Positions 1 to 64,000 of a stretch of DNA of 64,000 nucleotides are shown here, in pieces. The position numbers and the translations under genes were made by a program. The first letter of the stretch is position 1. The number at the start of each line of letters is the position of its first letter. The stretch spans positions 372,001 through 436,000 of the forward strand of contig NZ_CANNCF010000001.1 in the NCBI RefSeq assembly GCF_947503045.1, written 5' to 3'. The notes under the pieces were generated by a model. That model was given only the letters and a program-made list of their open reading frames with translations, had not been told where the DNA came from and did no database searches. This stretch comes from an uncultured Tateyamaria sp. (GTDB lineage: Bacteria; Pseudomonadota; Alphaproteobacteria; Rhodobacterales; Rhodobacteraceae).

Positions 1-246
1 CTGATCTATGTCTCGCCCAAGTCCGGACGGGCCGTGTCCCGCGCCGGGGCCGGGACATGGGCGCAGCGGTTGTTACCGCTGCCGGATGCGCTGCGCGGTT
101 TTGGGGAGGCTCCGGATGTCGAAGTGGCGCAGGCGCTTGAGACCACGGGTTATTTTCTGACCAACCATCTCGCGCCTGATCTGGGCAACCGACCGCTGCC
201 TGACGCGCGGGCGCGCTTTGTCGACGCCTTCACTCGGACGCTGTAA
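1..246 (+). CDS. recO: DNA repair protein RecO, C-terminal end (partial)
   Basis: The reading frame is open from base 1 to a TAA stop, so the start lies outside the window. The last 81 residues include [12 protein letters not shown] and RLLPLP, which resemble the C-terminal part of alphaproteobacterial RecO. RecO mediates RecA loading in the RecFOR recombination-repair pathway. The end (FVDAFTRTL) overlaps the convergent META-domain gene by 17 bp. The zinc-binding and OB-fold parts are not visible, so the call rests on the C-terminal signature alone. Confidence 0.7.
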
Positions 247-625
247 AAACCATCTCACCGCCCTCATCATTGGCCATGGTCATGTTGCCATCCTCGCCAA
301 GGATCACGCGGGTCATCGCGCTTAGGTTTTTTAAAAACGCACCCTCTGCCTCGAGGTCGGGGCAGGCCATTTTTGTGGCCGCCACCGGGCCGGATTCGAA
401 CCATGGATAGGGCAGATCATTGGTAAAGGTGAACCGGTTGCAGGGCGCCTGACCAGAGACCCGACCATCCTCACCAAAGACGAGGGTGGCCCGTGCAGGA
501 AATGGCGCGCCGTTTTGTTCGATGAGTGTCCAGGTGATGCCGGCTGCCCCATATCCAGCGACTGTTTCATCCTTTTGACACGCCGGGATCAGCCCAATCA
601 GGGCAGCCGCAAGCAGGCGCATCAC
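230..625 (-). CDS. META-domain lipoprotein (HslJ-like)
   Basis: This 131-residue protein begins with a short hydrophobic signal ending in a lipobox (LIPAC), so it is probably lipidated and exported. The rest reads like a single META domain: a W..I...G segment, then [15 protein letters not shown], a central MACPDLEAE and a C-terminal strand. This is the layout of HslJ/META proteins, whose molecular role is poorly defined (heat-shock or antibiotic tolerance in E. coli). It overlaps the stop of recO at one end and the TetR gene by 4 bp at the other, which suggests co-transcription with the regulator upstream. Confidence 0.75.
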
Positions 626-1146
626 TTGAGCGCCATCACCAGATCAACCAGTGCGGCGAAGGCCACCAATGCGTCTCCGTCATCGTTGTCCATCTGCTTG
701 AGGCCGACCAGCGCGCCATAGGCGGCCTTGGCGAAATCCTCGTTGCTGACGCCGATGTCTTTCATCAACTTGACCAGCCGCTTGAGCCGTGCGGCGTCCA
801 CAGAATGGATGGTTTTGGCCACGGACTTGTCCGACTGCGCCCAGGCCCGCAGGGCGGGGCCAGCCTTGTCGCTTTGAACGCTTTGACCAAACCGAATCAT
901 CTTGTCGGTGTCGGAACCTTCAAGGGCCGCATCCTCGACGAGTTGAGCCATCGCGCGCTCTTTCCATTCCGCGAGCAGGGCGGCCTGAAAGGCGGGGACA
1001 TCCTTGAAGTGCCAGTAAAACGATCCTTTGGACGTTTTGAGATGGCGGGACAGGGGTTCGGCGCGCAGTGCCATGGGCCCTGTGGCGGTCAGTTGCGCGA
1101 GACCGGCTTCGATCCATGCGGCGGGGGAGAGAGGTGCTTTTGCCAT
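622..1146 (-). CDS. TetR family transcriptional regulator
   Basis: The N-terminal HTH is recognisable: LSPAAWIEAGLAQL, then LSRHLKTSKGSFYWHFKD at about residues 30-50, which is the classic TetR recognition-helix region. The remainder is a helical ligand domain of low conservation. I chose the ATG at 1144-1146 (MAKAPLSP, 174 residues) because the 30 residues available upstream do not look like TetR sequence. The gene overlaps the META lipoprotein gene by 4 bp, so the two are probably one transcript. Its ligand cannot be inferred. Confidence 0.8.
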   Translation of the reverse strand: MAKAPLSPAAWIEAGLAQLTATGPMALRAEPLSRHLKTSKGSFYWHFKDVPAFQAALLAEWKERAMAQLVEDAALEGSDTDKMIRFGQSVQSDKAGPALRAWAQSDKSVAKTIHSVDAARLKRLVKLMKDIGVSNEDFAKAAYGALVGLKQMDNDDGDALVAFAALVDLVMALK

Positions 1147-1326
1147 ATCCACGCGATACGTCCAAGTATGCTGCAGTGCAATACATAGCCGCACAACCGC
1201 AGATTTTGAGCGCATTGCCGCACACCCCTGACGCATGCCCGCCTATCCTGAGGGCGGAAAACAACCTGCGGGGTTGCATTTTCTGGCGGCCGACCTAGGC
1301 ACCCGGTGGGACGCGTATGTCGGGGG

Positions 1327-1923
1327 TCAGGGGCTGAATTCCGACCAGACCGCCAGCCCGACGACCAGCAGCATTGATCCAGCCATGGCATAGTTGATCC
1401 GCCGTTGCCGATCTGGCGCCAGATCAAGCGCCTTGAGCCGCACCCCGAACCAGACCCATACCACGTGGATCGGCACCCAGATGGCGTTCACAATCAGCAG
1501 TTTCCAGATCGCTTCGGCCACCAGAGCGTCAGGCATCAGGGCAAATCCGGAAAACAGGGCCGTGTTGACCGCATAGGCCTTTGGGTTGATCGGTTGCAGC
1601 AGGATACCAGCCAGGACTCCGGGTTCTCTGTCGGCCCGAATGAAAGCGAGGTTCGAACCTGCGAGCGCAATGCGCAGCGCGAGGTAGAGCAGATAGGCTG
1701 TGGACAACCCAAACAGGAAGGTGCGCACCAGCGGGTCGGCCAGAACCAGCGCGGCAAGCCCGGACACAACGGCCAGAATGACGAGATTATTGCCGATGAA
1801 CAGACCGAGCACGTAGCGCAGGCCCGACCGCATGCCATAGGCCGCACCGACCCCCGCTGCGGAAAGAACGCCGGGGCCGGGAGTTATGATGAGGAAAAAG
1901 ACGGCTGCGGCGAAAGTGAGCAT
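1327..1923 (-). CDS. LysE family amino acid exporter
   Basis: The 198-residue protein is strongly hydrophobic with about six membrane segments. It starts with FFLIITPGPGVLSAAGVGAA, the conserved N-terminal motif of the LysE/RhtB family. Such proteins export amino acids or small amines from the cytoplasm. The substrate cannot be told from sequence. It lies downstream of the Mcd gene on the same strand, separated by 127 bp that contain an 18-bp perfect palindrome, so it may have its own promoter. Confidence 0.85.
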   Translation of the reverse strand: MLTFAAAVFFLIITPGPGVLSAAGVGAAYGMRSGLRYVLGLFIGNNLVILAVVSGLAALVLADPLVRTFLFGLSTAYLLYLALRIALAGSNLAFIRADREPGVLAGILLQPINPKAYAVNTALFSGFALMPDALVAEAIWKLLIVNAIWVPIHVVWVWFGVRLKALDLAPDRQRRINYAMAGSMLLVVGLAVWSEFSP

Positions 1924-1971
1924 GACGCCACTTTGGAGGTTTTGGGCCGCGCGTCAATCAATGCGGGGGCG

Positions 1972-1989
1972 GAAACTCAATTGAGTTTC
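1972..1989. promoter_or_regulatory. 18-bp perfect palindrome upstream of lysE-like gene
   Basis: GAAACTCAATTGAGTTTC is a perfect inverted repeat located 49 bp before the start of the LysE gene. It has no T-tract, so it is not a typical terminator for the upstream Mcd gene. The position fits an operator for a dimeric regulator; this is an inference. Confidence 0.4.
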
Positions 1990-2050
1990 TGTTACGTTAT
2001 CCGGTTTCGGAAAACGGGTCAGCCTGTTTGATCCGCGCATGCAGTTCGTT

Positions 2051-3739
2051 TCAGCCGAGCAATCGACGCGCAATAACCTGTGCCTGAATTTCCGCTGCGC
2101 CCTCAAAGATGTTGAGGATGCGGGCGTCACACAGCACGCGGGAAATCTTGTATTCCAGCGCAAAGCCGTTACCGCCATGGATCTGCAACCCATTGTCCGC
2201 CGCTGCCCAGGCCACACGGGCGCCGAGCAGCTTGGCCATTCCGGCCTCGACATCACAACGCCGCCCCTCGTCTTTCTCAAAGGCCGAGAAATAGGTGAGC
2301 TGACGCGCCACCATGATCTCGACTGCCATCATCGCCAGTTTGTTGGCCACGCGCGGGAAGGCGATCAGCGATTTGCCGAATTGCTTGCGGTCCTGCGCAT
2401 ATTGCATCGAGATATCGAGCGCGGATTGCGCAACACCAATGGCACGGGCCGCGGTCTGGATGCGGGCGGATTCAAAGGTCTCCATCAGTTGTTTGAAACC
2501 CTTGCCTTCTTCGCCGCCCAAGAGGTTCTCGCCCTTGACCGCAAAGCCATCAAAGGCCAGCTCGTATTCTTTCATGCCGCGATAGCCCAACACCTCGATC
2601 TCGCCACCCGTCATGCCCTCGGTCGGGAAGGGGTTGGCGTCATCGCCGGGCGTCTTTTCGGCGAGGAACATCGACAGACCCTTGTAGTCGGTCGTCTCGG
2701 AATCCGTGCGGGCCAGAAGCGTCATCACATGGGTGCGTGCGGCGTGGGTGATCCATGTCTTGTTGCCGGTGATGGTATAGTCGCCGCTTTCGGTCTTGGC
2801 GGCGCGCGTGCGCAGCGACCCGAGATCGGAGCCGGTGTTTGGTTCGGTGAACACAGCTGTGGGCAGGGTTTCGGCGCTTGCAAGCCGGGGCAGCCACTTG
2901 GCCTTTTGTTCATCCGTGCCGCCTGCGATGATCAACTCGGCCGCAATCTCGCTGCGGGTGCCAAGGCTGCCGACGCCGATATATCCGCGTGACAGTTCTT
3001 CGCTCACCACACACATGGAGGCTTTGGACAGGCCAAAGCCGCCGAATTCCTCGGGGATGGTGAGGCCAAAGACGCCCATCTCGGCCAGTTCCTCGATGAC
3101 CTCCATCGGAATCAATTCGTCATTGAGGTGCCAGTCATGGGCAAAGGGCTCGACCTTTTCGACCGCGTAGCGGCGGAACTGTTCGCGGATCATCTCAAGC
3201 TCTTCGTCGAGCCCGCTGGCGCCCACAGTGATTTCGGCGCTGCGTTCCTGCATCAGTTCAACCAGACGCACACGGGCGGCTTGGGTGTTGCCGCCTTGGG
3301 TCAGGGCCATCACAGCCGGGTCCATCATTCCGCGCATGTCATCCTGGGACAGGCCCATGTCCTGCAGGCGCAGCACTTCGCCCTGATTCATCTGGATGCC
3401 GCCATAGATCTGCCAGAGGTATTCACCAAAGGCGATCTGCAGGATCAGCGCCTCGACTTCACCGAATCGAGATTGGGATTCGAGGTCGCTTGCCCATTTG
3501 TGCATCTGCCGCAACGACTGGGCATATGTGGCAAGCCACGCAAGGCCATGTGCGGCGGTCTGGTGCTCTTCGACCAGGGCAGAGGACACGCGACCATCCA
3601 CGCTGAGCGCATCGCGCAGGCGGGTGCGGGCAAGCTCTGTGATTGCGTCGACAGGGGCGATTGCGGCCCCGGTCAATGCCAGCAAATCATCCAGCAAAAC
3701 GGGGGCTGCGGTGCTCATGTCCTGTCCATCATGTGCCAT
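2051..3739 (-). CDS. mcd: Acyl-CoA dehydrogenase, probably (2S)-methylsuccinyl-CoA dehydrogenase
   Basis: The protein has 562 residues, about 170 more at the N-terminus than a standard acyl-CoA dehydrogenase. The dehydrogenase core shows TEPNTGSDLGS, GNKTWITHA, RKQFGKSL and QIHGGNGF near the end. This long architecture is characteristic of Mcd, the FAD enzyme that oxidises methylsuccinyl-CoA to mesaconyl-CoA in the ethylmalonyl-CoA pathway of acetyl-CoA assimilation. I chose the ATG at 3737-3739 because GAGGAG lies 7 bp upstream; MSTAAP 21 bp further in is an alternative. The other pathway genes (ccr, ecm) are not in the window, but an EtfAB pair that could accept its electrons is. Confidence 0.75.
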   Translation of the reverse strand: MAHDGQDMSTAAPVLLDDLLALTGAAIAPVDAITELARTRLRDALSVDGRVSSALVEEHQTAAHGLAWLATYAQSLRQMHKWASDLESQSRFGEVEALILQIAFGEYLWQIYGGIQMNQGEVLRLQDMGLSQDDMRGMMDPAVMALTQGGNTQAARVRLVELMQERSAEITVGASGLDEELEMIREQFRRYAVEKVEPFAHDWHLNDELIPMEVIEELAEMGVFGLTIPEEFGGFGLSKASMCVVSEELSRGYIGVGSLGTRSEIAAELIIAGGTDEQKAKWLPRLASAETLPTAVFTEPNTGSDLGSLRTRAAKTESGDYTITGNKTWITHAARTHVMTLLARTDSETTDYKGLSMFLAEKTPGDDANPFPTEGMTGGEIEVLGYRGMKEYELAFDGFAVKGENLLGGEEGKGFKQLMETFESARIQTAARAIGVAQSALDISMQYAQDRKQFGKSLIAFPRVANKLAMMAVEIMVARQLTYFSAFEKDEGRRCDVEAGMAKLLGARVAWAAADNGLQIHGGNGFALEYKISRVLCDARILNIFEGAAEIQAQVIARRLLG

Positions 3740-3883
3740 GGTTTGGCTCCTCATCTCGGGTTGGCGCTCTCGTATCTACTTTGCAGGTGCAGCGCAACAA
3801 ATATTCATTTGGGTGCGTCTATTTGTTCTATTATTTCGCGCAGTTCTTTTGCAGACCCGCGCCGACAGGCGTAAGAGGGCGGA

Positions 3884-4651
3884 ATGGAAATGTTTTTTGA
3901 CCTTCTCTCTCCGCAGCTTTGGTTGATTGCGCTCAGTATCGCGGTGCTTGGGGGAGTCGTCAAAGGCGTGGTGGGATTCGCGATGCCAATGGTGGTGATT
4001 TCCGGCCTGTCCTCGATCATGGAACCGGAAATCGCGCTGGCCGGGCTGATCCTTCCAACGCTGGTTGCCAACGGTACGCAAGCGCTGGGGCAGGGAATCG
4101 CACCCGCCTGGGCATCCGCGAGGCGATTCTGGGTCTATCTGACAGTCGGCGGGGTGGTGCTGGTCGCAAGTGCGCAACTGGTCCGGGTGTTGCCGATCAG
4201 CGTGTTGCTTGGCCTGATCGGTGTGCCCGTTGTGCTGTTTGCGCTGCTGCAACTGGCTGGCTGGCAGCTGGCACTGGCCCGCCAACGCAAGGATGTCGAG
4301 GCCGGGATCGGGGCCTTTGCCGGATTCCTCGGTGGTATTTCGGGCATCTGGGGGCCGCCCACCGTGCTTTATCTGACCGCGCTCAATACCGAAAAAGCCG
4401 AACAGATGCGCGTGCAGGGTGTCATCTATGGGCTCGGCGCGATTGCACTTGTTGGCGCGCATATCGGGTCGGGTGTTTTGCGGGCAGAAACACTTCCGCT
4501 CAGCCTTGCGCTGATCGCGCCAGCCCTTCTGGGCCAATGGCTGGGCGGGAAAGTGTTGGACCGGATTGATCAGGTGGTCTTCAAGAAGGCCACGTTGTTC
4601 ATCCTGCTTGTTGTCGGGCTGAACCTGATCCGGCGATCACTGGTGGCTTAG
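3884..4651 (+). CDS. TSUP family sulfite exporter TauE/SafE-type permease
   Basis: This is a 255-residue polytopic membrane protein with about eight hydrophobic segments. It shows the two-fold repeat typical of TauE/SafE (TSUP) permeases: GGVVKGVVGFAMPM near the N-terminus and GFLGGISGIWGPP in the middle. Family members move sulfite, sulfoacetate or other small organic anions, but the substrate here is unknown. The gene diverges from mcd and overlaps the convergent XRE regulator gene by 4 bp. GAGGGCGG upstream supports the ATG at 3884. Confidence 0.85.
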   Translation: MEMFFDLLSPQLWLIALSIAVLGGVVKGVVGFAMPMVVISGLSSIMEPEIALAGLILPTLVANGTQALGQGIAPAWASARRFWVYLTVGGVVLVASAQLVRVLPISVLLGLIGVPVVLFALLQLAGWQLALARQRKDVEAGIGAFAGFLGGISGIWGPPTVLYLTALNTEKAEQMRVQGVIYGLGAIALVGAHIGSGVLRAETLPLSLALIAPALLGQWLGGKVLDRIDQVVFKKATLFILLVVGLNLIRRSLVA

Positions 4652-5007
4652 GACGCCCGGCGCGCGACGGTCAGGCCAGAGACGTCTTCGATGAAGGTCA
4701 CGATCCGTGTCTTGATCTTTTCGTCCTCGATGGCGGCCAGTGCATTGACGATATCAAGGCTGTTGTCACGCTCGACGGCCGCTTCGGGTTCGGCGATGCC
4801 TTCGAAGAAGTACGATGTGGGCACGTCGAGGATGCGCGACAGTTCAAACAGACGGCTGGCGGCGATGCGATTCGAGCCGATTTCGTATTTTTGGATTTGC
4901 TGGAACGACAGGTTGAGACGCTTGGCAACATCCGTTTGCGACATACGGCGCAACGTGCGGATTTGCTTCAGGCGTTTTCCAACGTGGACATCTACAGGAT
5001 GGGACAT
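4648..5007 (-). CDS. XRE family helix-turn-helix regulator
   Basis: This 119-residue protein begins MSHPVDVHVGKRLKQIRTL and has a Cro/CI-type HTH at about residues 10-64: RRMSQTDVAKRLNLSFQQIQ followed by KYEIGSNRIAASRLFELSRI. The C-terminal half has no ligand domain I recognise. I chose the ATG at 5005-5007 because the HTH begins close behind it and AGAGGT lies upstream; the frame extends 20 residues further without family-like sequence. Many Rhodobacteraceae carry such small XRE proteins. Its targets are unknown, but it is divergent from the LysR-like gene at 5163 across an AT-rich 155-bp interval, so it may act there. Confidence 0.8.
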   Translation of the reverse strand: MSHPVDVHVGKRLKQIRTLRRMSQTDVAKRLNLSFQQIQKYEIGSNRIAASRLFELSRILDVPTSYFFEGIAEPEAAVERDNSLDIVNALAAIEDEKIKTRIVTFIEDVSGLTVARRAS

Positions 5008-5162
5008 GAACTGGTTACCTCTGGTTGTTTCTCCCAAAGTGATCCGCGATCCGCGAATTCGGTTCAATTGAGTAGATTTTTACATATACTACACGTCAAT
5101 GTTGCATTATTGTATGATTTGTTTAACCGTGACGTATTATTTATCATCCATAGAACGGCAAA

Positions 5163-6074
5163 ATGTCCGAATCGAAAGACAGTCTTGAAACTCTGAATCA
5201 GCCTCTCTTGTTCGAGATGATACGCTCATTCACGACTTTGGCGGAAACGCTGAATTTGTCCCATGCTGTCGCCGAACTCAACAGCACCCGCCAGACCGTC
5301 CGCCGCCACATTGCGCAACTGGAGGCTGTAAAGGGCGAACCGCTGTTCACATTGGAAAGCCGCCAGTACCACCTGACCGAAGCAGGGCGTCTTGCATTAC
5401 CCGAGGCGCGGGATTTGCTGGCACGGGGGCGGTCATGGCTGCTCGGTCAGATCAGCCACCGCAACGGGTTGGAACATGTGCATGCCGAGCTGCCCGAGGG
5501 GCGCTGTTTCTGGATGCAGCAACGGCCCATGGGTGATTTGTGGGCGTTGGAGCGACCCCTTCTCAAGGCCGCGTTCCGCGCCTGGGCCTTGTCAGACGGA
5601 GAGCTGGAGTCCGAAATCATGCAGGAGGTACGCCCCTTTTTCATGGTCTACCGTGATTCGCCAAACGGCTGGATTTGCATCGAAATCGGGGATCAGTCTT
5701 CTTATGTGACCTGGTCGGGCTGGGTGGCCGCCCGCTCCAGCCTCGGCCGCAACATGAATGTTTTGCCCGGTGGAGACGATTTCGCGCACCTTATGATCTC
5801 GCCGTTTGAGGATGCCGCAACCCACGAGAACACCCGCCTTGATCACATCTATACCCAGCTCAAGCGGGAAGATGACGGACCATATCTGCCAATTTATTAT
5901 CAGCGTCTCTTGCTGCCGGGCCGTTTCCCCGATGGCACGTTCGCCCTGATATCCGTCGTGGACCGGCACCATGACGTGGAAATCATCGGCCTCGATCCGA
6001 ACGACCGGCCCCGTATGCCAGACGACGCGATCATGAAAGAAATCTCAATTTTACCAAAATTCGACTACAAATAG
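5163..6074 (+). CDS. LysR-type HTH protein with non-canonical C-terminal domain
   Basis: The 303-residue protein has an N-terminal winged HTH of LysR type: FEMIRSFTTLAETLNLSHAV followed by STRQTVRRHIAQLEAVKGE, then LFTLESRQYHLTEAGRLALP, covering about residues 15-80. The remaining 220 residues do not look like the usual LysR periplasmic-binding-like effector domain. They are rich in Trp and aromatics (WMQQRPMGDLWALERP, FFMVYRDSPNGWICIEIGD, YVTWSGWVAARSSLGRN) and may be a different sensor domain. The next gene, an unknown protein with GNAT-like features, follows after 47 bp on the same strand. I cannot name the effector. Confidence 0.6.
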   Translation: MSESKDSLETLNQPLLFEMIRSFTTLAETLNLSHAVAELNSTRQTVRRHIAQLEAVKGEPLFTLESRQYHLTEAGRLALPEARDLLARGRSWLLGQISHRNGLEHVHAELPEGRCFWMQQRPMGDLWALERPLLKAAFRAWALSDGELESEIMQEVRPFFMVYRDSPNGWICIEIGDQSSYVTWSGWVAARSSLGRNMNVLPGGDDFAHLMISPFEDAATHENTRLDHIYTQLKREDDGPYLPIYYQRLLLPGRFPDGTFALISVVDRHHDVEIIGLDPNDRPRMPDDAIMKEISILPKFDYK

Positions 6075-6121
6075 AAATTCTGATTTATAGTTATCTCTGT
6101 AGGTTGCCACGGAGATTAACC

Positions 6122-6832
6122 ATGACGTTCCAATACAATTCAAAGGCCCACTTCCTCTATGCGGCCAGTCACAACGAGCTGCAGAGCATGGGCGTGACAA
6201 TCACGAGCGGGTCCGACTTCGAGGAATATCGTGAGTTGCTTGCAACAGCGCGCCCGGATCACGCCTTGGGCGAGCCGTTTGAGCCGGCAAGGTACGAGCT
6301 GACCGAGCAAAACGCGATTTGGATGGTGGGCCGCAACGAGGCTGGCGAGATCATTCATACCCAGGCGATGAAGACGTTGCCGACCCTGCATCTGAGCCTT
6401 GCCGAATATCTTTCGCGCAACCTACGCGAGTTTGAGCCATCGGGCATGGACATCGATTATGGCCGGACAGTCTATCGCGCGGGCCCTGGTGCCAGGCGTA
6501 TGAAAGGCACCATCGTCTATCACGGTGAATTCTGGGTTGGAGGCTCGCCACGGCGCGGTGCGCTGCTGTCTCCTGCGCTTGGGAAACATGCATTCCTGAC
6601 CGCTCTGGATCACTGGCGCCCGGATTTCACCTTTGGCTTCATTGCCAAAAGCCTCGCGTTCAAGGGCTTTTCCGCGCGGTTCGGGTTCATGCACAACGAA
6701 CCGGATGCGATCAACTACGTGCTGAAAAACTCAGAAGACACCTTCGCGGGCACCATGGGCTATATGTCGAGCGAGGACCTGCACTACGCCCTTGACCTGC
6801 CCTATGCCGAGCAGATCGCAAGTGCTGCGTAA
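6122..6832 (+). CDS. Conserved unknown protein, possibly GNAT-fold
   Basis: I do not recognise this 236-residue protein. It is soluble, with no signal peptide. The segment WMVGRNEAGEIIHTQAMKTL looks like the central strands of an N-acetyltransferase fold, and GMDIDYGRTVYRAGPGARRM with KSLAFKGFSARFGFMHNEP could form the rest, but no clear acetyl-CoA loop is visible. The ATG at 6122 is preceded by GGAG at 7 bp and is preferred over an upstream in-frame codon at 6104. It follows the LysR-like gene by 47 bp on the same strand, so the two may form an operon or a regulator-target pair. A distant relationship to LuxI-like synthases is conceivable but unproven. Confidence 0.5.
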   Translation: MTFQYNSKAHFLYAASHNELQSMGVTITSGSDFEEYRELLATARPDHALGEPFEPARYELTEQNAIWMVGRNEAGEIIHTQAMKTLPTLHLSLAEYLSRNLREFEPSGMDIDYGRTVYRAGPGARRMKGTIVYHGEFWVGGSPRRGALLSPALGKHAFLTALDHWRPDFTFGFIAKSLAFKGFSARFGFMHNEPDAINYVLKNSEDTFAGTMGYMSSEDLHYALDLPYAEQIASAA

Positions 6833-6848
6833 GTACCGGTAAAAGTGG

Positions 6849-8447
6849 TCAGCCGATGGCGGCCGCTTTTACGTCTTCGTCGATGTGGGGCAGATACTGT
6901 TCGAAGTTGTTCGAGAACATGTCGACAAGTTTGGCCGCCTGCCGGTCATAGGCCTCGACATCATCCCAGGTCCGGCGTGGATCAAGCAGGATGTCAGCCA
7001 CGCCAGGCACGGACACAGGAACGTCAAAGCCAAAGTTGGGATCCTTGCGGAATTCTCCGGCCGCAAGTGTCCCGTCAAGGGCTGCAGTCAACAGGGCGCG
7101 GGTGGCGCGGATCGGCATCCGACTGCCCGTCCCATAGGCCCCGCCGGTCCACCCCGTATTGACCAACCAGCACGAGGCGCCATGTTTGGCGATCTTGTCC
7201 TGTAGCAGCTTGCCATACTCTTCGGGACGGCGTGGCATGAAGGGCGCACCAAAGCAGGTCGAGAATGTTGGCTGGGGTTCCGTCACGCCGCGCTCTGTGC
7301 CCGCCACCTTGGCGGTGAACCCGGACAGGAAGTGATACATCGCCTGCGCCGGTGACAGCCGTGCGATGGGTGGCAGCACGCCAAAGGCATCGCAGGTCAG
7401 CATGATGATATTCTTGGGATGTCCCCCAAGGGCCGAAGCCGACGCGTTCGAGATATAGTGCAGCGGATAGGCGCAGCGCATATTGGCCGTCAGGCTGTCA
7501 TCGTCGAAATCGAGGTCCTTGGTGTCGGGATCAAAGACCATGTTTTCAATCACAGTGCCGAATTTCTCGGTCGTGGCATAGATCTCGGGCTCCGCCTCGC
7601 GGCTGAGGTTGATTGTCTTGGCATAGCAGCCGCCCTCGAAATTGAACGTCCCGCGGTCAGACCAGCCATGTTCGTCATCCCCGATCAGGGTCCGGCCCGG
7701 ATCGGCCGACAGCGTGGTCTTGCCGGTGCCCGACAGGCCAAAGAAAACAGCCGTGTCCACAGGGTTGCCATGGGCATGGTTGGCCGAACAGTGCATCGGC
7801 ATCACGCCGCGTTCGGGCAGCAGGTAGTTCAACAGGGTAAAGACCGATTTCTTGTTTTCGCCTGCATATTCGGTGCCGCCAATCAGGATCACCTTGCGGT
7901 CAAAGTTCATCGCGATCACGGTTTCGGACCGGCAATTGTGCCGCGCCGGGTCGGCCTGGAAAGACGGGCAGTTGATGACGGTGAAATCGGCGATGAAATC
8001 CGCGATGTCTTCGGCATCCGGGCGGCGCAGCAGATGGCGGATGAACAGGCCATGCCACGCCATTTCCGTGATCATGCGCACATTGATCGCATAGCTCGGG
8101 TCGGCCCCGCCCACGAGGTCCTGCACGAAATAGTCGCGCCCCTTCATGTGGGCCAGCATGTCCTCATAGAGTGTGTCGAACCCTTCGGGCGACATGGAGG
8201 CGTTGTTTTCCCACCAGATGTGATCAGCGACACTTGGCGTGTTCACCACATGCTTGTCCTGGGGCGAGCGGCCCGTGAACTTGCCGGTGGTCACGAGAAA
8301 CGTGCCACCCTTGCCCAATGTGCCTTCGCCCCGCTCGAGGGCGCGTTCGATCAGGGCTGGTTCGATCAGGTTGTAATAGACATTGCCCAGACCGGTGAAT
8401 CCTTGATCATCGAGGCGAAAGTTCGGGTTGACCCGTCCAAATGTCAT
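6849..8447 (-). CDS. pckA: Phosphoenolpyruvate carboxykinase (ATP)
   Basis: The 532-residue protein matches ATP-type PEPCK along its length. It catalyses oxaloacetate + ATP to PEP + CO2 + ADP, the first step of gluconeogenesis. Visible motifs are the kinase-1 loop [16 protein letters not shown], the metal/nucleotide segment [13 protein letters not shown], and the substrate-site RSPQDKHVV and FSGRLP-equivalent regions. The start is preceded by CAGGAG. It is divergent from chvI across 342 bp. In Rhizobiales pckA is commonly adjacent to chvI/chvG and belongs to the ChvI regulon, so coupled control here is plausible. Confidence 0.97.
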
Positions 8448-8789
8448 GTGAGTGCTCCTGCTGCCGCGCTGTGGCGTTTCTGGTCAGAGGGTGGCCAATG
8501 GCCCGACGCGACGACGCCGCATCGTTGGGCGGTGATAACATGCGGATTCCAAAGGTGAACAGCCAACCGGCACAGGTTAGCGCCATCATCCGGGACGGTT
8601 GCGCAAACAATGCCGTCCGCCACCGGACTTGGGCGGGAATGTGCGGCAATTTAGCCATTCCTAACCATTTTCTGGCGACAGTGTGGGGGCATTCGGCATG
8701 TGATTCGCAGTTATTGATTGATTCGAAAGGCCAAAACCGGAACAATGGCGGAAAATAACTAAAAAACGAGCAGCACAAGGAAACGGGCA
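8448..8789. other. pckA-chvI divergent intergenic region
   Basis: This 342-bp interval lies between the divergent pckA and chvI genes and has no convincing ORF or RNA. The chvI-proximal third is AT-rich and should hold its promoter. ACAAGGAAA at about 8775-8783 is the likely ribosome binding region for chvI. I see no clear operator that I could assign to a named regulator. Confidence 0.5.
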
Positions 8790-9491
8790 ATGTCAAAAAT
8801 TGCATTAGTGGACGACGACAGGAACATCCTGACGTCGGTATCCATGACGCTTGAAGCCGAAGGGTTTGAGGTAGAGACTTATAACGACGGGCAGGCCGCA
8901 CTCGATGCGTTCAACAAGCGTCTGCCGGATATGGCGGTGCTTGATATCAAGATGCCGCGCATGGACGGAATGGACCTGTTGCAGCGTCTGCGTCAGAAAA
9001 CGACGATGCCGGTGATCTTCCTGACCTCCAAGGATGACGAGATCGACGAGGTCCTTGGCCTGCGCATGGGCGCCGATGATTACGTGAAAAAGCCGTTTTC
9101 GCAGCGCCTGCTGGTCGAACGCATTCGCGCCTTGCTGCGCCGCCAGGATGCGGTGGCCTCGGATGAGGTCGGCACAACCGAAGAAACCAAGGTGATGGAG
9201 CGCGGTGATCTGCGCATGGATCCGCTGCGTCACGCCGTGTCCTGGAAGGGCAAGGATGTGTCGCTGACCGTGACCGAATTCCTGCTGTTGCAGGCCCTTG
9301 CACAGCGTCCCGGTTTCGTGAAATCCCGCGACCAGCTGATGGACGTGGCCTATGATGATCAGGTCTATGTCGACGATCGCACAATCGACAGTCACATCAA
9401 ACGTCTGCGCAAGAAGATGCGCAGTGCGGACGATGATTTTTCCGCGATTGAGACGCTCTATGGCATCGGCTATCGTTACAACGAAGAATAA
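8790..9491 (+). CDS. chvI: DNA-binding response regulator ChvI
   Basis: This is an OmpR/PhoB-type response regulator of 233 residues. The receiver domain spans about residues 1-120, with the acidic pocket DDD at 8-10, phospho-acceptor Asp52 in VLDIKMP, the Thr/Ser switch (FLTSKDD) and Lys in VKKPF. The winged-helix effector domain is C-terminal and ends in [16 protein letters not shown]. ChvI with ChvG (ExoS) controls envelope, acid-stress and central metabolic genes in alphaproteobacteria. The sensor kinase gene follows after 36 bp, and pckA is divergent upstream. Confidence 0.95.
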
Positions 9492-9527
9492 AAGACGCCA
9501 GAACTGGCATTGGCCGAGGGGACAATC

Positions 9528-11225
9528 GTGCGAGACATGAGCACCCCACCATCGCATGACGGCGACGTCGTGCTTGGGGAAGACTGGGTTGCGCCCGATA
9601 CCGCAGCCTCGTCAGAATTGCGTGACGACCGTGCGCGGCGCAGCCTGATTTCGCTGCGCGGCTCGCCGTTGGCGCGCAAGATCATCACGTTCAACCTGAT
9701 TGCCCTCAACGTTCTCGTTGCGGGCATTCTTTACCTCAATTCAACTCGCGACAGCCTTGCCGTGCAGCGCATTTCTGCGCTTGTGGCGCAGGCTCAGCTG
9801 GTGGCTGACGTGATCGAGGCGCAGTTGCCCGAGGGTGCGCCGGTGAACCTTGCCACCGGTGATGGCGTAGATGTGCCCGGCACTCTGGCCGATCTGGATT
9901 TGCGTCGCGGCCACGAGGTTTTCGTCTTTGACACAGGAAAAACCCTGATCGCGCAAAATCAGGGCACGCTCGCGCCGATGCAGCCGGAGCGCACGTCCGG
10001 CGAAGACCTGGCACTGCTGACAGACGGGTTGAGCTGGTTGTGGAACGCGGTGTCCGGCCCCTTTGCGTCCGAACCCACCGCCCCACCTGCGATCGAAGAA
10101 CAATTGCGCCCCCTGGTGGCCCGCTCACTCAGCGGCGAGACGCAAGTGAGCGAAGCACTGGATGGCGCCGGTGGCGCGCTGTTCAGCGTGGTCACACCCA
10201 TCGAACAGGGGGACGCAGCCGTTGGCGTCGTGGCGCTGATCAGTGCCTCGGGTGAAATCGATGCCATGGTGCGCAGCGAACGAGAGCGCGTCTTGCAGAT
10301 GTTTGTCATCGCCACGCTGGTTTCCATCGGGCTGAGCCTTGTGCTGGCCTCGACCATTGCCAATCCGCTCTCCGACCTGGCGACCGCAGCCGAGCTGGGC
10401 CGGGACAAAAACGCACGCAAGGTCAATCCCGGTCGCATCCGCATCCCGGATCTCACCGCGCGCCCGGATGAAATCGGGCGGCTTTCGGGGGCACTGCGCG
10501 GCATGATTGCCGCTCTCTACAATCGCATCGACGGCAACGAACAGTTTGCCGCTGACGTGGCCCACGAGATCAAGAACCCTCTGGCCTCCCTGCGTTCGGC
10601 GGTCGGGACATTGCGAATGATCAAACGCGATGATCAGCGCGAAAAACTGCTGGATGTAATCGACCACGACGTGCGCCGCCTCGACCGGCTGGTCAGCGAC
10701 ATTTCCAACGCCTCGCGCCTGGACAGTGAACTGGTCAAGGAAGAGGAAGAACCGTTCAACCTGTTGCATATGCTCAGCAATCTCAGCGAATACCTTGGTG
10801 AGGATGCACGCAGCAAGGGCATCGAATTCATCTCTGACCTGCCCGCCAATCCGATCGAGGTGCAGGGGCTTGAGGCGCGTTTGGCGCAGGTGTTTGTAAA
10901 CCTGATCACCAACGCCATCTCGTTCTGCGAGGACGGCGACGCCATCCGCATTTGGGCCCGCAAACGTGAAAACCGTGTGTTGATTGTGGTTGAGGATACA
11001 GGCCCCGGCATCCCGGATCAGGCGCTGACAAAAATCTTCAAGCGCTTTTACTCGCAGCGCCCAGACGAGCATTTCGGGAATAATTCCGGCCTAGGCCTTG
11101 CGATTTCAAAGCAGATTGTCGAGGCCCATGGCGGCGTGATCTGGGCTGAAAACATCCGTCCGACGGATGCCGATATCACGTCCGAACCGCTTGGCGCACG
11201 ATTTGTCGTGGGTTTGCCGGTCTGA
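9528..11225 (+). CDS. chvG: Sensor histidine kinase ChvG
   Basis: The 565-residue kinase has an N-terminal membrane segment (IITFNLIALNVLVAGILYL), a periplasmic sensor domain of about 200 residues, and a second membrane segment (MFVIATLVSIGLSLVLAS). These are followed by a HAMP region, the H-box FAADVAHEIKNPLASLRSAV and a GHKL ATPase with NLITNAI, VEDTGPGIP and NSGLGLAIS. The sensor region matches the stimulatory-domain layout of ChvG/ExoS. I chose the GTG at 9528 because GAGGGG lies 7 bp upstream; an ATG at 9537 and a TTG at 9510 are also in frame. It is followed after 6 bp by hprK. Confidence 0.93.
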   Translation: MRDMSTPPSHDGDVVLGEDWVAPDTAASSELRDDRARRSLISLRGSPLARKIITFNLIALNVLVAGILYLNSTRDSLAVQRISALVAQAQLVADVIEAQLPEGAPVNLATGDGVDVPGTLADLDLRRGHEVFVFDTGKTLIAQNQGTLAPMQPERTSGEDLALLTDGLSWLWNAVSGPFASEPTAPPAIEEQLRPLVARSLSGETQVSEALDGAGGALFSVVTPIEQGDAAVGVVALISASGEIDAMVRSERERVLQMFVIATLVSIGLSLVLASTIANPLSDLATAAELGRDKNARKVNPGRIRIPDLTARPDEIGRLSGALRGMIAALYNRIDGNEQFAADVAHEIKNPLASLRSAVGTLRMIKRDDQREKLLDVIDHDVRRLDRLVSDISNASRLDSELVKEEEEPFNLLHMLSNLSEYLGEDARSKGIEFISDLPANPIEVQGLEARLAQVFVNLITNAISFCEDGDAIRIWARKRENRVLIVVEDTGPGIPDQALTKIFKRFYSQRPDEHFGNNSGLGLAISKQIVEAHGGVIWAENIRPTDADITSEPLGARFVVGLPV

Positions 11226-11231
11226 CCGGCG

Positions 11232-11657
11232 ATGGCCGACCGCACCCGCCTGCACGCCTCGTCCGTCGCGCTTGATGGCAAGGGTGTGCTGATCACTGGC
11301 GCATCCGGCAGCGGAAAATCCTCGTTGGCTCTGCAGCTTATGGCGATGGGCTGCACTTTGGTAGCGGATGATCAAACGGAACTGGCCCGCCAAGACGACC
11401 TGCTCTGGGCCTCCGCACCGACGGCAATCCTGGGCGTGATCGAAGCGCGCGGGGTAGGGCTTTTGCACGCTGACACCACTGTGGCCGCCATCGACCTTGT
11501 CATTGACCTTGACCAGAAAGAGCGCGACCGTCTGCCGCAGCGCCATGAGGTGACGATCCTTGGATTGACGCGACCATGCCTGCACAATGCCGCAAGTGAT
11601 GCCTGGCCCGCCGCCATAATCCAATACCTCCAACGAGGAAGACAAGAACCGCAATGA
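11232..11657 (+). CDS. hprK: Short HPr kinase/phosphorylase (C-terminal domain type)
   Basis: The 141-residue protein corresponds only to the catalytic C-terminal domain of HPr kinase. It has Walker A GASGSGKSS, then LVADDQTEL, and the family-like segment EARGVGLLHADT. This short form is normal for alphaproteobacteria and phosphorylates a serine of HPr. The gene lies directly downstream of chvG and overlaps rapZ by the tetranucleotide ATGA, so translation is probably coupled. Its HPr substrate is encoded three genes downstream and retains Ser46. Confidence 0.92.
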   Translation: MADRTRLHASSVALDGKGVLITGASGSGKSSLALQLMAMGCTLVADDQTELARQDDLLWASAPTAILGVIEARGVGLLHADTTVAAIDLVIDLDQKERDRLPQRHEVTILGLTRPCLHNAASDAWPAAIIQYLQRGRQEPQ

Positions 11658-12541
11658 GCACGCCCCCAGCAGATGCGCGACGATTTGTGCTTGTCACCGG
11701 CCCGGCGGGTGCAGGGCGCTCCAGCGCGATCCGGGCGCTTGAGGATTTGGGCTATGAGGCCATCGACAACATGCCATTGCGCCTCATCGCGGCGCTGCTG
11801 GAAAACCCGATCCCGGACAAGCCCGTCGCCTTGGGCATCGACCCCCGCAACCGGGATTTTTCACTCGCCACTGTCATGGACACATTCGGACGGATTGCCG
11901 CTGTCAAAGGCCTCGTGCCGGAATTGCTTTATCTTGATTGCCGCACCGATGTCCTGCTGAACCGGTTTTCCGAAACCCGCAGGCGGCATCCGCTGGCCGA
12001 AGCGGACAGAGTCGAGGCAGGCATCCAGCGCGAGTTGGAGTTACTTGAGCCCTTGAAATCCGGCGCAGACATCCTGATCGACACATCTGATCTGAACGTT
12101 CACCAGCTGCGCGCGGAAGTCGAACACTGGTTTTCCAAAGGCGATCACAGCCAGTTGGCGGTGTCGGTGCAAAGCTTTAGCTACAAGCGTGGTCTGCCGC
12201 GCTCGGTCGATATGGTGTTTGACTGCCGTTTTCTAAAAAATCCCTATTGGGAACCGTCCCTGCGCGCCAGCACCGGGCAGGATGCGGCGGTGCGCGACTA
12301 TATCCGGACCGACACGCGCGCGGCGGAGTTCGAGGCGAAACTGGCCGAGATGATGTTCTGGCTGCTGCCGGCCTACCTCGCTGAGGGCAAGTCTCACCTG
12401 TCGGTTGCACTGGGCTGTACCGGCGGGCAGCATCGGTCGGTTGCAATGGCCGAAACCTTGGGTGCAGCCCTTGCAGCGGCGGGCTGGCAGGTGTCTATTC
12501 GCCACCGCGAACTGGATCGCCACAAACGCAAAGAGGCATAA
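11654..12541 (+). CDS. rapZ: RapZ/YvcJ family RNase adapter and nucleotide-binding protein
   Basis: The 295-residue protein has an N-terminal P-loop ([10 protein letters not shown]), then [12 protein letters not shown], the central [21 protein letters not shown] and the C-terminal [13 protein letters not shown] and RHRELDR. This is the signature of RapZ, which in E. coli controls glmZ decay by RNase E; in alphaproteobacteria the gene is linked to PTS genes. The usual invariant lysine of Walker A is replaced by arginine, so nucleotide binding may be altered. It sits between hprK and the EIIA gene, with 3 bp to the latter. Confidence 0.92.
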
Positions 12542-12544
12542 AGC

Positions 12545-12940
12545 TTGATCGGCATCGTGATCGTGGCCCACGGAGGGCTTGCAGGCGAATACCTACGTGC
12601 CATCGAACATGTCGTTGGCCGCCAGCCCGGCATGCGCGCCATTGCGATCGAACCCGATCACAACCGCTCTGAAAAGGAACTTGAGATCTGCGAGGCGGCT
12701 GATGCCGTGGACAGTGGTGGCGGCGTGGTTGTTGTGACTGATCTGTTTGGCGGCTCGCCCTCGAATCTCAGCCTGCTGGCTTGTCGCCCGCACAACCGCC
12801 GGATCGTTTACGGCGCGAATTTGCCCATGCTCATCAAACTCGCCAAAAGCCGCCAACTGGACATCGCGGACGCCGTGCGTTTGGCGCTGGATGCAGGCAA
12901 GAAGTATATAGACAGTCAAAATATAAGTGCAGACAGATAA
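12545..12940 (+). CDS. PTS EIIA component, mannose family (regulatory)
   Basis: This 131-residue protein begins [16 protein letters not shown] with the phospho-accepting histidine at position 9, followed by [18 protein letters not shown], typical of EIIA-Man. No EIIB, EIIC or EIID gene is nearby, so it probably takes phosphate from HPr for regulation rather than transport, as in other alphaproteobacteria. The start codon is TTG at 12545. It lies 3 bp after rapZ and 3 bp before ptsH. Confidence 0.92.
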
Positions 12941-12943
12941 TCC

Positions 12944-13213
12944 ATGACTCAAGCCAAACTGGAAATCGTAAATATCAAAGGTCTGCATGCACGCGCTTCT
13001 GCCAAACTGGTCGAAGTGGTCGAGGCATTTGACGCCCGTGCAACGGTCAGCAAGGATGGCATGTCTGCATCAGGGGACAGCATTATGGGCCTTTTGATGT
13101 TGGCAGCGCCGATTGGAAGTTTTATTGACGTTGAGACCTCCGGTCCGGATGCAGATGCATTGGCGGAGGCGCTTGCCGCTCTGGTGGCGGACAAGTTTGG
13201 GGAGGACGCCTGA
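12944..13213 (+). CDS. ptsH: Phosphocarrier protein HPr
   Basis: The 89-residue protein has the HPr active site NIKGLHARAS with phospho-His15, and SGDSIMGLLML with Ser46, the site used by HPr kinase. It receives phosphate from Enzyme I (not in the window) and passes it to the EIIA encoded just upstream. It closes the block chvI-chvG-hprK-rapZ-EIIA-ptsH, which links a two-component sensor with the PTS phosphorelay. Confidence 0.96.
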   Translation: MTQAKLEIVNIKGLHARASAKLVEVVEAFDARATVSKDGMSASGDSIMGLLMLAAPIGSFIDVETSGPDADALAEALAALVADKFGEDA

Positions 13214-13257
13214 GCCAATCCGGCTGGGTTGGACAGGTCATGTGAGGTGGCGAAACC

Positions 13258-14136
13258 TTGGTCGAAAGCACGCAAAATATGACCAAAGTTGTTGAACCGG
13301 AAACGGTCAGCTTTGCCAAATATGACAGGCGCAGTCTGTCCTATGCGTCCACATTCGAAGACCCCTGGAAGGCCACCTTTATTCGCGTGATGGAGGCCTT
13401 TACCGGCAAGCTGACCATTCTGCGCCTGATCCGCAAATTCGAGCGCCAAGGCGCACCGTCCGGGCAGGCGTTTTGGCGCGCTGCGCTGGATGTTATGGGC
13501 ATCAACCTCACCACGCCGCAGGAACAGCTGGATCGCATCCCCAAGGAGGGGCCCGTGATTGTCGTGGCCAACCACCCGCACGGGATGGTGGACGGGATGA
13601 TCTTTGCCGACCTGATTGGCCGCGTGCGCCCCGATTACCGTATTCTGACGCGCTCGCTTTTGACGGCGATTGACGAAGTGGCCGGCAGCTACATGATCCC
13701 GGTGCCGTTCCCGCATGATCAGGACGCGCAGCGCAAAGGCGTGGAAATGCGCGCCAAGGCGATGGCCCATCTGAAAGAGGGGGGCGTTGTGGCGCTGTTT
13801 CCCTCAGGCGGAGTCGCGGCCTCTGAAACATGGTGGGGCGACGCGGTTGAAGGCGAGTGGGCCGTGTTTACGGCGCAGTTGATCCGCCGGTCCGGGGCGA
13901 CGGTTGTGCCGATGAAATTCAAGGGCCAGAATAGCCGCGCCTATCAGATCGCCAACCAGGTCTCTCCGATGCTGCGTCAGGGCCTGTTGCTGCATGAAAT
14001 CGTGCATTCCTGCAACAAACCGCAGGGACCGATCGTGGGGCATCCGCTGCCGCAGGAAGACGTGGAAAAGTGGAAAGACGACCCGCGCGGGTTCATGGCG
14101 TGGCTGCGCGCGCACACATTGGCACTTGATAACTGA
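13258..14136 (+). CDS. Lysophospholipid (1-acylglycerol-3-phosphate) acyltransferase family protein
   Basis: The 292-residue protein has the acyltransferase motif ANHPHGMVDG at about residues 103-112, a variant of the PlsC box seen in the branch that includes ornithine-lipid-type enzymes. LTRSLL, VPFPHDQ and FPSGGVA follow in the expected order. It should transfer an acyl group to a lysolipid at the inner membrane. The TTG at 13258 follows GAGGTGG at 8 bp; an ATG seven codons later (13279) is the alternative. It is next to ptsH, with 44 bp between them. Confidence 0.8.
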   Translation: MVESTQNMTKVVEPETVSFAKYDRRSLSYASTFEDPWKATFIRVMEAFTGKLTILRLIRKFERQGAPSGQAFWRAALDVMGINLTTPQEQLDRIPKEGPVIVVANHPHGMVDGMIFADLIGRVRPDYRILTRSLLTAIDEVAGSYMIPVPFPHDQDAQRKGVEMRAKAMAHLKEGGVVALFPSGGVAASETWWGDAVEGEWAVFTAQLIRRSGATVVPMKFKGQNSRAYQIANQVSPMLRQGLLLHEIVHSCNKPQGPIVGHPLPQEDVEKWKDDPRGFMAWLRAHTLALDN

Positions 14137-14164
14137 CGACCTGACCGAGGCGCGGAAAACGCGC

Positions 14165-15040
14165 CTAGCGGGTCGGTACGGGCGTCTCGCCGCGATAATC
14201 GTAGAATCCGCGCTGGGATTTGCGCCCCAACCATCCCGCTTCGACATATTTGGTGAGCAGGGGGCAGGGGCGGTATTTGGTGTCCGCCAGCCCGTCATGC
14301 AGCACATTCATGATGGCAAGGCAGGTGTCGAGCCCGATGAAATCGGCCAGCTCTAGCGGGCCCATCGGGTGGTTGGCCCCCAGTTTCAAGGACGAGTCGA
14401 TGGACGACACCGATCCGACGCCTTCGTATAGGGTATAGACCGCCTCGTTGATCATCGGCATCAGAATGCGGTTGACGATGAAGGCCGGAAAATCCTCGGC
14501 CGTCGCCGCCGTCTTGCCCAGTTTGTCGACGACCGCCTTGCAGGCGGCAAAGGTTTCGCTGTCCGTGGCGATCCCCCGGATCAACTCGACCAGTTGCATC
14601 ACCGGCACCGGGTTCATGAAGTGAAAGCCCATGAACTTTTCGGGCCGGTCCGTCCGACTGGCCAGACGTGTGATCGAAATGGACGAGGTGTTAGAGGTCA
14701 GGATCGTATTCGGCTTCAGATGCGGCAGCAGGTCTTCGAAAATTGCCTGTTTCACTGTTTCGCGTTCTGTTGCGGCCTCGATCACCAGATCGCTTTGCCC
14801 CAGATCAGGCAGCGCCCCGGTGGTCTTGATCCGGGCCATCGCGTCGGCCTTTGCTTCGGCGGTGATCTTGTCGCGGCTGACCTGCCGTTCGAGGTTGCGG
14901 TCAATGGTCGCGATGGCTGCATTAAGCGTTTCTTCAGACACGTCATTCAGCAGCACATCATAGCCCGCAAGCGACATGACATGCGCGATGCCATTGCCCA
15001 TTTGACCTGCACCTACGATTCCAACTGTTTTGATGTCCAT
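14165..15040 (-). CDS. hbd: 3-hydroxybutyryl-CoA dehydrogenase
   Basis: The 291-residue protein opens with a Rossmann nucleotide loop (GIVGAGQMGNGIAHVMS) and has FHFMNPVPVMQLVELI around the catalytic His, then FIVNRILMPMINEA and NHPMGPLELADFIGLDT. This is the standard single-domain NAD(P)-dependent 3-hydroxyacyl-CoA dehydrogenase of the HbdA/PaaH type. It interconverts acetoacetyl-CoA and 3-hydroxybutyryl-CoA, relevant to PHB and the ethylmalonyl-CoA route. I chose the ATG at 15038-15040, just before the Rossmann fold. In related genomes it often follows etfA; here a DUF6473-type gene on the other strand separates them. Confidence 0.93.
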   Translation of the reverse strand: MDIKTVGIVGAGQMGNGIAHVMSLAGYDVLLNDVSEETLNAAIATIDRNLERQVSRDKITAEAKADAMARIKTTGALPDLGQSDLVIEAATERETVKQAIFEDLLPHLKPNTILTSNTSSISITRLASRTDRPEKFMGFHFMNPVPVMQLVELIRGIATDSETFAACKAVVDKLGKTAATAEDFPAFIVNRILMPMINEAVYTLYEGVGSVSSIDSSLKLGANHPMGPLELADFIGLDTCLAIMNVLHDGLADTKYRPCPLLTKYVEAGWLGRKSQRGFYDYRGETPVPTR

Positions 15041-15214
15041 GATCGCCCCTTTTGCTCGCCGCTGCACCATAGGGGCAGCCCAAGGGCAGGGGCAAGGGGC
15101 GGTCTTTGTGGCACGCAAAGGTTACCGATGCCCCAAAATCGTCATGTTCCATTAGGGAATTGGCAAGCTGCACATGCGAATGTGCAGGTGGGAAATTTAT
15201 TGAGAGTGGGTTTC

Positions 15215-16036
15215 ATGAGTTACGAAGCGCTGAGTCCGGGGGGACTCGACTACCTGCCGTGCAGGTATGGCAATTCAAGAGTACTGTTTCGCGGCCCCCG
15301 CCGGTCGCTGACCGACCCGTTCATCGCATTTTTCGGGGGCACGACGACCTATGGCAAGTTCATCCAGACGCCGTTTCCGGACGTGCTGGAACCTGACCTG
15401 GGCATGACTTGCGTGAACTTTGGCAGCCTCAATGGTGGTGTCGACGTGTTCGCCACCGACCCGTTCCTGCGCGAGGTGACGACAAAGGCGGCGGTGACCG
15501 TCATCCAGATCACCAGCCCGCGCAATATGTCGAACCGGTTCTACCGCGTGCATCCGCGCCGCAACGACCGCTTTGTCGATGCCTCGGCCCTGCTGCGGGC
15601 GATCTACCGCGATGTGGACTTTGCCGAGTTCAACTTTACCAATCACATGCTGCAGCGCCTGATGACGGTTTCGCCGCAACGGTTCGAGCCAGTCGCTGAC
15701 GAGTTGCGCACGGCGTGGGTCGCGCGGATGCGCCTTGTGCTCAGCCAGATACCGGGCAAATCCGTCTTGCTGTGGGCCAGCGATCAGACGCCGGACGAGG
15801 CTAATGGGGACATGGACTCGGACCTTGCTTTTGTCAGCCGCGCGATGCTGGACGAAGTCAAACCGCTGGCGACCCGTTATGTCGAGGTTGTCGCCTCGGA
15901 CGAGGTCAAGGCCGCGGGCATGGACGGGATGGTGTTGTCTGAACTTGATGTTCCTGCAGCCTCCAGAATGCTGGGGCCCGCGATGCACAGTGAAATCGCC
16001 TCAGCACTCAAACCCGTGCTGAAAGAGATGATCTGA
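15215..16036 (+). CDS. DUF6473-type conserved protein
   Basis: The 273-residue protein starts MSYEALSPGGLDYLPCRYGN and continues with VLFRGPRRSL, IAFFGGTTTYGKFI and CVNFGSLNGGVDVFA. I recognise this as a conserved Rhodobacteraceae protein that I believe corresponds to DUF6473; the function is unknown. The GG.TTYGKF and LNGGVDVF segments resemble the nucleotide or hydrolase loops of an SGNH-like fold, but this is speculative. GAGAGTGGG lies 5 bp before the chosen ATG. A strong bidirectional terminator follows. It lies between hbd and etfA and points opposite to both. Confidence 0.7.
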   Translation: MSYEALSPGGLDYLPCRYGNSRVLFRGPRRSLTDPFIAFFGGTTTYGKFIQTPFPDVLEPDLGMTCVNFGSLNGGVDVFATDPFLREVTTKAAVTVIQITSPRNMSNRFYRVHPRRNDRFVDASALLRAIYRDVDFAEFNFTNHMLQRLMTVSPQRFEPVADELRTAWVARMRLVLSQIPGKSVLLWASDQTPDEANGDMDSDLAFVSRAMLDEVKPLATRYVEVVASDEVKAAGMDGMVLSELDVPAASRMLGPAMHSEIASALKPVLKEMI

Positions 16037-16040
16037 CATC

Positions 16041-16080
16041 AAAAAGGCCCGCCGCATCCCTGCGCCGGGCCTTTTCTTTG
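16041..16080. terminator. Bidirectional terminator between DUF6473 gene and etfA
   Basis: AAAAGGCCCG at 16042-16051 pairs with CGGGCCTTTT at 16066-16075. The T/A flanks let it serve both convergent genes. Confidence 0.85.
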
Positions 16081-16092
16081 ATTGCCAATAAA

Positions 16093-17019
16093 TTACAGCT
16101 TCTCAATCAGTTCCGGCACGGCCGTGAACAGGTCTGCCACAAGGCCGTAGTCCGCCACCTGGAAAATGGGGGCTTCTTCATCCTTGTTGATTGCGACGAT
16201 CACCTTGCTGTCTTTCATACCCGCAAGGTGCTGAATCGCGCCGGAAATCCCGACTGCAACATAAAGGTCAGGGGCCACAACCTTGCCGGTCTGACCCACT
16301 TGCCAGTCGTTGGGGGCATAGCCTGAATCGACCGCCGCGCGGGACGCGCCAACCGCGGCGCCCAGCTTGTCAGCCAGCTTTTCAATCAACGCAAAGTCAT
16401 CTTCGGAGCCGACGCCGCGCCCACCGGACACAACCACACCTGCCGATGTCAGTTCGGGACGGTCGCTGGCAGCGACCTTGTCTTCGACCCAGGACGACAG
16501 GGCGGGATCCGCCGCTGCCGAGATCGTGTCGACCGAAGCCGAGCCACCCGTTTCTGCGGCATCAAAGGTCGATGTACGGAAGGTGATGACCTTTTTGCCA
16601 TCGCCCGATTGCACCGTCTGGATCGCGTTGCCCGCGTAGATGGGCCGCTCAAACGTGTTGGCGTCGATCACGGCAGTTGCGTCCGAAATCACCATCGCAT
16701 CCAACAGGGCAGCCACGCGTGGCATGACGTTCTTGGCGTCCGTGGTCGCAGGGGCGACGATGTGTTCGTAATCCCCGGCCAGCGACACGATCAGGTCGGC
16801 CACAGGTTCTGCCAGACGCTTACCATAAAGCGCATCTTCGGCGCAGAGCACCTTGGACACACCGTTGATGGTCGCAGCCTCGGCAGCGGCAGCGGCGCAG
16901 GTCGCACCTGCGGCAAGAACGACAACATCGCCCAGAGAGGATGCGGCGGTCACGGCCTTGGCGGTGGCGTCCATCGCCAGTTCGCCGTCATTGATCTCTG
17001 CAAGTAGAAGGACTGCCAT
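16093..17019 (-). CDS. etfA: Electron transfer flavoprotein alpha subunit
   Basis: The 308-residue protein has a variable N-terminal domain and the conserved C-terminal FAD domain: VVSGGRGVGSEDDF, GASRAAVDSGY, QVGQTGKVVAPDLY and GISGAIQHLAGM. With EtfB it carries electrons from acyl-CoA dehydrogenases to ETF-quinone oxidoreductase. The start overlaps the etfB stop by one base (TAATG), which indicates translational coupling. The Mcd-like dehydrogenase encoded at 2051-3739 is a likely electron donor. Confidence 0.97.
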   Translation of the reverse strand: MAVLLLAEINDGELAMDATAKAVTAASSLGDVVVLAAGATCAAAAAEAATINGVSKVLCAEDALYGKRLAEPVADLIVSLAGDYEHIVAPATTDAKNVMPRVAALLDAMVISDATAVIDANTFERPIYAGNAIQTVQSGDGKKVITFRTSTFDAAETGGSASVDTISAAADPALSSWVEDKVAASDRPELTSAGVVVSGGRGVGSEDDFALIEKLADKLGAAVGASRAAVDSGYAPNDWQVGQTGKVVAPDLYVAVGISGAIQHLAGMKDSKVIVAINKDEEAPIFQVADYGLVADLFTAVPELIEKL

Positions 17020-17777
17020 TACACTGCTCCTGCTTCTTTGAGTTTCGCCACCAGCTCGTCCACCGAACCAACCTTGATCCCGGCGGCGCGCGCCTCGGGC
17101 TCGGTTGTTTTCACGATTGTGAGGCGCGGGGCTGCATCAACGCCGTAATCCGCGGCTGTCTTTTCATCCAGCGGCTTTTTCTTGGCCTTCATTATGTTGG
17201 GCAGCGACGCATAGCGTGGTTCGTTCAGGCGCAAATCGACGGTGATAACCGTCGGCATGGTGACCTCGATGGTCTGCAAACCGCCGTCCACTTCGCGTGT
17301 GACTTTGGCCTTGTCGCCCGAAATCTCGACTTCGGAGGCAAAGGTCGCCTGGCTCCAACCCATCAGGGCCGACAGCATCTGGCCAGTGGCGTTCATATCG
17401 TTGTCGATCGCCTGCTTGCCGCACAGCACGAGGCCGGGCTGTTCTTCGTCGATCACACCTTTGAGGATCTTGGCGACGGTCAGGGGCTCGATGTCGTTGT
17501 GCACATCATCGGCCGCAATCACGAGGATCGCACGGTCCGCACCCATGGCCAGCGCCGTGCGCAGGGTTTCCTGCGCCTGCTTGACACCCACGGAGACGGC
17601 GATGATTTCCTCGGCCTGACCCGCTTCTTTCAACCGGATGGCCTGTTCGACTGCAATTTCGTCAAACGGGTTCATCGACATTTTCACATTGGCGAGATCC
17701 ACACCCGATCCGTCCGCTTTGACGCGCACTTTCACGTTGTAGTCGATCACGCGTTTGACGGGCACAAGCACCTTCAT
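17019..17777 (-). CDS. etfB: Electron transfer flavoprotein beta subunit
   Basis: The 252-residue protein begins [19 protein letters not shown] and shows [39 protein letters not shown] and [20 protein letters not shown], all typical of EtfB with its AMP site. I chose the ATG at 17775-17777; the 32-codon upstream extension lacks family sequence. It is the first gene of the etfB-etfA pair. Confidence 0.97.
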
Positions 17778-17963
17778 GAGCGTTCCTCTCTTCAAAATTC
17801 GACTCGTCTTTTGCAAGGCGAGATAGTTTGTCTGTGTCCCTTTACCTAAAGCGCCGTTACGGAAACAGGTCAAAATCGTCGCGTCACGGCAAATAGACGC
17901 CGCGTTTCGTCCCTAGAGCGCGCCAATGGGAAACATGCTAAGCTGTTGGCAAGGAGGATAGTG

Positions 17964-18323
17964 ATGGAACAGGTTCTTGGGTTTGGCGGATTCTTCTTCC
18001 GCGCGGAACGGCCAGACGAGTTGGCCAAGTGGTATCGCGACATGCTGGGCATCGATTTTGTGCCCACGGATGCGGATCAGAAACCATGGTCGCCTGAAGG
18101 GGGCGCCACCGTGTTCGCGCCTTTTTCGGCCGACACGACATATTTTGCGGCGGACAAGGCGTTCATGCTGAATTTCAAGGTCCGCGACCTTGGTGCCATA
18201 ATCGCACAATTGGAGGCCGCAGGCATCTCGGTCACACGGCTGGATGACATGCCGGGCATTGGCAAGTTTGCCCATCTGGCCGATCCCGAGGGTACGCCGA
18301 TTGAGTTGTGGGAGCCTGAGTGA
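17964..18323 (+). CDS. VOC (glyoxalase/bleomycin resistance) family protein
   Basis: This 119-residue protein has the paired beta-alpha-beta-beta-beta layout of a vicinal oxygen chelate domain. It opens with FGGFFFRAERPDELAKWYRD, and has a central FKVRDLGAIIAQLEAAGI and the terminal LADPEGTPIELWEP, where the Glu is a usual metal ligand. AAGGAGG lies 5 bp before the ATG. It is a single gene that diverges from etfB. Its substrate is unknown. Confidence 0.85.
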   Translation: MEQVLGFGGFFFRAERPDELAKWYRDMLGIDFVPTDADQKPWSPEGGATVFAPFSADTTYFAADKAFMLNFKVRDLGAIIAQLEAAGISVTRLDDMPGIGKFAHLADPEGTPIELWEPE

Positions 18324-18347
18324 GGCGGGCGATAGGGCTGTCGAACC

Positions 18348-18920
18348 TTACCGGTTCGCGCCCGGAACCCACAACACATCGTCTTTGCCGCCGTTGTTGG
18401 CGATCCGGGCGGCGACAAAGAACCAGTCGCTCAGCCGGTTGAGGTATTTGACCGCCGCAGGGTTCACCGCCTCCATCGTTGCCAGTTCGACGGCCAGCCG
18501 TTCGGCGCGACGCGCCACGGTGCGGCACACGTGCAGATGGGCTGACAGGGCCGACCCGCCGGGCAGGATGAAACTGCGCAAGGGCTCCAACGCGTCATTC
18601 ATTGCGTCAATCTCGGTCTCCAGCCGCAAGACTTGGGCGTCGGCCATGCGCAGCGGCGGGTATTCGGCTTCGGCGTCCTTTTCCATGTCCGGGCGGCACA
18701 GATCGGCGCCAAGATCGAACAGATCGTTCTGGATACGGCTGAGTGCTGTATCGACGTTACCGCTGGCCTCAAGCCGCGCCACGCCGACAAAACAGTTCAA
18801 CTCGTCCGAGGTGCCATAGGCTGTCACCCGCATCGCGTGCTTGGCCACCCGCGCGCCGTTGCCAAGGGCCGTTTCGCCCGCATCCCCGGTCTTGGTGTAG
18901 ATCTTGTTCAGTACAACCAT
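18348..18920 (-). CDS. pduO: Cob(I)alamin adenosyltransferase, PduO type
   Basis: The 190-residue protein has IYTKTGDAGETALGNGARV near the N-terminus, then TAYGTSDELN, and a helical bundle with LRSFILPGGSALSAHLHVCR, RRAERLAVEL and YLNRLSDWFFVAAR. It makes adenosylcobalamin, the coenzyme of ethylmalonyl- and methylmalonyl-CoA mutases, which fits the presence of an Mcd-like gene. It starts 3 bp after the twin-TM gene and lies near etfBA, a common alphaproteobacterial group. Confidence 0.93.
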   Translation of the reverse strand: MVVLNKIYTKTGDAGETALGNGARVAKHAMRVTAYGTSDELNCFVGVARLEASGNVDTALSRIQNDLFDLGADLCRPDMEKDAEAEYPPLRMADAQVLRLETEIDAMNDALEPLRSFILPGGSALSAHLHVCRTVARRAERLAVELATMEAVNPAAVKYLNRLSDWFFVAARIANNGGKDDVLWVPGANR

Positions 18921-18923
18921 GCC

Positions 18924-19130
18924 CTATTCCCCTCCGGACTGACGAAAATACACATAGGCCAGGATCAGCAGCACCGCGACGAACTGCGCCGCAATCCGAT
19001 ACTGCATCAGCTTGTTGGAGTTCTTCTGCGCCCATCCGGACCCTTTGGCGAAACCACCAAGCCCCAGCATCAGCACCACCACAACCGCAAGGCAGGCCAG
19101 CACGATCAGAATGAGAAACGGGTCCGACAT
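18924..19130 (-). CDS. Twin transmembrane helix small protein (HIG1-like)
   Basis: This 68-residue protein has two membrane helices, LILIVLACLAVVVVLMLGL and YRIAAQFVAVLLILAYVYF, linked by GGFAKGSGWAQKNSNKLM. This is the arrangement of the HIG1-type twin-TM family of alphaproteobacteria, whose eukaryotic relatives associate with respiratory complexes. It lies 3 bp upstream of pduO and is presumably co-transcribed. Confidence 0.85.
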   Translation of the reverse strand: MSDPFLILIVLACLAVVVVLMLGLGGFAKGSGWAQKNSNKLMQYRIAAQFVAVLLILAYVYFRQSGGE

Positions 19131-19207
19131 GTCCTATCCGTCCTAATTGTTATTCCCTTACCGCCCCACTTAGCGGGCCATCGCAGAAAAGCGAAGCGGT
19201 TGTGCCA

Positions 19208-20038
19208 TCAAGTGCGCGACAACACCCAATCAAGTGCGCGGGTTGGCAGAATCCGGCGTAGGAATGCCATTGCGTAGGTGGGCGTCGTGACAAAATACCG
19301 CGGGCGGGGGCGCGGGGATTCGATGGCGTGACGCAGCTTTTTGACCACCGCCTCGGGCGGCAGTTCAAATGTGTCGGGCCCTCGATCCTCATAGAGCCGC
19401 TTGCACAGTCCCGTGCGGTATTGATCGGCGCGGGGCGAGACTTCCCAATCGATCCAGCGTTCGAAATGCGGGATCGAATTCACGCGGATGTCGCTGGTCA
19501 CCGGCCCCGGTTCGATCAGGATCACGTGGATCGGGGTATCGCGCATCTCGAGGCGCAGCGTGTCGGTCAGCGCCTCAAGCGCGAATTTGGTGCTGTTATA
19601 AGCCCCCCGCCAGGGCAGGGTGACAAAGCCAAGCACGGACGAGCATTGCACGATCCGCCCTTGCCCGTGCGCGCGCATCACCGGGATGACGGCGCGTGTC
19701 AACTCATGCCAGCCAAAGAAATTCGCCTCGAAAATGGCGCGCAAGGCGTCCGTAGGCACATCCTCGACCGCGCCGGGCGTGCCAAATGCGCCATTGTTGA
19801 ACAGGGCGTCAAGCGTGCCCCCGGTGGCCTCAAGAACTTCGGCCAGGCCTGCGTGGATGCTGGCCGTGTCGGCATAGTCGATCAGGGGGCTGTCAAATCC
19901 TTCAGCGCGGAGGCGTTCGCAATCCGCAGCCTTGCGGCACGAGGCAAAGACCCGCCAACCGGCCTCGCGCAACCCGATGGCTGCGGCATGGCCGATGCCG
20001 GACGAACAGCCGGTGATGAGGATGGATTTCTGTGACAT
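19208..20038 (-). CDS. SDR family oxidoreductase
   Basis: The 276-residue short-chain dehydrogenase has the cofactor loop ITGCSSGIGHAAAIG, NNGAFG, the catalytic Ser in IVQCSSVLGFV, and the active-site YNSTK. It belongs to the classical SDR group with a C-terminal extension (YFVTTPTYAMAFLRRILP). It reduces or oxidises an alcohol/ketone of unknown identity with NAD(P). It lies 77 bp upstream of the twin-TM gene on the same strand. Confidence 0.9.
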   Translation of the reverse strand: MSQKSILITGCSSGIGHAAAIGLREAGWRVFASCRKAADCERLRAEGFDSPLIDYADTASIHAGLAEVLEATGGTLDALFNNGAFGTPGAVEDVPTDALRAIFEANFFGWHELTRAVIPVMRAHGQGRIVQCSSVLGFVTLPWRGAYNSTKFALEALTDTLRLEMRDTPIHVILIEPGPVTSDIRVNSIPHFERWIDWEVSPRADQYRTGLCKRLYEDRGPDTFELPPEAVVKKLRHAIESPRPRPRYFVTTPTYAMAFLRRILPTRALDWVLSRT

Positions 20039-20109
20039 GAGCGCCTTCGTTCGACCTGAGGCGCAGTCATAATCGCGTCAGGGTGCACAGCGCAATGGCC
20101 GCGCGTCGA

Positions 20110-20721
20110 TCAGCCGTCGCTGAGAAGGAAATCGGCCATCCAGCCCACGGGGCCCCCGCCAACCGGGCGCAGTTGCACCCAACCGTCACCGGGGTTCTGC
20201 AGGATTTCGACCTTGTCGCCGCGCACCATGCGATTGACCACCGCATAATTCGTGCCCGGACCGCCGCGTACGTTCACGCTGTTGCCGGTGACCGCACGAA
20301 CGGCGAAGTCACCCGACGCGACCGGTGTGACCTGTTCGACCTCGTCATCTTCGCCAAAGGTAACGGGCGTGATCACAGCGCGATCCACGATCAGGCTCGG
20401 CAGGATGATGACGGGTTCTTCTTCGCTGACGGCCACCTCTTCTTCGATTGGTGGGGTCTCTTTGGCCAGCTGGGTGCGGAGGTTGGTCGGGCGCAACACG
20501 TCATTGACCGATGTGAGGCTCAGGGAGACGCGTGTGACGTTCTCAGGCGCAGGCTGTGGGAGGGGCGCCAGATCTGCGCGTTGCAACGGAGTGGTTTCGA
20601 CTTCGGCAGGCGCGTCGATCCGCGACAGACGCAGTTCTTCTGCATCGAAATCAGCGCCACCGCTCATCTCGTAAAAAACGAAGGCAAGAAACGCAAAACT
20701 GATCAATATGAAGCGCAACAT
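20110..20721 (-). CDS. SH3-domain envelope protein
   Basis: The 203-residue protein has an N-terminal hydrophobic anchor (LRFILISFAFLAFVFYEM). After a Pro/Glu-rich spacer comes a C-terminal bacterial SH3 (SH3_3-type) domain: AVTGNSVNVRGGPGTNYAVV, then VEILQNPGDGWVQL and VGWMADFLL. It is probably exported or membrane-anchored and may contact peptidoglycan. No catalytic domain is seen. It is the last gene before the divergent parC. Confidence 0.8.
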   Translation of the reverse strand: MLRFILISFAFLAFVFYEMSGGADFDAEELRLSRIDAPAEVETTPLQRADLAPLPQPAPENVTRVSLSLTSVNDVLRPTNLRTQLAKETPPIEEEVAVSEEEPVIILPSLIVDRAVITPVTFGEDDEVEQVTPVASGDFAVRAVTGNSVNVRGGPGTNYAVVNRMVRGDKVEILQNPGDGWVQLRPVGGGPVGWMADFLLSDG

Positions 20722-20953
20722 CGTTTGCGATCCCCCAAAAACTACACAATGCCGTCCCAGCAGCCCACCGACGACATGATTGATCCATAACAGGCGCGGC
20801 GATTCCCATCACTGGTAAAAAACCAAAGAATTTCCCCATCGCGGTGGGTTGTTGTGTCAGAGCAACTCCGGAAGGGGCCAAACGGTTCCCGAATTTCGCC
20901 AAATGGACGGGTCACAGCTTGTCGGAGCATGTTGCGCCCGCTACACAGCATAT

Positions 20954-23248
<2,295 letters not shown>

Positions 23249-23313
23249 CCCAACCGAGTCGGGCCTCTGCGCCTTGATCGGTAACAACCAAGACAGGACA
23301 CGAGGCAGACATC

Positions 23314-24516
23314 ATGAGCGCGCAAATTCAAGGACAGTATTTCGGCAAACGCGGACCCTTGTTCCGCCTCTACATCGTGACGGCCCTTTTGACCCTCGTG
23401 ACGCTGGGCATCTACCGGTTTTGGGCCAAGACCCGTATCCGCAAATACATCTGGTCGGCCACCACGGGGGACGGCGACAGTTTTGAATATACCGGCACCG
23501 GGCTTGAGAAATTCCTCGGCTTTCTGGTCGCCATTGTCATCCTTGCAATCTATCTGGGCATCGTGCAGATGGCGCTGTTTTTCTTTGGTCTGAACCTGTT
23601 TGTCGATCCGCAGACCCAAGGTCAGGAGCTGGCGCAGATCGGCGCCATCTATCTGACATTGCTGGCGGTTTTGCCACTAATGCTGTTCGCGCAGTACCGC
23701 GCGCGGCGCTACAAGATGGCGCGTTCACGCTGGCGGGGTATCCGCTTCGGGATGGAGAACGGAGCCTGGGGCTTTGCCGCCCGCGCACTGGGCTATTACC
23801 TTCTGAACGCAATCACGCTGGGCCTGCTCAATCCGCTGGCGACCTTCAAACTCGAGAAATACATGGCCGACCGCAGCTGGTACGGCGATGCGCAATTTGA
23901 ACAGACAGGGCGCTGGCAGGACCTTTATGCCGGGATGAAACACGTGTTCATCGCGCTTGCTATCATGATTGTCGGAGGGATTTTGGGTTTTGCGACCGGG
24001 TCCCCATTGCTGGCCGGGATCGCGATTTTTGTCGGTTACATCTGGTTCCTGATCGGGCTGCTTTACTACCGGGTCTATGCGTTCAACTATCTGACCGGGC
24101 ACAAGATTCTTGACGGACAAGTGACCTTCGAAGCAAAGGTCGAGACCGGTCGGGTCGCGTTTATTGTGATCGTTGGCACGATCATCATCGGCGTCCTGAT
24201 GGCCGTGATCTTTGGGGTGATGGGCTTTGTCTTTGCGTCCAGCATGGACGTCTTTATCGGCGGCGGATTGTCTCAACCGGGTGCCGCGCCAAGCGCACTT
24301 GCTTTGGTGACCAGCGCTGTCCTTTACGTTCTTGCGTTGCTGGTTGCGGGCGGGTTGAGCCTTGTCATCATCACCCAGCCGGTGATCGAACATGCGGTCA
24401 ACAACGTCTATGTGCACAACGCCGATCACTTGAACACCATTCAGCAGCGCGCTGCAGATGAGGGCGCGGATGCCGAAGGGTTCGCGGACGCGCTTGATGT
24501 GGGTGGTGCAATCTGA
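23314..24516 (+). CDS. YjgN family (DUF898) membrane protein
   Basis: The 400-residue integral membrane protein contains the DUF898 signatures TLGIYRFWAKTRIRKYIWS, ALGYYLLNAITLGLLNPLA and DRSWYGDAQFEQTGR, plus about six hydrophobic helices. Function in the family is unknown. Its stop overlaps the ATG of the M48 peptidase gene by one base (TGATG), which implies coupled translation and a shared role, perhaps envelope quality control. Confidence 0.9.
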   Translation: MSAQIQGQYFGKRGPLFRLYIVTALLTLVTLGIYRFWAKTRIRKYIWSATTGDGDSFEYTGTGLEKFLGFLVAIVILAIYLGIVQMALFFFGLNLFVDPQTQGQELAQIGAIYLTLLAVLPLMLFAQYRARRYKMARSRWRGIRFGMENGAWGFAARALGYYLLNAITLGLLNPLATFKLEKYMADRSWYGDAQFEQTGRWQDLYAGMKHVFIALAIMIVGGILGFATGSPLLAGIAIFVGYIWFLIGLLYYRVYAFNYLTGHKILDGQVTFEAKVETGRVAFIVIVGTIIIGVLMAVIFGVMGFVFASSMDVFIGGGLSQPGAAPSALALVTSAVLYVLALLVAGGLSLVIITQPVIEHAVNNVYVHNADHLNTIQQRAADEGADAEGFADALDVGGAI

Positions 24517-25685
24517 TGCAGGCGCAGGCGCGCTTTTTCGACGGTGAAAGTGGCCAGCGACTGGATGTCGATCTGGCCGTGGACACGGCGGCGGAAACGC
24601 TGCGCCTGACACATCCGGACTTGCCTATGGGGTCGCAATACTGGCCGCTGGATGCGATCCGGGCACTGGCCGACCATGCCCGCACCGATCAACTGGTGCT
24701 GAGCCTGCGCGCGGATGCGTCACTGGACAGCGCGTTGATCAGAACGGCGCGGCTGACGGTCGATGACGCCGACATGATCAGCATCCTCACCCGCCTGTGC
24801 CCTGATCTGCGCCGCCGCGACGTGGAGCGGGGCACCGGGCGCAAGGTCGTGACCCGCATCGGGTTGGCCGTCGGGGCCGTGGTGCTGATGATCTTTGTCA
24901 TCCTGCCCGCCATGGCCAATACGCTCGCCACCCTGATCCCGATCGAGCGCGAGGTCGCCTATGGCAAGACCGTCGTCAACCAGATGGAGCGTTTTCTGGG
25001 CGGCAAGCGGGTCGGGGGACTGGCCTGCACCAACCCGGCGGGGCGCGCAGCACTCGACAAGATGACGGACCGCCTGACCGAGGCGGGCGATCTGACCTAT
25101 GACCTCAATATCGCGGTGTTCGACCACAAGATGGTCAATGCCTTTGCCGCACCCGGCGGGCAGATCGTGATCATGCGCGGGCTCATTGATCGCGCCAAGA
25201 CCCCGGACGAGGTTGCCGCCGTCCTCGCCCATGAAATCGGCCATGTGGAGGCGCGTGATACCACCCGCAACGCCCTGCGCGCGGCAGGCTCGGCGGGCTC
25301 GGCGGGCTTGTTGGCGCTGGTTCTGGGTGATTTTGCCGGTGGCTCGGCGGTGGTTGTGGTGGCTGAATACACCCTCAACGCCTCCTACACCCGCGAGGCA
25401 GAGGCGGCGGCGGATGTGTTTGCCCTCAACATGCTCGACGCGTCGGAAACGGATGCCGAGGCGCTCGCCACCTTCTTTGACAGCCTCGACGGGATCGAGC
25501 GGGCCATGCCCGACCTGCCCGTCTATCTGTCCAGTCATCCCGAAACCATTGAGCGGGCCGAAGCCGCGCGCGAATTTGCCAAGGCACAGGGGCGCACCAG
25601 CCCGATCCTGAACGACGAGGACTGGGCGGCACTGCGCAATATTTGCAAGGACAGTCCCGAAAAGGACACGGCCGAGGACGGCTAG
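24516..25685 (+). CDS. M48 family metallopeptidase
   Basis: The 389-residue protein has a cytoplasmic or loop N-terminal domain, one clear membrane segment (GLAVGAVVLMIFVILPAMA) near residue 120, and a peptidase domain with the zinc motif HEIGH (in VLAHEIGHVEARDTT) and the downstream Glu in YTREAEAAADVFAL. This is the layout of membrane-linked M48 proteases such as the HtpX/BepA-Oma1 group. It is translationally coupled to the YjgN gene and overlaps the convergent P450 gene by 4 bp. Confidence 0.9.
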   Translation: MQAQARFFDGESGQRLDVDLAVDTAAETLRLTHPDLPMGSQYWPLDAIRALADHARTDQLVLSLRADASLDSALIRTARLTVDDADMISILTRLCPDLRRRDVERGTGRKVVTRIGLAVGAVVLMIFVILPAMANTLATLIPIEREVAYGKTVVNQMERFLGGKRVGGLACTNPAGRAALDKMTDRLTEAGDLTYDLNIAVFDHKMVNAFAAPGGQIVIMRGLIDRAKTPDEVAAVLAHEIGHVEARDTTRNALRAAGSAGSAGLLALVLGDFAGGSAVVVVAEYTLNASYTREAEAAADVFALNMLDASETDAEALATFFDSLDGIERAMPDLPVYLSSHPETIERAEAAREFAKAQGRTSPILNDEDWAALRNICKDSPEKDTAEDG

Positions 25686-27046
25686 GCAGGCTCTGCCATC
25701 AGCCACACGCCGCCCTCGGGGCGGACGGTCAGGATCATCACCGGGTCCGGATCGCGCCCCGGCACAGGGCGTACGCGAAACCGGGCCAGCATGGTGGCCA
25801 GAATGATCACCGCCTCTTGCAGCGCAAAGGAGGCCCCGATGCAGATGCGCGGCCCGTCCCCGAACGGCAGATAGGCATAGCGGTCAATGGCCTTGCGATC
25901 CGCAAAGCGGGAAGGGCGGAACGCATCCGGATCGTCCCAATGCAGGTGCGAGCGGTGCAGCGCATAGATCGGAAGCATTACCGTATCGCCCTTGCGCACC
26001 TCGCGCCCGCACAGCACATCATCGGCCATCGCCGTGCGCGACACGATCCCGGCAGGTGGATAAAGGCGCAGCGCCTCGTCGATGATCTGGCGGATCAGGG
26101 GCAGGTCTTCGACATCTGCGCCGGTGGCGGCGCGATCCCCCAACACGGATTGTGCCTCGGCGCGGGCGGCATCCTGCACGTCCTGGTCAAAGGCCACCAG
26201 ATACATCGACCACGCCAGTGTCAGCGCCGTCGTTTCGTGCCCGGCCACGATAAACGTCAGCAGGTTGTCGCGCATCTCGGACGTGTTCATGCGGCGCCCC
26301 GATTTCGGGTCCTCACCCGCCATCAGCAGATCGAGCAGGTCCGGCACACCTTCGGGACCACGCGCCGCGCGCTCATCAATGGCCCGGTCGGCCACAACCT
26401 TCATGTCGCGCATCGCCTGCCCTGACATCACCCGGCCCGGACGCGGCACCCAGTCGGGTGCACCCAGTACGTCAAACAGCGAAATCTTGCCCGCCTCGGA
26501 AATGTAGTCGTCTATGGCATGATGCACCGCATCGCGATCAAAGGTGTCGCCGCCGGAAAAGGTCACATCCGCGATCACGTCAAAGGTGGTGGTCACCATC
26601 TCGTCCAGAAAGTTGACGGCGCGCGGGCCTGCAGTGGCCACCCGTTCAGTGGCACGTTCGGCGGCGCGGGTCATGATCGGGGCGAGGTTCATCATGTTGC
26701 GATGGGTGAAAACCGGGGCCGCCGTGCGCCGTTGCCAGCGCCAATGCGCGCCTTCGGCGATGAACAGGGACTCGCCGATGGCGGGTTTCAACAGGTTCTT
26801 GGTCACCAGCGATTTGGGATAATCCTCCAGCCGATCCAGCAGGATGTGCCGGATTGCGCCCGGATCCATCACCATGTGCCAGCGCTTGCCGGTTCTGCCA
26901 GAAACGATGGGTTGGGAGGTGGCCGCTTCGGGGATGATGCGCAGCAGGTTGGTGCGTGCCACCGACAGGCTTTTCCAGAGGCCCCACACCTCGTTCACGA
27001 GGGCAGCGCGCACGGGCAGGCGCTGTGGCAGGGCGATTGCGGGCAT
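25682..27046 (-). CDS. Cytochrome P450
   Basis: The 454-residue protein has all main P450 landmarks: the I-helix oxygen-activation segment VAGHETTALTLAW, the K-helix pair EALR with LYPP, and the haem-binding loop FGDGPRICIGASFAL with the thiolate Cys. The length and soluble N-terminus suggest a cytosolic bacterial P450, with similarity in style to CYP4/CYP102-like enzymes. No ferredoxin or reductase gene is adjacent. The ATG at 27044-27046 is preceded by AAGGAGG. The substrate is unknown. Confidence 0.93.
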   Translation of the reverse strand: MPAIALPQRLPVRAALVNEVWGLWKSLSVARTNLLRIIPEAATSQPIVSGRTGKRWHMVMDPGAIRHILLDRLEDYPKSLVTKNLLKPAIGESLFIAEGAHWRWQRRTAAPVFTHRNMMNLAPIMTRAAERATERVATAGPRAVNFLDEMVTTTFDVIADVTFSGGDTFDRDAVHHAIDDYISEAGKISLFDVLGAPDWVPRPGRVMSGQAMRDMKVVADRAIDERAARGPEGVPDLLDLLMAGEDPKSGRRMNTSEMRDNLLTFIVAGHETTALTLAWSMYLVAFDQDVQDAARAEAQSVLGDRAATGADVEDLPLIRQIIDEALRLYPPAGIVSRTAMADDVLCGREVRKGDTVMLPIYALHRSHLHWDDPDAFRPSRFADRKAIDRYAYLPFGDGPRICIGASFALQEAVIILATMLARFRVRPVPGRDPDPVMILTVRPEGGVWLMAEPA

Positions 27047-27158
27047 GATGGCCTCCTTGGCTCTGGGTAACATATATGTACGCCTTCAGCGCTGGCAATT
27101 GCGTCCACGCGGCGGCTACGGTATCGAATTGCAACAGTAATGTCGGGAGACAACGGTG

Positions 27159-27743
27159 ATGGTGCGAGCAGTTCTGGGCGTGATGATGATGGTCCTTCTG
27201 GCGGCCTGCAGCAGCAGCGCCGATCTTGAGGACACCCCGGTTCCGCTGGGCGATTTCCGGCTGGAGCACAACATTGTCGTGGCCTCTAAGGCGCAGCGCG
27301 GCCCGCTGAGCCGCCCGGCCACCGAAGAGCAATTGCAAGAAGCGGTGCGCAGCGCCATGGCCGAACGGTTTGGCCGGTATCAGGGCCCCAGCCGCTATCA
27401 TTTCGGCGTGTCGGTCGAGGGCTACGTGCTGGCCCAGCCGGGCATTCCGCTGGTCTTGGCCCCCAAATCCGCCCTGATCCTTCTGGTCACCGTCTATGAT
27501 GATGCGGCGGGCAAAAAGCTGAACGAAAAGCCCGAACAGATCACTGTGCTTGAAACTTTCGGCACCGCCCCGATCATCGGCACCGGCTATACGATGACAG
27601 CCGAAGAACAGCTCAAGGAACTGAGCCAGAACGCCGCCAAGGCGGTCGAACGCTTTCTTGTGCGCCAGCAAAAGGAAGAAGGCTGGTTCACACCGGACGT
27701 CGCAACAACCTTGGACGAGACACAAGACCCCGCAACCAACTGA
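27159..27743 (+). CDS. Conserved lipoprotein, unknown function
   Basis: I do not recognise a family for this 194-residue protein. It starts with a signal peptide ending in a lipobox (LLAACSS). The mature part, including VPLGDFRLEHNIVV and YHFGVSVEGYVLAQPGIP, looks like a single globular domain followed by a helical C-terminus (EEQLKELSQNAAKAVERFLV). GGGAGA lies 8 bp before the ATG; a GTG one codon earlier is also possible. A second lipoprotein gene follows after 21 bp, so they are likely co-expressed and may work together in the envelope. Confidence 0.65.
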   Translation: MVRAVLGVMMMVLLAACSSSADLEDTPVPLGDFRLEHNIVVASKAQRGPLSRPATEEQLQEAVRSAMAERFGRYQGPSRYHFGVSVEGYVLAQPGIPLVLAPKSALILLVTVYDDAAGKKLNEKPEQITVLETFGTAPIIGTGYTMTAEEQLKELSQNAAKAVERFLVRQQKEEGWFTPDVATTLDETQDPATN

Positions 27744-27764
27744 TCAAACCAAAAGGATGACCCG

Positions 27765-28343
27765 ATGCCTGTCGCTGCGACTGAAACGAATGAAGTTGGC
27801 ACAGGCGGCGGCCTGATCCATCTGGGACGCGTGATGCTGGCCGCTCTGGCCTTTGTCGGCCTTGCCGCCTGCGATGTCCCCTCGATCCGCACATCGGGCG
27901 ATGTGTCGGCCCTGAACGTGCAATCCGTCGAAGTGGACACATCCCAAATGGCAGTGGCCGTTGAGGGGCGCGCCTTTGCCGTGACCCGGGAAAAGCTGGA
28001 TGCGGATCTGACGGCAGCGATCACCGCAGCCCTCGCCTCCAAAAGCGATCCGGAGGGGCGGCCCGTACGCGTCGATATCACGATGGAGCAGTTGCGCCTT
28101 GCCCCGCCGATTGAACGGGTCGCTGCGGGGACCAGTGCCGCCACGGGCGTGGTCTCGGTGATCGAAGTAGGAACCGGGGCTGTGGTGGTGCCGCCGACCC
28201 GCGTGACTGGAAACTCCGAAAGCATACGTGCGGCGTGGATCCTGGGGCTGGCAACCACACAGACCGTCGACAAGGACTATGGGGGCACCGTGAACGGTTT
28301 TGCCGCCACCACCCGCGCAGCTCTGTTTGGCCCTGACGAATAG
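27765..28343 (+). CDS. Conserved lipoprotein, unknown function
   Basis: The 192-residue product has about 23 residues before a hydrophobic stretch ending in GLAACDVPS, a lipobox. The mature part contains VEVDTSQMAVAVEGRAFAVT and a Gly/Val-rich C-terminus (GNSESIRAAWILGLATTQTV). The N-terminal extension before the signal may mean that the true start is the GTG-coded Val in GRVMLAALAF rather than the ATG at 27765, which is preceded by AAAGGA. It pairs with the lipoprotein gene 21 bp upstream, and both proteins share a strand-rich, stress-lipoprotein-like style. I cannot assign a role. Confidence 0.6.
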   Translation: MPVAATETNEVGTGGGLIHLGRVMLAALAFVGLAACDVPSIRTSGDVSALNVQSVEVDTSQMAVAVEGRAFAVTREKLDADLTAAITAALASKSDPEGRPVRVDITMEQLRLAPPIERVAAGTSAATGVVSVIEVGTGAVVVPPTRVTGNSESIRAAWILGLATTQTVDKDYGGTVNGFAATTRAALFGPDE

Positions 28344-28432
28344 CGCGGCCCGTGCGCACCCCGACATAAGCCCATGCCGGTTCTGCCACACAGATCGCAC
28401 CGCGCCGCAGTCCCCGTGCTGCCCAATGACGC

Positions 28433-28461
28433 TTGATTTTCCCGGTCAGGCGCAATAAATG
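28433..28461 (+). promoter_or_regulatory. Candidate sigma-70 promoter for tuf1
   Basis: TTGATT at 28433-28438 is followed after 17 bp by TAAATG at 28456-28461. It lies 60 bp upstream of tuf1. The match to consensus is moderate and the assignment is inferential. Confidence 0.35.
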
Positions 28462-28520
28462 CGCCGCGGAGTAAAACCGGGTTCTCATCCCGCACAGACC
28501 ACAGAAGGGCGTCCTTAAAG

Positions 28521-29696
<1,176 letters not shown>

Positions 29697-29704
29697 GTTG
29701 CGCG

Positions 29705-29727
29705 GTAGGGCGGGGTTTCACCCCGCC
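29705..29727 (+). repeat. REP-like palindrome after tuf1
   Basis: GTAG at 29705-29708 is directly followed by the hairpin GGCGGGGTTTCACCCCGCC (8-bp stem, 3-nt loop). Identical to the element after tuf2 at 56945-56967. Confidence 0.75.
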
Positions 29728-29744
29728 GTTTCGATGAAGTATTA

Positions 29745-29776
29745 AGGCGCTGCCTGCATTGGCAGCGCCTGTTTTG
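29745..29776 (+). terminator. Terminator after tuf1
   Basis: AGGCGCTGCC at 29745-29754 pairs with GGCAGCGCCT at 29761-29770 and is followed by GTTTTGTT. Confidence 0.85.
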
Positions 29777-29823
29777 TTGGACAAGGATGTATTCCGGCCA
29801 GAAAACCGGGATAATCGGGGCAA

Positions 29824-30219
29824 ATGGATCGGTTTTTCGGAATCAAGCTACTGAACGATGACACGACGCCGATGGACGCTGTCGTGCGTATGCTTCGCGA
29901 GACGTTGGACTTATCCGAAGCGGTTGCGTTCGAGCGCATGTTGCGTGTCCATCAGAACGGTCAAGACACCGTCTTTATGGGCACGGTAGACCAGCAAGAC
30001 CTGATCCTGAGAAAGATCGAGGCCTGGACGCGGTCCAACGCATGCCCGGTTGCTTACCGTGGCACCGGACCCCATTCACATCAGGACTATTCGGCGTGGC
30101 TGGACGATCACAAAAACGAAGCCGCAGCACCAGACGCTTCGTCGTCAACAGCGTTGATTGTCGTTGTCGCAATCATCTTATTGGTCTTTGCTGGTGTTGC
30201 CGTGCCGGTGTTCTGGTGA
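29824..30219 (+). CDS. Membrane-anchored ClpS-like protein
   Basis: The 131-residue protein starts directly with a ClpS-like domain: LLNDDTTPMDAVVRMLRETL at residues 9-28, MLRVHQNG at 39-46 and KIEAWTRSNACPVAY near residues 72-86. These correspond to the E. coli ClpS segments VNDDYTPMEF, LMLAVHYQG and VNKYARENEHPLL. The residues that line the N-degron pocket in ClpS (the Asn-Asp-Asp, Thr and Met of NDD-x-TPM, and the Met and His of ML-x-VH) are all present. The long N-terminal tail that engages ClpA is missing. A hydrophilic linker of about 20 residues leads to one C-terminal membrane helix (LIVVVAIILLVFAGVAVPVF). Classical ClpS is soluble, so this would be a membrane-tethered recognition domain. 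It sits between tuf1 and tRNA-Trp. Confidence 0.75.
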   Translation: MDRFFGIKLLNDDTTPMDAVVRMLRETLDLSEAVAFERMLRVHQNGQDTVFMGTVDQQDLILRKIEAWTRSNACPVAYRGTGPHSHQDYSAWLDDHKNEAAAPDASSSTALIVVVAIILLVFAGVAVPVFW

Positions 30220-30291
30220 GTATTGTGGGATTTCCGAGGGCAATAGGACTTGCCATCAAGAAACGGTGAGAGTAATCAGCACACCGGCCTT

Positions 30292-30367
30292 AGGGGTATA
30301 GCTCAGCTGGTAGAGCGACGGTCTCCAAAACCGTAGGTCTCGGGTTCGAACCCTGATGCCCCTGCCA
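30292..30367 (+). tRNA. tRNA-Trp (anticodon CCA)
   Basis: A complete cloverleaf: acceptor AGGGGTA/TGCCCCT, D-arm GCTC...GAGC, anticodon arm ACGGT-CTCCAAA-ACCGT with anticodon CCA, T-arm TCGGG-TTCGAAC-CCTGA (one G-T pair), and an encoded GCCA end. It lies upstream of secE and nusG, a frequent bacterial arrangement. Confidence 0.97.
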
Positions 30368-30687
30368 AATCTCCAGATTTCGACTGATAGCACCGCGATG
30401 CTGCACTGCGCGAATCGTGCACGGCGGGACGGCGCGATGGCCTGCATTCGGCGGAATCTCGCCTTGGTTGTGCCCTTGTTTCGTGCAGAACGCGGACAAT
30501 TTCCAGACGGACCCGAATATTGTCGTCGCCCCGTCGACAGTGCCCCATTCTCGCCACAGTTTTGACACGCGACCCGCACGGTTGAGGCGCATCTTTGCCT
30601 CATATGGGCGCGCACCCAGTTGGTGATGCGCACAAGGCCCAAGGCCCCGCGGGGGCCAGAGTATTTGAAGAGTTAAGGACGCAGCTG

Positions 30688-31425
30688 ATGAAATATGAAC
30701 CTATTCCCGGTCAGCCCCAATACGCCACCGAAGAAGAAACCATGTCCGTCATCCGCGCGGTCCTTATCGAAGACGCCGCGCCCGCTCCGACCCGCAAGGA
30801 GGCCCGCGCCGAACGCCGTGCCGCCCAAGCCCGTGGCGCTGAGGCGGATGCTGAAACACCGGTGAAGGAAGACATTCAAGGCTTCAAGGCCTTTGTCGAA
30901 CGCACGCTTGAAGGCAATCCACGCCGGCGCGCGGACGACCTGCCCGTTTTGCAGGACCCTGCACCGGTTGCCGCCAAACCGGTCCGTAAGCGCCGGACCA
31001 ACCACGTCGCGGGTCTGGTGGCGCGGGTTGTGCGCCCCGTGCGCGATTTTCGCCCAACCACGCGGCACCTTGCGCTGGCCAGCCTTGCCCTGTTGGTTGT
31101 TCTGCGCCCCCATTGGTTTGTCATAAGCGGCGTTCTGATGGCCGCGCTCGCCATTGCCGGATTCCTGCTCATCGGATCGGACCGGATCTGGCGCGGCGTT
31201 ATGGCTTACCTCACCCGGGTTGAGGGGCGCGACCCCGAACGTGCCGCGCAGTTTCGGGCCCGCCTTGATCGGTTTGCCTGCCGCTGGGACGGGTTTCTCG
31301 ACATGTTCCCGGACGGGATGGTCGACAGTCTCTATATGCCCGACTTTCAGGACATTCAGAATGGCGATGCAGCCCACATGGACGCGATGAGCGAACGGCT
31401 AGCGCGTATGGTACACGACACCTGA
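30688..31425 (+). CDS. Conserved two-TM membrane protein, unknown function
   Basis: This 245-residue protein is not recognised. The N-terminal third is charged and Ala/Arg-rich (APTRKEARAERRAAQARG). The middle has a short Pro-rich linker, then a pair of membrane segments (HLALASLALLVVLR and VISGVLMAALAIAGFLLIG), and a C-terminal cytosolic region DPERAAQFRARLDRFACRWD that ends in YMPDFQDIQNGDAAHMD. I chose the ATG at 30688 (MKYEPIPGQPQ); the frame upstream overlaps the tRNA downstream region. It lies between tRNA-Trp and secE on the same strand. Confidence 0.65.
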   Translation: MKYEPIPGQPQYATEEETMSVIRAVLIEDAAPAPTRKEARAERRAAQARGAEADAETPVKEDIQGFKAFVERTLEGNPRRRADDLPVLQDPAPVAAKPVRKRRTNHVAGLVARVVRPVRDFRPTTRHLALASLALLVVLRPHWFVISGVLMAALAIAGFLLIGSDRIWRGVMAYLTRVEGRDPERAAQFRARLDRFACRWDGFLDMFPDGMVDSLYMPDFQDIQNGDAAHMDAMSERLARMVHDT

Positions 31426-31452
31426 TCAATCGCCCTATATGGGTCGACACCG

Positions 31453-31476
31453 GGCGGGATGCGCTGCAATCCCGCC
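31453..31476. terminator. Stem-loop before secE
   Basis: GGCGGGAT pairs with ATCCCGCC around an 8-nt loop. No run of T follows, so termination is only possible, not clear. Confidence 0.45.
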
Positions 31477-31540
31477 TTGAATTCGCCCATGCGCGCCGTT
31501 ATGTGCCTTTCATCCGCAGACAGGGACACGAAATCACGCC

Positions 31541-31738
31541 ATGGCCACAACCAACCCGCTTCAGTTCATCCAGCAAGTCCGTTCGGAAGTGTCCAAGGTC
31601 GTTTGGCCGACCCGGCGCGAGGTGCTGCTGACAACCGTAATGGTTTTCATCCTGGCTGCGCTGACTGCGGTCTTCTTTGCGATCGTCGATATCCTGATCC
31701 GTGGTGGGCTTGAAATGGTGCTGACCTATTTCGGTTGA
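31541..31738 (+). CDS. secE: Preprotein translocase subunit SecE
   Basis: The 65-residue single-helix protein has the SecE signature EVSKVVWPTRREVLLTTVMV followed by the membrane span ILAALTAVFFAIVDILI. It stabilises the SecYEG channel. It is followed by nusG after 175 bp, as in most bacteria. The interval holds a small inverted repeat (TGCAC ... GTGCA) but no clear terminator. Confidence 0.95.
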   Translation: MATTNPLQFIQQVRSEVSKVVWPTRREVLLTTVMVFILAALTAVFFAIVDILIRGGLEMVLTYFG

Positions 31739-31913
31739 CAGGCCGTTTAGGGACCCGCCTCTTGCACTTTGAAAATGTGCAGAGTATCCCCCAATCCTGA
31801 CCTAAGCTGAGGCGCGCGGCGATTCGAAGCCCCGCGCCGATTTTCATTCGGGTCGGCGCGTGTTCAGACACGTGACCTAAGAAACGACATATCGGGCAAG
31901 GGACCAGACGCAC

Positions 31914-32447
31914 ATGGCAAAACGGTGGTATTCGGTCAGCGTTCTTTCGAACTTTGAAAAGAAGATCGCCGAGACGATCCGGACTTCGGTTGCAGAACAC
32001 AACCTTGAGGACGAAATCGACGAAGTGCTGGTTCCGACCGAGGAAGTCATCGAAGTGCGTCGCGGCAAGAAAGTCACGACCGAGCGTCGCTTTATGCCCG
32101 GATACGTGCTGGTCCACATGGAAATGTCCGATCAGGGCTATCACCTGATCAACTCGATCAACCGCGTCACCGGGTTTCTTGGTCCGCAAGGTCGCCCGAT
32201 GCCGATGCGCGATGCCGAGGTGAACCAGATTCTCAACCGCGTTCAGGAAGGCGAGGACAGCCCACGCACCCTGATCCATTTCGAGATCGGCGAGAAGGTC
32301 AAGGTCAACGACGGCCCGTTCGAGGATTTCGATGGCATGGTCGAGGAAGTGGACGAAGACAACCAGCGCCTCAAGGTCACCGTGTCGATCTTTGGCCGCG
32401 AAACGCCAGTCGAACTGGAATTCACGCAGGTCAACAAACAGACCTGA
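31914..32447 (+). CDS. nusG: Transcription termination/antitermination factor NusG
   Basis: The 177-residue protein has an NGN domain (KRWYSVSVLSNFEKKIAETI, then FMPGYVLVHMEM) and a C-terminal KOW domain (FEIGEKVKVNDGPFEDFDGM). It binds RNA polymerase and couples it to ribosomes or Rho. A clear terminator follows at 32475, separating nusG from the OmpA gene. Confidence 0.97.
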   Translation: MAKRWYSVSVLSNFEKKIAETIRTSVAEHNLEDEIDEVLVPTEEVIEVRRGKKVTTERRFMPGYVLVHMEMSDQGYHLINSINRVTGFLGPQGRPMPMRDAEVNQILNRVQEGEDSPRTLIHFEIGEKVKVNDGPFEDFDGMVEEVDEDNQRLKVTVSIFGRETPVELEFTQVNKQT

Positions 32448-32474
32448 CCACCCGACACAACGCATTCAATACAC

Positions 32475-32507
32475 AGGCCGGGACCCGCAGGGGCGCCCGG
32501 CCTTTTT
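32475..32507 (+). terminator. Terminator after nusG
   Basis: AGGCCGGG at 32475-32482 pairs with CCCGGCCT at 32496-32503 and is followed by TTTT. Confidence 0.85.
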
Positions 32508-32766
32508 GCATTTATGACCCAGAGTTGAGAATCGGCGCGCCCATCAGACAGCCTATTCGAACAGGGCAGGCGGGGCATCCGCGATCCCGCTCTGAATCCG
32601 GGCTGTCGGGTCTCAATTGCCGAGATTTGCGTCACGGCAGTCCATTATGTCGGGGATAACTGGGCAATCGCGGTTGACCCTGTTTGCGGATTCACGCCAA
32701 ATTGTATGGTGAACCACAGCATTTAGTGAACTCACACAGTTTGAATGGCGTATCTTGGGGGACGCA
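32508..32766. other. Intergenic region nusG-OmpA gene
   Basis: With the terminator this is a 319-bp gap. I see no coding potential with support. The last 100 bp are AT-richer and should carry the promoter of the OmpA-domain gene, whose ATG at 32767 is preceded by a G-run. Confidence 0.5.
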
Positions 32767-33936
32767 ATGTATTTGAAAAGCATCAAGGAGAGTTTGCCTT
32801 GGCTCGTGCCGTCGGCCGCGATTGTCTTTGCAGGAACCGGGTTCCTGATGAATGCCAACAGTCCCAAGACCCCATCTGACGCGGATCAGGCAACGATGTC
32901 TGCGGCCACAACCGAACAGCAGATTGCCTCGCTGCAGGCCGCGCTGAATGCGGCATTGCGCGCCAATGCCGAAGAAGAAATCGTGGCCCGTCAGGCGACC
33001 GGCACAGATGCACTGTCGGCCATGCCGACACGTGCACAGCCAGATGTCGCCGCAACAGCACCCGTTGCCACCCCCGTACCAGAACCGGCCGACGACCGCG
33101 TCGCCGCGTTGACCATGCCCCATGCGGCGGCCAAGCAGTTCGCCTCGGGAGAGGCCGCAATTGAGGATGCGGCGCGTTGCATGGATGACCTGCGCAGCCT
33201 GACAACACAGGCGGTTGTCTACTTTCCGAATGGTGGCATCGACGCGGACGAAACTGGGGTCGAACAGGGCCGCCTGATTGGCCTTGTGGCACAGTCCTGT
33301 GAAGGCGTGCGGATCAAGGTCGAAGGCCACACGGACGCAACGGGCGATCCGGCGACCAACCTCGCCCTCAGCAAATTGCGCGCCGAACAGGTGATCGAAC
33401 GGATCGCCGCGTCTGGCATCAACACCAGTATGTTCTTTGCGGAAGGTGCCGGGCAACAGCGCCCCTCGGGTGTGGTGGGCCCGCAATCCACGGCCTTTTA
33501 TGACCGCCGCGTCGAATTTTCGGTGGTCAATCCGATCACCCGCGTTGCGGCCCGCGCGCCAACGGCGATCAGACCCTGGGCCAATGCGCCCTGCGTTGCG
33601 GCCTTGGAACAGGCGACGGCGAACGCGTATTTCTACTACGGCCCACGGTCGGTGTCGCTGCCCTCGCAGGATGTTGAGGCGGTACATGACATTGCAACGC
33701 TCGCCGCCAATTGCCCGCATGCGCGCCTGCGCATTGTCGGTCACCACTCCGGCGACGCGTCTGCGCGCGAAGACGTGCAAACCGGCATGCTGCGCGCCCG
33801 GGCCCTGATGGCCATGCTGGTGGGCCGTGGCATCGCGCCGGAGCAGATCATCGTCTCGGCCCCATCTCGTTCGGTGAGTGACCCGACCCGTCCCGATGGG
33901 CGTGTGAGTTTCGACGTTCTGCTGGAAGAAGGCTAA
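32767..33936 (+). CDS. OmpA-family protein with tandem OmpA-like domains
   Basis: The 389-residue protein has an N-terminal membrane anchor or signal (LPWLVPSAAIVFAGTGFLM) and an Ala/Thr/Pro-rich spacer. A first OmpA domain follows at about residues 130-260: YFPNGGIDADE, then IKVEGHTDATGDPATNLALS and RRVEFSV. A second copy follows at about 275-385: YFYYGPRSVSLPSQDVEAVH, then LRIVGHHSGDASAREDV and GRVSFDVLLEEG. The second lacks the strict peptidoglycan-binding HTD motif (HHSGD instead). It should bind the cell wall. The gene stands alone between nusG and rplK. Confidence 0.85.
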   Translation: MYLKSIKESLPWLVPSAAIVFAGTGFLMNANSPKTPSDADQATMSAATTEQQIASLQAALNAALRANAEEEIVARQATGTDALSAMPTRAQPDVAATAPVATPVPEPADDRVAALTMPHAAAKQFASGEAAIEDAARCMDDLRSLTTQAVVYFPNGGIDADETGVEQGRLIGLVAQSCEGVRIKVEGHTDATGDPATNLALSKLRAEQVIERIAASGINTSMFFAEGAGQQRPSGVVGPQSTAFYDRRVEFSVVNPITRVAARAPTAIRPWANAPCVAALEQATANAYFYYGPRSVSLPSQDVEAVHDIATLAANCPHARLRIVGHHSGDASAREDVQTGMLRARALMAMLVGRGIAPEQIIVSAPSRSVSDPTRPDGRVSFDVLLEEG

Positions 33937-33988
33937 GCCCGGCACTCCGAAAACGGGCAATTCCCCCATATTTTTACTTGCTACTGCA

Positions 33989-34016
33989 ACAGAGGCGCTG
34001 TATCCGGCGCCTCTGT
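33989..34016 (+). promoter_or_regulatory. Strong stem-loop in rplK leader
   Basis: ACAGAGGCGC and GCGCCTCTGT form a perfect 10-bp stem with an 8-nt loop, 112 bp before rplK. No T-tract follows. The position fits either the end of the OmpA transcript or a leader structure for autoregulation of rplKA by L1; I cannot decide from sequence. Confidence 0.45.
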
Positions 34017-34128
34017 CACGTTAGGTGACATCCCATGTGGGAGGCGAGGGCAACGCGTTGTCCAGACCGGACCACATCAACCATATCTCGGCGTCGCGAC
34101 GTGCGGGAGTTGAAAAGGAGATTGGCAC

Positions 34129-34554
34129 ATGGCCAAGAAACTCGTCGGGACGATGAAGCTGCAAGTTAAAGCAGGTCAGGCAAACCCGTCCCCACCCGTC
34201 GGCCCCGCACTGGGTCAACGCGGCATCAACATCATGGAATTCTGCAAGGCGTTCAACGCCAAGACCGCAGATATGGAGCCCGGCGCGCCGTGCCCGACCG
34301 TGATCACGTATTATCAGGACAAATCCTTCTCGATGGATATCAAGACGCCACCAGCGTCCTACTATCTCAAGAAGGCCGCCAAGGTGAAATCCGGCGCCAA
34401 GACGCCGTCGCGCGAAACCATCGGCACCGTCAGTGTCGCGCAGGTGCGTGAAATCGCCGAAGCGAAAATGGCCGATCTGAACGCCAACGACGTTGAAGGC
34501 GCAATGAAGATCATCCTGGGCTCTGCCCGTTCCATGGGCATCGAGGTGAAGTAA
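34129..34554 (+). CDS. rplK: 50S ribosomal protein L11
   Basis: The 141-residue protein shows the L11 signature: [20 protein letters not shown] at the N-terminus, and the C-terminal rRNA-binding domain [20 protein letters not shown]. It forms the GTPase-associated centre with 23S rRNA. A single base separates it from rplA, so the two form one operon. Confidence 0.98.
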
Positions 34555-34555
34555 G

Positions 34556-35254
34556 ATGGCAAAATACGGAAAACGCACAACCGCCGCCCGCGAAGCATTC
34601 GCAGGCAAATCCGATGTCACCGTCGAAGAGGCCGTGGCGCTGGTCAAAGGCAACGCCAAGGCCAAGTTCGACGAAACCATCGAAATCTCGATGAACCTCG
34701 GTGTTGACCCCCGCCACGCGGACCAGATGGTCCGCGGCGTTGTTGGTCTGCCCAACGGCACAGGAAAGGACGTGCGCGTCGCTGTCTTCGCCCGTGGCCC
34801 CAAGGCTGAAGAGGCTGAAAAGGCCGGTGCGGACATCGTCGGCGCAGAGGACCTGATGGAAACCATTCAGGGCGGCAAGATTGATTTTGACCGCTGCATC
34901 GCCACACCCGACATGATGCCCATCGTGGGTCGTCTCGGTAAGGTGCTGGGCCCACGCAACCTGATGCCCAACCCCAAGGTCGGCACCGTGACCATGGACG
35001 TCGAGACTGCGGTCAAGGCGGCCAAGGGCGGCGAAGTCCAGTTCAAAGTGGAAAAAGCCGGCGTGGTTCATGCCGGCATCGGCAAGGCCTCCTTTGACGA
35101 AGCCAAGCTGATCGAAAACGTCCGCGCCTTTGTCGGTGCGGTCGCCAAGGCCAAGCCAGCGGGTTCAAAAGGGACTTACATGAAGAAAGTCTCGCTCAGC
35201 TCGACCATGGGCCCCGGTGTCAGCGTCAACGTCGACAACGCCGTCGCCGAATAG
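34556..35254 (+). CDS. rplA: 50S ribosomal protein L1
   Basis: The 232-residue protein has the L1 motifs [20 protein letters not shown], then [16 protein letters not shown] and [12 protein letters not shown]. It forms the L1 stalk and in many bacteria represses its own operon by binding the leader RNA. A strong terminator follows at 35281. Confidence 0.98.
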
Positions 35255-35280
35255 GCGAACCTCTCTTTTTCGAAGACCGG

Positions 35281-35312
35281 AAAACCGGGCTGTTCACGCA
35301 GCCCGGTTTTTT
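35281..35312 (+). terminator. Terminator after rplA
   Basis: AAAACCGGGCTG pairs perfectly with CAGCCCGGTTTT over a 6-nt loop, then TT. The A and T flanks make it bidirectional in form. Confidence 0.92.
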
Positions 35313-35393
35313 CATGGCCGAAATGCATATTTTCACCCGCGTGCCAAATTTCATGTACTGTCGATCAACAATAATGATGGGGAGATCAACGTG

Positions 35394-37094
35394 ATGGCCG
35401 ATGCCAAGCCGTGGGAGCAGTATTTTTCAGATGAGGCCAAGGCGCCAGGCGCGGGCACGCCATCGGCCGTGACCATTCCGGCGATGCTGGACGAGGTTGT
35501 CGCGAAATTTGGCGCCAAACCTGCGATGACAACGATCCTGCCCACCGGTGCGGACACCACCGTCAGCTATTCCGAACTCAAGGATCATGCCGCGGACTTT
35601 GCCACCTACCTGCGCGAGGATCTGAAGCTGGGAACCGGGGACACGGTGGCCATCATGTCCCCCAACTGCATCGGTTTCTGTGTGGCCTCCCTTGGCATCG
35701 CACTGGCTGGATGTATCGGCACCAACGTCAATCCGCTCTACACTCCCAACGAGCTGGAACATCAGCTCAACGACAGCAAGGCCAAGGCCATCGTCATCAT
35801 CGACCTGTTCGGCGACAAGCTGGACAAGGTGGTCGCCAACACCGGGGTGAAACACGTGATCACCCTGTCCATCGTCGATTTCTTTCCGACGCTGAAAAAG
35901 ATGTTGCTGGGCTTTGTGCTCAAGCGCGTGCGCAAAGTCATTCCGACGATGGCGACCGCGCATACGCGGCTAACCGACGCGCTGGCGATGGGCCGCGCGC
36001 ACACGGGACGCGATGTGGCGGCCTATACCAAGGGAGTCACGGGCAGCTCCGTCGCACTTTATCAGTACACAAGCGGCACGACGGGGCGCAGCAAGGGGGC
36101 GGGACTCACCCATCAGGCGATCCTGACCAATGCCGAACAGGGCCGGTTGATGACATCCGCGGTGGTGCGGGAAGGGAAAGAGGTCGCGCTGGTGGCCCTG
36201 CCGCTCTACCACATCACTGCCTTCACCCTGCTGTTCATCTCCGGGCTCAAGGTCGGCGGGCACGGCATCCTCGCCCCGAGCCCGCGCCCGCCCTCCAATC
36301 TCAAGGCGGCGTTTGAAAAGTACGAGATCACCTGGTTCACCGGCATCAACACCCTGTTCGCGGGCCTGATGGCCGAGCCGTGGTTCGACCGGAAACTGTT
36401 CCAGCACATCCGCTTCTGCGGATCGGGCGGGGCGGCGCAGCAGACCGGGGTGGCACAGAAATGGCAGGAGGCGACGGGGGTGGAGATCTTGCAGGGCTAT
36501 GGGATGACGGAAGTGTCCGGCATCCTCACCCTCAACCCGCCGGGGGAAAACCGGCTGGGCAAGGTCGGCGTGCCGGTGCCGGGGGCCGAAGTGCGGATCG
36601 TGGATGACGCGGGGCAGGATGTGCCGCACGGGGAGCCGGGCGAAGTGATCGCGCGCACGCCGTCGCTGATGCAGGCCTATCTCGACAACCCGGACGCGAC
36701 CGAGGATGTGCTGAAAGACGGGTGGTACTATTCGGGCGACATCGGGGTGATGGACGCGGATGGGTTCATCGAGATTGTGGACCGCAAGAAGGACATGATC
36801 CTGGTGTCGGGCTTCAATGTGGCGCCGAACGAGATCGAGGACGTGATCTCGACCTTGCCGGGGGTCGTGCAGGTGGGGGTCGTGGGGATCGCGGACGAAA
36901 AGACGGGGGAGGTTCCGGTGGCTTTCGTGGTGCGGTCCGATGACAGCCTGACGGAGGAGGCGGTGGTGGCGGCCTGCCGGGAGGCGCTGACCAACTACAA
37001 GATTCCGCGGCAGGTGAGGTTCGTGGAGGACGTCCCGGTGACCCTCTCGGGCAAGGTGCTGCGGCGGCAACTGCGGGAGGATCACTTTGGGTGA
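35394..37094 (+). CDS. fadD: Long-chain fatty acid-CoA ligase (AMP-forming)
   Basis: The 566-residue enzyme of the ANL superfamily has the P-loop-like motif YTSGTTGRSKGAGLTH, the A5 segment GYGMTEVSG, YYSGDIGVMDADGFIEIVDR (A8 hinge) and the C-terminal catalytic lysine region SGKVLRRQLR. It activates fatty acids to acyl-CoA through an acyl-adenylate. I chose the ATG at 35394 because GGGGAG precedes it at 9 bp. The downstream half is especially G-rich on the coding strand. The substrate chain length is not certain. Confidence 0.88.
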   Translation: MADAKPWEQYFSDEAKAPGAGTPSAVTIPAMLDEVVAKFGAKPAMTTILPTGADTTVSYSELKDHAADFATYLREDLKLGTGDTVAIMSPNCIGFCVASLGIALAGCIGTNVNPLYTPNELEHQLNDSKAKAIVIIDLFGDKLDKVVANTGVKHVITLSIVDFFPTLKKMLLGFVLKRVRKVIPTMATAHTRLTDALAMGRAHTGRDVAAYTKGVTGSSVALYQYTSGTTGRSKGAGLTHQAILTNAEQGRLMTSAVVREGKEVALVALPLYHITAFTLLFISGLKVGGHGILAPSPRPPSNLKAAFEKYEITWFTGINTLFAGLMAEPWFDRKLFQHIRFCGSGGAAQQTGVAQKWQEATGVEILQGYGMTEVSGILTLNPPGENRLGKVGVPVPGAEVRIVDDAGQDVPHGEPGEVIARTPSLMQAYLDNPDATEDVLKDGWYYSGDIGVMDADGFIEIVDRKKDMILVSGFNVAPNEIEDVISTLPGVVQVGVVGIADEKTGEVPVAFVVRSDDSLTEEAVVAACREALTNYKIPRQVRFVEDVPVTLSGKVLRRQLREDHFG

Positions 37095-37146
37095 GGGATT
37101 GGGGTGTCCCACGCTGGGACATTTTTGCGCCATAGGAAAATCAAGG

Positions 37147-37178
37147 GGTTACAGAGGCGGTTTTACCCTTTTGTAACC
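37147..37178 (+). other. Inverted repeat after fadD
   Basis: GGTTACA at 37147-37153 and TGTAACC at 37172-37178 are inverted, with an 18-nt interval holding TTTTACCC. It may be the end of the fadD transcript, but a clear T-tract is absent. Confidence 0.35.
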
Positions 37179-37243
37179 TTTGGGCCCCGGAGAGGGGGGA
37201 CGCGGAGGTCGGTGCCCCTTGGGTTTTTGGGGTGAAGGGTGTG

Positions 37244-37265
37244 ATGGGCAGATTGCCCATCCTAC
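37244..37265 (-). repeat. REP-like palindrome variant before the AT-rich gene
   Basis: ATGGGCAGATTGCCCAT at 37244-37260 is a 7-bp stem with a 3-nt loop. Followed by CCTAC, it reads GTAG-G-hairpin on the minus strand, matching the other GTAG elements in layout but with a different stem sequence. Confidence 0.6.
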
Positions 37266-37318
37266 GTGGTAATAGCGGACGGAATCAACGAAGTAGAATA
37301 GGGCATACGAGGCAAGAA

Positions 37319-38941
37319 ATGAAAAACAGCGAAAGCTTGGCTGAATTAGTAGTAGAAAATAGTGTTTCAGCTCCCGCACCACTAGATCCTGCCATCGCAT
37401 CAATTAATCTGGCGACAAGATCAAATCGATTGACAGAGGGATATGATCTTTCCGTTTCGGCCTTTTTTGGTAGTGAGCGTATCGAACTGACCGGTGGAGA
37501 TTTCGGAGTCAGTGTACAAATCTCGATTGAGCGTGCCCAAATTGACTTGGAGTTTGTTAGATGCCGAGCTTCGCTTGTGGACGATCCGACGTCACAGTTG
37601 TCTGACGAACGATTAGTTGAAGAGCGTACAACAATGCGTCGCGACAAATCGAGCAGCGCAGGTTTTCTGCTAGGAGCTTCGTCCAAGGCTGATGCGCAGC
37701 TAGAGGCTGGTTTCGACGTAAAGGGGCAAGTTGCAGGGTCCGGCGCGTATGAGAGAAATGTTGTACGCAACAGAAAGAACTGGCAACGTCTAAATGCCCA
37801 AACAATTCTCATCGGAACAATTCCAGGAGACTTAGATGGCATGGAACTCGATAATTTTTTAGGTTGGCGGGTATTTCCGGAAGTTACGGACGAACCCTCG
37901 GGAGTAATCGGCACCTTAAAAGTAAGAGAAGCATGGATAAACTTTATTAATGTCAAAAACACATCATTTAAAGGCCGTATCGGCCATAAGGCCAGAAAAC
38001 TATTTGAGTCAAACGATCAAAACCGAAAGAGAATGTTTGCACTTTTACTTCGGCATTTGTCGACAACGGGGTTGAGCACAAGGTCGTCACGTCCAGATGA
38101 AGCGGTCTTTGCGATCTTTCCATTTGTAGTTCGACCGGAAATAGACAAAGCCGTTGCCGTTAACGCGCCCGCGTCGTCTGGCCGTGTCCAACTAGAAAGT
38201 GAAAAATTAGAAGCGTTCTTGGTATCACCACCAGGCACTGAGGAAGAAACACTTGTGTCACTTGGCGTGTCACATGACTTAATTCGAGAAAATACTCGTA
38301 AAGCTAAGAGCAAGGGAAAAAGCCAAGGTCGTTTTCTAGGTTACACATCGCCGGTAGTTTGCGCGAGGGCATACTCACAACTTGTTAAAAGACAAAGAGT
38401 GGACGAAAAAGATTGGTCTGGCATAGCAAACAATCGGGTTCTAAGGGATTTGATAAACTTGGACTTGGTTAAGAAAATTGACGATTCTATTGTACCGGTT
38501 GAAGACTCTGTATCAGACGCAGATGCGATGTTTAGGCACTCAATTGCCCGTTGTGACACAGTGCAGTTAGCCCGAGGAATGCTAGTCGAGAACCCAAGTG
38601 TTTCTAGTACAGAAGTCGCAGAGATGGTGGATACAAAGTTCGGGAAGAGCTACAGCACCCACGGAACGAAGGTTCGCGTAGGTCAAGCGCTCAAACGATG
38701 GGCACGTTGGGTAGAGCCACATCTGATCGATCCAAAGGGGGGCGCAAAGTCAGACGCACTTCTCGAGGTGGCCAAGAGCAAGGTGGCCCAAGTTGGAGCG
38801 CGCACCTACGCAACTCCAAAAAATATTGCGATTGCTAAGGCGGGGTATGCTGCGGGAGATTCCGGCAAGGTAATTGCAGAGAGAATTGGTATGAGTTACG
38901 CGACACTGAAGCGTTGGAAAGACAGTGGAAAATTGGATTAG
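37319..38941 (+). CDS. AT-rich unknown protein with C-terminal DNA-binding-like domains
   Basis: I do not recognise this 540-residue protein. It is visibly AT-richer than all neighbours and uses codons such as AGA, TTA and ATA, so it was probably acquired. The N-terminal 200 residues look beta-rich (YDLSVSAFFGSERIELTGGD, ASLVDDPTSQLS, ILIGTIPGDLDGMELDNFLG). The middle is basic (RENTRKAKSKGKSQGRFLGY). Residues about 413-469 look like a winged helix (LARGMLVENPSVSSTEVAEM then VDTKFGKSYSTHG and QALKRWARW). The last 35 residues form a resolvase/Homeodomain-like HTH (KVIAERIGMSYATLKRWK). No catalytic motif is obvious. The ATG at 37319 is preceded by GAGGCAAG. It sits alone between fadD and rplJ, flanked by a REP-like hairpin, a setting typical of insertion beside conserved genes; a phage-defence role is possible but unproven. 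Confidence 0.6.
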   Translation: MKNSESLAELVVENSVSAPAPLDPAIASINLATRSNRLTEGYDLSVSAFFGSERIELTGGDFGVSVQISIERAQIDLEFVRCRASLVDDPTSQLSDERLVEERTTMRRDKSSSAGFLLGASSKADAQLEAGFDVKGQVAGSGAYERNVVRNRKNWQRLNAQTILIGTIPGDLDGMELDNFLGWRVFPEVTDEPSGVIGTLKVREAWINFINVKNTSFKGRIGHKARKLFESNDQNRKRMFALLLRHLSTTGLSTRSSRPDEAVFAIFPFVVRPEIDKAVAVNAPASSGRVQLESEKLEAFLVSPPGTEEETLVSLGVSHDLIRENTRKAKSKGKSQGRFLGYTSPVVCARAYSQLVKRQRVDEKDWSGIANNRVLRDLINLDLVKKIDDSIVPVEDSVSDADAMFRHSIARCDTVQLARGMLVENPSVSSTEVAEMVDTKFGKSYSTHGTKVRVGQALKRWARWVEPHLIDPKGGAKSDALLEVAKSKVAQVGARTYATPKNIAIAKAGYAAGDSGKVIAERIGMSYATLKRWKDSGKLD

Positions 38942-39351
38942 CCTGTAGCTTTCGGAAAAAATCGCAAATTATGCTTTGGCGCACAATCTCGCGACAGAAC
39001 CCATATCGCCATCCCGCCGGGACGGGCTGGCGATGGCCCGGCGCCTTCGGCTTGATTCCGGGCGAGTTGGCGCCAACCTTCCCCCTTCACAAACCCCCCC
39101 AAACCCTCTAACTCCCACCCAAGGTCGCTCCCGTTGATTCGGGCGCGTCCTACTTTCGTCCGAGACGGTGGGTGAGGCGTACCTCATAAATCCTGCCCGA
39201 GGCGGGAACAGACCTGTTTCTCCAGAAGCTCGCCGTTTTGAGCCTCTGGCGGTCTTGGACCCCCTGACTTTCGAGGACCAAACCGCCGGAGTGATCCGGT
39301 GCTACTAGAGCCGGGGACCCCGCACAGGGCCCCCACAAATGGAGTGAAACT
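38942..39351 (+). other. rplJ leader region
   Basis: This 410-bp interval has no supported ORF. A strong hairpin stands at 39005-39034 (ATCGCCA pairs TGGCGAT, inner CCCG pairs CGGG) near the boundary of the AT-rich insert. The last 200 bp, with several GC-rich pairing segments close to rplJ, have the position and style of the L10-binding leader that regulates rplJL in other bacteria; that role is inferred. Confidence 0.5.
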
Positions 39352-39867
39352 GTGGATAGAGCCCAGAAAGAGAAAGTGGTCGAGGAACTCGGCCAGATCT
39401 TTGAAAGCTCTGGCGTCGTTGTGGTTGCCCACTACGCCGGTCTGACAGTTGCCGAAATGCAAGACCTGCGTGCCCGTGCACGCGACAACGGGTCGAGCGT
39501 TCGTGTCGCCAAAAACAGGCTCGCCAAAATCGCCCTTGAGGACAAGCCCTGCGCAAGCATTGCTGATTTCCTGACGGGCATGACCGTTCTGACCTTTTCC
39601 GAAGACCCCGTGGCCGCGGCCAAGGTGTCCGAGGACTTTGCCAAGGAAAACGACAAGTTCGTGATCCTCGGCGGGGCCATGGGTGAGAACGCGTTGGACC
39701 GGGCCGGTGTGACGGCTGTGTCCAAGATGCCATCGCGCGAGGAGCTTATCAGCACCATCGCCGGCATGCTTGGCGCACCTGCATCCAATATCGCCGGGTC
39801 CATTGGCGCACCTGCAAGCAACATTGCGTCCATCCTGTCCACGATCGAGGACAAGGCGGCAGCGTAA
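39352..39867 (+). CDS. rplJ: 50S ribosomal protein L10
   Basis: The 171-residue protein starts at a GTG codon with [20 protein letters not shown] and contains [20 protein letters not shown] and [12 protein letters not shown], typical of L10. It anchors L7/L12 dimers in the stalk. Two near-identical [20 protein letters not shown] units at the C-terminus form the helix that binds L12. It is followed after 72 bp by rplL. Confidence 0.97.
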
Positions 39868-39939
39868 GCAAACGTCTGAGCGGCGTGTGAGAATTGCACA
39901 CGTTGGAACACACATATCGAAACGGAAAGAGCTGATAAA

Positions 39940-40314
39940 ATGGCTGATCTGAAAAAACTGGCAGAAGAGATCGTTGGTCTGACCCTGCTGGAAGCACAAG
40001 AACTGAAGACAATCCTCAAAGACGAGTACGGCATCGAGCCTGCAGCCGGTGGCGCAGTCATGATGGCGGGCCCTGCAGATGCCGGTGGCGCTGCTGAGGA
40101 AGAGAAGACAGAATTCGACGTCGTTCTGAAGAACGCAGGCGCGTCGAAAATCAACGTCATCAAAGAAGTCCGCGGCATCACAGGCCTGGGCCTGAAAGAA
40201 GCCAAGGATCTGGTCGAAGCTGGTGGCAAGATCAAAGAAGGCGTCGACAAGGCCGAAGCCGAAGAAGTCAAAGCCAAGCTGGAAGCAGCTGGCGCCGAGG
40301 TCGAACTGGCCTAA
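39940..40314 (+). CDS. rplL: 50S ribosomal protein L7/L12
   Basis: The 124-residue protein has the dimerisation domain ([20 protein letters not shown]), an Ala/Gly hinge, and the C-terminal factor-binding domain ([20 protein letters not shown] then [12 protein letters not shown]). It recruits GTPase factors such as EF-Tu and EF-G. A terminator follows. Confidence 0.98.
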
Positions 40315-40321
40315 GCATTGG

Positions 40322-40336
40322 TGGGCAGATTGCCCA
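40322..40336. repeat. Degenerate REP-like palindrome after rplL
   Basis: TGGGCAGATTGCCCA has the same stem and loop as the 37244 element, but the GTAG tetranucleotide is decayed (TCTCAC instead of CCTAC). Confidence 0.5.
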
Positions 40337-40348
40337 TCTCACGCTTGA

Positions 40349-40380
40349 AGGGCGCTCCGGTCATCGGGGCGCCCTTTTTT
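40349..40380 (+). terminator. Terminator after rplL
   Basis: AGGGCGC pairs with GCGCCCT over a 13-nt loop and is followed by TTTTT. Confidence 0.88.
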
Positions 40381-40509
40381 CGTGCCCCGCGCGCCGCTGT
40401 GCGTAACATCAGTCACCACGAAGTGAAGCGCCGTTTACGGCCGGGGACTGGTAATCGAGCGAAAAATAGCGACATCTGGCCGCATACGCAAAACGCTAGG
40501 AGCTCGTTC

Positions 40510-40917
40510 ATGTCCCTCTCTCGTCGTCAATTCACCCAACTGTCTTTGGCGGCCGCATTGGCCACCGTTGCGGCCCCGTCCTTTGCCGGCAGCGCAGAAC
40601 GCACCGGCAGCCTTTCGGGGCGTCAGGGTTACAAAGTATCCGGGACCGTCAAGGTCAAGAAAGTCGACGGCAAGACCAAGGTCGTGCTGGGCGATGACTA
40701 TCTGTTTGATCCCTCCAAGAACCCGCCGGACATCAAGATCGGCTTTGGCAATGGCGGCAAATATGCCAAAGGGTCCAAGATCCACGACGCCCTGACCGTC
40801 AAGAAGGGTGCCGCCACGTTCGAGGTGCCTGCCAGCATCGACACGGACAAATACAACGAGCTCTATATCTATTGCGAGCAGTTCACCGTCATCCTCGCGG
40901 TTGCGCCGCTGAGCTGA
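40510..40917 (+). CDS. Exported DM13-domain protein
   Basis: The 135-residue protein has a TAT-style signal (LSRRQFTQLSLAAALATVAA), which suggests folded export. The mature part matches the DM13 domain: GYKVSGTVKVKKVDGKTKVV near the start and YNELYIYCEQFTVILAVAPL at the end, with the conserved Cys. DM13 domains are proposed to be redox-linked, but the bacterial function is unknown. It stands alone with its own terminator at 40942. Confidence 0.75.
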   Translation: MSLSRRQFTQLSLAAALATVAAPSFAGSAERTGSLSGRQGYKVSGTVKVKKVDGKTKVVLGDDYLFDPSKNPPDIKIGFGNGGKYAKGSKIHDALTVKKGAATFEVPASIDTDKYNELYIYCEQFTVILAVAPLS

Positions 40918-40941
40918 TCACCGCTGTGGCAAAGAGCCCGC

Positions 40942-40966
40942 AAGCCGCCGGTCTCCGGCGGCTTTT
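40942..40966 (+). terminator. Terminator after DM13 gene
   Basis: AAGCCGCCGG pairs with CCGGCGGCTT over a 3-nt loop, followed by TT. Confidence 0.88.
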
Positions 40967-41016
40967 GGCGTTTTTGGGGCCCCGGGGTATAGACGCACCG
41001 CAAAAGGGGAGCGGCG

Positions 41017-41421
41017 ATGTACAGTCAGGATTCGTTCTTTGATTTGTCCGCGATAGGGCAGGTGGGGCTGGCGGCGCTGAGCCTGACGCTTTTTGTTCTG
41101 ACGGTGACGCTTGCGCATCTGCTGCTGCGCAGGCGTCCGGTCTGGCTACGCCTGCTGGGAGCGGCGGCGATCTTCTGGGCCTTTGTGTGGCTGTCGCCGC
41201 AGATCTATTACATGTATTACCGCGTGCTGATCCCTGATCTGCCGCTGCAATGGGTGATCAAGGTGCCGCCCGTCGGAGCGCAGCGCCTGTTTGAGTTGTT
41301 GACCTTTCAATGGCGCGCCAACCTGTCGGCGCACAGCCAGGGGGTGTTGGGCTGGTGCGTCCTGCTTGCCCCGTTCCTGCGCTGGCCGCGGGCCACACCT
41401 GCGCCCCGAGACACGCTGTGA
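41017..41421 (+). CDS. Small three-TM membrane protein, unknown function
   Basis: The 134-residue protein has three hydrophobic segments: GLAALSLTLFVLTVTLAHLL, LRLLGAAAIFWAFVWL and GVLGWCVLLAPFLRW, with an aromatic loop YYMYYRVLIPDLPLQW between the second and third. I recognise no family. AAAAGGGGAG upstream supports the ATG. It stands alone between the DM13 gene and the rpoB leader. Confidence 0.65.
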   Translation: MYSQDSFFDLSAIGQVGLAALSLTLFVLTVTLAHLLLRRRPVWLRLLGAAAIFWAFVWLSPQIYYMYYRVLIPDLPLQWVIKVPPVGAQRLFELLTFQWRANLSAHSQGVLGWCVLLAPFLRWPRATPAPRDTL

Positions 41422-41970
41422 CCATCACCTGAGCACCAGAAACCGGAAAGGATGCCTTGTGCTTTGTGCTGCGTCGGCCTGACGCCCGGCCTGCGTCCGG
41501 GTCCTGCGGTGGGATGCCGTTTTTGCGCAGACCAGAACCGCACCGAGACGGCGCTGAAACTGCGCCTTATTTTTTGGAATTGTCAGGGCGGGGCATCCTG
41601 TTCTAGGGTGAAGGCAGCATACTGGTGCGTTACGCGCTGGCGCGAGAGGTGTTTTGCGACTTTTCTCGGAACGCCCTGTTGTGCTTTCCTTAAGCAAGGC
41701 CTATGTCGAAGCCTCCGCTGGGAGCGATGATTCGCGCCCGGCTTTTTGCGTATTCGACATGACAGGAGCAGGCACCTTTCAGTTAATCCTTCAAGTCTTT
41801 CGCAAAGAGCCGCCGCTGATCACACCATGACGGTTCTTTAGGAAAGATTGAGATCGGGCGCGCACCTTGGGCCGGTGTGCAGGTATAGATCTTCTTTTCG
41901 GTCTTTGAGAGTTCGCACCGGACCGCCCCCCCGGACTGTGAACGCCACAAAGATGGAGTGCGAAAATCGC
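41422..41970 (+). other. Long rpoB leader region
   Basis: These 549 bp separate the small membrane protein gene from rpoB and hold no convincing gene. A possible promoter box TTGTCA is at 41580-41585, but no convincing -10 accompanies it. The last 200 bp may be an untranslated leader of rpoBC. Small open frames within it have unlikely, Cys/Arg-rich products. Confidence 0.5.
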
Positions 41971-46107
<4,137 letters not shown>

Positions 46108-46121
46108 CGGCGCATCAGTAA

Positions 46122-46143
46122 GGCGGGGTTAACCCCGCCCTAC
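46122..46143 (-). repeat. REP-like palindrome between rpoB and rpoC
   Basis: GGCGGGGTTAACCCCGCC is a perfect palindrome, followed by CTAC (GTAG on the minus strand). The plus side reads GTAA. Confidence 0.75.
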
Positions 46144-46184
46144 GGCTCCAATCTTCCCTCTGCTCCCCTTTCAAGGATTTGAAA

Positions 46185-49100
46185 ATGAACCAGGAACTGA
46201 CAAACAACCCGTTCAACCCGCTGACGCCGCCCAAGGTCTTTGACGAGATCAAGGTATCGCTCGCGTCGCCCGAACGCATCCTCTCGTGGTCGTTTGGCGA
46301 GATAAAAAAGCCCGAGACCATCAACTACCGGACGTTCAAGCCCGAGCGTGACGGCCTGTTCTGCGCCCGTATTTTTGGCCCGATCAAGGATTACGAATGC
46401 CTGTGCGGCAAATACAAGCGCATGAAATATCGCGGCGTTGTCTGCGAGAAATGCGGTGTCGAAGTCACGCTGCAAAAGGTCCGCCGCGAGCGGATGGGTC
46501 ACATCGAACTGGCGGCCCCCGTCGCCCACATCTGGTTCCTGAAATCGCTGCCTTCCCGCATCGGTCTGATGCTTGACATGACGCTGCGCGATCTGGAACG
46601 CGTGCTGTACTTTGAAAACTACGTCGTGACCGAGCCGGGTCTGACCGATCTGTCTTATGGCCAGATGCTGTCTGAGGAAGAGTACATGGACGCGCAGGAC
46701 GCGTTCGGCATGGACGCCTTCACCGCCAATATCGGTGCCGAAGCGATCCGCGAGATGCTTTCGCAAATCGACCTCGAGGCCGAAGCTGAAACCCTGCGCG
46801 CTGATCTGAAAGAGGCGACAGGCGAGCTGAAGCCCAAGAAGATCATCAAGCGTCTCAAGGTCGTGGAATCCTTCCTTGAATCCGGCAACCGGCCTGAGTG
46901 GATGGTTCTGACCGTGATCCCCGTGATCCCGCCGGAACTGCGCCCGCTGGTGCCGCTGGATGGCGGTCGTTTTGCGACCTCTGACCTCAACGACCTCTAT
47001 CGTCGTGTGATCAACCGGAACAACCGTCTGAAGCGTCTGATCGAGTTGCGCGCGCCTGATATTATTGTGCGCAACGAAAAGCGGATGTTGCAGGAATCCG
47101 TTGATGCGCTGTTTGACAACGGCCGTCGTGGTCGCGTGATCACGGGTGCCAACAAGCGCCCGCTGAAATCGCTGTCTGACATGCTGAAAGGCAAGCAGGG
47201 TCGCTTCCGTCAGAACCTTTTGGGGAAACGCGTCGACTTTTCTGGCCGGTCAGTCATCGTGACCGGTCCGGAGTTGAAGCTGCACCAATGTGGTCTGCCC
47301 AAAAAGATGGCGCTGGAGCTGTTCAAGCCGTTCATCTACTCGCGGCTTGAGGCCAAAGGACTGTCGAGCACCGTCAAGCAAGCCAAGAAGCTGGTGGAAA
47401 AGGAACGTCCCGAAGTTTGGGACATTCTGGATGAAGTCATCCGCGAACACCCGGTCATGCTGAACCGTGCGCCCACGCTGCACCGTCTTGGCATTCAGGC
47501 GTTCGAACCCGTTCTGATCGAAGGTAAAGCCATCCAGCTGCACCCGCTGGTCTGTTCGGCCTTCAACGCTGACTTTGACGGTGACCAGATGGCCGTGCAC
47601 GTGCCGCTGAGCCTTGAGGCCCAGTTGGAAGCGCGCGTTCTGATGATGTCCACCAACAACGTGTTGTCGCCTGCCAACGGTGCGCCGATCATTGTTCCTT
47701 CGCAGGACATGATCCTCGGCCTCTACTATGTGACGCTGGAACGTGAGGGCCTGAAAGGTCAGGACATGGTGTTCGGTTCGATCGAAGAGGTTGAGCACGC
47801 GCTGGACGCCGGTGTTGTGCACCTGCACACCAAGATCAAAGCCCGTCTGCCGCAGATCAACGCCGAAGGTCTTGAGGTCATGGAACGCTTTGACACGACC
47901 CCCGGTCGTGTGCTGCTGGGCGCGCTTTTGCCGCTCAACAACAAGGCGCCGTTTGAGCTGGTCAACCGTCTGCTGCGCAAGAAAGAAGTGCAGCAGGTCA
48001 TCGACACTGTTTACCGCTATTGCGGGCAGAAAGAGTCCGTCATCTTCTGTGACCAGATCATGACCATGGGCTTTAAGCACGCGTTCAAGGCGGGCATTTC
48101 GTTCGGCAAGGACGACATGCTGATCCCCGACACCAAATGGCCCATCGTCGAAGAGACGCGGGAACAGGTGAAGGATTTCGAACAGCAGTACATGGACGGC
48201 CTGATCACCCAGGGTGAGAAGTACAACAAGGTGGTCGATGCCTGGTCGAAGTGTAACGACAAGGTCACCGACGCGATGATGGGCTCGATCTCGGCGGCGC
48301 AAGTCGATGCGGACGGGTCCGAGCGTGAGCCGAACTCGGTCTACATGATGGCCCACTCGGGTGCGCGTGGTTCTGTGACGCAGATGAAACAGCTGGGCGG
48401 GATGCGTGGTCTGATGGCCAAGCCGAACGGCGACATCATCGAGACACCGATCATCTCGAACTTCAAGGAAGGTCTGACCGTTCTTGAATACTTCAACTCG
48501 ACCCACGGCGCGCGGAAAGGTCTGTCTGACACCGCTCTGAAAACGGCGAACTCGGGGTACCTGACCCGTCGTTTGGTGGACGTCGCGCAGGACTGCATCG
48601 TGCGCGATCGCGACTGCGGCACCGACATGGCGATCACCGCCGAAGCGGCTGTGAACGACGGTGAGGTGGTTTCGCCCCTGTCCGAACGTGTTCTGGGTCG
48701 TTTCACGGCCGAGGATGTGCTCAAGCCGGGCACGGATGAGGTGCTGATCGCAAATGGCACGCTGATCGACGAGCGCATGGCGGATTCGGTTGACGAGTTT
48801 GCGGTGCAATCGATGCGCATCCGCTCGCCGCTGACTTGTGAATCCGAAGAAGGCGTCTGCGCGACCTGCTATGGTCGTGACCTTGCGCGCGGCACCATGG
48901 TCAACACTGGCGAGGCTGTCGGCATCATCGCCGCCCAGTCCATCGGTGAACCCGGGACCCAGCTGACGATGCGGACTTTCCACATCGGCGGCGTGGCCCA
49001 GGGTGGCCAGCAGTCGTTCCTTGAGGCCTCGCAAGAGGGCAAGATCGTCTTTGAGAACGCGCAGTTGCTGGACAACTCTTCTGGTCAGACCCTCGTCATG

Positions 49101-50429
49101 GGTCGGAACATGAAGCTGATCATTCAGGACGAGAATGGCGACGAGCGTGCCAGCCACAAACTGGGTTACGGCACGAACCTTTTCGTCACCGAAGGCCAGA
49201 ACGTGAAGCGCGGCGACAAGCTGTTCGAGTGGGACCCCTACACCCTGCCGATCATCGCCGAGAAAGCCGGTACTGCGAAATTCGTCGACCTTGTCAGCGG
49301 CATTGCCGTGCGCGACGAGACGGATGACGCGACAGGCATGACCCAGAAGATCGTGATCGACTGGCGCTCGGCCGCCCGCGGCAACGAGCTGAAGCCGGAA
49401 ATCATTCTGGTGGGTGCGGATGGCGAGCCGGTCCGCAACGATGCGGGCAACCCGGTGACCTATCCGATGTCCGTTGATGCGGTTCTGTCCATCGAAGAAG
49501 GTCAGGAGGTCGCCGCCGGTGACGTTGTGGCCCGCATTCCGCGCGAAGGTGCCAAGACCAAGGACATCACCGGGGGTCTGCCCCGTGTGGCCGAACTGTT
49601 CGAAGCCCGTCGTCCAAAGGATCACGCCATCATCGCCGAAATCGATGGGTATGTGCGCTTTGGCAAGGACTACAAGAACAAGCGCCGCATCGCGATCGAG
49701 CCATCCGACGAGTCGATGGAAAAGGTCGAGTACATGGTGCCCAAGGGGAAACACATCCCCGTGGCCGAAGGCGACTTTGTCCAGAAGGGCGACTACATCA
49801 TGGACGGCAACCCGGCCCCACACGACATCCTGTCGATCCTGGGTGTCGAGGCGCTGGCGGATTACATGATTGACGAAGTGCAGGACGTCTATCGCCTGCA
49901 AGGTGTGAAGATCAACGACAAGCACATCGAAGTCATCGTTCGCCAGATGCTTCAGAAGTGGGAGATTAGCGACTCCGGCGACACCACGCTGCTCAAAGGC
50001 GAGCACGTGGACAAGCAGGAGTTCGATGCCGCCAATGCCAAGGCCGTGTCCAAAGGGGGCCGTCCAAGCCAGGGCGAACCGATCCTGCTGGGCATCACCA
50101 AGGCGTCGTTGCAGACCCGGTCGTTCATCTCGGCGGCGTCCTTCCAGGAAACCACCCGCGTTCTCACCGAAGCCTCTGTGCAGGGTAAGAAAGACAAGCT
50201 GGTTGGTCTCAAGGAAAACGTCATCGTGGGCCGTCTGATCCCGGCGGGCACCGGTGGGGCAACCCAGGCCGTACGCAAGATCGCCACAGATCGCGACAGT
50301 GTCGTGATCGAAGCACGCCGCGAAGAGGCCGAGGCCGCAGCCGCACTGGCCGCACCGACGCCAGAGGATGTGGTCGGGGGCGATGTGTTCAACACCGTTA
50401 TCGACACATCCGAGGAAAGCCGCGACTGA
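46185..50429 (+). CDS. rpoC: DNA-directed RNA polymerase subunit beta'
   Basis: The 1414-residue subunit has the zinc-finger [20 protein letters not shown] at the N-terminus, the catalytic [12 protein letters not shown] with the three Mg-binding Asp, the trigger-loop region TYGRDLARG-like [11 protein letters not shown] with further Cys, and the C-terminal [24 protein letters not shown] stands 7 bp before the ATG at 46185. A clear terminator follows at 50453. Confidence 0.98.
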
Positions 50430-50452
50430 GTCAAGCGCTTGATATGAATTGG

Positions 50453-50482
50453 AAAACCCCGCCCTTTGTGGCGGGGTTTTTT
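50453..50482 (+). terminator. Terminator after rpoC
   Basis: AAAACCCCGCC pairs with GGCGGGGTTTT and is followed by TT. The stem matches the REP-like stem but GTAG is absent. Confidence 0.92.
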
Positions 50483-50533
50483 CGTATTTGAGGGCGCTTG
50501 GGCCCCATAAGTTTGGCGTTCGTGTCGGGGTGT

Positions 50534-50556
50534 GGTGGGGTGAAACCCCACCCTAC
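50534..50556 (-). repeat. REP-like palindrome downstream of rpoC
   Basis: GGTGGGGTGAAACCCCACC (8-bp stem, 3-nt loop) followed by CTAC, i.e. GTAG plus hairpin on the minus strand. Confidence 0.75.
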
Positions 50557-50674
50557 GGCGGGATGGGATGCGTGGCGTTTGACAGGGTCCGGCGTGAGGC
50601 GGGACGTGGTCAAGCTCTGGTAAAGTCTGAGGGGCTTGGCTAGCGTGGTGCCAAATTGACTGGCGGTTTTTCAG

Positions 50675-51541
50675 ATGTCTCCCAACACCCTTGGTGCGTT
50701 GTTCATGATGGCGTCGATGGCGTCCTTCACCCTCAACGACACGTTGATCAAGCTGACGGACGGGGCCGTGCCGCTGATGCAGTTGCTGTTTCTGCGCGGG
50801 GTGCTGTCCTCGGTCTTGATCTACGGGGTGGCGCGGGGCCTTGGCACCTTGCAGTTCGACCTTGCGCGGCGCGATTGGGGTTTGGTCGCCCTGCGCTCGG
50901 CGGCGGAAATCGGGGCGGCCTATTTCTTTCTCACGGCCCTGTTCAACATGCCGCTGGCCAATGTGACCGCCGTGCTGCAGGTCCTGCCGCTGACCGTGGC
51001 GCTTGGGGCCGCCTTTTTCTTTCGCGAGCCCTTGGGCTGGCGGCGCATGGCCGCGATCCTGTTGGGCTTTATGGGGATGTTGCTGATTGTGCGTCCCGGG
51101 CCTGAAGGGTTCAGCCTGTGGTCGGCTTACGCGCTGATGGCGGTTGTCTGTGTGACGATCCGTGATCTCGCCACCCGCCGCCTGTCGCCCGGGGTGCCGT
51201 CGATGACGGTGACCTTTGTGGCGGCGGTGACCGTCATGGGGTTTGCCGGGGTCGCCTCGGCGGCCACGCCTTGGGTGACCATCGATTTGTGGCTGGCCGC
51301 GCTGATTGCCGGGTCTGCTGTCTTCATCATCGGCGGCTATTGGTTTTCGGTGCAGGTGATGCGTGTGGGCGAGATCAGCTTTGTCGCGCCGTTCCGTTAT
51401 ACCGGTCTGGTCTGGGCGTTGTTGCTGGGTTGGCTGATCTTTGGCGACTGGCCGACCAACCTGACCCTCGTGGGGGCCGGGATCGTGGTGGCGACGGGGC
51501 TGTTCACGCTCTACCGCGAGCGCGCGCTGTCACAGCGCTGA
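50675..51541 (+). CDS. DMT superfamily (EamA) transporter
   Basis: The 288-residue membrane protein has about ten helices in two EamA halves: ASFTLNDTLIKLTDGAVPLM and LLFLRGVLSS in the first, and VTIRDLATRRLSPG, GDWPTNLTLVGAGIVVATGL in the second. Such carriers export amino acids or other metabolites; the substrate is unknown. It overlaps the convergent glycosyltransferase gene by 12 bp. It lies between the rpoC terminator and the str operon, which is not its usual conserved neighbour. Confidence 0.88.
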   Translation: MSPNTLGALFMMASMASFTLNDTLIKLTDGAVPLMQLLFLRGVLSSVLIYGVARGLGTLQFDLARRDWGLVALRSAAEIGAAYFFLTALFNMPLANVTAVLQVLPLTVALGAAFFFREPLGWRRMAAILLGFMGMLLIVRPGPEGFSLWSAYALMAVVCVTIRDLATRRLSPGVPSMTVTFVAAVTVMGFAGVASAATPWVTIDLWLAALIAGSAVFIIGGYWFSVQVMRVGEISFVAPFRYTGLVWALLLGWLIFGDWPTNLTLVGAGIVVATGLFTLYRERALSQR

Positions 51542-52339
51542 AAAGGCGCGCCGCACCGCGTCTGCGTCAATGGCAAAGCGTTCGCGCAACAGCACCTCGC
51601 CGGCCTCATCCATCAGCGTCAGCTTGTGAGGCCTGGCCGATGGACCCTGGCGGGAGTCGTTATAGTCGTTGTGCCCGCGCAGCATCATGATGCTGTCCGT
51701 GACCGTAACCGTCGTCATCTTTTCCGCCAGTTTGTGATGGGCGAAGTTCATGATGGTCTGGCGCGATCCGGGCGCGACCATCATTGCCAGCGCCGCGGTC
51801 TGGTAGGGCACGGCCGTTTCGACCGCGGCGATCCCGTCTGCACCGGGGCGCACGATGAAACCGCGGTTGAAGTCGATGGCGAGCAGGTTGTCCCGTGCGG
51901 CCAGATCCGCCACGTCGCCTGCCACCTGCCGCAACCTTGCGACGAAGTCGATGGCCACCGCATCATCGTCATCCATGCGGAACTGCAGGCAGGGCGTGTC
52001 GCTGTCCACCCGGACCGAATTGATGATCTGTTTCATGATGGGGCGGTGCTGTGCGGGCGGATGGGACTGGATCACCGCCTGCGGCATATCGGCCAGCAGG
52101 GCCTCTAACCGCGTGCGGTATGGGGCGGGCAGGCTGTCGCCGATCACCACGACAAGGGTGAAATCGGAGTCACTCTGGGCGCGCAGCGGGGGCAGGGTGA
52201 TGGTCTCAAAGGTGGCAAATCGCTCTTCCATCCGTGTGGGCGCGTAGAGATAGGCGAGCTTTTCTGCAAAGTCCTCGAAATCGACCTGAAAGCCGCCCAC
52301 GGCAGGGTAGGAAAAGCGACAAAGACCGATAACCTGCAT
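51530..52339 (-). CDS. Putative rhamnosyltransferase-like glycosyltransferase
   Basis: The 269-residue protein begins MQVIGLCRFSYPAVGGFQV and shows the features of the putative rhamnosyl transferase family: RMEERFATFETITLPPLRAQ, then DFTLVVVIGDSLP, QFRMDDDDAVAIDFV with a DxD-like acid cluster, and GHNDYNDSR. It probably works in surface polysaccharide synthesis. I chose the ATG at 52337-52339 because the family fold starts there. It points away from rpsL, with the shared upstream region holding a strong rpsL-directed promoter. Confidence 0.75.
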   Translation of the reverse strand: MQVIGLCRFSYPAVGGFQVDFEDFAEKLAYLYAPTRMEERFATFETITLPPLRAQSDSDFTLVVVIGDSLPAPYRTRLEALLADMPQAVIQSHPPAQHRPIMKQIINSVRVDSDTPCLQFRMDDDDAVAIDFVARLRQVAGDVADLAARDNLLAIDFNRGFIVRPGADGIAAVETAVPYQTAALAMMVAPGSRQTIMNFAHHKLAEKMTTVTVTDSIMMLRGHNDYNDSRQGPSARPHKLTLMDEAGEVLLRERFAIDADAVRRAFSAL

Positions 52340-52672
52340 TGCGAAAAGACCCTGAAAACACGACTGGTTGACGCGCTGACCATGCCCGAGCCACACGGGT
52401 CTGCGCAAGCCGCCTCTGGCTGTTGACAGTGTCTCCGACTCCCCCTATACGCCCGCTATCTCGGACCGGGTTAATGCCCGAAACCGAAATCATAACCGAA
52501 GTGGACACGATCCGGCCCCTGCATTGGCCCGATCCTCTGGAAACCCACCGCGTCGCCCCTCACGGGAGCGATTGCGGTTTTTGCGCTTTTGTGGACGCAC
52601 AGGGGCGATTGAATTGAAACCGCGGGGCCGCCCCGCACGACATATGTTGATGAGACGGGGAACATACCTGCA
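52340..52672. other. Glycosyltransferase-rpsL intergenic region
   Basis: The 333-bp gap between two divergent genes holds the promoter at 52423-52451 and a leader of about 220 bp before rpsL. No coding region is supported; an open frame at about 52474-52617 has no family-like sequence. Confidence 0.55.
52423..52451 (+). promoter_or_regulatory. Sigma-70 promoter of the str operon
   Basis: TTGACA at 52423-52428 is a perfect -35 box. After exactly 17 bp comes TATACG at 52446-52451 as -10. It directs transcription into rpsL-rpsG-fusA-tuf. Confidence 0.75.
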
Positions 52673-53044
52673 ATGCCAACGATCCAACAGCTGATCCGCA
52701 AACCGCGGCAGCCCAAAGTCAAACGCTCAAAGTCCCTTCACCTTGAGGGGAACCCGCAAAAACGCGGTGTGTGTACACGCGTTTATACAACGACACCGAA
52801 AAAGCCGAACTCGGCCATGCGGAAAGTCGCCAAGGTGCGCCTGACCAACGGCTTTGAAGTCATCAGCTACATTCCCGGTGAAAGCCACAACCTGCAGGAA
52901 CACTCGGTTGTTCTGATTCGTGGCGGCCGTGTGAAAGACCTTCCCGGTGTGCGTTACCACATCCTGCGCGGCGTTCTGGATACCCAAGGCGTCAAAGATC
53001 GTAAGCAACGCCGTTCGAAATACGGCGCCAAGCGCCCCAAATAA
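52673..53044 (+). CDS. rpsL: 30S ribosomal protein S12
   Basis: The 123-residue protein has the S12 core: [31 protein letters not shown], and [15 protein letters not shown]. The lysines associated with streptomycin sensitivity (in TPKKPNS and GRVKDLP) are present. It starts the str operon; rpsG follows after 12 bp. Confidence 0.98.
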
Positions 53045-53527
<483 letters not shown>

Positions 53528-53553
53528 ACCAGATACCCTGAGGACCATACCCC

Positions 53554-55680
<2,127 letters not shown>

Positions 55681-55682
55681 CG

Positions 55683-55743
55683 GGATGGCGGGGTGAACCC
55701 CGCCCTACCCACCAACCGTAGGGCGGGGTTCACCCCGCCATCC
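55683..55743. repeat. Paired, inverted REP-like elements (BIME-like) between fusA and tuf2
   Basis: Two GTAG-hairpin elements face each other: 55687-55708 on the minus strand and 55718-55739 on the plus strand, each with the stem GGCGGGGT/ACCCCGCC. Arms 55683-55708 and 55718-55743 are perfect 26-bp inverted repeats around 9 bp. Confidence 0.8.
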
Positions 55744-55760
55744 AATGCAAGGAGGCCATC

Positions 55761-56936
<1,176 letters not shown>

Positions 56937-56944
56937 GTTGCGCG

Positions 56945-57005
56945 GTAGGGCGGGGTTTCACCCCGCCTGACCGACACGTCGCGGCGGGGTGAAACCCCGC
57001 CCTAC
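56945..57005. repeat. Paired REP-like elements between tuf2 and rpsJ
   Basis: GTAG plus GGCGGGGTTTCACCCCGCC on the plus strand at 56945-56967, and the same element inverted at 56983-57005 (hairpin 56983-57001, CTAC 57002-57005). Confidence 0.8.
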
Positions 57006-57091
57006 GGCTAGACATAAAGACGCGATGAGGGGTGTCGATGCGCGGCGCTCCTCCTCTCCGCTCTAAAGACCCGAATAAGGGAAGCTGAGAC

Positions 57092-57412
57092 ATGGCCATC
57101 CAAAGCCAAAACATTCGCATTCGGCTGAAGGCGTTTGACTATCGTGTGCTGGACGCGTCCACACAGGAAATCGTCAACACCGCCAAACGCACCGGTGCCT
57201 CCGTGCGCGGGCCCATCCCGCTGCCGAACAAGATTGAAAAATTCACTGTTCTGCGTGGCCCCCACGTTGACAAGAAATCCCGTGACCAGTTCGAGATCCG
57301 CACGCACAAGCGTCTGCTCGACATCGTTGATCCGACCCCCCAGACCGTGGACGCGCTGATGAAGCTCGACCTTGCCGCTGGTGTGGACGTCGAGATCAAG
57401 CTGCAATCGTAA
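57092..57412 (+). CDS. rpsJ: 30S ribosomal protein S10
   Basis: The 106-residue protein has [40 protein letters not shown] and [16 protein letters not shown], the S10 signature. It begins the S10 operon and in E. coli also serves as NusE in antitermination. rplC follows after 13 bp. Confidence 0.98.
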
Positions 57413-57425
57413 GGAGGGTATGGAT

Positions 57426-58289
57426 ATGCGCTCTGGAATACTCGCAAAGAAAGTCGGCATGACCCGGCTGTTCATGGAAGACGGCAAGCAGATCCCTGTG
57501 ACCGTGCTCCAATTGGACGGTCTGCAGGTTGTCGGCCAACGGACATCGGACAAGGACGGCTACACCGCTGTCACACTTGGCGCAGGTTCGCCAAAAGTGA
57601 AACGTGTGAGCAAAGCCATGCGCGGCCACTTCGCCGCTCAAAAGGTTGAGCCCAAGCGCAAGCTGGTCGAGTTCCGCGTCTCTGAATCCAACATGATCAA
57701 CGTGGGCGAAGAAATCATCGCCGACCACTACTTTGAGGGTCAGTTTGTCGACGTGACAGGCACCTCGATTGGTAAGGGTTTTGCCGGTGCCATGAAACGC
57801 CACAACTTTGGTGGTCTGCGGGCCAGCCACGGTGTGTCGATCTCGCACCGTTCGCACGGCTCCACCGGTCAGTGTCAGGATCCAGGCAAGGTCTTCAAAG
57901 GCAAGAAGATGGCCGGTCACATGGGTGCTGCCCGTGTCACAACGCAGAACCTGCAGGTTGTGCGCACGGACTCTGACCGTGGTCTGATCATGATCAAGGG
58001 CGCTGTGCCCGGGTCCAAAGGTGGCTGGGTCACCGTCAAGGACGCGGTGAAAAAGCCGTTCCCTGAAAATGCGATCCTGCCCGCTGCTCTGAAATCCGCA
58101 GCTGAAGAAGCCGCAAAAGCCGCTGAAGAAGCCGCAGCAGCCGCTGCCGCCGAAGCAGAGGCCGCCGCAGCCGCAGCCGCCGCAGAAGAGCAGGCCGCAA
58201 TGGAAGCCGCCGAGGCCGACGAGGCCAAGACGGATGCCGTGGCCGAAGCGCAAGCTGCTGAAGAAGCCAAGAAAGAAGGTGACGCATGA
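57426..58289 (+). CDS. rplC: 50S ribosomal protein L3 with Ala/Glu-rich C-terminal extension
   Basis: The 287-residue protein has the L3 core ([60 protein letters not shown] and [19 protein letters not shown]). It then carries about 70 extra residues rich in Ala and Glu ([20 protein letters not shown] and beyond) that make it clearly longer than the 210-residue E. coli protein. AAGGAGG lies 8 bp before the ATG at 57426; an ATG at 57420 is too close to it. Its end overlaps rplD by ATGA. Confidence 0.97.
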
Positions 58290-58903
58290 AACTCGATGTC
58301 ATCAAACTCGACGGCGGCAAGGCCGGTTCGGTAGACCTGGACGAGGCTCTGTTCGGCCTCGAGCCACGCGCCGACATCCTGCACCGCGTCGTCCGCTGGC
58401 AGCGTAACAACGCGCAGGCCGGTACGCACAAGGTCAAGACACGGTCCGAAGTCAAATACTCGACCAAGAAGATCTATCGCCAGAAAGGCACCGGCGGCGC
58501 ACGCCACGGCGCGCGCTCTGCTCCGATCTTCCGCGGTGGTGGTGTTTACAAAGGCCCCGTTGTCCGTTCGCACGGCCACGACCTGACCAAGAAGTTCCGC
58601 AAACTGGGGCTGCGCCACGCGCTGTCCGCAAAGATGGCGGCCGGTGAGCTGGTGGTGATCGAGGATGCGAGCACGTCGGGCAAAACCGCCGCTCTGGCCA
58701 AGCAGGTCAAGGACCTGGGCTGGAAACGCGCGCTGGTCATCGACGGGGCTTCGGTCAACGAAGACTTCCTCGCCGCGTCCCGCAACATCGAAGGGCTGGA
58801 TATCCTGCCGTCGATGGGCGCAAACGTATACGATATCCTGAAACGTGACACTCTGGTGATCACGAAGGCGGGGATCGAAGCACTGGAGGCTCGACTGAAA
58901 TGA
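58286..58903 (+). CDS. rplD: 50S ribosomal protein L4
   Basis: The 205-residue protein shows [40 protein letters not shown] and [20 protein letters not shown]4 lines the exit tunnel and in E. coli represses the S10 operon. It overlaps both rplC and rplW by ATGA, so translation is coupled. Confidence 0.98.
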
Positions 58904-59196
58904 GTGCCAAGGCAGAACATTACGACGTGATCCGCAAGCCGATCATCACCGAGAAAGCGACCATGGCGTCCGAGAATGGCGCGATTGTCTTTGAGGTGGC
59001 GATGGACAGCAACAAACCCATGATCAAAGAGGCCGTTGAGGCGCTGTTTGGTGTGAAGGTGAAGGCTGTGAACACGACCATCACGAAGGGCAAAGTGAAG
59101 CGCTTCCGTGGGGCGCTCGGCAAGCGCAAGGACGTCAAGAAGGCGTATGTGACGCTTGAAGAAGGCAACACGATCGACGTGACAACCGGTCTTTGA
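58900..59196 (+). CDS. rplW: 50S ribosomal protein L23
   Basis: The 98-residue protein has [40 protein letters not shown] and the loop [20 protein letters not shown]. It sits at the tunnel exit and binds trigger factor and SRP. The S10 operon is interrupted here: the next ribosomal gene, rplB, is more than 1.2 kb away. Confidence 0.97.
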
Positions 59197-59202
59197 TCGG
59201 GT

Positions 59203-59224
59203 GGCGGGGGTGACCCCGCCCTAC
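59203..59224 (-). repeat. REP-like palindrome after rplW
   Basis: GGCGGGG pairs with CCCCGCC over GTGA, then CTAC (GTAG on the minus strand). Confidence 0.7.
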
Positions 59225-59236
59225 GGAGAGATTGAG

Positions 59237-59268
59237 AACCCCGGCTGCGTGAGCGGTCGGGGTTTTTT
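59237..59268 (+). terminator. Terminator after rplW
   Basis: AACCCCG pairs with CGGGGTT around a 14-nt loop, followed by TTTT. It would end the first half of the S10 operon. Confidence 0.8.
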
Positions 59269-59310
59269 GCTTGAATGGGAGTAAAATTTCATAGGCAACT
59301 AACAACAAAA

Positions 59311-59340
59311 AAGACCCGCCTACTAGGCGGGCCTTTCTTC
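59311..59340. terminator. Second hairpin terminator before the Abi-type gene
   Basis: CCCGCC pairs with GGCGGG (extendable to CCCGCCTA/TAGGCGGG), flanked by A-runs and TTTCTT. It can work in both directions. Confidence 0.7.
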
Positions 59341-59458
59341 AATGAGGCGGGGGGTCCGTAACCACCGAAGTGGAACTGCCGACCTTATCCCCAGCCTTTC
59401 AATTCTGAAGGTAGCAACCTATCGTCGAATATTCAAGTGAAAACTCAAAGGTTATTGC

Positions 59459-60243
59459 ATGGATATCGTAAGTTATATTTCGCCAGAGCGTCTAAAAACT
59501 TTTGAAAATCATACAGATAGACAAGAAAAAGCTATAGCTTTGCACAACTACACTCTGCAGTTGGGTTCTTCATTAATGTCTCTTATCGCACTGCTGGAAT
59601 TATCTTTGCGCAACAGCACTAATGAGCGCATCATCCGCCACTTTGGCGATCCCAACTGGCTTCTTCCAGGTAAAACAGCTGTTCCGTTGGAAGGATATGA
59701 GCGCAAAGCTATAAGTTCAGCTACGTCCCACGCGAGGAAAGCTCTATACTCCAAGCTGGCTTACAAAGAAAAGACTTGGCTTGATGCGTTTGCATTCCCG
59801 ACCGGAAAACCGGCAGGGACAACGCATAAGACCATCGCAAAAAAAGACAGTCACTTTTTGTTGTCTCACACGGGCAAATTATTTCTCAGACAACATTTTC
59901 TTTTTGGAAGCGGCTGTACTCGAGAGACTATGAACAGGAATTGTGGAAGCCTTCATTAAAAGCCGTTTTCCCAAACAAGAAACTTAGGCGGTCAAGTGTC
60001 GCTCAATCTCTTGAAGTCATATATGCAACGCGAAACAGGGTAGCCCACCACGAGCCGGTCTATGGTGAAAGACTAGAGGCTGCGATGGAAGCTATTGACT
60101 TCATACGAGATACGCTGGGAGCCAACCGCGAGGACGATGATACCACCTTCAAGAAATTATCTAGAATTCAGTACCTTAGACTAAGAATGGATTACGAAAC
60201 GTTTTGCGAAGCTTGGCGGACACTTACAAAACCCGTCTCATAG
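59459..60243 (+). pseudogene. Frameshifted Abi_2-type (HEPN) abortive-infection-family gene
   Basis: Two overlapping frames make one Abi-family protein of about 261 residues. Frame one starts MDIVSYISPERLKTFENHTD and contains SLMSLIALLELSLRNSTNER then FGDPNWLLPG, the typical Abi_2 N-terminal half. After a run of seven A at 59839-59845 the family-like sequence continues one base back: HGQIISQTTFSFWKRLYSRD, ELWKPSLKAVFP and ATRNRVAHHEPVYGERL. The last segment carries R-x4-H, the HEPN ribonuclease signature. Without slippage, frame one ends at 59959. The run is A-AAA-AAA in frame, a classic -1 slippery site, so programmed frameshifting, a real indel, or a sequencing error are all possible. The DNA is AT-rich and sits between rplW and rplB. 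Confidence 0.7.
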
Positions 60244-60283
60244 TAAATGGATCTATAGCGCTGAGCCTTTTCTGTCTTCACCC

Positions 60284-60312
60284 TTGACCCCACCCCAAAC
60301 CCCTAATACACG
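60284..60312 (+). promoter_or_regulatory. Candidate promoter upstream of rplB
   Basis: TTGACC at 60284-60289 and TACACG at 60307-60312 are separated by 17 bp and resemble the str promoter (TTGACA-17-TATACG). It could restart transcription of the split S10 operon. Confidence 0.5.
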
Positions 60313-60326
60313 CACCCATCGGCAGC

Positions 60327-60355
60327 GCCCCGGATTCGTCCGGGGCTTTGTCTTT
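60327..60355 (+). terminator. TTCG-loop hairpin with T-rich tail in the rplB leader
   Basis: GCCCCGGA pairs with TCCGGGGC around TTCG, followed by TTTGTCTTT. It lies between the candidate promoter and rplB, so it might terminate the Abi-type transcript or act as an attenuator. Confidence 0.65.
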
Positions 60356-60359
60356 GGCC

Positions 60360-60382
60360 GTAAGGCGGACGTGTCGTCCGCC
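60360..60382 (+). repeat. REP-like variant before rplB
   Basis: GTAA followed by GGCGGAC-GTGTC-GTCCGCC. The layout matches the GTAG elements, with a different stem. Confidence 0.5.
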
Positions 60383-60468
60383 CCACGCCGCACCATCTCG
60401 GGCACCTACGGGGGCCTATAACCAGAGCGGTCCACGGGCCGCAGACAGCAAAACGGAAGACAGCAATC

Positions 60469-61311
60469 ATGGCACTCAAGTCGTATAAGCCGACGACGCC
60501 GGGCCAGCGTGGGCTGGTACTGATCGACCGTTCGGAGCTTTGGAAAGGCCGCCCGGTCAAATCCCTTACACAGGGTTTGACCAAGTCTGGCGGACGGAAC
60601 AACACCGGACGGATCACGATGCGCCGCACAGGCGGGGGCGCGAAACGCCTCTATCGGATCGTCGATTTCAAGCGGAATAAAATGGATGTTTCGGCAGTCG
60701 TCGAACGCATCGAATATGACCCCAACCGGACTGCGTTCATCGCGCTGGTGCGTTACACGGACGGCGAGCAGGCCTATATCCTGGCCCCCCAACGTCTGGC
60801 GATCGGGGATCAGGTGATCGCATCGGCCAAGGCCGACATCAAGCCCGGCAACGCAATGCCTTTCTCCGGCATGCCCATCGGCACGATCATCCACAACATC
60901 GAACTGAAGCCCGGCAAGGGTGGTCAGATCGCGCGCGCCGCCGGCACATATGCCCAGTTCGTGGGCCGCGATGGGGGCTACGCCCAGATCCGCCTCAGCT
61001 CGGGTGAGCTGCGTCTGGTCCGTCAGGAATGCATGGCCACCGTTGGTGCCGTGTCCAACCCCGACAACTCCAACCAGAACTACGGTAAAGCGGGCCGCAT
61101 GCGTCACAAGGGCATCCGCCCCAGTGTTCGTGGTGTCGTGATGAACCCCATCGACCACCCCCATGGTGGTGGTGAGGGCCGTACTTCGGGTGGTCGTCAC
61201 CCTGTGTCCCCATGGGGCAAGCCCACCAAAGGTGCCCGTACCCGCAACAAGAACAAAGCGTCGCAAAAGCTGATCGTCCGCTCGCGTCACGCCAAGAAGA
61301 AAGGACGCTGA
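60469..61311 (+). CDS. rplB: 50S ribosomal protein L2
   Basis: The 280-residue protein has [40 protein letters not shown] and the catalytic-centre region [20 protein letters not shown]. It is needed for subunit joining and peptidyl transfer. Here it restarts the S10 operon after the Abi-type insertion, with rpsS 3 bp downstream. Confidence 0.98.
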
Positions 61312-61314
61312 TAG

Positions 61315-61593
61315 ATGTCTCGTTCTGTTTGGAAAGGCCCTTTTGTCGACTCTTATGTGTTGAAAAAGGCCGAAGCGGCCCGTGAATCGGGTCGCAATGA
61401 AGTCATCAAGATCTGGTCCCGTCGGTCCACCATTCTGCCCCAGTTCGTGGGTCTGACCTTTGGTGTGTACAACGGCCAGAAGCATATTCCCGTGAACGTG
61501 TCCGAAGAGATGATCGGCCAGAAGTTCGGTGAATATTCGCCCACGCGGACCTATTACGGTCACGCCGCTGACAAGAAGGCGAAACGCAAATGA
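61315..61593 (+). CDS. rpsS: 30S ribosomal protein S19
   Basis: The 92-residue protein has [40 protein letters not shown] and [20 protein letters not shown]. It overlaps rplV by ATGA, so the two are coupled. Confidence 0.98.
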
Positions 61594-61970
61594 GCAAGGA
61601 TAAGAACCCGCGCCGCGTGGCGGACAATGAAGCGATGGCGAAGACCCGCATGCTGCGTACCTCTCCGCAAAAGCTGAACCTGGTTGCCCAGATGATCCGC
61701 GGCAAGAAGGTGGACAAGGCGTTGACCGACCTCACCTTCAGCAAAAAGCGCATCGCGCAGGACGTCAAGAAGTGCCTGCAGTCGGCCATCGCCAATGCTG
61801 AAAACAACCATAACCTGGATGTCGACGAGCTGATCGTCGCCGAAGCCTGGGTTGGCAAGAACCTGACCATGAAACGTGGCCGCCCCCGGGCGCGCGGTCG
61901 TTTCGGCAAGATCATGAAGCCCTTCGCGGAAATCACGATCAAGGTGCGTCAGGTAGAGGAGCAAGCCTAA
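61590..61970 (+). CDS. rplV: 50S ribosomal protein L22
   Basis: The 126-residue protein has [40 protein letters not shown] and the tunnel-loop region [20 protein letters not shown]. It shares one base with rpsC (TAATG). Confidence 0.98.
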
Positions 61971-62677
61971 TGGGAAATAAAGTTAATCCGATTGGCATGC
62001 GCCTGCAGGTGAACCGTACATGGGACAGCCGCTGGTATGCCGACACCAAGGATTACGGGAACCTTCTGCTGGAAGACCTGAAAATCCGTGATTTCATCAA
62101 GGAAGAGTGCAAGCAGGCCGGTGTGGCCCGTGTGATCATCGAACGCCCTCACAAGAAGTGCCGCGTCACGATCCACACAGCCCGCCCCGGTGTCATCATC
62201 GGCAAGAAAGGTGCGGACATCGAAGGTCTGCGCAAGAAGCTGGCGAACCTGACGGATTCCGAACTGCACCTCAACATCGTTGAGGTCCGCAAGCCGGAGC
62301 TGGACGCTGCGTTGGTTGGTGAGTCCATTGCACAACAGCTGGAGCGACGGGTGTCTTTCCGCCGTGCCATGAAACGTGCCGTGCAAAACGCCATGCGTAT
62401 GGGTGCCCTCGGCATTCGTGTGAACGTCGCGGGCCGCCTTGGCGGTGCCGAGATTGCGCGGACCGAATGGTATCGTGAGGGCCGTGTGCCTCTCCATACC
62501 CTGCGTGCCGATATCGATTACGCCCATGTCGAAGCGACAACGGCCTACGGTATCATCGGGATCAAGACCTGGATCTTCAAAGGTGAGATTATGGAACACG
62601 ATCCGCAGGCGCGTGACCGCAAGGCACAAGAACTCCAAGACGGCCCAGCACCTCGCGGTGCCGGCGGTCGTCGCTGA
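61970..62677 (+). CDS. rpsC: 30S ribosomal protein S3
   Basis: The 235-residue protein has [20 protein letters not shown], the KH-domain [20 protein letters not shown] and the C-terminal [20 protein letters not shown]. It helps unwind mRNA at the entry tunnel. A short Pro/Gly/Arg tail ends it. rplP follows after 15 bp. Confidence 0.98.
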
Positions 62678-62692
62678 TAGGAGGGCATAAGG

Positions 62693-63106
62693 ATGCTTCA
62701 ACCAAAGCGCACCAAGTTCCGTAAGCAGTTCAAGGGCTCGATCAAGGGTCTCGCCAAAGGCGGGTCCGATCTGAACTTTGGCACTTACGGTCTCAAAGCG
62801 ATCGAACCCGAGCGGATCACCGCCCGTCAGATCGAAGCCGCCCGTCGGGCCATGACGCGTCACATGAAACGTCAGGGCCGTGTCTGGATCCGTATCTTTC
62901 CGGATGTGCCGATTTCGGCCAAGCCGATTGAGGTCCGGATGGGTAAAGGTAAAGGCTCGGTCGACCGTTGGGCGGCCAAGGTCAAACCCGGCCGCGTGAT
63001 GTTCGAGATCGACGGCGTGAATGATGACATCGCCCGCGAGGCCCTGCGTCTTGCAGCGATGAAACTGCCGATCAAGACACGGGTGGTCGTTCGCGAGGAC
63101 TGGTAA
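62693..63106 (+). CDS. rplP: 50S ribosomal protein L16
   Basis: The 137-residue protein has [60 protein letters not shown] and [12 protein letters not shown]. It is usually followed by rpmC and rpsQ, but here the operon is interrupted by a REP-like element, a terminator and other sequence. Confidence 0.98.
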
Positions 63107-63203
63107 GTCTTCTCTGAGTGCGCGGCACGGTATTTGCGTAGCAAATGCACGAGAGCGGCACCCGGTGGAGATTGAACGCTGTCTTTGACAAGGACTGGTG
63201 AGC

Positions 63204-63226
63204 GGTGGGGTGAAACCCCACCCTAC
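63204..63226 (-). repeat. REP-like palindrome after rplP
   Basis: GGTGGGGTGAAACCCCACC followed by CTAC (GTAG on the minus strand); same hairpin as the element at 50534. Confidence 0.75.
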
Positions 63227-63237
63227 GGTGAGAATTG

Positions 63238-63270
63238 AAGCCCCCGGCGTGAGAGCGTCGGGGGTTTATT
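63238..63270 (+). terminator. Terminator after rplP
   Basis: CCCCCG pairs with CGGGGG around a 12-nt loop (63241-63264), followed by TTTATTTT. It mirrors the REP-plus-hairpin arrangement after rplW. Confidence 0.75.
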
Positions 63271-63391
63271 TTACTCCGGAATATTTCTGTAGATTGAAAA
63301 TAGAACTGCTGGTTTTTCTTGCGTGCTTACTCCGAAAGCTTTAGCTGCGGAGCTAGGAGCTTCATTCATCTTTCTATAGCGAGGAATGTGT

Positions 63392-63568
63392 ATGGAGTTC
63401 TGGACCACCCTTAGAAATGCTGAATTGAAGCTGTTTGGAATGTCAGGCAAAGGCTTTGGCGCCGTTTTGCTGGCGGTTATTGTGCTCTTTGGTCTTTATC
63501 TCAGTGGTCACGGTGATTTTCTGGTATCGCTTGTTGACGCAATGTCTGAAGACAAGCGCCGCGACTAA
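63392..63568 (+). CDS. Small single-TM protein, unknown function
   Basis: The 58-residue product has an amphipathic start (MEFWTTLRNAELKLFGMSGK), one membrane segment (GFGAVLLAVIVLFGLYLSG) and a charged tail (DAMSEDKRRD). GAGG stands 7 bp before the ATG at 63392, while the ATG at 63386 is too close. The frame is short and I recognise no family, but the start signals and membrane topology are reasonable. It lies between rplP and the next part of the window. Confidence 0.5.
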   Translation: MEFWTTLRNAELKLFGMSGKGFGAVLLAVIVLFGLYLSGHGDFLVSLVDAMSEDKRRD

Positions 63569-63943
63569 GTTGTGTCCCCAGCCGGGCGCCAAGCCCGGCC
63601 AGCGCCCGACCGACCTCCCCCCGGAGGGCGGGCGCTATGTCGATACCTGCGCTGAACGGTTACGCTGTGCTTGACGGCCATGGAACGCTCAGATCAACAG
63701 CCCTCCAGATCGGTCGGGCGCTGGCCTATCCGACAGGTTGAGGCTTGGCAGCATGCGGAACTCTGACCAAATCCAAGATGTATTTGGCTGCCATAAAGAG
63801 CTTTAGCAGTATTGGCGGATCGACACGCCGCGGCCTGTCGATGGCGGGGCTTGGCGCTCTGAAGCATCGGGAGCGGCTTAACAGTAGCTATTGCCCCACA
63901 CATCGCTAGGCTGAACCTGCACCCCGGAGAGCGAGGCCACCCC
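63569..63943. other. Intergenic region with long inverted repeat
   Basis: This 375-bp interval has no supported gene. A perfect 17-bp inverted repeat lies at 63597-63613 and 63710-63726 (GGCCAGCGCCCGACCGA and its complement), with weaker matching beyond. Open frames over it encode short GQRPTDL-containing peptides in both directions, a by-product of the repeat. It may be the remnant of a mobile element or a large stem-loop. Confidence 0.45.
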
Positions 63944-64000
63944 ATGAAACACGTCCCCAAACCCACCACTGACGAAGATCTGATCCAAGAGTTCCTCAAC
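63944..64000 (+). CDS. Start of an unknown gene (partial, runs off the window)
   Basis: An ATG at 63944 is preceded by GAGAGCGAGG and opens MKHVPKPTTDEDLIQEFLN to the end of the window. Nineteen codons are too few to assign a family. The interruption after rplP means it is not the expected rpmC. Confidence 0.4.
   Translation, partial: MKHVPKPTTDEDLIQEFLN

Follow-up and report, generated by a model that had tools for sequence, protein, structure and literature searches.

ClpS is known as a soluble adaptor, in which the reading of N-termini is tied to delivery via its own tail. In E. coli, according to an excerpt of PMC9663308, this N-terminal extension enters the ClpA channel and the blocking of the extension inhibits delivery. 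The contacts of E. coli ClpS to ClpA are made by Glu79, Glu82 and Lys84, and the N-degron pocket of Caulobacter ClpS consists of I45, L46, N47, D48, T51, M53, V56, M75, V78, H79 and L112 (both from extracts of PMC12493166). A further described form is the alphaproteobacterial ClpS2 (e.g. that of A. tumefaciens, 4yjm). In 13 second copies of this kind, from 13 genomes of the family (loci L114-L126), the Met gatekeeper is replaced by Arg in 12, the Lys84 position is occupied by Lys in 12 and the full AE-x-K is present in 9. The nearest published case that was found, as far as an excerpt of PMC12419801 describes it, is that of proteins with one TM helix that combine an HTH with a ClpS/L7-L12-type domain and occur beside Skillet-2 lipocones. 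These have a ClpS/L12-type domain in their cytoplasmic part and one membrane helix, as is predicted for the protein considered here; however, they carry the HTH and are found in another genomic context, and it is by this description only that they are set apart from it. The statement of an earlier note on this DNA that known ClpS proteins are soluble is thus mostly right, but it does not extend to these single-TM proteins. Among the papers listed from the open-licence PMC literature, judged by titles and abstract openings, none deals with a membrane-anchored bacterial ClpS, and the extracts of PMC7159879, PMC1779556, PMC6274998 and PMC7966870 contain no case of this kind.

The protein described here is encoded in a window (the whole stretch of DNA analysed) of 64,000 nucleotides from an uncultured Tateyamaria sp., a marine member of the Rhodobacteraceae. 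Its domain and its fold are known; what sets it apart is that the delivery tail is missing, that the ClpA contacts are altered and that a C-terminal anchor is predicted, all in one protein. Our main reading, to which we assign a probability of about 0.45, is that it is a membrane-tethered N-degron binder, competing with soluble ClpS or holding substrates at the membrane, and, as a part of this reading as a whole, that it represents a fast-evolving extra ClpS homologue. The features of the locus are as follows.

28521..29696, + strand: tuf (EF-Tu), named by eye; left neighbour and conserved flank
29745..29770, + strand: terminator-like hairpin after tuf (2 such sites in the region vs a shuffle mean of 1.2)
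29812..29814, + strand: in-frame TAA upstream of the ATG, which excludes an N-terminal extension
29824..30219, + strand: reading frame, stop codon included, of the putatively tail-anchored ClpS-like protein of 131 aa; ATG start, Pfam ClpS match
29824..30072, + strand: ClpS domain, residues 1-83
29854..29874, + strand: NDDTTPM, residues 11-17, with the predicted pocket residues N11, D12, T15 and M17 (Caulobacter N47, D48, T51 and M53), from sequence in gap-free register
29938..29952, + strand: MLRVH, residues 39-43, with the predicted pocket residues M39, V42 and H43 (Caulobacter M75, V78 and H79), from sequence in gap-free register
29989..30006, + strand: D56, D59 and I61, by alignment at the positions of the ClpA-contacting E. 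coli residues Glu79, Glu82 and Lys84
30073..30144, + strand: acidic linker, predicted to be helical at residues 86-100
30148..30216, + strand: hydrophobic C-terminus (residues 109-131), running up to the stop codon; a membrane anchor as predicted by Kyte-Doolittle values and permutations
30292..30367, + strand: tRNA-Trp (CCA); right neighbour and conserved flank

The ClpS domain and its putative N-degron pocket

The likeness to ClpS that the earlier note had seen by eye was borne out by profile searches. Only one Pfam family, ClpS (PF02617), matched the 131-aa protein over its cutoff (residues 7-75, E 2.1e-13), and the score of 50.3 bits vs the curated cutoff of 23 makes the protein a member of this family. 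In NCBIfam ten families were matched, 9 of which are ClpS equivalog models, and all of them remained under their cutoffs (best score 34.5 vs 149 bits); due to this, the protein is a ClpS homologue but not a standard ClpS. Among the PDB sequences at E <=10, ten of the 12 listed are ClpS or ClpS2 (E 1.1e-4 to 0.053), and the three alignments displayed for the window protein are without gaps. The AlphaFold model matches the ClpS fold over residues 1-83, which would place the protein in this fold, with a bias toward it, as the AF2 input alignments consisted of ClpS proteins; for the C-terminal domain of ribosomal L7/L12, neither the profile nor the fold match was closer than that for ClpS. The domain span of residues 9-86 proposed earlier is, in view of the Pfam and fold matches, roughly right. 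The identity of the window protein to the ClpS of its own genome is 30%, and in the tree its branch has a length of 9.07 vs a median end branch of 0.13, its placement, including a grouping with ClpS2, being without support.

In the gap-free register, the equivalents of the Caulobacter pocket are L9, L10, N11, D12, T15, M17, V20, M39, V42, H43 and V76, of which 9/11 are identical and 2/11 conservative, these residues being assigned by register and not by pocket geometry. The NDD-x-TPM and ML-x-VH residues of the pocket are thus retained, as had been claimed. Of the structural check, the superposition came out favourably (the predicted model lies without gaps on peptide-bound ClpS), while the placement of these residues in one pocket follows from the alignment register only. 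When 20 of the fetched canonical ClpS proteins of the family are used for comparison, their consensus is matched at 10/11 pocket positions vs 15/65 other positions (Fisher 3e-5), and at positions that are at least 90% conserved in these 20 proteins, 9/10 pocket residues are kept vs 10/44 elsewhere (1.4e-4). When conservation of at least 90% is required across all 45 ClpS rows, the corresponding numbers are 6/7 and 6/13, a difference that is not significant (p 0.11), and this is the sober control, as pocket residues are the slowest-evolving ones in any ClpS. The window protein may bind N-degrons.

The missing extension, the ClpA face and the C-terminal helix

Upstream of the ATG the frame is open for three codons only (SGQ), after the TAA at 29812-29814. 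Hence the N-terminal extension is truly absent rather than miscalled, and the earlier observation that the ClpA-engaging tail is gone is upheld. The flexible delivery extension of the canonical ClpS adaptor is therefore lacking, and in view of the role of this extension in E. coli, the usual delivery of substrates would not be expected. The face toward ClpA is also changed in comparison with soluble ClpS (PF02617). The contact made by Lys84 is lost by a change to Ile, Glu79 and Glu82 are replaced conservatively by Asp, and the canonical contacts are thus not present as a set, whereas in 45 other ClpS rows the same three positions are Glu, Glu and Lys in 93-98%. Further, Ala81, which neighbours these contacts and does not vary among the 45 other rows, is Gln in the window protein and Leu in a second protein of this kind from Roseovarius sp. 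MMSF_3359 (described below), and over residues 47-79 the window protein keeps the canonical consensus at only 3/33 positions.

These changes bear on an alternative in which the protein docks on the N-domain of ClpA and draws ClpAP to the membrane or else keeps other adaptors off ClpA, so that its main partner would be ClpA and not N-degrons. Two of the three contact positions remain acidic (Glu79/Glu82 to Asp56/Asp59), a ClpA is encoded in the same genome, and Leptospira ClpS1, in spite of Val in place of Lys84, retains ClpA binding (Kd 0.44 vs 0.32 µM for ClpS2) and inhibits its ATPase, as stated in extracts of PMC12493166; based on this, the change of Lys84 alone is no proof of lost docking. 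However, Lys84 is changed to Ile and the invariant Ala81 is altered in both the window and the Roseovarius proteins, and this, together with the poor conservation of residues 47-79, makes docking on ClpA as the main role unlikely.

The question of the earlier note as to whether a separate soluble clpS and clpA exist in the genome can be answered in the affirmative. An ordinary ClpS (C1:283130-283369, 122.2 bits), a ClpA (C1:728297-730516, 1108.7 bits; cutoff 993.15) and an Aat transferase (C6:50296-50799, 222.6 bits) were found; these components of the ClpAP N-degron pathway are thus present independently of the window gene. No clpA was recognised by eye in the stretches surrounding the ordinary clpS; clpA sits elsewhere.

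Unlike soluble ClpS (PF02617), and also unlike the 13 ClpS2-like copies, which end with the ClpS domain, the window protein continues into a linker and a C-terminal hydrophobic helix. The Kyte-Doolittle 19-residue maximum is 3.18 at residues 111-129 of 131, a value reached in 0/20000 permutations of the same protein. Residues 81-108 have a net charge of -4, no charge follows beyond the helix, and AlphaFold predicts residues 105-123 as helical with low pLDDT (block means 56-68). Of the C-terminal TM helix described earlier, the hydrophobic helix is therefore confirmed, and its location in the membrane is a prediction. As a single hydrophobic helix lies at the extreme C-terminus, the sequence has the form of a tail anchor; the simplest topology would be a ClpS domain folded in the cytosol with such an anchor, and both the insertion into the membrane and this orientation are predicted from the sequence.

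Distribution and the tuf-tRNA-Trp locus

In single-sequence searches, the ORF was missing in all 19 further genomes of its genus (20 including its own), and in 248 genomes of the family no close homologue was found, 244 of these giving some match, at most 32.2 bits among the matches listed, the window protein aside. At E <=1e-7, only the own genome was matched among 390 order, 385 class and 398 phylum genomes; these sets overlap, and a relative as remote as the Roseovarius protein would escape detection at this threshold. A pattern scan of genome contigs gave 376 stretches, none of which was confirmed, and none of the 12 plasmid and 3 phage records covers 80%. A hidden Markov search of 262 loci, inclusive of the tuf-trnW ones, at E <=1 recovered, besides the ClpS and ClpS2 loci, only the window and Roseovarius proteins. 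When a profile of these two proteins was searched against 268 genomes of the order, the founders scored 241-251 bits (by construction) and the next matches listed were from 46.4 bits down; the latter align at the ClpS domain and, among the matches listed (not each of them checked), fit ordinary ClpS. A diverged third member could hide below the listed matches. Two matches were present in 9/268 of these genomes, viz. the 2 founders, 3 with a known ClpS2 (G235, G066 and G050) and 4 others (G298, G418, G065 and G447).

The Roseovarius protein lies at the same locus (L192) and has a similar length, the same domain order and a C-terminal helix. Its identity to the window protein is 29% over 75 residues and 27% over the full alignment, and its ClpA contacts are likewise Asp/Asp/Ile. 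Its lack of an extension depends on the likely ATG that is chosen, as the frame is open further upstream. In viral contigs there was no pattern match for it, among plasmids there was 1 weak record (E 4), and in its genus a second ClpS match is seen in 1/10 sampled genomes. Just upstream of this gene is a hydrophobic ORF of 99 aa (L192:2410-2709, - strand), a possible partner, for which a family search gave no match better than E 0.1. As the ClpS domain and the architecture recur at the same locus in a second genus, their combination is more than chance.

However, the pocket of the Roseovarius protein equals that of the window protein at only 6/11 positions; it differs at Leu9, Leu10, Asp12, Met17 and Met39 (the changes including D12N, M17G and M39A), and a strict N-degron pocket is thus not constant across both proteins. 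This partial erosion, and the very long branch leading to the window protein, are what would be expected if the ClpS fold has been reused at the membrane for another ligand or partner (e.g. a membrane protease), with the window pocket as a historical remnant. We regard this, too, as an unlikely explanation, in view of the 9/11 pocket residues that the window protein shares with Caulobacter ClpS despite its low identity to its own genome's ClpS.

The gene is located between tuf and tRNA-Trp, and a promoter scan at the window locus gave 0 sites. In the 5 Tateyamaria relatives with this gap inside the fetched stretch, it contains no long ORF (2), a gene on the opposite strand (2) or an apparent remnant of that gene (1). 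Of 219 loci, 151 contain trnW; in 54, tuf immediately precedes it (at least 4 of these 54 being second copies of the same stretch), and the 54 gaps range from 122 to 2842 bases with varied cargo. The cargo of the gap (29697-30291 in the window; loci L071-L090, L192 and L215-L332) differs between genera, and includes, as named by eye, DUF892-like, hexapeptide transferase-like, CorA-like and acyltransferase-like genes. With its conserved flanks and varied content, the gap resembles a site for accessory genes. The codon adaptation of the window gene is 0.60, that of 14/15 reference genes of the window 0.67-0.83 and that of the remaining one 0.44, where the 15 genes are scored against themselves; this fits a recent arrival but is no proof of it. 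Elsewhere in the window, an ORF of 569 aa (37232-38941) has a third-position GC of 0.42 and a codon adaptation of 0.44 (on 37340-38938), with neighbours of higher GC; its only match is a sub-cutoff one to HTH_23, and it looks foreign.

That the other 19 genomes of the genus lack the gene, and that its codon adaptation is below that of 14/15 reference genes, could also be accounted for by a functionless ORF, viz. a decaying ClpS duplicate or a chance in-frame extension. This is quite improbable, as the ORF is intact, a second genus has the same domain order at similar length and at the same locus, and the presence of an ordinary ClpS means that the window gene is not a sole copy in decay. The least probable reading is that of a mobile gene for defence or host takeover, by which N-degron proteins would be sequestered or protected, for although its presence in the variable tuf-trnW gap is sporadic and ClpS occurs on phages (so an excerpt of PMC7824862) and at 18 loci of viral contigs (L053-L070), a hydrophobic helix is found in 0/18 of the viral ORFs (maximum KD 1.27; one cut at its start), PADLOC gave zero matches to defence systems, and an inspection by eye of the listed ORFs in 20000-40000 showed no integrase or phage gene. 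The peptide NDDTTPMD is common to the window protein and 18/18 viral ORFs; as it was itself a pattern of the scan, this sharing should not be interpreted as evidence of a viral origin. Such an origin could also not be derived from the tree, in which the window protein is not placed.

Significance of a tailless, putatively anchored ClpS

In the reading that we prefer, that of a membrane-tethered N-degron binder, an extra ClpS homologue would have been turned into a tail-anchored membrane protein, with its ClpS domain most likely facing the cytosol. This domain would bind proteins or fragments exposing an N-terminal Phe, Leu, Tyr or Trp and retain them at the inner membrane. By analogy with the E. 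coli adaptor, in the absence of the extension that is pulled by ClpA, a bound protein would probably not be passed to ClpAP by the known route, and due to this non-delivery the protein could act as a capture site at the membrane or as a sink in competition with the cell's own soluble ClpS; alternatively, it may serve another membrane machine.

A wider proposal, which we consider doubtful, makes the window protein and its Roseovarius relative the founding members of a family of bacterial membrane N-recognins. Their ClpS domains would lack coupling to ClpAP, be anchored C-terminally and be shuttled among roseobacters via the tuf-tRNA-Trp gap, and they would read N-termini at the membrane, either to capture proteins or to serve a membrane protease in place of ClpAP. 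In a natural variant with the pocket kept, the tail dropped and an anchor added, recognition would be separated from degradation. A variant of this kind would make it testable whether bacterial N-degrons serve for localisation or sequestration besides destruction, and a tailless anchored ClpS would be the natural counterpart of laboratory tail deletions.
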